Source of the DNA: Malania oleifera
Taxonomy: Eukaryota > Streptophyta > Magnoliopsida > Santalales > Ximeniaceae
Direction of reading: 5' to 3'
Assembly (NCBI RefSeq): GCF_029873635.1
Contig: NC_080425.1
Location: forward strand, 41,605,390 to 41,669,389
DNA length: 64,000 nucleotides
Shown one piece after another: positions 1-64,000 of this stretch (the first letter of the stretch is position 1; each line of letters begins with the position of its first letter). Made by a program: the position numbers and the translations under genes. The notes beneath the pieces were generated by a model. It had not been told where the DNA came from, made no database searches, and saw nothing but the letters and a program-made list of their open reading frames with translations.

Positions 1-2054
1 TTGGGTGGAGTCCTATTGATAGTCCTCTTGTATGATGCAGCTTGTTTTGGTGAAGAGGTGTTGCATGTGTAAGACTTGTGATGCGGCAGTCTTCAATTTC
101 CTTATTTACATTGTAGCTAGTTGCTGAATATTGGAATACTGTATGGTGTTGGATTGGAATAACCAGGGTAACTGGAAGGATATACTGCCATGTTGGAGGG
201 GCTTTCTGCCTACCAGGCTTTAAGGCTTTTTGATAAAATTAAGTGTTAAAAGTTCTGAGCACTAATAATTCTGAATTGATGAACTGGTTCATGAACCCGT
301 ATCTGATTCTAAACACTAAATCACGTTGCCATTGGGTATGCGGGGCAGAAGAGGGTAGTGGAATTGTCATGCTGACATGCCTCTGGATCTCATTCTAAGT
401 TAAAATTTATTGAATATGGCCGAATAAGAGACCTCAAGATGATATTCAGTGCTATTCCAAAAACAAGGTACGGCTCACTTAAATCTGAATGAATAAGGGA
501 CTAAATATTTACTGACAATTTAGATGAAACTAACGGCAGCTTCAAATATAAGAAGTTTCTAATGTCTGATCCTATGGGAATCTTGAGGAGTGTTAGGAAA
601 ACATAGAATCAAAGTGTATTTAAGGGTCCCATGACATCTGCTTTAAGGTTATGCTAGGTTTCTTTGTTTCTGTTTGAATGGATGCAAAGTGTTGGAGGGG
701 TTTTTTTTTGTTTTTCCTTTCATTTGATTCTTTACTTGTCTATCTGTGAGAAACTATTTTATTTTCTTTTTCTTTTTCTTTTCTGTTTTCTTCTGAATAC
801 ATGTTGTATTCTCCTCTTCTTCTTTTTTTTCAATTAATTATTATTTAAGGAAAATAATGACCAAAAAACAGAATGGAAGGCGGCACCATGAATGGAAAGC
901 CACTCGAAGTACAGAAACTCTCACAGAAGAACAAATTATTTATAGTATCAGTGCTGGTTTACAAATGCATCCTTGCATGTATGTGATGGCATATTCTTTT
1001 TATTCAAATACTCTCTTTTCTGTGTTTAACTACTTGACTTCACTTGTAAGCGGGTACTGTTAAAGCTATCAGTGAAATAATAATATATAATTTTTTATTG
1101 ATAAGTAACTCATTGAAGGAACACAAAAAATACAAGCATATTCAGAATAAAGCTATAACAAACCAAAAAACATGAGCTTCTATCCTATGGACAAAAAAAT
1201 AAATTCCATAAGAGAAGGCAAGCAAATTCTTCCAATGCTTTGCATGCATTCAAACACTTATGAAGCCGACCAGTCTTCAACCTTGGTACTGGTAGCTTGA
1301 CACCCAAGGGTTTTGATTCCATTCACTGCAGGAACCACATAATTTCCTTTTGGACAGCCCCTGTGAACTTCTTTTTAGATTTAAAAACTGGAAGACACAA
1401 CATCTTAGCAAGCATATACCACACAGTCTGAAGCCCAACCGTTTGTTTTTCATTTGTCCACAATCCCATTCTTTGTTCAATCTTCTCCTATTGGAATTGT
1501 CACTCCCAGGTGAGTAATTTGATGGTTTATATTCTGATGTAAGATTGCACATCGCTTGATCGATTGAGATCAGCTTTTCAATTTTAGATTAGGTGATCAG
1601 CTTCATCAAAGCTTCTAACTTCAAGTACGATGAGTTGAGTGATAAGTGGGGCTAAGTCATTCAGGCAAGTTTTCTTCCAAACTTGAGAACATTCCAGTTG
1701 AGAAGGCATGTCTAAACTGAAGTTTCTTTCCAAGTGAGATGCTTCAAACTTCCAAGGGGATGATTAAGGTGCTTAGTTTTGGAAATACACCCTCAATATG
1801 CACATTATTTCATATACAATTTGTTTTCATCAATTCAGAAGGTCATCATTTTGTTTCATCTAATGGACTTTAGCCAATTCCGCAAAGACATTGTCTTTGC
1901 ATTTGCTTAACTTTTTTTTAAGGTCTTTAATAGAGATGAGATGAAAAGAGTTCAATAAAGTTTGTGATTTTACTTCTTATACGAAAGCTACTCATTTTCC
2001 TTTTCTCCCTTGCTATTTTATTTTTCTCCAATATAAGCTAAAACTTATCTGTAG
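1..2054 (+). other. Intron sequence of PYM (upstream exons outside window)
   Basis: No exon of PYM or another gene could be recognised here. The stretch ends in a pyrimidine-rich tract and a splice acceptor at 2052-2057. The N-terminal PYM exons are therefore expected left of base 1. The sequence is AT-rich with T-runs at 700-840. The reading frame at 857-1063 resembles no known protein. Confidence 0.55.
1085..1560 (-). mobile_element. Possible LINE 3' end relic, reverse orientation
   Basis: Read on the minus strand, the segment ends with ACTTATCAATAAAAAATTAT. This resembles the short A-rich tail seen at the end of the LINE relic at 7230-7258 (AATAAAATTATTTATTTATC). The body does not translate to a recognisable domain. 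The call rests on the tail only and could be another retro-relic. Confidence 0.25.
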
Positions 2055-2057
2055 CAG
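2052..2057 (+). promoter_or_regulatory. Tandem NAGNAG splice acceptor (TAGCAG)
   Basis: Two AG dinucleotides three bases apart precede the PYM exon. Use of the first starts the exon with CAG (Gln) at 2055; use of the second starts it at 2058 with GCT (Ala). Both keep the frame, so the two isoforms would differ by one glutamine. Which is used cannot be told from sequence. Confidence 0.6.
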
Positions 2058-5000
2058 GCTGCTCTTGAGAAGGGTAAGAACTCGGAGTCACAGGCAGATG
2101 GAGAGATTAAAAGGGAAGAAGTGTCTTCTCTTGAAGATTTAAATCATGGATCGGAATCTATTGAATCAGTGGCATCACAGATGATGGAGCTATCTGTTTC
2201 TACAAATTCTACAGTAGTTACCCTTGCCTCAAATCCAGCAGAGGTGTTAAATCAAGAGGGTGCTGTCCTAGATATTGAAAAAAGAATTCGAGCATTAAAG
2301 AAGAAGGTATAATCCTTTTGCTTTTCTGGTGTTATGTAGGAGTAATAAGGACCATACTTTAGACATTCTATATTTAAACAAAATGTTTGCAAGCTTACAT
2401 TGTTCTCAAGGCTTATTTTGTTGAAAATGGAAAATACTTCAAAGATTATAGTTTTGGCTGTAGTTTTGTGTAAGCTTATTTCTCATGAACATAAGACTTG
2501 AATGATATTTTGAGTATTTCCATTGAGCTGATGCCTCTCATTTTTAAGTTTTAGGGGCTCTGTTTGTATTACTTTTGTTTTCTGTGAAAGCTTGATATAC
2601 ATTGTTGGCCCACAACCTAGCAACTTAAGCTTTTAGGTAAAGTGGTAATTTAACAACTTATCAGAGCTATGGTTGCCAGAGGTCCTGGGTTCTAGTCTTG
2701 CAGCTTGCTTTTATTGTGTGCTGGTTAAAGTACACATTATTCGCTGTAATGGGTGCTATTTGTCTTTGTTTTTCCCTGTGTGCATTCGGGCTTGCATGTG
2801 TGGGGAGTGTTAAAGTTTGATATCCATTGTTGCCCCACAATCTAACAGCTTAAGATTTTAGGGAAAATGATGATCTAACATTTTCAATTTTTTGTTTTTT
2901 GTTAAAGTACAATGGTGTAATCCGTGAGAGCATGTTTCTGCATGGCTAGTTTTCAGTTGTAATTAGTTTTTAGCATTTGCAATAACTGAAAACCAGATTG
3001 TCTGGTTTTGTAGCAACCTGCCAGAGGGATTTATTATCCAAATATTACTTTTTTGGTAATCTAACATGTTTCATTTAAAATGAATGAGAAACAAAAACCG
3101 AAACATCCAAAAAATATTTTCACCAATTTTCAACCTTTATATGTAAGAGGATTCTTCTTGGAGTACTAAAAAGGGAGTTTTAAAATATAGCTATTAATTA
3201 AATATTATTTTATTATAATATCTTTTAATTTGCTTACTTTTGCATTTTTCATTGTTTTATTCATAATTTAATTGATTCAAGTGTAAATTTGTTTTATTTT
3301 TTTAAGTTTAATAGTGGTACCATTTATTTGTTTAGTACTTGATGAAAAATCTATGATGATTAAAGATTGATATGTTAACTAATTGTTAATTGATCTGAAG
3401 ACAAAAACGAACATGTATTTAATTAGTTTTTAATTTTTTTCAATTTTGGGAACATAATTTCAAATTTTTTTTTGTTTTTGTTTTAGTTTTTTTTCTTTTT
3501 TTCTTTTTTTCCTTTTTTCAAGATTTTTGACAGCAATGGAGTAGGGCTCCTTAACATGATGACTTTTCATTAAGTGAGATTTAGGAAACAGATATATAAT
3601 TGCCATAATTAAAATATAAATTGCCCTTTGTTAGCTGAATTAACTGAAATAACTGAAAATGTATCTTGGTCAGTATGGTGGTTAGATTGTACTTTCTTGA
3701 GTTGGCCTATCACTTGCCTAGGAATTTCTTCTGCTATTAATCCCACAACTTTTTGGGATTGTGTCAGAGAGTTGCTGGGTGGTTGGAGGGGTGGAAATGA
3801 GCTCCTTTTCTTGTTCTTTTTCTTTTTTCCAAATGTTTGGTGCTTTTATTACTCTTATTTAAGCTTGTCTTTCTTCTATCCTATTATATTGTCAGTCTCT
3901 ATTTAGGATTCCTGTGAGATTAGTTTTCAAGTTTTGATGAAGGATTTTTTTATTGTTGGGCAACATGACTGGTGATTAACTTATGAGTTGGGATACTGTT
4001 GGTATGTCTAAGAGGGAGGAAAGGCCGGGTCTAGGTAATTTTGCATCTAAAAGCACTTAATGGAGAAGTGGTTATGATGGTCTCTATAGCGACTCTCTTT
4101 GGCAAAAGGTAATTAGTAGTATGGCCTTCAGTAGAATGGGTATCACAGACATCCCTTGCATTTTTTCTCACCTGCAGTACAGTGTTGGTAATAGGGAGAC
4201 ATTCCTCTTTTGGGAGGATCATTGGGTTTGGGTTAGGGTTAGGGAGGCTCTCTTTTGCTTTGAGCTTTTCCCCATCATTTTTGTTATTCATAGTCTTAAT
4301 TTAGAGGAGTGTGGAGTTGTGAAATTTCCATTTTTTTTTTTTTTTATTTTGTGGAATTTTGAATGAGAGGGAGATGACTGAATTGATCTTCTTGAATGTG
4401 CTTGGACATCTTTGGGGAGGGCTGAAGGGAATTGAGATTTGGATGTTTTTTGCAAACTTTGACTCATGCTTCTAGTGCGTACGTCTTACATTTCTTTATT
4501 TGGAAGACTAAGGTCCTGTTTGTTATGCAAAACCCAGTTTTCATCTACATTTCTAAGTTCTCTTTCTGTGGATAAAAAAAAAAGAAGAAGAAGATAGAAT
4601 GTGTCAATTTGTTGAAAAATTAAAGATTATTTATTAATCATTTAATATAGATTAAAAGTAGGGGTGTACAAAAATTACTGAAAAACTGAAAACCAGACCG
4701 AAATCGAATCGTTTAACATTTTGGTACGGTTTTTCGGTTTTGGTGCTCGGTTTCGGTTTTTCAATTTTAAAAAACCGAATTTTTGGTTTCGGTTTTATAG
4801 GCAAACTGAACCAAAAATACCGGAAAACTGAAAAACCAAGTTATATATTTATCTAAAAGAATTAGCCTAATTTATAACTCTTTTAAGTTATTACTTTTAA
4901 ATCCTCATTTATTTATTCAATTATATTTATGAAAACATGCTCAAGTGATTAACTTTGGCAGGAGAGATGGAAGGATTTTATGCATGAGGGTGAGGGCTTT

Positions 5001-8000
5001 TGTCCCATGTGCTACCGATGTGGGACGAAGTTCTCACTGAGATGATGCCTTTAGTCCATTGCCCAGTCTACCCCTTCACGGCTCACCCTTCAACTTTTGT
5101 CCCATGTACTTACTGGCTGTAAGCTACAGAAGATTTCACATGCTCCATGCATAGCTCACATCCCAGTCCCACATCGGTTGGCATGAGCTTTGGGGGAGCA
5201 TTCTCCACTTATAAAACCAAGCCTCCTCTCCGCATTCTTTCATCATTTGGGCTGCAAAGCAATTCAAGATTCCAATATAGGCCCAGTTGATTTGAAATGG
5301 GCCTTGATTATTATTAATATTGGGTGAGGTTCAGTTCGGTTAGAACCGAACTGAAGATTTTTTTTTTGGTTTTTTAAAATCAAACTGCGGTTTGTTGTTT
5401 GGTAACAATTTTTAATTAAAAGAACTGGTATATTTCGGTTCGTTGTTCGGTTTTGGGTAAAACCAAACTGAAAAAAACAGAGTACACCCCTAATTAAAAG
5501 GTATGTTGGTGGTGTGAGTCAGTGGGGTTGGTAGCCGTGGTAATAATGGGGCTGTGGTAATGAATGGGTGGCAGTGGTGGCAAGGGCAGTGGCAGCGACA
5601 ACCATGGTGGCAGAAGTGGGGCGACGAGTGGTGGTGATGGTGGCAGCGGCACTGATGCGATGGTTGCAAGTGGTGACAATGGCAGAGGTGGTGGGAGCTT
5701 GTGGCACTGGAACAAGCTTAAAAACATACGTGAAAAAATCCTGAAGACATTAAAAAAGAATATTTTCCAAAGTTTAGTATAAATGCACAAATAGTTATTT
5801 TTTGTATCGAAGATTTCTAACTCTTACTTTGTGGAGCATGAAATTCGAATTTTGGACATTGATTTGCATGGATTATGTCTTGAGTTTCTTTCAAATCTAG
5901 ACAAAGCCAAATTCAATTCGAAAATCCATGATCTAAAATACTGTCTTTTATAATTTTTTGAAAATTGAAAAACGATTGGTTTTTTTGTAATTATTTTGAA
6001 ATCTAGAAATAAAAAATGAAAAACTGTTTTGTACATTAACCAAATCATTACTTTTTACCTTTTTAATATGGATCATGGAAACTAAAAAAAATAAGCTAAA
6101 ATTTTTATTTTTCTTTGGAAAACTAAATGAAAAATGGAAAATATTTTCCACAACTAAACAGGCCCTCAATTTTCCATTTTTATAAAAATATTTGATCTCA
6201 AACAGTGGAAAATTTTCTTGTTGCTGAAGCCACGCCACAAGGTTCCTCAAAAAATAAAGGCTTTTGCATTGACTCCTGGATAAACTTAATACCAGACCAA
6301 ATAATGCATGTGGGTGTTTTTCATTGCTGGGAGACATGTTCAATTACGTTCTTACATTGGCCTTTTTTGTGGCATATGAGGAAATAATCTGATTCTTGTT
6401 TTTGGAGAGAGTTGGGCATGTCATTCTTCCTTGGATTGCCTCTCTCTTCAACATTTTAAGGGTTTTGGAAAGGAGAATGATAAGAAAAGCTCTTGAAGGT
6501 CTACAATTTTTGTGATTATTTGCTGCATATGGTTTAGAGAGGGATGCTGGAATTTTCTAGGGGATTGTTTCTCCTCCCTTGCTGGCTTGCAGTAAAGTAG
6601 TATTTTCATGTGTTGTTTTGGTCTCTTATCAATAGCCTTTTAAGAGGAATATCTTCAACTAATATGCAGCAAGACTCGGTTGGCTTTGCTTCGTTTGTTT
6701 TGCACTCGGGTTTTTTTCATTTTTTCATCCTGTTCTTGTTGAGTTTCTTTCTTGTTGGTTTAGAGGACGCTCAATCACATTCTTACATTGGCCTTTTTTG
6801 TGGCCTATGAGGATATAATCTGCTTCTTGTTTTTGGAGAGAGTTGGGCATGCCTTCTTCCTTGGACTGCCTCTCTCTTCAACATTTTAAGGGTTTTGGAA
6901 AGGAGAGTGATAAGAAAAGCTTTTGAAGGTCTACAATTTTTGTGATTATTTGCTGCATATGGTTTAGAGAGGGATGCTGGAATCTTCTAGGGGATTGTTT
7001 CTTCTTCCTTGCTGGCTTGCAGTAAAGTAGTCTTTTCATGTGTTGTTTTGGTCTCTTATCAATAACCTTTGTAGAGGAGTATCTTCAACTAATATGCAGC
7101 GAGACTTGGTTGGCTTTGCTTCGTTTGTTTTGCACTTTCTTTTTTCATCCTGTTCTTGTTGAGTTTCTTTCTTGTTGGTTTAGAGAACGTCTCATCCTCC
7201 AAGTTGTATTTTTTTTTTTTTTTTTCTCTTCTAATAAAATTATTTATTTATCAAAATAATAAGAAGTGCAAGGTTGTTAGAATCTGGATCCTACATAGGG
7301 TTGTTGGGGGTGGGTCCGCAGGATCAGATCGTAGGATCGGATCATGGATCGTAAGATTCTACTTGTGTTGTAAAATAAATTAAAAATTTTTGTATTTGGT
7401 TGTATGAAAACTCTCAATAAATTAAGCCTAAAAACTTGGTTGTCATTTTAAGAAACTAAAACAAATTTCAGGAATGTTGTTAGCTTGCTAGCTAGCACCT
7501 AGCAGATTATTTTTTTTTTCAACAATCTTGACCCTAAAACAAAAATCTGAATAGACTGAACTTCAAAGTGCTCTGCGAGGGGCAGACTGTTGCTAGCTTG
7601 TTTATTTAATGATTGTAATTAAAAATAAAAGTAAAAAGAATGATGAGAAAAGGAAGAAGAAATTGCTAAATTCAATGAACTGATGTATACTTGGTTTCTA
7701 TGATTTTTCATCAGACCATAAGAAGAAGAAGAAGAAAGAGAAAGAGAGGAGGAAGAGGAAGAAAAGAAGAAAAGTTAAATTTTTTTTTTTTGAAGTAAAA
7801 CTTTTTGTTAAGCAAAAAGAAAAATAGAAGAAAAGAAAGTTATATGCTCTCTGCTTTGGGGTAGAAGGTCGATCTCTGGTTGTCAATAATAAGAGAAAGA
7901 AGAGGAAGAGAGTAAAAGACTACAAAGATAATGCATAACTGCTACAAGCCTGCAACTTTAAGCTCTCAGCCTTCCTGTACAATTCCCTATTTGTTGAAGC

Positions 8001-9770
8001 TCTCTACTGATCTCAAAGCTCTCAGCCTCTACTGTTGCTTGGAGGAGTCCTAACACTGCCTACAAGAACTCTTAAGCCCTCAGAAAGCTTTTGATTTGGA
8101 GCTTTTTATTTCAAAGAGAGCCTTCAACGCCCTCTTGACATGCTCGTTATGTTGCCCTAATTTTGATGCATTTAGGCCATGCAGACCAAATTGTGTCTGT
8201 TGCCAAAGTGAAGTGTTTGGCCAATAAAAAATATAGATTGGGCTTTCTCTTTGAAATCATAGAGGAAAAATCCATATTCCATTACACATGTAGGATCTCA
8301 AGGATCCCAAGTAGGATCGCAGTCCTAAAATCCTAATGATCCATCCTAAGATCCTAACAATCCAGATAGGGTCCTGCTGGGATCCTACTCTCGGTTAAGA
8401 TTGTTGTTTAGATCTGAATTCATTACGTAAGTCTGGATCATAGGTTCGTAGGATTGCAGGATCAGGATTTTGATAACCGTGAATAATAGTAATAATGATA
8501 ATTATTATTATTAGTAGTCAGTTGAAGTTCAGTTATTAAATTTCGGCAGTTTGTTTGAAGAAGAAATAGAACCAAAAATTTCAATTAATTTGGAAATTTA
8601 ACCAGATTAACTCTACTGTCTGAGTGCTCTCCCCTACTTCCCTCTACCAGCCCTAGCTGACTTTCATTTACTACACCAGTCGAACAATCCTCATCTGATC
8701 CATTGCAATTCGTTTGCTGTCATCCACCAACTGAAGATTCTATACCTTTTCCCCCTCTCAATAAGTGAACTCTACAGCAATTAACTAGATTGGACTCCAT
8801 ACTCGATCATCCTTGAGCCCTAAACTTATTGAATGCTTCAAGTCTGCAAGAGACCATGATCTTGCACAAAAATTCTTTATCAATCCTAATTCGGACCTCG
8901 TAATGAAAATAAGAGTAACCGTTACTGTTCGGGCTCAGACCCTCTTAAAGAAAACTTGCCACTTCATGTTTATTTGATTGCTAACAACTAATCCAAGCAC
9001 CCAAACTTTTTCCCCCATGGGAGACTGAAGCGAAACAATCAACCCTCACCCCTCAACTCCAGTATTTGGGAAGCAATTTTCTCCAACTGCTCAACAAGTC
9101 CAGCTCCCTTCCCTGCACCCCTTACCCGAGTTGGGGAATTTTCATTTTACCAGACAATGGCACTTATTTGTGCTATTCCATCAAGTGAGAGCTATGGCAA
9201 AGCCCTTGGAGTGCAATAACCATAAAATTCTCTGCTTGGATCTAATTGACATATTTCTTAAATTCTCGAGTTGTGTTGGTTACTTCTAGTGTGGAAAAAT
9301 GTCCTAAATTTTTCTATAATTTTGGGACTACTGACTTATTATTGATGCAGAAAAGGGTTGGAACATGGTGAAATTTGCAGCAAGTCTTGATAATTTTTTT
9401 ATTATCTTTTTGTGGGTTTCTTTTGGGGCGTGTGGTGGGGGCTGGGATGGGGTTTAGGTATGTTGCTGAACACTGTTATCTCAGTGGTGTTACTCATATC
9501 CTACAAGCCTGCCATGCTTAACGATTGTAGAACCACTTGGTGCTCCTCTTTTTTGAGTTTTGGATTTTAGGGATTTTGAATAACTCGGGGATTAATGTTT
9601 CAATGAACTTTTCATTTCCTCTGCAGATACGTCTTACTGAAGCTCAGCAGCAGAAAACTGTACAGCAAGACATGAAGCCTGAGCAAGTAGATAGGGTTGT
9701 AAAATTGGAAGGTTGGCGGACTGAGCTAAAGCTTTTGGAGGATAAAAGCGCTGGATTGGCAGCATCATAA
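2055..9770 (+). CDS. PYM: PYM (partner of Y14 and Mago), last two exons
   Basis: Join 2055..2306, 9627..9770; the gene is partial because its start lies left of the window. PYM binds the Mago-Y14 dimer of the exon junction complex and the small ribosomal subunit, and recycles EJCs in the cytoplasm. The first visible exon gives a Lys/Glu/Ser-rich linker ending in IEKRIRALKKK. The last exon begins IRLTEAQQQKT and ends in LEDKSAGLAAS plus a TAA stop. The RALKKKIRLTEAQQQKT signature across the junction matches the plant PYM C-terminal ribosome-interaction helix. Both exons are phase 0 with GT donor at 2307 and AG acceptor at 9625-9626. The visible 131 codons are about two thirds of a usual plant PYM (about 200 aa). 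The N-terminal Mago-Y14 binding domain is missing from the window. No stop or frameshift is seen in the exons. Confidence 0.88.
5016..5026 (-). promoter_or_regulatory. USE-like motif GTCCCACATCG, minus strand
   Basis: Exact match to the plant snRNA upstream sequence element consensus RTCCCACATCG, reading leftward. With the + copy at 5166-5176 it forms an inverted pair about 140 bp apart. No snRNA sequence is recognised to its left. Confidence 0.4.
5166..5216 (+). promoter_or_regulatory. USE-like motif plus TATA box (snRNA-type promoter layout)
   Basis: GTCCCACATCG at 5166-5176 matches the plant snRNA USE. TTATAAAA at 5209-5216 follows after 32 bp, close to the USE-TATA spacing of plant Pol II snRNA genes. 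The sequence downstream (5235-5300) does not match U1, U2, U4 or U5 starts that I know. It is probably a promoter fragment carried by a mobile element. Confidence 0.45.
5505..5710 (+). repeat. Cryptic GGTGGC/GGTGGT simple repeat
   Basis: A G-rich interrupted trinucleotide-type repeat lies just after the hAT-like element, inside the 4512-6165 element. It creates open frames rich in Gly/Ser on one strand and Pro/Thr on the other. These are composition effects, not genes. Confidence 0.55.
6334..7190 (+). repeat. Tandem duplication of ~432 bp in LINE 3' region
   Basis: The block starting near 6334 (containing CTTACATTGGCCTTTTTTGT) is repeated from about 6766 with a few substitutions and small indels. 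The start of a third unit (7186-7200) diverges at once. Both copies are LINE 3' sequence (zf-RVT tail). The high identity between copies suggests the duplication is younger than the LINE insertion. Confidence 0.75.
7272..8481. mobile_element. TIR element with GGATC-rich sub-termini
   Basis: The left end GGTTGTTAGAATCTGGATCC and the reverse complement of the right end, CGGTTATCAAAATCCTGATC, are imperfect inverted repeats. Both ends carry clusters of GGATC/GATCC and TAGGAT motifs. The interior has A/G-rich runs and no recognised protein. A second element of the same kind lies at 20375-21241. The superfamily is not certain. Confidence 0.45.
8482..9626. other. Unassigned right end of PYM intron
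   Basis: The sequence at 8600-9300 is less AT-rich than its surroundings, but no frame on either strand gives a recognisable domain. It could be an old LINE ORF1 or other TE relic. The last 100 bases form the polypyrimidine tract and acceptor of the final PYM exon. Confidence 0.4.
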
Positions 9771-11541
9771 GCTGAGGTTTGTGTTAGGGAATAACTCACA
9801 GTTTTTATTTATGGTTGTTTCCGGACAATGTAAACAAGCATTTGGGAACAGTGGTTTAACCATCCATCCAGCTTCTGTTTTGATCAACCAGTTGTGGTAG
9901 GTATGTCGTTATTCTAATATTTTTCATCAGTGTGGCGTTGGACATCGCATGGGATAAAAGTCTCCCATGTCATGCACATAATTTTAACTGTTGTGGAGTG
10001 AGGGGCAACACTAGAACAGCCATCAGCTGATTAAAATTCAGGGTAAAAACTCCAATCCGGTTGTCATGGAGTCCAAACGTTGAACCTGTGCCCATTAAGT
10101 TTTACTGATCAGCCCAACTTTATTTGTTTACTTTTCCATGTGACTTCATTCAAGATGTATTGTATGGTCACGACTCTTCTACTATCCTAGTAATAGTTTC
10201 TGTGCATTGTACACTTTAAGATTTTGACATGTAGTACATAAAAGGTCACCTTTAAAATGGTCCTTGCATAATTTCGTTCATGGCAAGTGTTGTGAGATTA
10301 AGTATGCACTGTATGGACGTTATCAGTACATAGTACCCGAAACATCCACTGGGGTGGAGCCTATACAGAGCAAGTTCCACTAAGGCTGTTCATCCAGACT
10401 CCAAGAAGATGCATTTTTTTTAATCCTTTGTCTTGGATGTAAATGAAATGCTTAAATGAGTACTTAATTGGAAGTTTGGGTGGCTATTCATAAAGCATCA
10501 TCAAGCAGAGGGCCAACCTTTCCTCGCGCACTAAAATATGTGTCTTCTTCTTCTTTATGAGCTAAAAGACAATGACCTCTATTGAGATTTTAAAAATTTT
10601 AGAGATTTTTTTTGAAATCTTAAAAATTTTAGAGACCTCCCCTGAGGTTTGTTAAAAAGACATAAGCCTTATAGTTTTTGGAAAGACATCTTTTTAGAGG
10701 AGGTTTGTATATTTTTGAAAAACTTTAGGAGAGGTCTGTGGTATTTTTGAAATCTTAAGGGTGGTCTTTGTATTTTTGTCAAATTTTAACAGAGGTTAAT
10801 TTTTTTGTTTTTGCCTAAAAACAATTTGACTAGTTAAAAATGAAGAGCTTGGACATTTGGAGACAATAATTTCTGCATTTTTTGAGAGCAGAAATAAAGA
10901 GTATAAAGTGTCAAAAGTAAGATTACACAAAATATTTGCATCCAATTGGACAAAGAAACAAGAGATAAAGTTGTATTAAATAAATAAAAAGCATAGCTCA
11001 AGGAGAAGTTATAATTTATGTGGTTGGTACGAAGGCTTAAGTTCATTAGCAATTTGAAAATAATTAATTAATCATTAAGATTAAGAAAATTATAACAAAA
11101 TAATTTAAATATTTTTGTATGAAGTTGCAAAAATTTTAAAATTTCCCATTCCGCAAACAAAAATCAAGAAAGTGTGGGCGGAAATTTTTTTTTTTTTTTG
11201 GTTGTTTTTATGCTTTCAATTCCAACCCTTTCCAAATTACAACTCCAACCCTCATTTTGTTTAAGAAAAATGTCTTGGATTGTAAATGTTGTTTTTTTTT
11301 TTTAAGGGATTTACTTTCGTACTTTGGGGTAGTATATTTGTTTTTCAAAAGGGACGATTTTTTATTATAAAAGATTTTTTTAGGACAATCTTTCTGAAAA
11401 GGAGAAAACCAAATCATAGTTAATCTCGAACAAATATGCATATATTGATTATGGTTTATGTTTCAGGTTTATTATGAGGGGGAGCCTTATTAAGGCTAAC
11501 TCATTTTCTTTCTTATTTGTCATTATCAAAAAGAGAAAAAT
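9771..11541. other. PYM 3' UTR and intergenic sequence
   Basis: The first few hundred bases after the TAA should hold the PYM 3' UTR; no poly(A) signal is clear enough to mark its end. At 10570-10800 there are imperfect repeats of an AGAGGTTTGTAATTTTTGAAA-like unit in changing versions, probably a decayed element. 10800-11541 is AT-rich with no gene seen. Confidence 0.45.
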
Positions 11542-12125
11542 TGTTGGTCAAATAAGGCTTAATCTCGTTTTGATGATAACAAACTGAGGATTCTAATTGT
11601 GCTTTCAAGTGAAATTTCAGGCATTATATTTCTTACAAGTACAATGGTTAAATTTAATGAAGATTGGTCGAAGATCAATTTACATTCAAAAGCTTAGAAG
11701 AAAACAAGCTCAATGAGGATTGACAAAGCTTAGACGAAGTTAAAGTTTCATTACATGAAGACTTAGGATTTACTTTTGTTTAATGAATAAATAAAATTGG
11801 CTGAGATTATTTTAATTTTAGTTGATTAATTGTTCAAGTATAAGAAGGATATTAGCTTGATTAAAATTGTTGAATATTGTTTTATACATACTTGTTCATT
11901 GTTTAAACTTGGGGTTGATATTCAAAATTGATGAAAGCAAAATAAACCTTGTGTTTTTAATTGCATATATATAGGATTGTTTATTGGTATAGTCTGATTA
12001 GATTTGTGGTGATTGAAATTGTTTAAAGGGGACGCGAAAAATAAGTTTAAAATTAATTAAGCTTCCGCAAAATAAAATTTAAAATACCCAATCAACCCCC
12101 CTCTTGGGACTAGACCGTACTTTCA
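11542..12125 (+). repeat. SIRE-like LTR relic (solo or fragment)
   Basis: It begins TGTTGGTC and soon has ATCTCGTTTTGATGATAAC, as in the 5' part of the element A LTR (ATCTCATTTTGATTATGAC). It ends with CAACCCCCCTCTTGGGACTA, matching the 3' part of the A and C LTRs (TTCACCCCCCTCTTGGGA-). No primer-binding site follows and no clear target duplication is found. It is probably an old solo LTR. Confidence 0.55.
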
Positions 12126-12326
12126 CTTTACATGATTCGCTACACTTCCGACGGTGGTTTGCTGTAGAACTCATATAAACACTATGGTAGGGATAAATTT
12201 TGCACTTAGGAGAGTAAATTTTTGTGAACTTTGGAGTATTTGATTTCTGTCATTCTAATATTAATGTGACATTTAGTTTTAAAAATAAAATAAAGCTAAA
12301 AATAGAATGCAACAAAAAGAAGCTAA

Positions 12327-12954
12327 GGACTTGTTTAATTATTGAAAATATTTTTCATTTTTCATTTTTAACTTTCCAATAAATTACAAAAAATTATTTA
12401 TTTTTTTTCATTTTTTTAGTATTTGTATGAAATAAATGGACAATAAATCATTTTAGCACTATTTTGTTGTGACATAATTTTGTTTTTATTTACATATTTT
12501 TAAATAATTATAAAGATGACATCTTAATTTTTATTTTGCAAATTTATATTAAAAATTTTTTAAAAATTTTTTTTTTTATTTTTCTAAATTTCTAAATCTT
12601 ACTTTGTGTATGTCGTATGAACTCCAAATATTGGACTTCAATTTACATATATTATGTAAAATGTTTTTCTGAATTCACATTAATTTAAATTGAAATCTCT
12701 AAAATTCATGATTCTAAATGTTACCTTGCATAAATTTTAAAAAATTGACAAATTTGAAAAATTGAAAAATAAATTGTCTTTTGTGTGATCATTTGAAATC
12801 TACAAATAAAAAAATAAAAATTTATTTTGAACATTTAAAAAAAACTGAGAAATAAATTTATTTTTTAAAATTGAGAAATAAGCTTAATTTTTTATTATTT
12901 TTTGGACAACCAATAAATGGAAAATAGAAAATATTTTATACAACTAAACATTTC
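12327..12954. mobile_element. TIR MITE related to the 4512-6165 element
   Basis: The left end GGACTTGTTTAATTATTG follows TAA (12324-12326). The right end reads, inverted, GAAATGTTTAGTTGTATAAA. Both sub-termini have the GAAAATATTTT motif also present at the right end of the 4512-6165 element. The interior is AT-rich and non-coding. Confidence 0.45.
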
Positions 12955-14292
12955 ATTGCAATTGATTCCATTCCATTGTGCCTACGAAAGGCATAATAAG
13001 CACATGTGAATCATGTGATTATCCACTTTTCATGATTTTAATCAAATTATCATTTTTTTTTCTTTTTGAATAAAATTAATAGAAATAGGCTTATAAAATT
13101 TATTTTTTTTTTTTAAAAAAAAGGCCTAGTACTTTCTTCCTAGATCGTAATTTTTTCAACTAGTTTTTATTTTCAAAATGAAATCAATAAGTCCTAAATC
13201 ATGTAAAAAACTATTGAGATGGTATTTGATAGTATGAATTTCACATTTAAATTTAGATTTGCACTAGCTTGAAAGAAAATACTATTTTATACTTTATCTT
13301 AAATCTATACAAATTCAAATCTAAGTCTATTTTACACAAATAGCAATTAATATTTCATTTTTTTATCCATTCAACGCCAATGATTATGCGACATCTTTCT
13401 TCTTTTAAGATTATGTATGTTCGTGAAGACAAACTTCTAACTTCAACTTTAAATTTTTATAAATTAATATAAATTTTAATTTGAAATTCAAACTCAAAAC
13501 TTTCCAAACTTTCAAACAGTAAATTTATTTAGGAAACTGGTAAAGCATTTAAATGGCAAAAGATCACCAATTCATGAGTTCATTAACTGTCCACTCTCAA
13601 GGATAATCAACAAAATAATCTCACTGAATTGTGCCATCAGTTTTCGATGCTAATCCTAATCCGATGAGCTTCAATCTCAAACATTTCTCAACCATCCTCC
13701 ATCTGCAATCCATACACAGCTTGCTTGGGTTTTTTTTTTTTTTTCAAAATATATTTTACTTCGAAGTTTATTTGTGCTTTTTTTTTTTTTCTCCGGAACA
13801 ATGGGTGTCTAAAACCCTTTGCACACCCGACTAATCCACCAAAATAATAAGTCTGCCCCTCAATCCTTCTCCACTTACATACTTTGTATAACCTCAAATA
13901 AAAAATAAACCCAAACCTTGTCATTTTAACCGGCAGAGTATTGAGCTTACACCTGAACCATCCTTGTTTTCGTTGTTTTTTTTTTCGGTAGGATGCAAGT
14001 TTTCAGAGTCATTCATGCCAAAAAACATACCATGCATATACATATCCAGCCTTCAAGTCAGAACTAGTAAAATATAAAATGAACATGGAAGCCCAACAAA
14101 GACAATGTGACCAAGGACGTTCCATTGATTCTTGCAGATTTAGGACTGGTAAATTAAAAAAAAAAAAGTATGATAATAAAAAGCTGGATATTCTGCTAAT
14201 ACCATCAAAATTTTCTTTCCTAGATATAAAAGGGAAATAAATAAAAGATTTTTTTTTCTTCTTTCGGAAAGATGAATGATTAAATCAACAGT
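12955..14292. other. Intergenic sequence and p24 3' flank
   Basis: No gene or repeat family is recognised. The part just left of 14293 is the expected 3' UTR of the p24 gene (minus strand). T-runs at 13728-13743 and 13780-13790 produce meaningless small frames on both strands. Confidence 0.4.
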
Positions 14293-17200
14293 CTAGATAA
14301 GCTTCTTCTTTTGGAAGAATCGCTTCAAATGCCATAACTGCAAAGCTGAAACAACGATGCAGACAGCCAATGACATGATGCTAAACCATGCCACTCTAGA
14401 ATTTGTTCTCTCGCTCACTGTCCTCATCTCAGCCTCTCTGCAAGAGAATATATCCCCCAAATGTATATAATATTATAAAACGAAGTTAAAACGAAGTTAT
14501 TAGCTTGGATGTGTTCAACAACCATAATTATTACCTGGTCTTAAGATAAAGTAGATTTTCATGGATGGCCTCCACTGCTCCTTCAAGTTTCCTCAGCTCG
14601 AGCTCAACACCCTGTGTTCGAACAATATTTAGTGAAAATTAAAGGCCGCTAAACTGCACAGTGAAATAGACTGGTCTTCAAGTTGTACCAATCCGTTCTT
14701 TCCAAAATAGAGCATCATGAAATTTTCATATTTTCAAAATCCATTACTATTAAACCCACCACATATAAAAATCCTACAAAAAATTAATATTTTAAATTTA
14801 TGGGTTCAAAACAAGGGCCATTTTCTCAAGACCTCATTGTCCAACATTTAAAATTTTCATAATTGCGAAGTAAACAAGAAAAAAAAAAGGTTGGGACTCC
14901 TTTCATGGCCTGACTGGAACAGACAGTTTGATAAATTCAACATCATCTTGTTTCAACCTAAACTTACTTTTCCAAGAAATCAGTCTCAAATTTCCTTTCA
15001 TGTGTTTGAGCCTTGATGTTACAATCTAATCAAGTGAGCATGACTGGCAAGTCATTGCACAAGTTGGCAAAAGTGTCATGTTATTAAAATTCAGAAACCA
15101 ACAAGCCAAACTATTCATCATTTCAGGCATTGACTGTTCAAGAATTTTTGGCTCTCAAGCCTGCATAACAACTTGTATGATAATACTAACTCAAAATTTG
15201 AAGGTAACTAAAAAGTTTCTCAAGTCCTTACCTCAATCTTCTCTTTTCTTGCAACTGATTCCCAATCCTTTGCAGCAACTCCAATCTTCCAGTCAATGTT
15301 AACACTTATTTCTGCACTTCCCTGATTATGGGACTCTGCCCAAAAACAAGCCAGGTAGTTGCCAGCTTCATGTGTTGTAAATGCAAATTGACCATGAGTC
15401 ACATTCTCACTACCATGAAGATTATTTCCATACGGTGATGTCACCTAAAAGAGGAACATAAGCCATCATTATGTAACTTGTGCCCCCCCCCCCCCCCCTC
15501 CCAAAAAAAAAAAAAAAAGAAAAGAAAGAAACAATTTTTTGTCAAATTATTCCAACCAATATATAAATACAGCTTCAAAAGTTTATGGAAAAAATAGGAG
15601 AAAAAAATGTGATGCTCATTTACACCATTGTAACATTTTTCAGGTAACCATCCAATTTTACATTAGCTGACCTCAACATTAAAAATAATGATCACTCTAA
15701 AGAATTATAATATTCAGTTTCCCTAGAAGGAAAATTATAGAAGTGAAGGGAATATAGATACAAAAACAGAGATATCCTTCCAGTTCTACCATTGAGAAGA
15801 CAATGGAAAAGATGCCCCAAGAAAAAGCCTGCCTCAGCTCCAAGTAATGAATCAAAAGAATACTGGAGAAGTTATCCAACCTACCTCCAACATAGTAGAA
15901 CCCAGGTCATTCAAATTATTCCTTTAAAACATCCACCTTGGGAGGATTGTCAAAATAACACTACAATATTTTACATTTTCCTAAATATGCAATGCATCAG
16001 CGTAGATTTATTGATGCATATGGACACAAAATAATAGCAACCAGAATCACCTTTCAATATGTGTGACTTCCACGAGAATAGCATTATATCATGGACAGCT
16101 AGAAGTAGAAGTTCCAGTAGGCATCAAATCTGCAAACCCATCCCCCACCACCACTAGTTGCCAAAAAGAGACGAAAACCAATATTAGCATCTTCATGATG
16201 ATTCATATGAAAGCTTTCAGCATCGACTGACCTAGATCTCCAAAGAATCCACCTAGGATTAGCCCCTTGGATGGTAAAAAAGCTAAGGAGGTTAATAATG
16301 TATTACTGATCTTCACTGGGAAGAAGGAAGAAATACTCCCCAACCACTTACTATTCAAAATGCAGAACCTTGAAGCTCTTTCAAGATGGAAGGCCACAGG
16401 AAGATATTAATCATTCCTATGCCGTTCCATCCAAACAATGCAAATAAAGTTTAGAAAATGAAATTCCAAAAACATTTTATCTTTGCCCCATAGCCCAACA
16501 ATCCAAACCTGAGGTTAAAAATAAAATTAACTAACGAAGCTCACTTCTTAAAGCTAAGATACATTAGGAATAGGATATTCCATCTTAAGTTAGTTAAAAC
16601 CACAAACACATTCAGAAAATCCCGCCATATGTCATTCTCCTTCTCTTTGCAAGAAAAGTCCCAAGTTGACATCCCAATAGTGGCCTAGAGAATATTTACT
16701 TTAGAAAGTGCTCTATGAATAAATTTCTTATAAAAACAGACATAAAAGTATCAAGGGGAAGCTTGAATAAAAGCATATGTTGGGAAACCATTCAGTCTAA
16801 AATATTAAGGGATCATTTGGAACCACTTATGCAAAAGTACTTTTCATAAAAAGTATTGAATTAAATAAGTGCTGAACTAGAAAAGTGCTAAAAGTTATAA
16901 GTGATGTTTGGTTGTGTTTAAAATAAATGGTATTTGGACACTTACTTTTATTATAGGGTCTATAAGATTATTTTTAAACAAATTTTAAATTAAAAATATT
17001 AATATTTTTTAATTAAAATTTTCATTAATAATTATTTATAATTAAAATTTAAATATTATCTATTAAAAAATAATATCATATTATCATTTTTAATTGATAA
17101 TAATCTTGTTATTAATGTATATTTATAACATATTACTATCATATTAAATTATGATAAAAAAATATTATTAATTAAATTTAAATTTTTAATGTTAATTTAA

Positions 17201-20200
17201 ATTAATAAATAATTAAAGTCCAATCAAGAATTGAATTATAACTACTAATGTATTTTTAAATAAATTTTAAATAAAAATATTATAATTAAAAATTTAAATG
17301 ATAATTATATTATTTTTTATAATTAAAAGTTAAATATTTTCTATTAACTAAAATAATATAACATTATTTATTAATTAACAATAATCTTGTTATTAATGTA
17401 TATTCATAACATATGATTATCACATTAATTTATGTTAAAAATAGTAATAATAATTAAATTAAAAAAAATTAATTTATTTAATATTAATTTAAATTTATAG
17501 ATGGTTCTTTTTATTCATTCTAGAATTTAATTATACTTTATTAATAATTAATAGGTTATTATGCATAATAAAATAATATATGATTAATTTTTAATTAAAA
17601 TTTTAATTAATAATTATTTTAAATATTATTTTTAATTAATATTTAAATATTTTTATTAAGTAAAAAAATAAAATATTATTTTTAATTAATAATAATCTTG
17701 TTCTCAATATATATTTATAACATATGATTATCATATTAATTAATGTAAAATATTATTATTAATTTAATTAGTATTTTTAATTTTTAATATTATTAATAGA
17801 TGGTTTTTCTTCTTTATTCCAAAATTTAATTATGTTTCATTAATAATTAATTTAGTATAATGCATAATAAAATAATATATGATTATCTTCTAAAGTATTT
17901 TTTAAATTATAAAATAGTCACTAAATATTCTTGTATTTACAAAATTGACCCCGCCTATTAATAGTATCACTTATAAGTTATAAGTGACCAAAAGCTATAT
18001 TAGATTGTTTCTCAAAATTTACTTAAATAGTTCTCAAAAAAGTGGTTCTGGAAAATCACTTATTGCAAACATTGTTGTAGTGCAAGCTGAAGGCCACTAT
18101 TTTGTAAAAGTGCTTATTTTAAGTGATAAGTGCTATAAGCACTTTTTTTGTAAGTGCTTCCAAATGAGGGCTAAGCCATTAGACGAGGGCCCAAGAATAT
18201 ATATTAGTCTCATACACCCTTGTGTGCAAGCCCATTAGGCTGGAATGCATGGACAAAGCGTGAGTGATGAGTCCATAATTCTCCCTTGCGCTGAAGTTGG
18301 ATTAAAACAATGGGGATTTCCAGGATTCGAAGTCTGGAACTTTAGATTGGAGAGGCCCTGATGCTATATTAGAGCAACCACTGAACCTAAAAGTTCGATT
18401 TGTTAGATTAGGGCCTTAGAATAGATTTAATTATATATTTTCGACAATCAAATTTGGAGCGTTAAACATAAACATTCCTGCAAGTGCCTGTTGAGAGTGC
18501 TGGTGGATTATCTGCGGAGGTGGGATACAGTGTTTTGGTTGGCTGTTGTCCTATCTTGGGGTTCCTTTGGGGAGTAACCCTAGATGTACTACGTTTTGGG
18601 ATCCTGCTGTGGAAAGGATTTCCAAGAGACTGGATGGGTGAAACAACACTCTTTTTTCTATTGGTGGTAGAATAACGCTAATACAGGCTTGTCTTTCTAG
18701 TATCCCCTTATATTTTCTTTCAATTTTCAAGATTCCAATGGGGATTGCTAATAACATTGAGAAGATTATGAGGGATTTCTTGTGGTTGGGGTAGGGGTTT
18801 TAGAGATCATTTGGTAAGTTGGGGAGTGATGGGTAGGTCTAAATAGGAGGGTGGTCTGGGTATTGGAAATTTGGTGTCTAAAAACACAACTTTTTTGGCT
18901 AAATGGCTTTGGCGATTTCCTCTAGAGAATTCTTCCCTGTGGCATTTAGTTGTTAAAAGTATGTACGGATTAGACAAGAATGGGTGGGATACCAATTTTA
19001 GATTTAGATGTTCTTTGGAGAGTCTATGAAAGCTATCTCTCAAGTAGTGTTTGGGAGCATGGATTTCAGTTGGATTTGGGTGGATTTGGACAAATTTCAA
19101 TAATATTGTATACTATATTTTATTTAAATCCAATACAACTTCAAATTCAAGGGCTCTCCAAACATTGGGTCAGAGTTATCCCCCCTTCATTCCCCATATT
19201 AAATTCCTGACGAAAAGAGGTAGAACATTGCGTCAGAGTTATCCCCTCTTCATTCCCCAATATTAAATTCCTGGCAGGAAGAGGTAGTAATATCCATTTT
19301 TGGAAAGACCCTTCGTTGGGGAAAGTAGCTTTTTCCGCCTCTTTTCCATGCCTTTTTCGCCTAAGCTTAGGGCAAGATGGTACTATTTCCTCTTTTGTTG
19401 TTTATCCATTTCTTCCTTTATTGTTGATTTAGGCGGTCCTCTACCTTCTAGGGATTTCAATTTTTTAGATTGTTAAACGATAGGGAGATGGTAAAGCTAT
19501 CCTCTTTGATAGTCTAGTTGAATAACTGTCGGTTTTCTTTAGAGGAGGATAGATGGTCTTGGTCTTTGGATCCTTCGAGGGTATACTCATGCAAATCTTC
19601 TTACAATTTTTTGAATAGGTCTAATTTACCTTTTCCTCTCTATAGTTCCACTTGGAAGGCCAAAGTCTTTAAAATCAAGGCTTTTATCTGGTTGGTTGCG
19701 TTTGATAAAATTAATACCAATAACTTGCTACATGATAGGAGACCTTTAAAGGCTATATCTCTATCAAACCAAACATGATAGAACAATCAAGAATTCTCTT
19801 TCTTATTCCGGTTGCAAAACAAATACCACCTCAATGACTCAAACAACTAATAATCCAATCAGAGATAACAATTGGCTTCACTTCAGTTAATTAGAACTTA
19901 GGCGAGAAACATGATTAATATTAACCAAATTACATAAATGCCAACTCATTTATAGTTGAAATATTAATAAATTTTAAAAATATAAAATATTCAACATCAA
20001 CTTAAAGTTATTCTAAATAATATAATGAAAAAACTAATTTGGCATAAAAATAAATAGAATAATCATGTCAAGGGTGCAAATTCAATTTTTTTTTTTAACA
20101 ATAGTAACTTCAAGAATTCAAGTTAGACTTTGCCATCTCTAACAGAAAAGCACAAAACATGAATCTAGGCCATTTATAATCAAAATAAACATGATCAGCT

Positions 20201-21285
20201 CGTAATTATTCAAACAAAATTTGAATGACCCAACCAACTTAATGACTTTTTTCTAACATATGACAAAAATAGGTGTGACAATAGTTGTCAAACTCAGACA
20301 ATACATGATACATGTACATATATGTGCCACCAAGAGCCTATTCGGGTAGTATTGTAACTACGTATCACAGCCTTGGTTGTTATAAACACAATCAAGATCA
20401 TAGAATTGTACAATCCTACAACCCTACTTTATTGAAACAATCATAATCCCAAATAATATCTCACAAATTGGGTGGTAGGATGGGCGCAGGAATGTACTAT
20501 GATTGGTAGGATTGTAGTAGGATCGAGGTAGGAATGTAAGATCCTACAATCCATTATATTTGAAAAATTTTACCAAATTACTTGCACTACGAGCTTGATA
20601 TTTGTCGTGTATAACTTGTACATGTTATGGACAACTTAGGAAGTGATTTAATTAAGCTATTACTAGAGACTCAAATTTTGTTCTTAGATTGATGTTCATT
20701 AAGTGATTTGAACTTCAAACATCAATAATTAGGTTGAGGATATAAAAACATGCTAATGCATTTTATGATAGTAATGATGATGATTACCAAGATTTTGATG
20801 ATGGGCTTGATGAACCAAATAGTGGATTGAATATTAAGTATTAACATGAACTTTAATGAGCTAACTTGATAGCTTGGCTTTTCTATTTGTTAGCTTTACA
20901 CACACAAACTAGATGTCCTAGTTGACTAATTTGTGCTAAAAAAAAAAATTTCTTTTTTTTTCTTTTAAGTATTTATTCTTTTTTCGTTACATATAAACAT
21001 TTTGGAACATGATCTCATGTTAGATGAGGGCTCTACAAAAAACAGCTACTTGTTATTCCTAGTCTTGAACAATTACTAGATAAGTTTTAGGTTCATGATA
21101 TCTAAAGTTATCAAAATTGAAAAACAACATAAAATGCGTTTTTGTAAATCAATTTATATCATTAGCAGAATGGTACAATCCTCAACTCAATCCGACTACC
21201 ATTCCAAGGATTCCATGTAGAATCTCGAATTTTAACAACTATGATCATACCTGCCTAATAATTCATATTATACAATTATTATATT

Positions 21286-21348
<63 letters not shown>

Positions 21349-22788
21349 CTTTTTCAGAGTTTTCAACTTAGGTGGCAGATTAGTCTGACGAACTTCAAGA
21401 TTTAGATTTGGTGGCACATAAAATTATTTGCAAATACTTCTTACTTTTCTATGTGCCATAAGCCCTACTTTTCATCAGTTTTTTTTTTTTTAACTTTTCA
21501 GCCCTACTTTAACACATTTTAGCTTGACAGCTTTCCCCCTCTTCTTTCAATTTTTGGCACTCTACCAATTCTGACTTCTGAGCATATCTGACTTCTGAGT
21601 ATACTAATATAGATATACATTTCAAAAGTTTTTGGGCAGCAACACAGACTGCTGCTTCTTCAATTCTTGTAAGGAACATGACAGCTGCCTATGTAGAGGG
21701 ACTATGCAACTCAGTTCAGCCCAGCTGCAGATAAATGGAAAAAGCTTGATTTGTGTTTTTTCTTCTGATTGAGGTGAGGAACCCTTCCTCCAATAAGTTT
21801 GAACAGCCTATAGCCTCTTTTTTCTTATGTTATACATTTTAAGGCTGACAGAATTTTTTTCTTTAAACTTATATATTTAGCTCTAACTTTGCAACGTTTC
21901 CCTTCAAGACTTTAGCTTCTATTAGTTTACTATGGTCAATGAAAAATAACTCTTTGATTTTGACTTATTTTGACTTGAAAAAATTAAATAAAAACATATG
22001 CATGTAGGCTATATAATTTTAAATTACGTACATAGTTATCCAGTTGCATATTGTAGCCTGTTTCAACAGATTGGACATAGCAAGAACTAGTTTCAAATAA
22101 TATAATGTCTCCAGAGAGACAAAGAATTAAATTTTGATTGCTTATTTGATGGTGGTAGCATTTGCATAAATTCTTCCGACGTTTAAAACACATCTCAATC
22201 AGGTATTATCTTATACTAATAAGAATTCAAAATCTTTTACTGCTGTATTTCGCCTTCAATTGGTTGTTTCTCCGTCCGTAAATTGGGGTGAAATGTTCAG
22301 GCAAATGGAGGTGAATGAGCCGGCAATTGCACTAGTTTAGATTCAATCAATTAACGCAATCCAGCTTAATTTTTAAATCCTATAACAAAATTGGGAGCAA
22401 AACCCCCCCCCCCCCCCCAAGAATCTAACCAAACAAAGCGTAGAAATAACAAAAAAAACATGCCAACAAATTTTAAAAAAATTTAAGAGATACGGAAAAT
22501 AAATATGGACAGAAGATGCAATTCCCAAACCCAAATTTAATCAAAAAGTAAGGAATTACTGAAAAATAAAGAACTCACCTTGACAGAGATTGCGGGGGCA
22601 AGGTGGGTGTGGGGATCGGTGATGACGACGTAATCGGCTAAAACGACGACATTATTCTGGATTTCCTCTGACACGCACTTGGTCCCCGTGGCCGGAAGGT
22701 TCAGCCATATGGCCTCGCCCACTGGTAGAAGATTGCATACCATCATCGACATTGCCAACACCCAAACAATCACGCCATTTCTCCCCAT
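14293..22788 (-). CDS. Transmembrane emp24 domain protein, p24-delta type
   Basis: Join on minus: 22788..22579, 15444..15232, 14611..14535, 14437..14293; 645 nt, 214 aa, all introns GT-AG. p24 proteins cycle between ER and Golgi as type I membrane cargo receptors in COPI/COPII vesicles; delta members bind GPI-anchored proteins and K/HDEL receptors. Seen here: signal peptide 1-26; lumenal GOLD domain about 27-130 with the conserved cysteine pair C38 and C103; an N-glycosylation site at N84; a coiled coil (about 142-175, [18 protein letters not shown]); a membrane segment about 182-204; and the 10-residue tail [10 protein letters not shown]. The tail has the diaromatic FF and dilysine at -3/-4 that bind COPI and COPII. 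The length equals the family norm and no lesion is seen. The start is the first ATG after a CT-rich leader. The first intron is 7.1 kb. Confidence 0.95.
15483..15518 (+). repeat. Poly-C followed by poly-A tract
   Basis: A run of 16 C at 15483-15498, then TC and a long A-run. Low complexity, close to the acceptor of p24 exon 2. Length in the assembly may be unreliable. Confidence 0.7.
16809..18171. mobile_element. Harbinger/Tourist-like TIR element with TAA duplication
   Basis: The left end GGGATCATTTGGAACCACTT and the inverted right end GCCCTCATTTGGAAGCACTT share CATTTGGAA-CACTT. TAA flanks both sides (16806-16808 and 18172-18174), the Harbinger target. The sub-termini carry AAGTGCT/AGCACTT motifs and the core is an AT-rich triplicated block. 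No transposase is seen. Confidence 0.6.
16960..17890. repeat. Three ~295-bp AT-rich repeat units
   Basis: TAATCTTGTT starts at 17101, 17392 and 17693, each followed by a version of TATATTTATAACATATKATT. Second landmarks (TGCATAATAAAATAATATAT at 17560 and near 17860) recur with the same spacing in the last two units. The period is therefore about 291-301 bp. The units have diverged and form the core of the surrounding TIR element. Confidence 0.65.
18484..19780 (+). mobile_element. LINE relic: RT C-terminus to zf-RVT
   Basis: Frames at 18628-18795 give [20 protein letters not shown], the RT C-terminal region of plant L1-type LINEs. 18840-18960 gives [20 protein letters not shown]. 19640-19760 gives the zf-RVT piece [20 protein letters not shown]. 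Stops and frameshifts are frequent. A foreign or scrambled piece (about 19060-19150) and a short tandem duplication interrupt it. It belongs to the same LINE family as 3655-7255 and 60770-61146. It has the same orientation as the PYM copy, but is antisense to its host p24 gene. Confidence 0.7.
19165..19290 (+). repeat. Short tandem duplication (~62 bp x 2) inside LINE relic
   Basis: GTCAGAGTTATCCCC and ATTAAATTCCTG occur at 19170 and again near 19232, with the same spacing and small changes. A local duplication within the LINE 3' region. Confidence 0.6.
20375..21241. mobile_element. TIR element related to the 7272-8481 element
   Basis: The left end GGTTGTTATAAACACAATCA and the inverted right end TAGTTGTTAAAATTCGAGAT resemble the ends of the 7272-8481 element. 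Both sub-termini have TAGGAT/ATCCTAC clusters (20400-20560, 21190-21230). A short Asp-rich frame at 20765-20830 (DDDYQDF-like) could be a transposase scrap, but this is not secure. Confidence 0.4.
21287..21348 (+). repeat. (CT)n(AT)n microsatellite
   Basis: CT dinucleotides from 21287 to 21324 run directly into AT dinucleotides to 21348. A compound microsatellite within the p24 first intron. Confidence 0.9.
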
Positions 22789-22957
22789 CTCTCTCTGAAT
22801 TTTGAATTCCCCTTGCCTAGTTTTGCGAGATCAGGGAGGGCAGGCTTTCAAAATCTCTGTTTCTCTCTCTGAAACGCCAAGTGCTGTTGGTGCGTTCCGT
22901 TTTGCTTGTGTACGGGGGAAAGAAAGACCAAGGCCACGCCAGGTTTGGCTGCTTCCA

Positions 22958-22972
22958 AGGCTTTATAGTGTG
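22958..22972 (-). promoter_or_regulatory. Candidate TATA box of p24 gene
   Basis: On the minus strand CACTATAAAGCC lies about 175 bp before the ATG at 22788. The stretch between is CT/GA-rich with pyrimidine tracts, as in plant leaders. A start near 22930 would give a 5' UTR of about 140 nt. Motif and position only. Confidence 0.4.
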
Positions 22973-22988
22973 GATATATCCAATCAGT

Positions 22989-23608
22989 TGTGCTGAAACT
23001 GGTCAGATGCTTAGATAGGGCTCGGACTCGGACTCGGACGAGTCCGTCGACAAAACCCAGTGTTTTGCCTGCTCAGAATGCGCTGCCAAACCGCAGTTTA
23101 GAACAAGGGATTCATAGGTGGTTTTTTCTCCAAATAATGTTATTTTAATATTAAGCCTATTATTATTTTATATTTTTTATTTCTACTTCTACTTCTATTT
23201 CTTCAAAATAAAGAAATAAATTAAAAATTTTCATTTATTTATGTTATGAACTTTTTATTTTTATTATCGATTTTTAACTGTTTAATAAAAAATTAAAAGC
23301 CAAATTTTATGATTTTCAGTTGTTTTGACAACTTGTTGGCAGAAATTTTAATATTCAAAAATAATTTTTTAAAAATAAATTATTCATTTTATACACTTTT
23401 AAATTTAAATTTAAATTTAAATAATCATATGAATTCAACTATAATTAAAAAAATATACATAAATTTCAAAAAGTAATAATAAATTCAATTATAAAATATT
23501 TTTACCATTTTTCAATTGACATATCCAATAAAATTTTTATTATACAGTAAATTTAAAATTAGAACAATTAAACAAAATAATTGTAATAAATTTTATTTTT
23601 ATTATAGT
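22989..23608. other. Intergenic, AT-rich
   Basis: Upstream flank of the p24 gene. The first 120 bases contain a GACTCGGACTCGGACGAGTC repeat-like stretch. From 23150 the DNA is AT-rich and holds nothing recognisable. Confidence 0.4.
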
Positions 23609-25488
23609 TGTTAATCTTATAGGTCATATCTCATTTTGATTATGACAAATACCTTGGTATTTAATGGTTGATTAGTTTGTACGCAAGATCAATTGTAGGT
23701 TTCTATATAATACACATGGACTTGAAGAAAATAAAGATCCGAAATATTTATCTGTTATATTTTTATTGGGTCTGTAATATTTTAGGCATTATGATCTGTA
23801 ATAATTAATGCATATCATGCATGGTAAGGTTTAAACTCAAAAAGACTTACACTGACCTTAGGATCCTCATGTTTGCATTAAAATGGACCCTATAGTCTTA
23901 ACATTAATTATTATATGAATAGGGAAAATTTTATAAGAAGAAAATGATCGAAAAGTCCAAAATAGACATGTTCGGTCGACCGAACCCAACCAAGCTTATT
24001 CAGCTTGGTTGATCGAACTGGTCAGTGGTCAACGGTTTGACCACAATACGGCCGACCAAACCTCCCTGGGTCAACATGTTTACCCCTCGGTCGACCGACC
24101 AAGAATATATAGGCAACGCCCTAGTCGATCGAATCACGCGAATTTGGAATATCGCCTTCAAACCCTCAAAATGGTCGACCATCTTCCTAGTTCAATTTTT
24201 ACCTGGTCGACCGAACTGGACACTATGGTCAACCGAACCTCAAGTATGGTTGACCGAATCTCTCGAGCTGTTGAATTTTTACCGAAAGTTAAACTGGGTT
24301 AACTTTAATTAAACTTAATCTTTTTAAAAAACACCTAGCGTGTCCTAAAGACTATATTTTTTCTAAATTCTATATATAGCCCTTCATTTGCAAAAATTAA
24401 GCATGAATTAAGATTTAAGATTAGGAAAATTTCTCTAAAAATATTTTTGTCCAAAATCCTTATACTTTCATATCTCTTCAATCATATTCCCAAAAACCTA
24501 GTACTCATCTGGCCACTTGCTTTTAAAGAAGGTAGTGTTTTCATATCATTTGTATATGCTAAACTCTCCCTTGTTTATATTTGATTATGTGTTGATTTTT
24601 GAAGAGTTAGTTAAGGTTTTTTCTATAATATTTCATTCATAAATATTTGATTGGGAAAAACCCTTGTGTGGCTTTTGATCTTACATCTTCATTACAAGTT
24701 TTCATAAGCTTGATTTGTACTTTGATGAAAACATTTTTAGCAAGCTTTAAAACCCTATTGTCTACTGTGTTTGATATTTGAGAAATAATATTTGAGATAT
24801 CTGTTAGGGTTTTAGAGAGCATATTGGCTTAACATCAAAAGCCTCACTCTTACATACACACATTGATTTACATCCTATTTGAGAGTTACCACATTAGTTA
24901 ACAAAATCTCACTTGAACTTGATATCTTATCATATGTGAGTGTATTATTTGATTGAGCATATTGGTACACATCTGTGTAGTTTAAGAAGCATATTTAGTT
25001 GTACACAAAAAAAATTTGTATTTCATTATTATATTCCAGGCAAGGGCCTGAAGAGGGAGATTAGCCCTGTCAAATAGTTCTGAATTGGCTTTGAATCAAT
25101 TAGGAAAGCTAGGCATCCTATTAAAATGTGCTTAGGTTGAGGTCAGTCCCGCTAATTGACATGGTTGTAACCAATACCACTCCACCCGTTAAGTAAGTAA
25201 TAGTGGTAATCCTTGTGCTTGGCAGAGACGTAGGCAATATTGGGTGAACCCCGATAACATATCGTGTGTGCATTTTATTTTTTTGCAAATTTACTTACTG
25301 CACATGTATTTTATATTGTGAATGTTGTGTAGGATTTACTTTCCGCATATTAATCTTATATGCGCATTTGGGATTGCTTAGAAAGACCCTAGGTTGCGAA
25401 ATAATACTGATATCTTACTTAACCTAGAAGAAAAAGTTTAAAATTCCAATTCACCCCCCCCCCTCTTGGGAATACACCAATTCTAACA
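23609..25488 (+). repeat. 5' LTR of element A (SIRE-like Ty1-copia)
   Basis: It starts TGTTAATC and ends TTCTAACA, so the ends TGTTA/TAACA are inverted. A tRNA-Met primer-binding site follows directly. ATCTCATTTTGATTATGAC near the start and CACCCCCCCCCCTCTTGGGA near the end are shared with the LTRs of C and with 11542-12125. U3 carries an array of TCGGTCGACCGA-like motifs (23971-24262) and a TATATATA box at 24371. No matching 3' LTR is found, so the element is truncated. Confidence 0.75.
23971..24262. promoter_or_regulatory. Array of GGTCGACC-type palindromes in U3 of element A
   Basis: Eight or more copies of a motif around TTCGGTCGACCGAA lie at about 23971, 24010 (decayed), 24051, 24088, 24123, 24172, 24204, 24227 and 24248. 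Imperfect copies often differ by C-to-T or G-to-A. The array ends about 110 bp before TATATATA (24371-24378). Confidence 0.75.
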
Positions 25489-25503
25489 ATTGGTATCAGA
25501 GCC
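25489..25503 (+). other. Primer-binding site of element A (tRNA-Met)
   Basis: ATTGGTATCAGAGCC directly follows the LTR end. TGGTATCAGAGC is complementary to the 3' end of plant initiator tRNA-Met, the usual Ty1-copia primer. Confidence 0.85.
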
Positions 25504-25542
25504 TCGTTTCACTAGACTTAACAGCTTTTGTAAAAGATTGTA

Positions 25543-26640
25543 ATGGCTCTCATTGGTGTATCCCCATTCGAAAAGGGACGATCACCTTCCAGTCGTCCAT
25601 TATTTTGCAGTGTAAATTACACTCAGTGGAAAATTCAAATGAGCATATTTATTAAATCTATGAATTGGAGTGTCTGACAGGTGATTAATAAAAGAATTTA
25701 CATACCTGTAGTTGAAAATGATAATAATGTTATGCATGCAAATTCACATGTCATGGACTTATTATATTGCTCTTTAGATTATGATATCTTGCTTGAGTTT
25801 GTGGCCTGTAAAAGTGCACAAGAAATCTGGGTTGAGCTCGAAAGAAAGTATGGAGTGACCCAGGAAATGGTGACTGCCACTCCAAATGTTACAAGGAACA
25901 ATCATGATCAAATTGCTTTGGTAGACGATGAGGTATATGATTCTAACTCTGCCTCATTCACTAATTTGTGCAATGAAGCATGTGATGATTCGTATGCAAA
26001 ATCATGTGTTGAATCATCAGCTGCCTATAATGACTGCTTTGACGATAATGCATGTATCTATTCATGTGATGTTTACCATAATGATTCTCGTGTATGTGAC
26101 AATCTATATGATAAAACATTTATTTCTTTTGAAAATGATACTGTTTATGATGCATGCGTTGATTCATTTGAGTGTTATTATGATTTATCCGATACTAAAT
26201 CATGCAATAAATTCTATGATAGTGGCATGCCCTCTGACAAGGAACTAGAATGTGCTTTATTGAAAATGAATAAACTTCTAGCTAAGGTATCTAAACATAA
26301 AATATCTTTGAAAAATGAAAATAGAAGGTTAGTAAAACAATTAAAAGATTTAAGAAAATATCATGCCACCTTAAAGAAGAAAAAGATCAAGAAGATATTG
26401 AAAATTATCTGTTTAAAAGAAGAAATAGAGAATGATAAACCCTTCGGAATCAAAAGAAATAAATCTTTGAAAAAGGGCTCGTATTCCAAATCCCACAGTT
26501 TTAAAAACTCAAACGTCTCTTCTGAACAAAATAGAACAAATAAGCAAATACATTTGTATACACATAATGGGTTCCTAGGATACATTGGCTCTCCTTATTT
26601 GTGTAAAAGTGCAAGAAGCTTAAATAAGGAAATGATGTGA
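25543..26640 (+). pseudogene. Gag of element A, one in-frame stop, atypical C-terminus
   Basis: The frame starts at an ATG 40 bp after the primer-binding site. It reads a copia gag N-terminus (RPLFCSVNYTQWKIQMSIFI; later SAQEIWVELERKYGVTQE, a UBN2-type motif). One TGA interrupts it at 25675-25677, and the frame then stays open for 320 codons. The middle is very rich in Asp, Cys, Ser and Tyr. The last part is a Lys-rich probable coiled coil (about 26240-26420). The usual CCHC zinc knuckle and all of pol are missing. Sequence after the TGA at 26638 is unrelated, so the element is cut here. Gag is the capsid protein of the retrotransposon particle. Confidence 0.65.
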
Positions 26641-28073
26641 ATAATCTTAGTAGCTAATTCCTCAGAGAGAGAGAGAGAGAGGGAGGAGAGAATCAAACTG
26701 AACCATAGGATAAGACTTAGTGGGGTAGATGTCATTGACAGCCTGGGAGGTAGTTAAACTTAGAGGACCTCAAAATTGATCCCTCCCTAAGTGGAAAAGT
26801 CATGTGTTACCCTTATTTCCACTTTATGGTAATCTTGTATCAAAATAGAAAGAAGAGCCTCAAATTTTTAGATTTGATTTTAAGATTTTCAATTTTTTCC
26901 AAACAAATAAAATTTATCTATTATAATAATAAATATAAAAATAATGTAATTTATTTATTTTATTTAGCCATAGTATTAGATATTATTTAGTATCTTTATA
27001 CTATAAGTTTTTCATATTTGTTATTTCTAGTAATATTTTAATAATTCAAACTATTTCTTTCTACTCTTTGGTTTATTAAAATTTAATATTTATACCATTA
27101 TAATTCTTCATACATGAAAGAATAAAGTTTTATAGCAATTAAAATTATAGCAATTGACTAGTGATTAAAAACTGAAAAGGTGGACTGCCTAGCTCAATCC
27201 AATAAACCAAAAAGATACAAAGAATATAGCACTAAATTGTTTTTCTATTCAAAATTAATATGAACATTCATTAAGTTGTATGTCTACTTAATTCATTTGC
27301 AATTACTTCCTCATAATTAATAACTCTAGCTTTCATGTTCCTACAGCTTTACAAAATATGTACCCATGTTTTAAGTCACAAAAGTCATTGTCTTGCTTTT
27401 TCATTGGGCTGCTACTACCCTAATAGCATGCTTAAAACCACAAAGCCAAAACCAAAGCCATAGATAATCATTTTATCGATAAACACAACCCTACAAAAGA
27501 AAGTTATCTGCACAAATAACAATTGAGAGTTCTCTACACAAATAACATTTGCATTGGAATTAATTTTTCAGATAATAAACACATTAACAGAAACATACAA
27601 TTTATGCACGTTTCAACAAATATGTATACACCAAAGCACATAAAATTTTTTTAAAAAGAAAGCATTTTTCCAATTTGACTGTATAACAGTAACATTCGGA
27701 AAGTAAATTCATCTTTTCATCTACTATGCCATTCTTAAAGAACTTAGGAGGCATGTAGCTGTCATTTTAAGACATAGAAATTAGATATAAAGGAAGAAAA
27801 TATCTTGCACATTGGACAAATTGAGCAACTTACATAATTACGAACTTAAATGTACCTTCAATTTTGGATATAGTGTGAGTGCATTGGTCTGATAATTACT
27901 TTGCAAGCCCAAAATCACTAATCTAGTTAAAAAGTGAAGTTAAAAAATTGAACTCTGAAATTTGGAAAATTTAAATAATAAGGATTGATGTTTTTACAAT
28001 AACAAATTATGACTATTAGATAAGGACATACAGAAACATATAGAGGTAGTACTCGAACTTAACTGATATACCC
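26641..28073. other. Intergenic, no feature recognised
   Basis: Contains an (AG)n stretch at 26664-26695 just after the end of element A, then AT-rich DNA with no frame or repeat I can assign. Confidence 0.4.
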
Positions 28074-28497
28074 CAAAATATCTTCACTCAAAAAGAGGAA
28101 CGGTTCTGATTCCACCATTAAACCTCCTTACATAACCGACGTACAAACTTTAATACATATACATTCATGAGAGGGAACCGTTACAAGACAACAATAAAAA
28201 TCTCATATAAATGCCTATAAAACTATATAACCCCCATAAGCGCAATAATGCGCTCATTAATACCGGATCAATGAAGGGTCAACCTCCAAAGGACTTGGAG
28301 AAAAGGTAAGACATCTCACTCATACTCACTCTTTCTACTGTTGCAATTTAAAAGTCTCTCATTAGTCCCTTACTTAGGCATCAGAGTGATCTCCCGAGAT
28401 ACACCCCTTGTCCTCCAAGCCATTCTTATTTTATCCCTTTCAGGTGGTCGTGATCAAGGAGTGTCTCCGAAAGTCGTTCGATTTTTAGACAGCAACA
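28074..28497 (+). repeat. Solo LTR, possibly Ty3/TAT-like
   Basis: It starts TGATATACC and ends AGCAACA. The flanks are TTAAC (28069-28073) and CTAAC (28498-28502), a 5-bp duplication with one mismatch. Inside are TATA-like ATATAAATGCC near 28200 and the stretch CTTAGGCATCAGAGTGATCT (28374-28393), reminiscent of TAT/Ogre LTRs. No internal sequence is attached. Superfamily is a memory-based guess. Confidence 0.55.
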
Positions 28498-31024
28498 CTA
28501 ACTATAGATAATTAACTAGATTATTAACTATTTGTCATTAATGTCTAAATTTTGTTTCAATTGATATAGATTATTAAGTATTTATCATCAATGTCTGAAC
28601 ATTATTTTACAAAAATAATCAAGCAAAACATAAATGTTTCTACAAACCAAAATATATTTTACAATTATCATTATTGAGTCAATATTCATGAAAGACCATA
28701 AATTGCTGCAAAATTGGGGCGCTGTTTTTATCATGCTAAGGTTTAAAGGGTACTTGGTACAAATTACTTTGCAATCAAAGCATTAGAAGCCTTGATGTTT
28801 CTATGAATTGAATACATCTCCTTTGGCACCCTTTATGAAGATACAATATGCCCTTAGTAGCACATAAAGTAATCTTGTATCTGATGCCCATTCCAAAATT
28901 TTGTAATATAAGTTTTTGTTTGGAATTTTAGATTGAATTTCAAGAGGAACATCATTGTTATACAATAAGTGAAAAAAAATGATAATTTCATGATTATAGA
29001 ATCATGTGTTCGTATTCCAGTTCAGTATTAACATAGCATAGCATATGCTAGTTGCTTGAGTAATTATTAAGAACTCAAAAGGTAACAATCAATTAGAGGT
29101 CACGGTCACGAAAACTACTTTGGTTTTACGTTTAGTTTCACTCTTTCCATCTATTTCTCTTTTTTCCTTTATCTTCTTAAGTGGCTATTGCAAATCCGGG
29201 TCATTGTTACCAAGTGTTTGACACATAATATAGTCGATGATTGGAAAATGACTCATATATTTCATAAATAAATTTAAACTTGAAGGATGAAATAGACAAC
29301 ATAGGAAAAAAAAATTAGGTTCAATACGATGTGCAAAATGCACAAATAGACTTGTTTAATTCATTTGATAAGTAGATATTGGGACTTATAAAAGATAAAG
29401 GCATATTGCTTGCATTCAGTGCAATTACTTGAGTAAGAAACTTTAACCTATACATAAACTTGTAATTCAATTACAAAAAGGAAAATTATTTTTTTTAAAA
29501 AGAAAATAGCTGGGAAGCTTTGGATTTATCAAAAACGATCTCAAGAATATATACTTGAAGCACAATATGAACCACTATTGGATGCAAGAGTAGAAGAAGA
29601 GTTTTTTTTTTTTTTTTGTACCCAATGAACTGTAAAGCCAAATATCCTATTATCTTTTCAACTTTTTAAAGAAATTTGAAATTAGAATGAAACAGAATGC
29701 CAAATACAGTGTTTCAATAAAAAGTACAACAAAATAGGAACATAACACCTAATAAAATGCAACAACTCATAAAAAATAAGATCTACAGAGCAAAACATAT
29801 TATGCAAAGTAAAGGTAGAATAGACATTGAGGAAAATTATCAAACAAGTCCAAGCAATATAGAAACCAGTGGCTCTATTTGATATTTTGATGAAAACTAA
29901 TTCATTGTTGATGTCTTAGCTTATGCATGCATGGACAATTGTAAAAGGAATACTATTTAATTAAGCTATTTATTAAGAATGAAAATATCGAATGTGGTCA
30001 ATTTGGTTATAAAAACAATAGATATAAGATCAAGAAATGAATTAGGGTAGTAGAGTTGAAACTATCACATATATATGCACACACATACACATAAAACACA
30101 AATTTAAGGAAAAACACACTTTTATATAACTGGTACTTTTGGGAATTTTATGAACACAAATCTAGTCGAGATCTTCACACAACTTATGATTGTAATATGT
30201 CCTACCAAACAAAATTTCAAGAGATAAAATGAGATTAGATAATATAGCTAAAGGAGGGGAAGGGGAGAAGAAAAAGAGTTAATTAGGAAGTAATAAAAGA
30301 GTTCTTTTACCAAAGTCACACCAAAAACTATTGTTGATCATCATAGCCCTTCCGCCCCTTCATGCCATTAACCCGTAACTTTCTTATTCATGACCACCAC
30401 CAATACTACCCTAGGGGCGCCAACTGCTCCTTTGATGTCTCCACCCCTCCTTCTTTAGTGCATTTTCTAGTGACAATCACCCAATTTGCTCAAAGATTAA
30501 TCCTTGATATAATTTTTCAGTACAAAGAAATAACCATGATTGATGCACATTGTTGGGGGAAAATGTAAAAACTTAACAATTTCAATCATGCTTGGATTAG
30601 AAAATGAAGAATAGACATTTCGAGAAGGGGTACAATAACAACTTAATTTTGGGATAGGAAAGGAAAATCTTACATAATCAGCAAGCGTAGTTGAACCGTC
30701 AATTTTAGTAATGCAAGATAGGTGGAGTTTGATAACATAATGATAATAAAATGGGTAAAAGCAGATATAGTGAGAGATAGGGAAGAGGAACAGATTGATT
30801 ATGACTCTTTGGGTTCTCTTAAGGAAGAGAGAAAGTAGAAGATGCGTCCTGTTATTACTTATTAGGAACTCAAAAAGGATTTCAGGAAAAGTTGAGAGGA
30901 CAAATGGATATCCATGTGTGTCAAACGAAAAATAAGAAGTGAATTTTTAAGCTTTAGGCTTTGAGACATGTAGGGAAGGGATTAAAACTTTATAAAAATA
31001 ATAAATGGAGGATAAGTTTAGAAT
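28498..31024. other. Intergenic, no feature recognised
   Basis: AT-rich DNA between the solo LTR and the D nest. Small frames such as 30362-30568 show no recognisable domain. TATATATGCACACACATACAC at 30071-30091 is low complexity. Confidence 0.4.
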
Positions 31025-31484
31025 TGTTATGAAATATAGGTGGATGTCCTCCATATCAACCATGAACCTGCTCCATATATCTACACTAATTCATGTCCCC
31101 ATGAACCTGCCCCATATGTCTACACTAATTCATGTCCCCATGAACCTTCCCCATATGTGTACACTAATTATATCCTCATGTGAACCTGCATTATATGTTT
31201 GCACTAATAAGTCATGATGAGCTAGCTTTTGAAGGCCATAAATACCTCCTCCCACATAGCCAATGTAAGGAAGAAAAGTGGAGTAGATAAAGAGAAGAGA
31301 TATATCTTGTACAAAGCCGGTTCCGATATTTAGTACAAGGCCGATTCCAAATCATCTTATAATTCCGCCTGTGATAGTGAAGTTTTTGGTCCCATCTGCT
31401 CGTGGAGTAGGCATAGCTGAACCACATAAATTTTTGTCTCATCTTATTTCATTTTTCTATTTATTTTCTACATCTTTTATAACA
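31025..31484 (+). repeat. 5' LTR of element D
   Basis: 460 bp, TGTTATG...TATAACA. It pairs with 53555-54013 along its length. It contains four 39-bp tandem repeats (31061-31212). The sequence right after it (CTTTATAAGCACGAGACTCT) lacks the usual tRNA-Met site, so its primer is unclear. Confidence 0.88.
31061..31212 (+). repeat. 39-bp tandem repeats in D LTR
   Basis: Units begin CATGAACC or CATGTGAACC at 31061, 31100, 31139 and 31177 and contain CCATATNTNTACACTAATT. The same array, more decayed, is in the 3' LTR (53588-53745). Confidence 0.8.
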
Positions 31485-31646
31485 CTTTATAAGCACGAGA
31501 CTCTAACCAACTGATATATTTCTTTAATTCTTATTTAATTTATGAGGTTCTAACAACTGACATATTTATATATATTTATACCACCTTAATGGACAGTTTT
31601 ATTTCTGTATATTTATACCTCCTTAATGACGATTTTATTTTTGTAC

Positions 31647-31649
<3 letters not shown>

Positions 31650-31689
<40 letters not shown>
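31650..31689 (+). repeat. (TA)n microsatellite
   Basis: About 20 TA dinucleotides in the leader of element D, directly before the hairpin array. Confidence 0.9.
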
Positions 31690-31692
<3 letters not shown>

Positions 31693-31700
31693 AAGTACCA

Positions 31701-32110
31701 ATCTCCAAAAGAGATGGTAAAATAGTCCTCCTAAAGAGGCTATATATTTAATCTCCAAAAGAGATGCTATATATTTAAATTTTTCGTCTATATATTTAAA
31801 TTTCTTGAAGAGATAGTCCTCCTGAAGAGGCAATATATTTAAATTTCTCATCTACATATTTAATCTCCCGAAGAGATAGACCTCTTGAAGAGGGTATATT
31901 TTTAACCTCTTGAAGAGATGTTCAAATCGATCTCTTAAAGAGGTGAAACTTTTATCTTCCAGATAAGGTAGTCTATTTAACCTCCGGAAGAGGTGGTAAA
32001 TTCTTACCCAATTTAATATTGTAAATTGGAATCATACTCCTGAAGAGTGTAAATTGAGAAAAATAAAATTATGTTCCTAAGAAAACATATTTAAGTAACC
32101 CTAGAAGGGT
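31701..32110 (+). other. Array of ~13 mini-hairpins in leader of element D
   Basis: Each unit is about 15 nt: a 5-bp (sometimes 4-bp) stem, a 5-nt loop mostly ending in GAA or AAA, and the partner stem. Starts: 31701, 31727, 31751, 31800, 31818, 31863, 31881, 31905, 31930, 31952, 31980, 32035, 32098. Examples: ATCTC-CCGAA-GAGAT, ACCTC-CGGAA-GAGGT, ACTC-CTGAA-GAGT, TTATC-TTCCA-GATAA, ACCC-TAGAA-GGGT. Stem pairs change together, and U-G wobbles occur at 31800 and 31930. Only the unit at 31905 has a mismatch. Common spacing is 22-28 nt. The array lies between the 5' LTR and gag, where retroelement packaging, dimer and translation signals sit. The role is inferred; the structure is seen. Confidence 0.75.
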
Positions 32111-32254
32111 GAAAATAATATTATATTATTATCCTGGTTCTATTTCAACTTTTACATTCTGTTTTTACAAATTGCCTTATTGTTAATTTATTTAAATGTT
32201 GAACATAAGTAAAATTAAATTTGTTCTACTTTGACATCAAAGGCAATAATTATA

Positions 32255-32428
32255 TATCGTATATTTTTTTTATGTCAAAATCCATCTAAATGCAATGAAA
32301 TTGAGAAACACTATTTTAGATGGAAATACTGCATCCCTGCAGGATCGCGTAAAAGTCATGATCTTCCTCACGCATGTATGTATGAATGTGTGTGGAAAGT
32401 GCGTGGAGTGGGCGGCTTATTAAGAAAA
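32255..32428 (+). pseudogene. Gag N-terminal fragment of element D
   Basis: A broken frame gives LNAMKLRNTILDGNTASLQD and VMIFLTH, matching the N-terminal part of a copia gag. The reading is cut at 32433 by element B and continues at about 50130 (LKIEYLTVKDPFIL). Gag would form the particle shell. Confidence 0.6.
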
Positions 32429-32433
32429 CATTA

Positions 32434-33006
32434 TGTTGTGATATGGATTGGATAAATATGAAGCACAATAGAATTAATACAACAAGTAAATGCAACACAA
32501 CCAAAAATTGATAAACAACAATATTTATGTGGTTCGGAAAAGCCTATCCACGGAAGTAATGGAAAACAAATTTCACTATGGAAATCTCAAAGTACACAAT
32601 ACACATATAAAAATGATCACTCTATCTCAATACATGCCCAAAATGACATATATAATAGTGTTTTAGAGGTTTCCCTACGATTACCCAACCACCCCAACGT
32701 TCAAGTTCAAAATTCAAAAAATTGCTCGCAGCCCAGAACTTCTCGTCGACAAGAACAAGGAATTTTATGATGAGACCAAGAAGGACACTCATCGACGAGA
32801 ATAGTACATTCGTCAACGTGCCCATTTTCTACTCTTGGTATCTTAGGATCTCTGATTTTTTCTTACTCTCTGGATCTCCTCGTCGACGAGTACACGACAC
32901 TCGTCAACGAGTCTTCTGCTGCCACTTAGGAACACTTCAAAACCCATGTTTTTCTTCCTTTGTTTGTGAATCTCACTAAGTATAAGAGTCACACACAAAT
33001 ATAACA
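32434..33006 (-). repeat. 3' LTR of element B
   Basis: 573 bp, reading TGTTATATTTGTG...CATATCACAACA on the minus strand. It pairs with 49378-49965, with scattered substitutions and small indels. U3 has a TCGTCGACGA palindrome array at 32741-32912 and a TATA-like TTATATAT near 32655. Confidence 0.9.
32741..32912. promoter_or_regulatory. TCGTCGACGA palindrome array in B LTR (left copy)
   Basis: Full or decayed copies of CTCGTCGACGAG lie at 32741, 32784, 32809, 32877 and 32899. Most variants are CG-to-CA or CG-to-TG changes. In transcription order (minus) the array precedes a TATA-like site near 32655 by about 90 bp. Confidence 0.8.
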
Positions 33007-33020
33007 ATCTCCACCTTGGC
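33007..33020 (-). other. Polypurine tract of element B
   Basis: Minus strand GCCAAGGTGGAGAT directly before the 3' LTR, the priming site for plus-strand DNA. Confidence 0.7.
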
Positions 33021-35625
33021 AATTATACACCCCTTAGGAGAATCCCAAAAAACATAGTTAATTGCTCGACCTTGAACTTGAATCGCTCGGTTGGGTTTGT
33101 CTCCCTTTTATCAATTGGAGACATGGAGTAAGTCCAAGCAATGCTTGAAATTCTCAGAAGTATTTAGTCAGAATATTTGCTGCATTTTCAGACGTGTGAA
33201 CTTTATCTAACACAAGCTCACCCAAAGCAATCAATTCCCCAACCCTTAGGCAGCTCACATCAATGTGCTTAGTTCTAGCATGGTATATCTGATTCTTCAC
33301 CAAGTAAATAGCACTCTAACTATCACAATGTAGCACCACTCCATCTTGCTGTAACCCCAACTCTCTAACTAAATCAGTAAGTCATAAGGCTTCCTTTGTA
33401 GCTTCGGCAACTACTATATATTTCGCCTCAGTCGTGAATAACGCTACTAAAGATTGTACCATGGATCTCCAACATACCGGTCCTCCTAAAAGGGTAAATA
33501 CATATCCCATTATAGACCTTCTGTCATCCATATCTTCAGTATAATCAGCATTTACAAACCTTATAACTGAAGGAAAACCCTATTGCTTGTCGAACATGAT
33601 GCCATATCCCAATGTACCCCGTAAGTATTTGAGTATCCATTTGACGGCTTCCCCATGCTGCCATTTGGATTAGAGAGAAACTTGCTTACCACACTCACCG
33701 CATGAGCCAAATCTGATCTCGTACACACCATGACATACATTAAACTCCCCATAGTGCTAGTATAGGGGACCTTCGACATGTCCTGGATTTTCTCATTCAT
33801 AGTTGGGCAATCTGCAGTAGACAACTTAAAATGATTCGCTAGAGGTGTACTCACCAGTCTTGCATCAGCCATGCTAAACCTCTCCAACACCTTATGCACA
33901 TAACCGCCCCTGAGATAGCCATAATCTCCCTGCAGTTTTGTCACGGTGGATCTCCATCTCAAGTATTTTCTTGGCCGAGCCAAGATCCTTCATGTCAAAT
34001 TCCTTATACAACAAGTTATTTAACTAATTCACTTTAGTTAAATCTTTTGTAGCTATCAACATGTCATCGACGTACAATAACAAGAAAATAAGAGAACCAT
34101 CCTCAAGCTTGTTCACATATACGCAGCAGTCATACTCACACCTTTTGTAGCCAATCTTGATCATATAAGAATCAAACCATTTATACCATTGCCTTGGAGA
34201 CTGTTTCAGCCCATAAAGAGATTTCTTCAACCTGTAAACTGAATTTTCTTTTCCTGATTCAATGAATCCCTCTGGCTATACCATATAGATTTGTTACTCC
34301 AAGTCACCGTGAAGAAATGTCGTCTTCACATTCATTTGTTCCAAATAAAAATCATAATGGGCTACCAACCCCAACACAATTATGATAAAAGTATGTCAGA
34401 CTACTAGAGAAAAGATCTCATCATAATCTATCCCTTTCTTTTGTAAGTATCCTTTTGTCACCAACCGTGCCTTGAATTTCTCTCCTTCCTTTTTTGAAAT
34501 TGTCTCCTTCTTCCTATATACCCATTTGCAACCTATCAGTCTCTTTCCATCTAGAAGCTCCCCCAAATCCCAAGTTTGGTTCTTATATAGTGATTCCATC
34601 TCCTCAATCATCGCACCCATCCACATATCTTTCTTCTGGTTGTGCACTGCTTCTTAAAAATGTAGTTGGATCGTTGCAACTAGTAAAGAAAGCATAAGTT
34701 ACTAACTCTTCAAATCCATACCTTGGTGGAGGCCTAATATTGCGTCTAGATCTCTATATAGGAATATCGTTGACTTGCTGGTTTCCTAAACTAGAACTCC
34801 CTGCAACCATAGGACCATGAACATTTCCGTTGCCCTGAGCTTCCAACTCCACCTTCACAACATGTTCATCACTGCCCCAGCTTTCTGGCTCCTATTTATG
34901 TTCATCATACTCTTGAGTACGCTTCACCATAACCTTCTCATCAAGGACTACATCCCTACTAATCACACCTTGTTTGTCACAGAGTCTCATAGCTTGTACC
35001 CCTTCACACCCTCTAGATATTCCAAAAAGATGCAACGACGAGACTTTGGGTCAAGCTTAGACCTCTCCTCACTAGATACATGAACATAAGATGGACACCC
35101 AAATACCTTCAATCTAGAGCAGTATACTGCATTTCCCATCCAAACCTCTTCTGCCACTCTACCTTTTAGTGACGCCTTTAGTGAACGGTTTATCAGAAAG
35201 TAAGCCATACTCACTACCTCGGCCCAGAAGTTCTTTAGTAGCCCTACATTTAATCTGAGACACCGAGCCCTTTTCAGAAAGAGTTTGGTTCATCTGTTCA
35301 TCCACACCATTTTGCTGAGGTGTCTGGAAAATTGTAAAGTGTCTCTTAATGCCATACTCCACACAAAACTCCATAAACCGAGAATCAGCGTACTCGGTCC
35401 TATTATCCAAACTTAAGTATTTGATTCTCCTCCCTGTCAAGTTTTCCATTTCAACCTTCCAAATCTTAAACTTAACAAACATATCTGATTTGTGACGCAT
35501 GAAGTAAACCTAGGCCTTCCATGAGTAATCATCAATAAAACTCACATAATACACGTGTCTACCCTTTGATGAACCTCTAACTAGACCCCAAACATCTGAA
35601 TGCACATAATCAAGAATACCCTTTG
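33021..35625 (-). pseudogene. Pol of element B, C-terminal part: integrase, RT, RNase H
   Basis: In minus order: integrase at 35625-34990 (DVWGLVRGSSKG start; FVKFKIWKVEMENL; D-N-x-T-E-Y-like LSLDNRTEYADS; altered TPQQNGVDEQMNQTL); RT at 34650-34020 (YGLKQSPRQWYKW and the catalytic YVDDML motif near 34075); linker and RNase H at 33983-33020 (PYTSTMGSLMYVMVCTRSDL, then the frame breaks). Stops and frameshifts separate the open pieces, for example near 34240, 34390 and 33560. Several conserved residues are changed (NGVAER to NGVDEQ). It is non-functional. The integrase N-terminal part lies beyond the C insertion, at 47923 onwards. Confidence 0.8.
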
Positions 35626-36939
35626 TCTTGTGTTGGAATTGGTGTGATCCCAAGAGGGGGTGAATTGGGTTTTAAAAACTTTTTGACTAATTTAAACGTT
35701 TCGCCGATTCACCACATATCATATCCCGTTATAATTATGGTCATGTATGTAAAACTAAATAAAAAATATGCGTAGACATACACGTGTATCTCCTTTAATG
35801 CAAATGTGTGCATGCAATTTGATATAACCATAAATGAATAAGCATACACATGTTGAATTTAAAGTGCATAAAATAAATGAGATAAGAAGAGAGAGACATA
35901 CGATATTTATTATCGAAATTTGGCCAAACCAGCCTATGTCCCTGCCTTAGGCATATCCCCCAAGGATTCCACTAAACCTGCTCACTTAAATATCACAAAA
36001 CGTAGCAAATCTTAATCCACCTGGATCCGTGGGTACCAGGGATACATCAAAAACACATCATGGAAGCCTATGCAGTAGGAAACATAAATCATAAACACCT
36101 CATTATACCATACATCACCGTACCAGAGTTACTACAATCACTATATTTATATGTACACAATACATAACCCAAAAGATATCTAGGTCCATCCACAAAATAC
36201 ATCCGACCTTATCAAAACACTTACCCTTCTAGAAGGGCAGACCAACTGTACTAGATCAGCGGGGCTTTACCCGCTATCCTATCAAGGGCTCTTGAAATGT
36301 TTATAAAATTCAGGGTGAGACACCTCTCAGTAAGGGAAATAAACTAATACTAGTGTGTGGCAACATGAGTATTCCGTGTTATACATATACCATACAAAAC
36401 ATATTCAGTAAACTATTATGTCAAATCTAGGAAAACATATATATCATCAAAACATGGCAGAACATACTGCATTTTCATAAACATATATCATCTTATATAA
36501 TAATAATACAAAAACAATCGTGGTAGGTTAGCTGGATGTTATCATGTATTACCCCCACATGGCTGGGTTGTGTGGCCCGAAGGCGGGACCTGACAATGGT
36601 TGGCCAATCACTACCAAGTCAAAAGTACAGTTTGTAAATCTAATGGGTCTACCAAACCTACACCAGAGGCGCTCACACACTTGTTAAAAACCACATCGAC
36701 CATCTAATCCCACACCACTTCGTACAGCGGCGTTAACATAAATATCATGATCATGATGACCATGGACACATAGCAACGGTATCGTGCAAGTGCTAGCCTA
36801 GACCAAGCCAACTATATTCTGATATCATATAACATATACTCAAACTGTGATACATGGATATTTCATATCATTAATTATCAAATCAATCATATCATTTTGC
36901 ATATATATATATATATATATGTATATCATGAAAATCATC

Positions 36940-37195
36940 GACTCGTATGCCGGTATTTCACATTTTATCGTAGCTCGGCTCATACGTCGGCAAATCATAT
37001 CCATAGCACAGCTTGTACGCTAGCAAATCATACACATAGCTTGCCTCGTACGTTGAAAAATCATTCACATAACACAGCCCGTACGCTGGCAAATCATTTC
37101 CATAACTCGGCCCGTACGCCAGCAAATCATACACATAACTCGGCCCACACGCCATCAAACATATATAAAAATCTCGGCCCGTACGCTGATTTTCC
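36940..37195 (-). repeat. ~35-bp tandem repeats in S1 (CGTACGGGCCGAG type)
   Basis: About eight units with CGGCCCGTACGC or variants and CAAATCATA(CC)ACATA spacers. They correspond to the array at 46051-46290 in S2, inverted. Confidence 0.75.
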
Positions 37196-37810
37196 ATTAT
37201 AAAAATCCGTATCATTAACACATTCCCAAAAAACAGTATTTCATATTAACTTCTACTTATGCCACACAAAACTGGTTTTTCGTATATTTAACATAGCATC
37301 ATTTTCAGTAGTATTTCCCAAATATAAATCATATATAAATATATTTACTTCCCTAAAATCAAATGCTATAATAATATACATACAGTTTCATAAAAGAACT
37401 AGTTTAGTTTATCCCCTTACCTGATTCCTAAAAAGCCCCTAAGAAAATCTGTCCCGCACCCGCAGGGTTCCCTACTCAACACCCTGGAAACAACATTCCC
37501 CAGAACTAAAGTTCAGTATTTCTATGCGTACTACGCTTTCTACAACTGTCAAAAATCCAAATATTGAGTAGAAAGCCTTACCCTGGATTTAGGATGGTTT
37601 CCAACTCAGCCCCACCGACGATCCGCTCCGGCAGACTTATAAAGAACTTTCCCAAGAGTGTCGTGGTAGCTTCAAATTGTTGAATCGGCAGAAAATCGGC
37701 CCGAGATCTTAGAGAGAAGGGTAGGAAACTGTATGAGGAGAGAGAGAGAGAGAGAGATTCTGCGCAGAAAAATGAAGTGAAAATCACGTTTAACCCTATT
37801 TATGTTATGG

Positions 37811-37981
37811 GACTCGTCGACGAGTCCTGTAGAAAGTTCGTAGATGAACTTCAACCCTCGTCAACGAATTTCAGGTTTCCACAAGTCCTCTTGTGATATC
37901 TTCTCGTCGACGAATCCTGTCTTCATTGATGAGCTCCTCTTATACCCTCATCGACGAGTCCCCTATGTTCGTCGACGAGGA
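37811..37981. promoter_or_regulatory. TCGTCGACGA palindrome array in S1
   Basis: Copies at 37812, 37838 (decayed), 37856, 37903, 37923 (decayed), 37948 and 37968. On the minus strand the array is followed within about 15 bp by ACATAAATAGGG (37804-37793), the likely TATA box. Confidence 0.8.
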
Positions 37982-38877
37982 GTTGAAAAATTTCTTGGGA
38001 TTATCCCATCCAAAATGCAATGTCGTCGATTGCCTCCTTCTATTCCTGTTTCCATTTTCCTTTCCTTTTATTATTTAAATACCATTATTCTTCGGGTCGT
38101 TACAACGAGGAAAACCTCAACTCAATTATAAGGATGAGCCCAACTTGTCTCCCGTATAGGGCGGAGACTCCCTAATTCAATTTCGGGCTGCACCCAACCA
38201 GTCTCACTTACAGGGCTGAGACTCCACAGTTCAATTAATGGGATGAACCCAACCAGTACAATAAAAATAATTTTTTAACATGAAAATGCTTATGAAACTA
38301 CAAGCAAAGATATACACATTTATGTTCAAATATATGCACTCTCTAATGATATGAAATAGGCTCAGTAAAGTAAGAGTGTGTTTCTCAAAATATTTTTTGC
38401 AATCTTTGAACATAATATGTATGATGAAGAATTCAAAGATTTAAATCCTAAACCAAATATTTATCCAAAAAATATTTTCAATAAGACTTAGGAGAACCTA
38501 GGGTTATAGTTTCAAAAACTTTGCACAAAACAAAATATATGCATTTGAAGATCTATGTGCAAATCAAAGTAAGTAAAAGTCGAAATAAAATACTCTCTTG
38601 TAAAAATGATTTACAAAAATAAATGAAAGAGAGTTTTGGAGAGTAAAAGATTCGCCCCCAAGAAATAGTTTTTGTAATAAAAACGTGTTTTGGGGAACTT
38701 TGATTAGGATAAAATAGAGAGAAAAGTTGGCTAATCAAAGTTTCCAACAAAGCAAATGAGAGGGTATTTATAGTTTTTCCAAAAAATATGACCGTTGGGG
38801 ACCTATTGGGGATTTTGAAAATTTTTAATTAAAATTTAATCCCAATTATCACAATTAATTTTTGGCAACTCGAGAGT

Positions 38878-39230
38878 TTCGGTCACCCGAATAGAGACAA
38901 AGAGAAAAAGGTGAGCTTTTGGGTTTAGGTGCCCTAGGGTGAGTTCAGTTGGCTGAAGTCAAGGCGATTTTCCAAACGTTCGAGGTACGGTCGTCCGGAA
39001 AGTGGTTCGGTTTGCCAAAACTCACAATTCGATCGCCCAAGCCTATTTTGAACTACAAGTTCAGTCGCCCCTAGAGAGTGGGAAAAATTAACTTTAAGGT
39101 TCGGTCAACCGTGGACGATTAGTTCAAATATGGTTTGGTCACCTGAGCCTTAGTCAACTTGTTTACTTCTTACTAATTCGGTCGACCGAGGCATTTATAA
39201 CCTCCTAGGTTCGGTCGCCCGAAGCTCTTT
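38878..39230. promoter_or_regulatory. TTCGGTCGMCCGA motif array in C 3' LTR
   Basis: Motif copies near 38878, 38984, 39003, 39026, 39059, 39100, 39132, 39177 and 39211; consensus GGTTCGGTCGMCCGAGC. The TATA box TATAAATA (38772-38765, minus) lies about 100 bp downstream in transcription order. The same array is in the other C LTR. Confidence 0.78.
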
Positions 39231-42200
39231 CAAAGTAGATTTAGGTCTAGATTTTGATTAAAAATTTCTCTTTTTCATATAGGTATGACATTTTAGTTCA
39301 AGGGATTTTTCATGAAATGTTTGGAGACTAAGGTTAGTCTAAGGCGTAGGCTTTTAAATTAAGCCAAAAAATCTAACGTCGGTCATTTGCCCTAAGGTCA
39401 TACTACAGCCTTTGGTTCCCTATGGCTAGTCTATGGTTCTGTCTGAGCATTCAATTCATATCATGTATATGCATGCATTATTACAGACCAAATAAAAAAT
39501 TAAATGCAATACAAATTAAAATCAAAATGTCTTCTTCTTTTGCTCTTCATTTTCTATGGAATTCGCCAAGAGTGTGTGAGCTTTATGTCCCTGCTGGCTT
39601 CCATTTTTCGGTATCTTATGTTCGTGCTGAAATAATAACCTATTCACACTAAATGCACACATAAGATACTAGTGGTCTTTCAGCATTAAAACAGAGATCG
39701 CACTCAAAAAGCCAACAATCTCCCTTTTTTTATGATGACAAACAGCCAAGAGCAAAGTGAGTACATCCTGAAAAAGCTCCCCTAAGAATATGCATAATGT
39801 AAGAATAACAATAATAGCTCAAGCATAATCATGAAAGAAGACATAACAAATAAAATTATGCATTTAATTTTACGTTAAGGCGCATGCTTAGATATTTGTC
39901 CCCTAAAATTTTCCCTTTCGGTCATTATCATTTTGCTAAAAAACATTCTCCCCCTTTCGTCATCAGCAAAAGGGTTAAGTTAAGTAGAAAAGATTTTGAT
40001 CATTTAGAAACAAACTTAGCAAAGAGAACTCTCCCCTTTTTGAAAAACACACTCTCTTTATGGTTTTGACATTTATTTTTCATAAAACAATATAACTGGT
40101 CATTAAGAAAATAACATGCTAACCATGGTCAAACCAGAAAATATCCTCAAACCATTGCAATTATGATAGCACGAGACAACTTGAGCATAATAGTGGTCTA
40201 ACAAATTCGCATGCATTTCATGAATGATTCATGAACCAGTTGTGAAACACCCTAAAAAAAATTTTATAACATACAATTTTAAAACAAGATATCACAAGTC
40301 ATGAAAACATTAAAACACACAAGCAAGAAACAAGATGTATTCAATGAAAGTTCATTTCTTGCATTTGAAAGAAAAAAAATGTATATAAATAAATATATGA
40401 TTAAAATATATATCCCCTAATGATTTTAGATAAGAACTGGGGGCAATGCTTGTTGAAAACAAAACTTTAAAATAAAGTTCAAACAAGCAATGTTTTTCTG
40501 GTTTGGCATTTAAGAGCATTCCAAGGTATAACCAAAAAAACAACCATATGGATCCAGAGAAAATAAATAATTTTTTTAAAAAAAATAGGGATCATATGGA
40601 AAACACAAAGAACCTATGGCAAAAATAATATTTTTCAAATTAAAGTTTTCAATAACATCATTACATTAAATCATGTGCCATAAGATGAATTCAAAATAGA
40701 TCTAAGCTAGAAGTTTGGGTGAGCACACAAGATAAAGATTTAAAGAAAAGATGCTCCCCCCATCAATTTGAATACGTGCTTAGATACTGTTAGCTAATTA
40801 TACTGATACAAAGTATGAAAATTTATTAAGAGTTCAAATAGTATAAGTACCATTTTTCATTTTAAAACAAATTTTATTGGATGTGTTAAACCAATTTATC
40901 TCACTAGTAAAATGTCCATAAACACGCATGCGCTAAAAATCAAACACTAATTCATGGATGGTGTTCATGTGTACCCGGAACACTCCATATCAAAGATGTT
41001 CAGTAGAGACAGGATATGATTGTTCAAGGTATTTAGAAAAGCTTCGGGCTCAAAAAGTAGAAACAATGAAAAATAAGAGTCCATAAGTCAGGTGCTTCAA
41101 TCCTTTTCTCAAGGATAGAGCTTAAAAACACCTCGGTATATTCTCAAGCACACATAAGTGCATTCATGGTCAGGGATGAATTTCATTTAATCACTTTCAA
41201 CATATATTCATCCTTCATAACAAAACTCAGCACGCAAGAGAATATATACGTTAAGCTCATATTCATTTTTCCTAAAAGTGGGGCTAAAGCTCCCCTGTAT
41301 ATTTGCATGCACGCATACTTGCAATTTAGTTCAAGGATGATAGTCATTTAAAAGCATTCCTTATATGTTCATCCTTTCCAAAGAATTTCAGCATGCAGCA
41401 AATATTAATCATTCAACACATATGCATGACATATTGCATTTCATTTTAAAAGCATGATAGTCAATCAAGGCTATGCTTAAAGGTGAGGCAATAGGGGATT
41501 AAAAAGAATGACACAACTCAAAATGCTCAATGAGTGTGTGCAAAATGAATGCTCTCCTCGAGTCATGCAAAATTCCTAGTCACATGGACTTAAAACTTAT
41601 GACGTGATTGCTAACCATTTAGGTCCAACATGAAGAATATAACCTAGGGATTAGGAACAAATGGCGTCCATGAACTAGTTCATCCTAAGACACAAAAAAA
41701 ATATGTACATGTTTTTCAATTTATATATAGCATTTAGGATTTTACATCTACTAACCTATTTAATTATCTAGCAACCTAGGAGATAAACATTAAGACTGTG
41801 CATGTTTTTTCAGTATATAACATTTAAGATTTAACATGCACCAGCGGACGGTTCATCATGCACCTATAACTAAGGATGAAAAATAATATTCTTTTATGAT
41901 TCATTAATCCTTTTAAAAAATATCTTAGCATGCATTAACTCATTATCTTCTTAGTGCATAATTTATATTCTTTAGCTATGTTGGGAAAGTCTACCGAAAT
42001 TTTGGTAGCATGTTGTCTATAAATAGGACATTTCCCAAAAACTTATGCACTAAAACCTAATAGATTCAACTAGGCAAATCATAGTAATTCAGTTTGAGCA
42101 TGCGAGAACCTATATCCACTATCAGCAAGCAATACACATCACTACATCAACCATACAAGAGACATTCAGAACAAGCATACAATTCAGTAGTTCCATCAAG

Positions 42201-42679
42201 ATAGACTATCCATTAAATAATATAATCATTTTTACAAGCAATGGATAGTGACATTTAGTTCAAATAAATTATCCATCAAATATAGTTGAACTTTAAGCGA
42301 AGGATGGACAATAGGCATTCGTTTCAAAGTAGTCACAAGGAAATATCCATTCATCAGAAAATACAATCATTTAGTACAAATGGATATTTGCAATTAGCTC
42401 ACAAATCATAAATAACTATCCATAAAGTAGGCTTAAGCATTCTATGAAAAATGGATAGTGGTGTTTAGCACTCAAATCATCCAATCTAAAACGATAAACA
42501 AAAACACAATAAATTATTTATTGGATGAGATTTTAAATTTGCTGCTCCCCCTCAGTTATGCAGTCGAGGAGTTTTATATTCTGTTTGGCATAACTAATAT
42601 TTTCAAACGGGAGGATGAGCATATGAATGTGTTTGAACATGATTAAGCGTTTAAGCTCCATGATAAGTTTAGGGTTATA

Positions 42680-42680
<1 letters not shown>

Positions 42681-42718
<38 letters not shown>
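42681..42718 (+). repeat. (TA)n microsatellite
   Basis: Nineteen or so TA dinucleotides in the interior of element C. Confidence 0.9.
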
Positions 42719-42724
<6 letters not shown>

Positions 42725-43660
42725 ATACTATTAGAAATTCCCTAAAACTCAATCTATGTGATTGACAAAACATGCTATAATTCAAGAATTTTAAGCTTTA
42801 AGCATATATAGCATCTTGAATCTTATAGCAATTTAAAATATTTTGTTCATTTGAAACAAGCTATAGCCAATATATATAAACCAATCATATTTATATGTAT
42901 ATATATTAAGTTTAGATTGGATATGATCATTAAAACTCATGAATTGCGTAGTTTTTCATAGGGTTCCCAATAAAACAATATATTAATGGTTTAGAATTTT
43001 AAGCATTATACACTATTTAAGCATTTAAGGCATTCTAACCCTATTTACAACAATTTCTAAAATCTTATGAGTATTAATGAAATTTTATTTTTCAGCATGT
43101 CATAAGCTAACATGCGATAACAATATGATCCATATAAAAAGATTTATCATATTATACACCATATGAATCATTTCATAAAACATTCAACAAAGTAGAAGGA
43201 GAAAAGATATACCTTTTCATTTTAACTCCTTCTTAATCATTTAGGCTCGGAGTGGTGTCCATTTCTCTCTCGATTTTTCAATACCTCATGGTTCCCAAAG
43301 TACTTAACACTTAAGAAAAATATAAACTTGTAAAAGCATTATTGACTAAGGCACAGTAAAAGTATGAATGGCACACAAAATGATATGCATAAAAATCATG
43401 TTATGCAAATTCATTTCATTTTCAAAAATGGGAACTTTGCATTTTAAAAATATTTTCAATGTGATATGATTTCCTTTGCCAAACACTTTCCAAATCCTCC
43501 GATCATTTTATTTTACAAAAGCATTTTCAAAAATTCAAATGGTAAAATTTATATAATAATAGCAGTGGACGATTTGCAAAGGGTTTATCCTTAAAACTGG
43601 GATACACCGAAGACGAGTCGTTACAATCTTTATGCAAATGTGGTTAAGCTTATTGCAACT

Positions 43661-43676
43661 AGGCTTTGATACCAAT
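43661..43676 (-). other. Primer-binding site of element C
   Basis: Minus strand AATTGGTATCAAAGCC follows the LTR end directly. It is the tRNA-Met type site with A for G in CAGAGCC. Confidence 0.85.
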
Positions 43677-45234
43677 TGTTGGAATTGGTGTGATCCCAAG
43701 AGGGGGGTGAATTGGGTTTTAAAAACTTTTCAACTAATTTAAACGTTTCGCCAATTCACCACATATCATATCTGATTATAATTATGGTCGTGTATGTAAA
43801 ACTGAATAAGCAATATGCGCAGACATACACGTGTATCTCCTTTAATGTAAATGTGTGCATGCAGTTCGATATAACCATAAATGAATAAACATAGACATGC
43901 TGAATTTAAAGTGCATAAAATAAATGAGATAAGAAGAGAAAGACACACGATATTTGTTATCGAGGTTCGGCCAAACCAACCTACATTCCCGCCTTGGGCA
44001 TACCCCCCCCCCCCCTAGGATTCCACTAAGTCTGCTCACTTAAACAGGAGGAGCAGAAGCCATTTACATCCTCTCCTTACAGGGCAAGGAAAATTCCAAC
44101 TCAATTACAAGGTTGAGCCCAACTTGTCTCCCTTACGGGGTGGAGACTCCCCAATTCAATTTCGGGCTGAACCCAAACGGTTTCACTTACAGGGCCGAGA
44201 CTGCCCAGTTCAATTAATGGGATGAACTCAACCGGTACAATAAAAATAATTTTTATACATGAAAATGCTTCTAAAAATACAAGTAAAGATGTACACATTA
44301 ATGTTCAAATATATGTACTCTCTAATGATATGAAATATGCTCAGTAGAGTAAGGGTGTGTTTCTCAAAATATTTTTGCAATATTTGAACATAATATGTAT
44401 GATGAAGACTTCAAAGATTTAAACCCTAAACCAAATATTTCTCCAAAAAATAATTTCAATAAGACGTAGGAAAACCTAGGGTTATAGTTTCAAAAATTTT
44501 GTACAAAACAAAATATATGCATTTGAAGATCTATGTGTAAATCAAAGCAAGTAAAAACCCAAATAAAATACCCTCTTGTAAAAATGATTTACAATAATAA
44601 ATGAAAAAGAGTTTTGGAGAGTAAAAGATTTGTCCCAAGAAATAGTTTTTGCAATAAAAACGTGTTTTGGGGGAACTTTGATTAGGATAAAATTAGAGAG
44701 AAGTTGGCTAATCAAAGAAAATGAGGGGGTATTTATAATTTTTCTCAAAAATATAACCGTTGGTGACCTATTGAGGATTTTGAAAAAGTTTAATTAAAAT
44801 TTAACCCCAATTATCGCAGTTAATTTTTGACAACCTGAGAATTTCGGTTGCCCAATCCTTAGGGACGGTTGCCTGAACAGAGACAAAAAGAAAAGGTGAG
44901 CCTTTGGGTTTGGATGCCCAAGGATGAGTTTGGTTGGCTGAAGCCAAGAAGATTTTTCAAACGTTCGAGGTTCAGTTGCTCGGCAAGTGGTTCGGTTTGC
45001 CGAAGCTCACAATTCGGTCGCCTAGGCCTATTTTGAACTACAAGTTCGATCACCCCGGGACAGTGGGAAAAGTTAACTTTAAGGTTCAGTCGGCCGTGGA
45101 CGGTTAGTTCAAATATGGTTCGGTCACCCGAGCCTCAGTCAACTAGTTGACTTTGTAGTGATCCAGAGAATTATGGTATTTAAATAATGAAAGAAGGGGG
45201 GAAAGGAAATTGTATTTGAAATACTTAAATATGG

Positions 45235-45441
45235 CCTCGTCGACGAACACAGGGAGTTCGTCGACGAGAACACATGAGGGTCTCATCGATGAGGATGTGT
45301 CTCGTCAACGAGAAAATACCGAGATGTTATTTTCCCATCTCTAAATTTCATCGACGAGAAAGAAACGTTAGTCGACGAACGTCCTTCGTGACCTCGTCAA
45401 TGAGGTTATGTGGCTTGTCGACAAAGGCCAGTGTATAAATA
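45235..45441 (+). promoter_or_regulatory. TCGTCGACGA palindrome array plus TATA box in S2
   Basis: Copies at 45237, 45257, 45282, 45301, 45348, 45369, 45393 and 45416, perfect or with CG-to-CA/TG changes. TATAAATAG follows at 45434, only a few bases after the last copy. This is the clearest example of the array-TATA arrangement in the window. Confidence 0.85.
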
Positions 45442-46050
45442 GCCCTAAACGTGATTTTTCAGCTGATTTTTCACGCAGAAACCCTCCTCTCTCTCTCTCT
45501 CTCCTCTTTAGTTTTCTCCCCTTCTCTCTAAGTTTCTGGGCCGGATTCTCGCCGGTTCGACAATCTGAAGCCACCATGACATTCCTAGAAGAGTTCTCTT
45601 CAAATTTGGTGGAGTGGATCGTTGGTGGGACTACCTTGGAATTCATCCCATATTCAAGGTAAGGCTTTTTATTTGCAATTTGGTTTTTCCATAGTTATAG
45701 GAAATGTTGTACACAGAGTAATACTGAAGTTTAGTTCTAAGAGATGTTGATTTCAGGGTGTTGAACGGGGAACCCTACGGGTGCAGGATTGATATACTTT
45801 AGGGGCTCTTTAGGAATCAAGTAAGGGGATAAACTAAGCTAGTTGTTTTTATGAAAATATATGTATAGTTTTACAACATTTAATTTTAGGAAAATAAATA
45901 TTTATATATTAACATTATGTTTGGGAAAATACTATTGTAAATGATGATATGTTTTAAATATAAGTAATACCCATTTGTGTGGTAAGAGTAGAATTTATTA
46001 TGAATTACTGTTTATGGGAAAATGTTAAATGATACAAAGTTTTTATATGA

Positions 46051-46290
46051 TATACCAGCGTATGGGCCGAGAGTTTTTAAATTATATACCGGCGTATGGG
46101 CCGAGAGTTTTTAAATGATATACCGACGTACGAACAGAGAGTTTTTATATGATATACCGGTATACGGGCTAAGAGTTTTTATATGATATATCGGCGTATG
46201 GGCTGAGAGTTTTTATATGATATACTGGCGTACGGGCCAAGGATGTTCTTACATGATATGCTAGCATACGGGCCGAGCCTTTTTATGTGA
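46051..46290 (+). repeat. 34-bp tandem repeats in S2
   Basis: Units start TATACCGGCG-like at 46051, 46085, 46119, 46153, 46187, 46221 and 46257; consensus core CGTACGGGCCGAGAGTTTTT. Decayed units continue to about 46350. The array lies downstream of the TATA box, so in the transcribed part of the LTR. Confidence 0.85.
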
Positions 46291-47922
46291 TATGTGATAC
46301 TATATACGGGCCGTGATTAATAAAATACGAAATGCCAGCATAATGCCGGCATAAGGGCCGATGTTTTTCATGTTATGAATGAAATGCGATATGATGATAT
46401 TGATTTGACAATTATTATTATGGAATAGCAATGTATCACAATTTGAAATATGTTATATGTTATCATATCCTGGTTGACTTGGTTTAGGCTTACACGAGCA
46501 CGGTATCATAGTTATGTGATCATGATCATTATGATATTGTGTTATTGCTGTCGTACGGGGCAGCATGAGGATGGATAGTCGATGTGGTTTATTGAAGTAT
46601 TGGTGCCCTTGGTGTACGGACCAGGTTTGGTAGACCCATCATACTTACAGACTTTACTTTTGACTTTACAGTGGTTGGCCAGCCATTGTCAGATCCTGCC
46701 TTTAGGCCACATAACCCAGTCATGTGAGGGTAAGACATGACATCAGCCAGGTAACCTTCCAGGGTTGTTTTTTTATTATTATTATTATATAAGATGAATT
46801 ATGCTTATGGAAATTCAGTATGTTCTGCCAAGTTATGATTATAAATGTTTTTCTCAGATATGTTACAGACAGATTCACTGTATATGTTTATGTATGGTTA
46901 TATGTATAACACAGAAATACTTATGTTGCCACACACTGATATTAGTTTATTTCCCTTACTGAGAGGTGTCTCATCCCAAAATTAATGAATATTTCAGGAG
47001 CCCCAAGTAGGAGAGCGGATAAAGCTCCGCAGCATTAGAGTTCAGATGTTTTACCCTGTCTGAAGGGTAAGTTTGTTGTTAGGGTATGACGGATTTGAGG
47101 GCGGTGACCCTAGACCACTTTTGGGACATTTTGGGTTATGTGTATTTTTATAATGTATGTAGTAAATTCTAGTATTGTGTTGAATGGTACTATGAGATGT
47201 ATATGATTTTATGTTTCCTACTGCTTAGGCTTTCGTATTGTAATTTTGATGTATCCTTGGTACCCACGGGTTCAAGTTGATTATGATCTGCTAGGTTTAT
47301 TATATTGGTTTTTATTATCATGGAAAAAATGGTAAAATAAGTAGGTCGTTACAGACTTTTTACTAGTTCAGTCAACCGAGGCATTTATAACCTCCTAGGT
47401 TCGATCACCTGAAGCTCTTTCAAAGTAGATTTAGGTCCAAATTTTGATTAAAAGTTTCCATTTTTCATATAGGTATGACATTTTAGTTCAAGATATTTTT
47501 CATGAAATGTTTGAGGACCTATGGTCAGTCTAAGACCTAGGCTTTTAAATTAAGCCAAAAAATCTAACGTCGGTTGACCGAAGTTTGTCCTAAGGTCAAA
47601 CTATGGTCTTTGGTTCCCTATGGTTAGTCTACGGTTCTGTCTGAGCATTCAATTCATATCATGCATATGCCTGCATTATTACAGACCAAATAAAAAATTA
47701 AATACAATAAAAATTAAAATTAAAATGTCTTCTTCTTTTACTCTTCATTTTCCATGGAATTCGCCTGGAGTGTGTGAGCTTTATGTCCTTGCTGGCTTTC
47801 ATTTTTTGGTATCTTATGTTCGTGCTAAAATGATAACATGTTCACACACTAAATGCACACATAAGATACTGGTGGTTTGTCGGTATCAAAATAGAGATCG
47901 GACTCAAAAAGCCAACATCTTG

Positions 47923-49360
47923 TGTATAGTTGGTCTGAACTTTGCCCTATTCTGTTTTCCAATAACACAAATCTTGTAAAATTCCAGCTAACATGATTTC
48001 AAGTCCTTCAATAATTTCCTCTTGTATAGTTCTTTCATGTCGTGTTCTCCCATATGCCCAAGACGCATATGCCATAAGACGGTCTCATCTGATTCAGCAT
48101 CTATGACTGCAACTCCACCTACAACAGTAGTTCCCTGCAGTGTGTAGATATTCCCATCCAGTTTTTGCCCTTTCATTGCAGCCAGATTACCTTTCCATAC
48201 AGTCAAAACTCCACCTTTGGACTTGTGATAAAAGCCATTACAATCCAAAGTACCGAGTGATATTAAACTCTTTCTTAACTCTGGTATATGTCTTACATTA
48301 CACAATGTTCTTACAGGACCATCAAACATTTTTATCTTTACATTTTCTATGCCAATGATTTTGCAAGAAGCATCATTACCTATAAGAACTGATTCAGAAT
48401 TCACTAACCTGTAAGTGCTAAACCACTCCTTGTTCAGAGTCATGTGATAAGAACATGCCGAGTCAAGTATCCAAGAGTACGTTAGACTATCTGACCCCGC
48501 TGAAACTGATAGAACATCACCATCACTACACGTTGAACCTCCTTCTTGAACAACATTCACAGATTTTTAAGTATCTTTATATTTCTCAGAATTTCCCTTT
48601 TTCCAATCCAGACATTCTGGTTTCACATGCCCCTTTTTATCGCATTTATAACACCAGATTTCTTTCTTCTTCTTAAATTGATTTTGGGATTTATGACTTG
48701 ATCCATGTTTGAATTTTCCTTTGCCTTGCTCATTATTACCCTTTATCACAAGTCCTAATCCTTTATCACATATCTTCAATCTTTGATGAAAATTTAGCAA
48801 AACACTTGTTACCTTTTCAAGATCAAGAGATCCTTTTCCCCATGTAAGAGTGGTCACCAGACCAAGATTTTCATAGGTATGAGTCGAGGGCAAAGAGTTT
48901 AACAACATCAAAGCTTCATCATCCACATCAAACTTAACATGAACTCTCATCAAATCACTAATAATTTGATTGGAAGCATTAATGTGTTGATCTAAGTTTG
49001 ATCCTTCAACCATCTTAAGTCAATACAAACACTGCTTAAGAAAAAGTTTATTATTGAGAGATTTGGACATGTATCGGCTGTCTAACTTTCGCCATATAGC
49101 AGCTGGACAATCCTCCTCCATCACCTGGCAGATTACTTCATTAGCCAAACATAAGTGTATTGTAGAAGCTGCCTTTGCTTGCAATTCTCCCCATGTTGCC
49201 TCATCCATTCCATCTGGTTGAACACCAAGTAATGCATTTCCCATTCATTGTTGTACAAAAATGTCTTTCACTCTCCTCTGCCATAAACTAAAGTTTCTGG
49301 TTTCATTAAATTTGACGATGTCAAATCTTGCAGAAGACGATCCTCATGCTATGACAACAA
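47923..49360 (-). pseudogene. Gag, protease and pre-integrase of element B
   Basis: In minus order: gag from about 49350 (GMDEATWGELQAKAASTI; RYMSKSLNNKLFLKQ), an in-frame TGA at 49022-49020, then MVEGSNLDQHINASNQIISD and the zinc knuckle CYKCDKKGHVKPEC (CX2CX4HX4C) near 48645. A stop at 48569-48567 follows. Then come protease with WILDSACSYHMT (catalytic D-S-A in place of D-S-G near 48470) and the GAG-pre-integrase motif LWHMRLGHMG near 48055, with another stop near 47988. Gag packages the RNA; protease cleaves the polyprotein. The open pieces stay close to one frame, so decay is moderate. Pol continues left of element C at 35625. Confidence 0.82.
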
Positions 49361-49361
49361 T

Positions 49362-49377
49362 TGCTCTGATACCAATT
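49362..49377 (-). other. Primer-binding site of element B (tRNA-Met)
   Basis: Minus strand AAATTGGTATCAGAGC follows the 5' LTR end at 49378. Confidence 0.85.
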
Positions 49378-49965
49378 TGTTGTGATATGGATAGGATAAA
49401 TAGGAAGCACAACGGAATTAATACAACAAGTAAATGCAACAAAACTAGAAATTGATAAACAACAAGAACAACAATAAGATTTATGTGGTTCGGCAAAGCC
49501 TATATCCACAGAAGTAATGACACACAAATTTCACTATGAAAATCTCAAAGTACACAATACACTTCTCAAAATGATCACTCTATCTCAATACAGGGCTAGA
49601 ATGACATATATAACAATGTTTTAGAGGTTTCCCTCCGATTACCTAACCAGTCCAACGTTTAAATTCAAAATTCAAAAAACTGCTCGCAACCCAGAACTTT
49701 TCGTCGATGAGAACATGGGATTCATCAACGAGACCAAGAAGGACACTTGTCGACGAAAACAGGGCATTCGTCGACAAACCCATTTTCTGCTCTCGGTATC
49801 TCAGGATCTCTGAGTTTTTTCTTGCTCTCTGGATCTGCTCGTTGACGAGTATAAGACACTCGTCGACGAGTCTTCTGCTACCACTTAGGAACACTTCAAA
49901 GCTCATGTTTTTCTTCCTTTGTTTGTGAATCCCACTAAGTATAAGAGCCACACACAAATATAACA
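49378..49965 (-). repeat. 5' LTR of element B
   Basis: 588 bp, ends TGTT...AACA, pairs with 32434-33006. TCGTCGACGA array at 49701-49872; TATA-like GTTATATATG near 49605 (minus), downstream in transcription order. Confidence 0.9.
49701..49872. promoter_or_regulatory. TCGTCGACGA palindrome array in B LTR (right copy)
   Basis: Copies at 49701, 49722, 49748, 49770, 49839 and 49861. The two B LTRs differ in which copies are perfect, for example the unit at 32877 is perfect while its partner at 49839 reads CTCGTTGACGAG. Confidence 0.8.
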
Positions 49966-49972
49966 TATTATA

Positions 49973-50013
<41 letters not shown>
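49966..50013 (+). repeat. (TTA)n microsatellite at B target site
   Basis: About 12 TTA units begin right at the TATTA target copy of element B. Confidence 0.85.
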
Positions 50014-50019
<6 letters not shown>

Positions 50020-50129
50020 ATCATGCATGGGCTCAAATGTATTTGCCTCCTTTATTTTATATTTAACTCCCCATGTAATTAATAACATTTCTCTCCCATA
50101 ATTGGTATCTCTCAAATTAAAGGAAGAAT

Positions 50130-53100
50130 TAAAAATTGAATACCTCACTGTTAAAGACCCATTTATCCTACGAAATTTTTTTATTTATTTGACCATCAGA
50201 TTTAACCAAAAGTTCGATATGAATGGTTGCACATGAAGTTACAAGATTTTAAAACAATTAGTAAATATAATTCAGTTCTACATAAAATTAGCTTGAAGCT
50301 AAAACTATGTGGTAAAAATATTACTAAAGAAGACATACTTGAAAAGATTTTACTACTTTCCATCCCACTAATGTGCTCCTGTAGCAACAATATAGGGAGA
50401 GGAAATTTAGTAAATTTTCTGAATTCATATTGTGTCTTTTTGTTGCTTAGCATAATAACAAACTTTTGATAAAATATCTCCAAACTCGTCCAACTGATTC
50501 GACCCATTCCTTGAAGTGAATATGAACACATTTCGTGGTCGAGGACGAGGCCAAAGGTATGGTCGTGGGCATGGTTGTGGCTGTGATAGAAATTATCACT
50601 GGCGTCGAGACGTGAGGATTCGATCCCCCAAAAGAGGGATTACCCCCAAAAGCGGGATAATCAATAATACACATCATGAAAATGAATGCTACAGATGCGG
50701 AGTGAAATGGTCATCGGTCGCGTACCTATCGTATGCCCAAGCACTTAGTAGATGCACACCAAGCCTCTATAAATGGAAAGGAAAATAGTAAAGAAGTAAA
50801 AATAAATGTTGTCGATTTTCTTGCAAATCAAACAATGATGCAAAGTAAGCAATCTTATGTTTGGATTTATCATTGCTTTGATCAATTCTAAGGAAAAAGT
50901 TTGTTTAGCTGATAGAACTACAACACACACAAATCTTTGAGATAGAAAATATTTTCATTACTTGAATATATTTTCAATAAATGTCAATATAATATATGTT
51001 TCTACAAATTTGATTGAAGGCTCCAAAAGAGCTAATATAAAGTTACCTAATGGTACTTTATAACAATTCAATGAAACTTTATATTCCAGTAGATCCAAAA
51101 GAAATCTGTTAAGTTTTAAAGATTTAAAATTCAATGGATATCACATTGAAACTACAAATGAAGGTAGTAAAAAATTTTATTATATTACTTCTATTGTTTA
51201 TGAGAAGAAACAAATTTTAAAAATTCGACAACTTTATTTCTTGAACTGTATTATCCAAAAATTAAAAGCAACAGTAAAATCATATAATATCTTGCACCAG
51301 AAGTGTAATGACCCAAAGTTATTTACACTTTGGTCTGAATATCTTTGACATCCTGGAGATGTAACGATGCGAAGAATCATTGAAAATTCACATGGTTATC
51401 TACTAAAGAATCAAAAGATTATTTTTTCAACTTATTTCATGTATACTTTTTGTTCTCAAGGGAAATTAATTCTCATTTTAATGAAACAATATTTCCTACA
51501 TTAGGGGGAGAAAAATTAGGGCCTGAAGCACAATATGAAATCACATGGAATGCCACGAGTTTAACTCATTTAGATTCTCGCACAAATTAAAGTGAACTTG
51601 AAGTTCAAAAGATTATACATTTGCAAGGGATTGCAAATTAGTTATCAAATTCTTTTGCAGATACTAAAGCCATATTAAAATCTCATATACTTGCTGCAAA
51701 TATTTCAGCACGTATTGATGTCCCTGAAGGACAATAGTTGGTTAATAAACCTAAGTCGCAAGTTAACCATGGAAGGCATTTTGGTGCAAAAGATAAAACT
51801 CCTAGAATGAGAAAATTAAAATCTATAAACACTCTAGAAGAGGTTACAGAGATGAATAATCCATTCAACATTCACAAACCCATTTCTCCTGAAAATGAAA
51901 TCCCCATTATATAATCTCCTGCAGAGAAATCTCCTCCTGAAGAGGAATCTCCTGAAAAGACATCCCTTCAAAAAGGATAGGTACCTGAAAATAATAATGA
52001 GATCTCAATTCATTACACAAGAGAAATATGGGATAGAAATAAAGTTGTTGTCAAAACACATTTGCATATGTAGTATCTACTGACATTACCAGAAGTAATG
52101 ATGACATTACCAGGAGTAACGAGGATCCTGAACCTAAATCTGTTAATGAATATCGATATATAAGAGATCGACCATAATGGAAAGAGGCTATCACATCTGA
52201 ATTAAACTCTCTATCAAAAAGAGAAGTTTTTGGACTTGTAGTCCAGACACCAAAAGATATCCAATCCGTTGGATACAAATGGGTATTTGTGCACTAGCGA
52301 AATAAAAATAATGAAATTACTTGATATAAAGTAAGACTTGTGGCATAAGGTTTCTCGCAAAAACTCAGAATTAATTATAAGGAGACATATTCTCCCGTAA
52401 TGGATGGAATCACTTTCAGATTCCTAATTGGGCTAGCAATTGTTGAACGACTGAGTATGCGTCATATGGACATAGTAACAACATGGATCATTGGATAGTG
52501 AAATTTATATAAAAAATCTCTGAAGGATTTAAATTGCCTAAAGCAAAATCCAGAAATTTATGTTCAATTAAACTCCAACGTTCCTTATATGGATTAAAGC
52601 AATATGGATGCATGTGATACGTTTGATTGAGTACTTTGTGAAAGAAGGATTCATAAAAGATCAAATTTGTCCATGCGTTTTTATCAGAATCCATATTTGC
52701 TATAATTGTTGTTTATGTTGATAATTTGAAATTAGTTGGGATTCATGAAGAGCTCACAAAAATTGCTAATAGCGGAATTTGAGATGAAATATTTGGGAAA
52801 GGAAAAATATTGTCTTAGCCTACAAATTGAACATGTAAATGGCGGAATTCTTGTTCATCAATCTAAATATACTGAAAAGGTATTGAGATCTCCAATGATG
52901 GTGTGATTATGTTAAGAAAGATCAATTTCGACCTCATGATGAGGGGGAGTAATTACTTGGTCCTGAAATACCATATTTAAGTGCTATCGGCTCTCTAATG
53001 TTTCTGGAAAAGTGTACAAGACTCGGCATACATTTGCTTTAAACCTACCAGAAAGATATAACTTTGCTCATACTCGGCGATACTGGAATTAAATTAAACA

Positions 53101-53545
53101 CATTCAATGCTATTTGAGACTAAAGCAGACGATTATAACAATATCCTCTAATCATTCTAAAATATTAGCTATCTATGAAGCTAGTAGAGAATACGTGTGG
53201 TTCAGATCAATGATCTCTCATTTCCAAGAAAATTATGATCTGCAATCAATCAATGATATTCCAACAGTTTTATATGAAAACAATGCTGTATGTATAGCTC
53301 AACCGAGAGGAGGATACATAAATGGTGACAAAACAAAACATATCTCTCAAAAATTCTTTTATATACATGAACTCTAGAAGAATGGTGATATAGATGTTTG
53401 GCAGATCTAATCAAGTGATAAATTAACAGATTTGTTCACCAAAACTTTGCCTATTATAACATTTAAGAAATTGATTTATCTTATCTCATTGGAATAAGAC
53501 ATCTTAAAGATCTTAATAGAATGAATTAATATATGTGTGACATCT
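50130..53545 (+). pseudogene. Gag-pol remainder of element D, integrase core deleted
   Basis: Gag resumes with LKIEYLTVKDPFIL (50132) and MHMKLQDFKTISKYNS (50227), then an Arg/Gly-rich stretch (NMNTFRGRGRGQRYGRG, 50519) and a broken zinc knuckle (CYRCG, 50689). Pol shows the pre-integrase HPGDVTMRRIIENSHGYLL (51354). After about 51450 the reading goes straight to the region after integrase (GEKLGPEAQYEITW, 51509; SELEVQKIIHLQGIAN). The D-D-E core is therefore deleted. RT pieces lie at 52155-52870 (VGYKWVFV; QKLRINYKETYSPVMD), and RNase H at 53000-53540 (YENNAVCIAQ; GDKTKHISQKFFYIHEL; LTDLFTKTLP). Stops and frameshifts are very frequent. It is clearly the oldest pol of the nest. Confidence 0.75.
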
Positions 53546-53554
53546 AAAAGGGAG
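53546..53554 (+). other. Polypurine tract of element D
   Basis: AAAAGGGAG directly before the 3' LTR at 53555. Confidence 0.75.
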
Positions 53555-54013
53555 TGTTATGAAATATAGGTGGATGTCCCCCATGTCAACCATGAACATG
53601 CCCCATATATCTACACTAATTCATATCCCCATGAACTTGTCTCATATGTCTACACTAATTCATGTCTGTATGAACCTGTTCCATATCTGCACTAATTATA
53701 TCCCCATATGAACCTACCCTATATGTTTGCACTAATAAAGTCAGGATGAGCTAACTTGTGAAAGTTATAAATACCTCCTCCCACATAGCCAATGTAAGGA
53801 AGAAAAGTGGAGTAGATAAAGAGAAGAGATATAACTTGTACAAAATCGATTTTGATATTTAATGTAAGGTCGGTTTCAAATCATCTTGTAATTCCGCTTG
53901 CAATAGTAAAGTTTTTGGTCCCATCCGCCTGTGGAATAGACATAACTGAACCACGTAAATTTCTGTCTCGTCTTATTTAATTTTTCTATTTATTTTCTAC
54001 ATCTTTTATAATA
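53555..54013 (+). repeat. 3' LTR of element D
   Basis: 459 bp, TGTTATG...TATAATA (the last bases decayed from TATAACA), followed by target copy AGAAT. It contains the 39-bp repeat array at 53588-53745. Confidence 0.88.
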
Positions 54014-54018
54014 AGAAT

Positions 54019-55649
54019 TGTAATTTTTGTTCCTAGTGATGCTTTTACTCTTTTAGGATTAATTAAATTATTAGTATAGATTTTACATTTACTTTCACAT
54101 ATAATTTTTTCCGCGGTTATTCTATGTAATGATAAAGCGGGGAGAGATGCAAGATACCCTCTCTGCTCCTTCCACCCGTTTCCAGTGTCTTCTCCTTCTC
54201 CAACCCTAATCCTACTCCTGCCTCCGTTGCACCGCGTGACCTCAGGCTTATGCCACTGCGCCGCCGTCCGCCTAACATCTCGCAACCAGATTCTCGTCAT
54301 TTTCGTCGACTCTTGGTCTCTCAAGCTCTCTCTATCTCATTGCACCAAAAGCCCCAGCTGCCTGTTGAGTTCTTTCTATGTGATTATCACTGACGACCAT
54401 TGCGAAGCCCTTCCGGCCATCCCAAAATAAGTAAGCCTATTCTTCATCTCCTCCCTCTCCTTCTCTTTGAATTGTCTCTGTATGTATTTTGAGTGCGTAT
54501 GCGTGTGGAAGTAATGTATAATGCTGCCCTTTATCCTCTACTTTCACTTGTCGTTCTCTCTCTCAGTGCTCTAAGATTGCGCTCTTGTACATTTTAGCCG
54601 GTGAATTTTGATTTGGGTTTTTGAGAGGCTTATATGATTTACAGAAGTTGAAAATGTAAAACTGAGTCCAATGGAAGGGGTTATTACGATGTTTGTTTGA
54701 GAGAGAGCTCTGATTGTTATGGAATTTTGGTTACCGTTGGATATCAAATTTTGGAGGAGAAGATGGTGATAATGCTATTATGGAATATGGAGTTAGTCTT
54801 GGATGCTGATGTACATTGTTAGGTGACTGTGGATCATAAATTAAATTCTGCATGCAATATATGGATGAATGAGGCATCAAAACAAACATGAGAGGGCTAC
54901 TTACAATCTTTTTTCTTCTTCTTCCTTAATCTCCTAATTAGTTTGCTTCCTTGATCCCATTGTCTCTCTTGCGACCACAGTGTTCCGCCCTCAGTTCCAT
55001 TTCTCAATGCCTTTCAATCTCTTTCTTAGCATATGAATATTTCCTCAACGAATGGTAAAAATCTCTCATGAATCCTCCACTGTTTTGAGTGCTCTCAATT
55101 TCTAGCAAGTAATTCTGAGTTACCCCTATTTTGTAAATGATCTTGAGAGCCCCACACTCCCCCTTCTCTCAACTTTCTATCTCCCTCTCTTGTTCAAGAG
55201 CGTCCCCTCTCCCCATCTTTTTCTCTTTGCTTAGTTGCACAACCCCTTTTCCTTCTAAGAGCTCCTCCCTCTAGATGAGTGTAAATATGTGAGTTTATAG
55301 TTGCATGGGTTGGTAAGAGTTTGTTAGATTATTCTATATGCTTTTTGATCAATTAAGAATACTGCAATGATGTTAGATTACACTTGGCTTACAACATGTC
55401 TATTCTTAGGAATATAATGGTCATAAAATAGGAATTTGATGGCTTACAAAAAAAAGAGTAAAATTTAAGCTATTCCATTAAACATGGAATTGGATAGGAA
55501 TAGACATTCCCAAAAAAGGGTGAAATTGGGGAATAATCATTCCTTATCTTTTCCATGTAATGGATTAATAAATGTGTTTTGTCCACTCATAGAAAACTTA
55601 GTTGGAGGTAATATGAATAGCAATTCGATTATCACACATCAACTCCATA
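54019..55649. other. Unassigned segment with an exon-like GC-rich patch
   Basis: Right flank of element D. 54120-54440 is richer in GC than its neighbours, with CT-rich tracts and a possible donor AA|GTAAGCC near 54430, like a plant 5' UTR or first exon. The frame 54185-54430 (81 codons) resembles no known protein. The rest to 55650 is AT- or CT-rich with nothing recognised. It may be the 5' end of a gene lost to the copia E insertion or deletion. Confidence 0.3.
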
Positions 55650-55654
55650 AGCTA

Positions 55655-58560
55655 AGAATGTGGAAAATCTAGTTCTTCCAACATGTTCTTCAACTAAGTA
55701 AGTTCACATGTAGTATGTGCTACAGTCCTATACTTTGACTCAACGGTTGACTTGGCTATCACAAGTTGTTTCTTACTTTTCCAAGAAATCAAATTACCAC
55801 CAACAAAGATATAATACCCGATTGTGTATCTTTGGTCGGAAGGCGACCCAATCTAATTTGTATTTGTATATCCTTGTTTGAGTGTGACCCATATCTTGAC
55901 ATAAGAGATCTCTCCCTGGTGCACCCATCTCAGAATGCGAGTTACTGCATCCTAGTGACTTGTTCTCGAGGTATTGAGAAATTGACTCACAACAATTGTT
56001 GCGAAAGATATACCTGGTCGAGTGACCATGAGATAATTCAACTTTCCAACAAGTCTTTTCTACTATATTGGGTTAGGCAACAAATTATCAATCTTTGTCA
56101 CTAACTTACTATTGGGATCCATGAGTGTATCAATAGGTTTGGACCCTAACAACCCTGTCTCATTAAAAAGATAAAAAACATGCTTCCTTTATGAAAAGAT
56201 GGTTCCCATAGGAGATATTGATACTTCTATACCCAAGAAGTGCTTCAATGGCCCAAGTCCTTGGTTTGAAACTTGCTGTAGGAAAAGCTTTAGGTTCTGG
56301 ATGCCTTGATCATCATCACTAATGACCACAATTTCATTCACATACATAACAACCAAAATCCTGTTGGATGGAGTATGGTGAAGAAATATAGATTGCACAC
56401 CGTCGGAGGCCAAACTCAAGTGCTACAACACTAAATCGGCCAAACCATGCTATGAGATAATGTTTTAATCCATATGGTGATTTCTTAAGCTGACATATTG
56501 AGTGTGACTCCCCCTAAGAAACAAACCCATGTTGCTCCATATAGACTTCTTGAAGATCACCATGTAGGAAAACATTCTTCACATCTAATTGATGTAGAGG
56601 CGAATGACAAGTAGTGGATAAGGAGTTGAACAAACATACTGGTGCCAAGTTTATTGACCGGAGATAATTTTTCTGAATAATACAAATCGTACACTTGAGT
56701 ATATATCCTTCAAAAGCAAGGTGAGACTTCAAATGAGCCACAAAACCATCAAGTTTGACTTTCACATTGTACACTCGGCGACAGTCAACCACAAACTTAT
56801 TAGGAGGAAGAGTTAGCAAATCGCAAGTATCATTATCATGTAGTGCATGCATCTCTTTAACCATTGCAGTCCTCCACCTTTACCTAGAATGGGATAGTGC
56901 TTCAGAAATAGCTTTTGGAAGAGTAACGAAAGATAGAGTACAGTAATTTGAGGGTGATAAGAAATCATAACAAACAAATTAGAGATTGGATGTTGGGTAC
57001 AAGTGTATTTACCTTTTCGAGCATCTATAGGAGGATCAAATTGGATGAAGATGTAGGAGGTTTAGGCACAAATAATAGGTCGGGATTTGGAAGGAAAGGA
57101 AGAGGAAGGGACTTGTCAAGGCCAATAGAACTCAAGGAACACGAGTATTATGTAGACTCAAAAAATGTGACATCAATAGAGACAAAGAATTGATGTAAAG
57201 TAGGACTATAACATTGATATCCCTTTTAAGTATAGAAATAGCCCAAAAAAAATACATTTGATAGCATGGGGATCCAACTTATTTGTTCCTGGAGTTAACT
57301 AATGGACAAAGAACGCACAACTGAATATACGAGGAGGAAGGGAGAACAAAGGAGTCTTAGGGAAGATAACTGAATATGGGATTTCACCACCAAGGGCAAT
57401 GGATGACATTTTATTGATAAGGGTAAGTTGTAAGCACAACATCACTCCAAAAAATTTCGGGGACATTCATGTGATGAATAAGGTATGAATGACTTCAAGA
57501 ACATATTTATTTTTTAGTTTTGCAACTCCATTTTGTTATAGAGTGTGGGCACAAGAGGACTGATGGTTCATACTAGAATTAGTCATATAGGTAGTGAATT
57601 GGGTATTGAAGTACTCATTAGCATTATTAGTACAAAGTATCTTGATTGGCATGTCAAACTGAGTCTTTATTTGAGAGTAAAAAATCCAAAAGATATTAAA
57701 CAATTTAGAACGATCTTTCACTAAATACAACCAAGTCATATTGGAGTAGTCATCACATATGTAACAGAGTACTGAAACCTTAACTTTGATGTGACACCAC
57801 TAGGAACCCAAACATCAGAGTGCACTAGCATGAAAGGACTAACCACCTGTTTGTCGACTGATAAAACTCACACTCAAGATTAGACATAAAACTCAATGTA
57901 GAAGGTAGCTATTTCAACTTATCGAAGGATGGATGAGCAAGGCAAGAATGGATTTGAAGTGGTGTAGAAGCGGCTGCGTTGGCAATGGAAGGAGAGAGCA
58001 ACTCAAAGTAGTAAGTCCGTGAGCCCTCACATCCTATGCCATTTGTTGTCCTTTTCTTTAGATCTTGAATAACTATAGAATAAGGAAAGAAGGTTGCAGA
58101 ACAATTTAGTGACTTTGTAAGCTTACTAACTGACATGAGATTGAAAGGGGATTTAGGAATGTATGAAATAAAAGAAAGAGAGATGGAGGGACTATTATTT
58201 ATTGTTCCTACTCCCTTAGCCACAGTAGTGAACCCATCAATAAAGGTAACTTGAGGTATATTTTTATAATACTGGAGGACAAAAAAGAAGTTGGTTGCAC
58301 CTGTCATAGGTTAGGGGCAGCAAAATCGTTAACCCAAGGACTAGTGGGAAAGATACCGGATGACATACATATTGTAGGATTACCAATCTGAGCAAAAGAT
58401 GAAATGTGATAAGATGCTTGTTGAGACAATTGATATGGTAGAAACCTTGAATACTCCTCCTTTGATATAGTCGTAGTATGTGGTTCACTCAAACAAGTGA
58501 CTAACAAGGGAACCGTACATTTGGGATTTGCAGACTCTTTCCCAACACTAACAAACTTAG
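55655..58560 (-). pseudogene. Pol remnants of element E: protease to RNase H
   Basis: In minus order: gag-protease linker at 58500-58320 (ISKEEYSRFLPYQLSQQ; PWVNDFAAPNL); protease and pre-integrase at 58307-57909 (MTGATNFFF; SPFNLMSVSKLTKSLNCSA; LQIHSCLAHPSFDKLK); integrase piece at 57739-57536 (ILCTNNANEYFN); RT at 56864-56190 (QLDVKNVFLHGDLQEVYM; the YVDD motif reads YVNEIVV; LGPLKHFLGIEVS); RNase H at 55800-55655 (SWKSKKQLVIAKSTVESKYR). Catalytic residues are lost in RT (VDD to VNE) and stops are frequent. Non-functional. Confidence 0.75.
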
Positions 58561-58589
58561 ACCAAGGATAGCAAGATTAATTTCGGGAA

Positions 58590-59730
58590 CAATCAAAACA
58601 ACCACGAACAAGGTGAGTCACCATGAACAAGTCATAAATAAATCAGCACAAGGCTGTCACAGCACCAAGCAACTTAGACACAGCCCCAAGAAACCAACAC
58701 ATGGCACTGGAGCAATTGCAGCAACCACAAACAAGGTGACCCACCACATATGAATTGCAACTAAACCAAAATAAGGCTTCCACAGCGCATCCCACCCCCC
58801 TGCCCCTGAAAAAAAAACAATGATACACTGAGACAACCATGAACAAGGTAAACCATTGAAACAACCACAGACAAGTCACCAACAAACTGATACGATACTG
58901 CCACAACCTCAAAAAAACAGCTTATAAACACTGCCACTGCCCCCAAGAGACTCACCAATAGCCTTCACTAACACCGAACAACAACTAATGGGTAACCATG
59001 AGTGCATAACTGAAAAGGATGGGATCTTTGAGCAAAACACATGCAAACTGCTTGATATTATGGTCTATGGAAGGAATCAGAACATTTAGGAAGAAAAAAA
59101 AAATCAGAAAAAGGTGGTCGAAAACTGATGCAACCTTTGACCTGATGCAAACCACAAGCACACAACGTATGAATCAAAAAACACAACAAATACCATGTCT
59201 CAGACCCAATAAACTTATTAACCATTGACAAACTGCTTCGGGAAGCATCAAACAACCATTCCTCGGGTGCCACACATGATCAATAAAAAAGGTGAGATCT
59301 TTGGACAAAACACATCACAAAAACTTCACTAACATGCTAATATAGTGATTTGAGCACTGCTGGATGAATTTAAGGCAATAAACATGCCTGAAATTGGCTT
59401 CACATGTTGGCATGTGGGATCGGCCCTGGCAGCCTTCGACCTGTGGGGCACTAGCTGGAGATAGGATTTCACTGGGGCAAATCAGCAGTGTCTGTGGATG
59501 ACTATGGTGTTGTTTTTTGCAAAAATCTATAGTAGATTTTGTGTTCCTGAATTGGTGTGTTGCCTGGAAAATTTCCAGTGACTGGTTTGACTTCTGGCAA
59601 CTGCTGGCTGTTTTCTAGGGCTGTAGTGTTGCTGGAAATTCTTCTACGATGGTAGACGTGCAGCGGATTTAGGTTTTAGGCTTCGGTTTTGATGGTGGTT
59701 GTCACAATTAGGGTTTAGGTCTTAGAATCA
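58590..59730 (-). other. Leader/gag region of element E without recognisable gag
   Basis: It should hold gag but gives no gag motif. 58590-58880 has at least four spaced copies of AACCAYRAACAAGGTGA-like sequence. The rest is unassigned. Confidence 0.4.
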
Positions 59731-59743
59731 TGCTTTGATACCA

Positions 59744-59907
59744 TGTTGAATAATTGGGTAAAATGGAAGGCCATCAATGGTAGGTCTTTCCCTTTACTTA
59801 TAATATATGTCAAGTACAATGCCAATGACCATAATACCCTTACTCACACTTGCTAACATAACTCTAGCACATACTAATAATGCTAAATGACCAAATAATT
59901 GTTAACA
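59744..59907 (-). repeat. 5' LTR of element E
   Basis: 164 bp, TGTTAACAATTATTTGG...AATTATTCAACA on the minus strand. TGATACCAT (inverted primer site) abuts it on the left. This is a very short LTR, as in some Ale/Bianca-type copias. Confidence 0.65.
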
Positions 59908-60769
59908 AATTTATTTATTCATGAATTTAAGTGTTGATGAGGAACTTTGAAATTGTGGAGTGTGGACCATTTTTATGATTTTTGATGATGGAATTCCAAG
60001 ATAAATATCTTGAGCATTTTTGGGGATCTTATAAATAAAATAAAAATGATGGAATCGTTGCTATATTATTTTTAAGTGAACCAATTTAAACTTTTTTTGG
60101 CCTTTTAAAATGGAAAAGCAGAGAATTTAAGCAAATTTGGGTTTTTGGCAAACAGGGAGGGTAAACTGAAATCCTTAAATAAATGGATGGCATGGTCAAA
60201 AAATTGAAATGTAAATAAAATAGAAAAATCCGCAACTCGGCCTATGGTGGGGCTTGTTGTGTTGAGGTGGGAGAAAAAGAGTATCTTTTAAATTATTTAA
60301 GTAGATTTTAGGCATAAGAGGGATAATCTAAAAAATCAATAAAAGAAAATCCACTATTTTGCTAAATATTTCCCTGTCCAAATGTCACGTACCTTTCAAC
60401 AAATGTTATTTTAAGCATCTTGATTGTTTGAGGCTAACAAAGTGTATTCATCCAAGAAGCATACGAAAGCGTTGAGAATCATATTAATATTCCTTAAAGT
60501 ATGTGGGAACTAAGTTTTTTTCCTTCCTTTTTTCCCTTTAATTCCTAAATCATTCCTGGAAAGGTTTTTTGGTTGCTTAAAAACACAATGAAGCAATAAA
60601 AATTTCCTCCATTATGGTTTCATGGATTTGGTGAATGTTTGGAATTGAAATAGTATTATCTTGTGACCCATATTTTGACCCACTGAGTTCCTTGACTTGA
60701 AAATTGTGATTCATAGGGAAATGGTTGGAATAAGATTAACAGGTAGGCGCCATAGCCATTTAGCTAGAA
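59908..60769. other. Intergenic, no feature recognised
   Basis: AT-rich DNA between element E and a LINE relic. No open frame or repeat recognised. Confidence 0.4.
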
Positions 60770-61146
60770 GAGGTAGAATCGTCCCTTTGGCATAAGGTAA
60801 TAAGAATTAAGTTTGGGATGGGTGAGAATGGGTGGGATACAAATGCTAATTTAAGATGCTCTTTGGGGAGTATGTGGAGATCCATTTCTCAGATCTATCC
60901 TTCTTCCATCGCTCACACTAAATTTGAGGTTGTCATATTTGTTTTTGGAAAAACCCTTGGCTGGGAAATGCACCATGTTCAACTTCTCTCTTTTCTCCTT
61001 AACTTTGTTCTAAACAAAATAAAGTCATTTCTTTTTTTGTTGGTGAATTTGAGTAGTCCTTTGGTTTCGTAGATTCTTCATTTTAGGAGTCCTCTGAACA
61101 ATACGGAGATGGTGGAATTGCCATCTTTGTTATCTTTATTGAATGG
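60770..61146 (+). mobile_element. LINE relic cut by element F
   Basis: The frame at 60818-60900 (MGENGWDTNANLRCSLGSMW) matches the post-RT region of the 18484-19780 LINE ([16 protein letters not shown]-like). The text up to 61146 parallels 19300-19500 (ACGGAGATGGTGG against AGGGAGATGGTAA). It stops where the LTR of F begins. Confidence 0.6.
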
Positions 61147-61514
61147 TGTTAGGAATATACGAACAAATTCCCGAAACCTGTGAGAAACAAATAGAGAAAG
61201 AATAACGCCAAATAAAAATTCAATCACACGCACAAGACAATATTTACGTGGTTCGGCAATTTGCCTACGTCCACGGAGTTGTAGGGATTTCAATATTATC
61301 AGGAAGAAAGCACAGAGAGTGTGGCGATACAATTCTCTCGCTCTCGTTCTCTCTCGCGGATACAACCACCGAAACCCTAATCACCCGAAAGCACCCTTTT
61401 ATATGTTGCGCCTAGGGTTCCGTGGACTAAGCCTTAGGATAGAAATCTCTAATTAAATAGAGGTCGGGTCGTCATCCAAATCAAAACATAACTAGGCTCC
61501 ACAAAAGCCCAACA
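61147..61514 (-). repeat. 3' LTR of element F
   Basis: 368 bp, TGTTGGGCTTTTG...ATTCCTAACA on the minus strand. TATA-like CATATAAAAGGG near 61404-61393. No GTCGAC array is present, unlike the LTR of B. Confidence 0.8.
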
Positions 61515-61530
61515 AATCTCCCACTTGGAG
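61515..61530 (-). other. Polypurine tract of element F
   Basis: Minus strand CTCCAAGTGGGAGATT next to the LTR start. Confidence 0.75.
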
Positions 61531-61607
61531 ACTAGTTCAATCACCAATATCAACTGCAATCCTCCTGAAAAACAATCCTCCATCCTTGCAACTCAAACCT
61601 CCTCTCC

Positions 61608-64000
61608 TTAAGTTAGAAGACCAACTGAAGCTGCACACAGCTTCAGTTTCTCAATAGTAACACCCTTAGTCAACATGTCTGCTGGGTTCTTAGATCCACA
61701 TATCTTTTCAAGTATACCATCTTATCTTCAACAAGGTAACGGATAAAGTGGTATTTTGTTTGTATGTGTTTCGACTTTGAATGAAAAGCCGAATTTTTGG
61801 CAAGAAAGATTGCACTCTGACTGTTACTGTGTAGAATGCCCGTCTTCTGCTTCTTACCCAATTCCTCTAAGAAACCATGTAGCCAAATCATCTCCTTTCC
61901 AGCTTCAGTTGCTGCAACATACTCAGCTTCTGTAGTAGACAAAGTAACAATCTTTTGCAAATTAGAAGCCCAAGATATAGCTGTACCACCCAAAGTAAAT
62001 ACAAATCCAGTAGTACTCTTTCTACTATCATTATCACCAGCAAAATCAGCGTCTACATAACCCTGCAGTTTCAAACTTGCACCAGTGAAGCAAAGACATG
62101 TATCTGATGAACTCCTCAAATATCTCAGAATCCACTTTACTGCCTCCCAATGCTGCTTTCCTGGCCTACTCATGAATCTGCTCACGACTCCCACTGCATG
62201 TGCAATGTCTGGCCTTGTACACACCATAGCATACATCAAGCTGCCAATGGCTGAAGCATAGGGCACCTTGCTCATATGGTCCCTTTCTTCTTCTGTCTTC
62301 AGTGACTGTTCCTTGCTTAGTTTGAAATGACTCCCCAAGGGTGTGCTCATTGGTTTAGATTCATTCATGTTGAATCTGCTGAGAATTTTCTTCACGTACT
62401 CTGACTGTGAAAGCTTCAATGTACCAGTAGCCTTGTCTCTAATAATTCTCATTCCAAGGATTTGCTTTGTAGCTCCCAAATCCTTCATTGCAAACTGTTC
62501 TGACAATTGCTTCTTCAGATTATTAATCTCCTCAATGCTAGACCCTGCAATAAGCATATCATCTACATATAGCAGTAAAATGATATAAGAATTGTCAAAG
62601 AACTTAACATAACAACAGTGATCAGCTTCACATCTCTTGAACTCAATTTTATGCATAAAGCTATCAAACTTCTTATACCACTGTCTTGGAGCTTGTTTTA
62701 GACCATACAAGCTCTTTTTCAGTTTGCAGACTAAATTCTCTTGTCCTTGGACAATGAACCCTTCTGGCTGAATCATGTAGATGTCTTCCTCCAAGTCACC
62801 GTGAAGGAATGCCGTTTTCACATCTAACTGCTCAAGATGTAGATTTTTTGCAGCCACCATTCCCAGTACCAGTCTAATTGTTGATATCTTCACAACTGGA
62901 GAAAATATTTCTGTAAAGTCAATGCCTTCCTTTTGCTGAAACCCTTTGACAACTAATCTGGCTTTGTAGCGCTTGCTACCATCATGTTTGTTCTTTATTC
63001 TGTATACCCACTTGTTATGCAGAGCCTTCTTCCCTACTGGCAATTCAGTTAGTTCCCATGTCTGATTCCCTAACAAGGAGTCCATCTCATCCTTCATGGC
63101 TAACTCCCACTTGCTTGAACTCTTGTCCTGCAAGGCTTCATCATAACACTCTAGCTCACCACCATCAGTTAGCAGAAGATAATTTAAAGCAGGTGAATAA
63201 CGCTGTGGAGGTCTAGTGGCCCTAGAAGATCTACGGACCGCAGCTACAGGTGTAATTTGAATTTCCTGCAATTCTACATTCTCCCTATTATCTTCACCCC
63301 TTTCCTGGACAGTATTTTCGGTCAACTCATCTAAGTTAATAAACTCAGAATTTTTCTGATCTATTGCTGTGACATCTGACACTACAGTTGACCTATCCTT
63401 GTACATAACCTGTTCGTTAAATATCACATTTCTACTTCTGATGATTTTCCTGTTTTGTTCATCCTAAAACCGTTAGCCAAATTTCTCATCACCATAGCCA
63501 ATGAAATAGCATATTTTGGACTTTGCATCAAGTTTACTACGAGCATCAGAATCAACATAAACATAAGAAACACAACCAAAAACTTTTAAGTAAGAAAAAT
63601 TTACCTCTTTATCGCTCCAAACCTCTTCAGGAAGTCTAAACTCCATGGGAACTGAAGGTCCTCGGTTTATCAGATAAGCTGCAGTACTGACAGCATCAGC
63701 CCAAAAAATTTTTGGTAATCCAGCATGTAGCCTCATACTCCTGGCACGCTCGTTGAGAGTTCTGTTCATGCGCTCAGCCACACCATTCTGCTGTGGTGTC
63801 CCAGGAATGGTCTTTTCTATTTTGATTCCATGTGTAGCACAATACTCTCTGAACCCTCCATCTATGTACTCTCCTCCGTTGTCCGACCTCAAACACTTTA
63901 CTTTCAAACCTGTCTCAATCTCAACCATAGCCTTCCACTTCTTAAAAGTTTCAAATACATCATATTTATTTCTCAGAAAATAAACCCATACCTTTCTGGT
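61608..64000 (-). pseudogene. Pol of element F: integrase, RT, RNase H; three lesions
   Basis: The frame is open from the window edge. Integrase: CLRSDNGGEYIDGGFREYC and GTPQQNGVAERMNRTLNERA (catalytic D and E present). TAA at 63475-63473 and TAG at 63466-63464 interrupt a conserved stretch just after YFIGYGDEKFG. A 585-codon open part follows: RT with WVYRIKNKHDGSKRYKARLV, QLDVKTAFLHGDLEEDIYM, YGLKQAPRQWYKKFDSFM and the catalytic YVDDML near 62565; then RNase H with YVDADFAGDNDSRKSTTGFV, LSTTEAEYVAATEAGKEMIW and SKSKHIQTKYHFIR. A one-base frameshift near 61705 moves the conserved NPADMLTK end into another frame, which stops at 61610-61608. All catalytic motifs in view are kept. Confidence 0.88.

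Follow-up and report, generated by a model that had tools for sequence, protein, structure and literature searches.

CNGAA-loop hairpins arrayed in the leader of a Bianca-type copia retrotransposon family of Malania oleifera: a candidate docking site for Gag

Retroviral packaging signals lie between the primer site and gag, and to our knowledge little has been worked out about how plant LTR retrotransposons choose RNA for packaging. The name Bianca, for the lineage that will concern us here, was reportedly given by Wicker and Keller in 2007. Several described systems resemble parts of the hairpin array that we report from a copia retrotransposon of Malania oleifera, element D. In MLV-like type C retroviruses, adjacent hairpins with a shared loop stand in the leader 5′ of gag (Konings 1992, as cited in PMC5086612); there they are a pair of GACG hairpins, whereas here there are a dozen CNGAA pentaloops, and we claim no sequence kinship. 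For BARE, also a plant copia element, signals for dimerization and packaging are described as conserved; the available text on them does not specify their nature, and the word "hairpin" is absent from it (PMC3735527). The grapevine elements Noble and Tvv1 likewise have copia leaders of variable length between the 5′ LTR and gag, but Noble has the primer site TGGTATCAGAGCC and varies by large indels, and the accessible part of that paper does not contain the word "hairpin" (PMC2576258). The Smaug/Vts1 element, as set out in the portion of PMC4053848 at hand, shares with the array a short non-specific stem and a loop that starts C-N-G with a free second position; its consensus is CNGGN0-3, the majority loops here are CNGAA, and given this misfit at the fourth base we rejected a Smaug recognition element as an identification. 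The Bianca lineage itself shares with D's family a half tRNA-Ile (I34) primer site, a 5-bp target-site duplication (TSD) and a copia Gag; the main text of its description, as available, never uses the word "leader" (Neumann et al. 2019, PMC6317226), and two of the leader types discussed below, those of family A and of a fern-like relative, are without the array. Our literature search, over partly available texts, found no description of such an array; an earlier mention in Wicker and Keller (2007) is possible.

Element D lies on the plus strand of the window, by which we mean the whole 64-kb stretch of DNA analysed, with LTRs that are 87.8% identical and the TSD AGAAT on both sides. Its parts are as follows.

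31020-31024 and 54014-54018: left and right TSD AGAAT
31025-31484, plus strand: 5′ LTR of D (TGTTATG...TATAACA)
31485-31499, plus strand: primer-binding site of D (half tRNA-Ile type), altered from the family sequence CGTTATCAGCACGAG
31563-31636, plus strand: two 37-nt repeats with another hairpin type (CC-TTAAT-GG core)
31650-31689, plus strand: (AT)20 microsatellite in the leader of D
32196-32198, plus strand: gag start codon of D; the frame is broken, and element E is inserted downstream
51915-51953, plus strand: coding repeat with the hairpin motif of the array, in the pol linker between INT and RT; it reads SPAEKSPPEEESPE
53555-54013: 3′ LTR of D

The original prediction placed the array between the 5′ LTR and gag of D, and the LTR, primer site, TSD and gag ATG bear this out. 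Another copia element, E, on the minus strand with LTRs near 32434-33006 and 49378-49965, is nested in D's gag; as E splits D inside this gene, what is left of D's coding region is found mostly past 49965, and its pol is broken. Element E (32434-49965) contains further internal repeats, with parts of 35631-39717 corresponding to parts of 43677-47917, and the LTRs of D hold 39-nt tandem repeats (31060-31208 and 53590-53707). The 37-nt repeats, 5′ of the array, form a hairpin of the type ACCGCC-TTAAT-GG(A)CGGT; a motif like it is present in 9 of 36 leaders of families B and C, and the CC-TTAAT-GG hairpin type occurs in family B as well as in part of the copies that make up D's own family. An Rfam scan over 2001 nt returned three sub-threshold matches (E 0.086-0.52), none of which reached the curated score.

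The primer site marks D as a member of the Bianca lineage of Ty1/copia. The family's site CGTTATCAGCACGAG is complementary to half tRNA-Ile with I34, and such a primer, with A34 edited to I, is given for Bianca alone in the available text of Neumann et al. (2019, PMC6317226). A copia-type Gag and a 5-bp TSD are common to other copia lineages and are thus not specific for Bianca. The 14-nt primer motif CGTTATCAGCACGA occurs 168 times in the 1.49-Gb genome, its reversed pattern 0 times. In what we take to be a 23-nt stretch of tRNA-Ile(AAU), the last 14 nt are the complement of the primer motif except at position 34, and this stretch occurs 12 times in the genome. Retrotran_gag_2 was found in a fragment of D with an E value of 0.0028, below the curated cut-off; among the matches listed, 120 of 671, many Gag relatives carry PF14223 and they come from many dicots and some monocots.

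The prediction of about 13 short hairpins with 5-nt loops at 31701-32110 stands up well. A strict scan (at least four Watson-Crick pairs, a 5-nt loop and at least two G-C pairs) finds nine hairpins in the 410 nt of the D leader, against a mean of 0.53 and a maximum of four in 2000 dinucleotide shuffles, and when units with wobbles and one mismatch are counted the array (31701-32111) comes to about 13. Loops of 4, 6, 7 and 8 nt are at or near chance, so that the excess is specific to 5-nt loops; hairpins with 3-nt loops number four, a count reached by 7 of 2000 shuffles, and three of these four are nested in 5-nt-loop units. Across the 64-kb window, the only 410-nt tiles with at least four loop-5 hairpins are the three over the array. 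Besides the units listed here, the D array contains two unpaired remnants at about 31778 and 31842.

31701-31715, plus strand: u1, ATCTC/GAGAT
31726-31740, plus strand: u2, (T)CCTC/GAGG(C)
31751-31765, plus strand: u3, ATCTC/GAGAT; 28 of the 39 further copies have a gap here
31800-31814, plus strand: u5, with a wobble from a C>T change in D
31817-31831, plus strand: u6, CCTC/GAGG (GTCTC/GAGAC in family B)
31863-31877, plus strand: u8, ATCTC/GAGAT
31880-31894, plus strand: u9, CCTC/GAGG
31905-31919, plus strand: u10, ACCTC/GAGAT, one mismatch, likewise in the family majority
31930-31944, plus strand: u11, family majority ACCTC/GAGGT, with a wobble in D by C>T
31953-31969, plus strand: u12, family majority CCTC(CAGAT)GAGG, in D changed and shifted to UUAUC/GAUAA
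31980-31994, plus strand: u13, ACCTC/GAGGT, loop CGGAA
32008-32029, plus strand: AT-rich hairpin of another type, CCAATTT/AAATTGG, 8-nt loop
32035-32049, plus strand: u15, TACTC/GAGTA type
32070-32089, plus strand: u16; in many other copies a TTC/GAA stem with loop CTGAA or CTAAA
32097-32111, plus strand: u17, ACCC/GGGT

A DNA search of the M. oleifera genome with the array, in which 40 of 820 candidates were scored, gave 52 matches at 40 main places including D. The array is carried by the 39 further array-matched copies and by the sister family B; in the 39, which were selected by array match, its presence follows from that selection. They have 2-10 strict units each, with a mean of 5.6 against 1.5 (0-7) in 500 nt of gag, and unit number and array length vary between copies. 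In the tree of the 40 leaders the tips are long and the inner branches mostly short, and there are two subfamilies. A segmental duplication is suggested by three array copies that are nearly identical: two are on C13 (40604337 and 40567380; L029 and L032) and one is on a small contig (C493:22550; L031). Differences among the copies are mainly C>T and G>A (31 rows, nine long-branch rows having been left out of the divergence rates). In stems, 15% of the cells at C and 17% of those at G are changed, compared with 29% and 31% for loops, 20% and 22% for spacers and 27% and 22% after the array, and with 3-9% at A and T (31 rows); the stems are least changed at C and G, in figures uncorrected for CpG or unit choice from which we conclude nothing.

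With all 40 rows included, the 54 majority pairs show 38 double changes where 30.4 are expected, and the compensated doubles, 17, equal the expectation of 17.1. Covariation among copies at these orthologous pairs, a test of which the original prediction had proposed, is thus absent beyond chance, and the changes within units look like neutral decay after insertion. Such decay, as we read it, also accounts for the two wobbles of D (31800 and 31930) and for the UUAUC/GAUAA stem. The wobbles are present as predicted, but rather than paired variation they are changed states of units that bore C and G, and the stem at 31953, put forward as covarying, is the decayed state of a CCTC/GAGG unit. This decay, the varying unit number and array length, and a sister family that manages without the array all accord with a functionless origin, in which slippage or template switching during reverse transcription built a neutral tandem repeat whose units pair only by recent common descent. 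We nevertheless think such an origin rather unlikely in view of the comparison between units and families.

Between units, the loop is constant and the stems are not. A majority vote per column gives the loop CNGAA for 11 of 12 units in the main subfamily and for 9 of 12 in D's subfamily, where several columns lie below 60% and the exceptions are u1 (TAGAA), u2 (CTAAA) and u12 (CAGAT); in the main subfamily the N is A, C, G or T, that is, free. The loop ending had been described as mostly GAA or AAA: GAA holds, CNGAA being the commonest loop, and most cases of AAA we read as G>A decay. The stems agree between both subfamilies. In 12 units, from which u3 and the two unpaired remnants were omitted for pairing and loop statistics alike, 54 of 60 pairs are Watson-Crick; when the 3′ arms are re-dealt the mean is 44.0 and 54 is reached once in 20,000 (with G-U allowed, the mean is 47.1 and the observed value is reached 20 times in 20,000). 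The eight distinct stem classes give p 0.004 (0.023 with G-U), and ten classes, which add GTCTC/GAGAC of family B and an outer unit, u0, give p 7e-5 (8.6e-4 with G-U). In eleven classes, with u16 added, 48 of 55 pairs are Watson-Crick; the mean after re-dealing is 35.9, and the observed value is reached in 0 of 200,000 re-deals (54 of 200,000 with G-U), and their inner three pairs are Watson-Crick in 33 of 33 cases (1835 of 200,000). Classes u0 and u16 were taken from row lists of copies rather than from the column vote. As the units arise by tandem duplication and were chosen from hairpins visible in D or by eye, the stem classes share ancestry and are not fully independent, and the p values are not exact probabilities. 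A loop-anchored scan, which requires no pairing and so avoids the bias of hairpin selection, finds four inner Watson-Crick pairs at 141 of 376 CNGAA sites and at 22 of 616 control sites in 75 leaders of B and C; the sites stem from related copies.

The claim of paired change around a fixed loop therefore survives between units (48 of 55 against 35.9) and fails among copies (17 compensated against 17.1). That differing stems pair far above re-dealt arms, that the loop is constant while its second position is free, and that B and C, 81% identical in gag over 292 nt, both carry the array all speak against a neutral repeat, and we consider it likely, from the covariation between units, that RNA-level selection acted on pairing.

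The array could alternatively be read as DNA, as sites for a dimeric host protein in an enhancer or insulator. Insulators in the leader of gypsy are a precedent for a DNA-level array of binding sites, and the many degenerate copies, AT-rich spacers, leader position and dyad symmetry would fit; the covariation of arms and a loop confined to the plus strand (on the minus strand, 0 of 79 CNGAA sites have four inner pairs) point instead to a folded single strand, which makes a DNA-level role very improbable. Slightly less remote, though still quite improbable, is a dimer linkage in which the left arms of one RNA pair with the right arms of another. Left arms are alike, as are right arms, and swapped arms pair in 69% of cells compared with 81% for matched arms; on the other side, pairs 1, 2 and 4 form less well with swapped than with matched arms. 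A dimer held by kissing loops was ruled out by the loop letters, since CNGAA is not self-complementary.

Structure prediction gives a mixed picture. For the D array the predicted folding energy is -103.4 kcal/mol, with a z of -4.1 relative to 60 shuffles, and in its predicted local ensemble the inner pairs exceed 0.5 in 6 of 13 scored units, u10 and u12 being scored in a shifted register. The predicted probability that CNGAA is a closed loop is 0.25 in family C (167 sites) and 0.30 in B (32), compared with 0.011 in gag (277) and 0 in family A (4); it is above 0.5 at 43 of 167 sites in C, 9 of 32 in B and 0 of 277 in gag. The MFE z scores, for 11 stretches each, are -1.8 in C (310 nt), -2.1 in B (250 nt) and -1.4 in A, so that the predicted overall folding energy of B and C hardly exceeds that of A. 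Hairpins in a leader may also act on translation, tuning, together with short upstream ORFs, the access of ribosomes to gag or favoring shunting. The last unit of D ends 84 nt before the gag AUG (32196), at about the distance seen in other copies, and by eye some right arms contain upstream AUGs (GAGAUG); however, stems of 4-5 bp are too weak to block ribosomes well and translational control needs no constant loop, and we hold it to be improbable.

With a Gag query from Carex, 123 gag loci were scored of 3623 candidates in the genome and leaders were taken for 70; hairpin means per family refer to the leaders in which the primer site was found (34 in A, 11 in B, 18 in C). The 34 leaders of family A (median 259 nt) have the primer site but are without an array, at 0.03 strict hairpins each. 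Family A amplified despite this and accounts for 34 of the 70 leaders, so the array is dispensable for the lineage. The 11 leaders of family B (median 371 nt) have a shorter array on the same plan, with 3.8 strict hairpins each, and the 18 of family C, to which D belongs (median 569 nt), have 4.3. Pair 2 of u6 is T-A in family B and C-G in family C. Nucleotide identity of representative gag sequences is 0.72 for A-B, 0.69 for A-C and 0.81 for B-C (292 nt). Family assignment was not uniform between methods: one grouping puts L065, L077 and L089 in B where BLAST sorting puts them in C, and BLAST sorting placed the window's own leader in B, contrary to its array and tree.

Searches for relatives in viral and genome contigs found only two, both probable contaminations. 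L049 (1-1250), filed as an uncultured Trichormus MAG (cyanobacterial), is plant, fern-like Bianca copia DNA and likely a contamination; its short leader has the primer site and no array. L048 (1-684), in a contig filed as Solirubrobacter sp., is a plant Bianca gag, also likely a contamination, with no hairpin marked in the 129 nt between the contig end and the gag match. The plasmid collection gave no match. Given its presence in B and C and its absence from A and L049, the array was, as judged from this genome, gained in the B/C branch or kept only there.

We propose that the leader array just 5′ of gag in B and C would be a family-specific RNA signal. It follows one plan, a variable stem of 4-5 bp closing a CNGAA loop, repeated with AU-rich spacers and often in side-by-side pairs 2 nt apart, and while the family was active selection may have held stems paired and loops constant as the units multiplied and diverged. 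A constant loop with a free second position, on differing paired stems, on one strand and in many copies has the look of a loop-on-stem motif read by a protein; the loop on its stem would then be the recognised object, and its many copies a multivalent docking site. The likeliest reader would be the element's own Gag, selecting genomic RNA for the virus-like particle, since packaging signals of retroviruses occupy the same place and since, with a signal peculiar to the family, the Gag of B and C could distinguish its own RNA from that of family A. If RNA-level selection is accepted, the odds of a Gag or packaging role seem to us about even. Taken together, a family-specific docking array, probably for the family's own Gag and selected for pairing while the family was active, is the reading that we favor, at a probability of roughly 0.4 on sequence evidence.

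The prediction also noted a perfect unit in pol. It is present at 51932-51946, in the pol frame and inside an SPEE-type coding repeat, which explains it, though it remains curious that it goes together with the leader array. The leader hairpin 11-mer CTCCTGAAGAG is tandemly arrayed in D's INT-RT linker too, with like spacing near other leader arrays; selection common to leader and linker, or sequence exchange between them, may lie behind this. Coding accounts for the pol unit and not for the same 11-mer being arrayed in leader and pol of one branch. Over the whole genome we count 381 matches to the double motif CTCCNGAAGAG and 5 to the reversed pattern; among the matches listed, its places have either leader-type spacers or the 15/18-nt spacings of D's pol, the coding nature of the latter setting being established in D alone, and places of the two types form same-strand pairs separated by a few kb (C2:118707703 with 118710167 and C3:37661255 with 37664363, among others). 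The linker repeat is absent from three family A linkers (three readable of five stretches), and one of these loci, L124, has a single CTCCNGAAGAG beyond the linker.

For work on such elements, our results carry a caution, in that the hairpin variation of a single old copy may consist largely of decay; it is comparison of units, and of families, that is informative. There, a constant loop on covarying stems, together with a sister family without the array, offers a concrete candidate for a packaging signal. The fullest form of the proposal, that a CNGAA-pentaloop array was gained once in a branch of the Bianca lineage and is read by the element's own Gag, with a second set in the coding linker between INT and RT, is doubtful as a whole; if true, the array would be a multivalent recognition signal in RNA that forms a class of its own.
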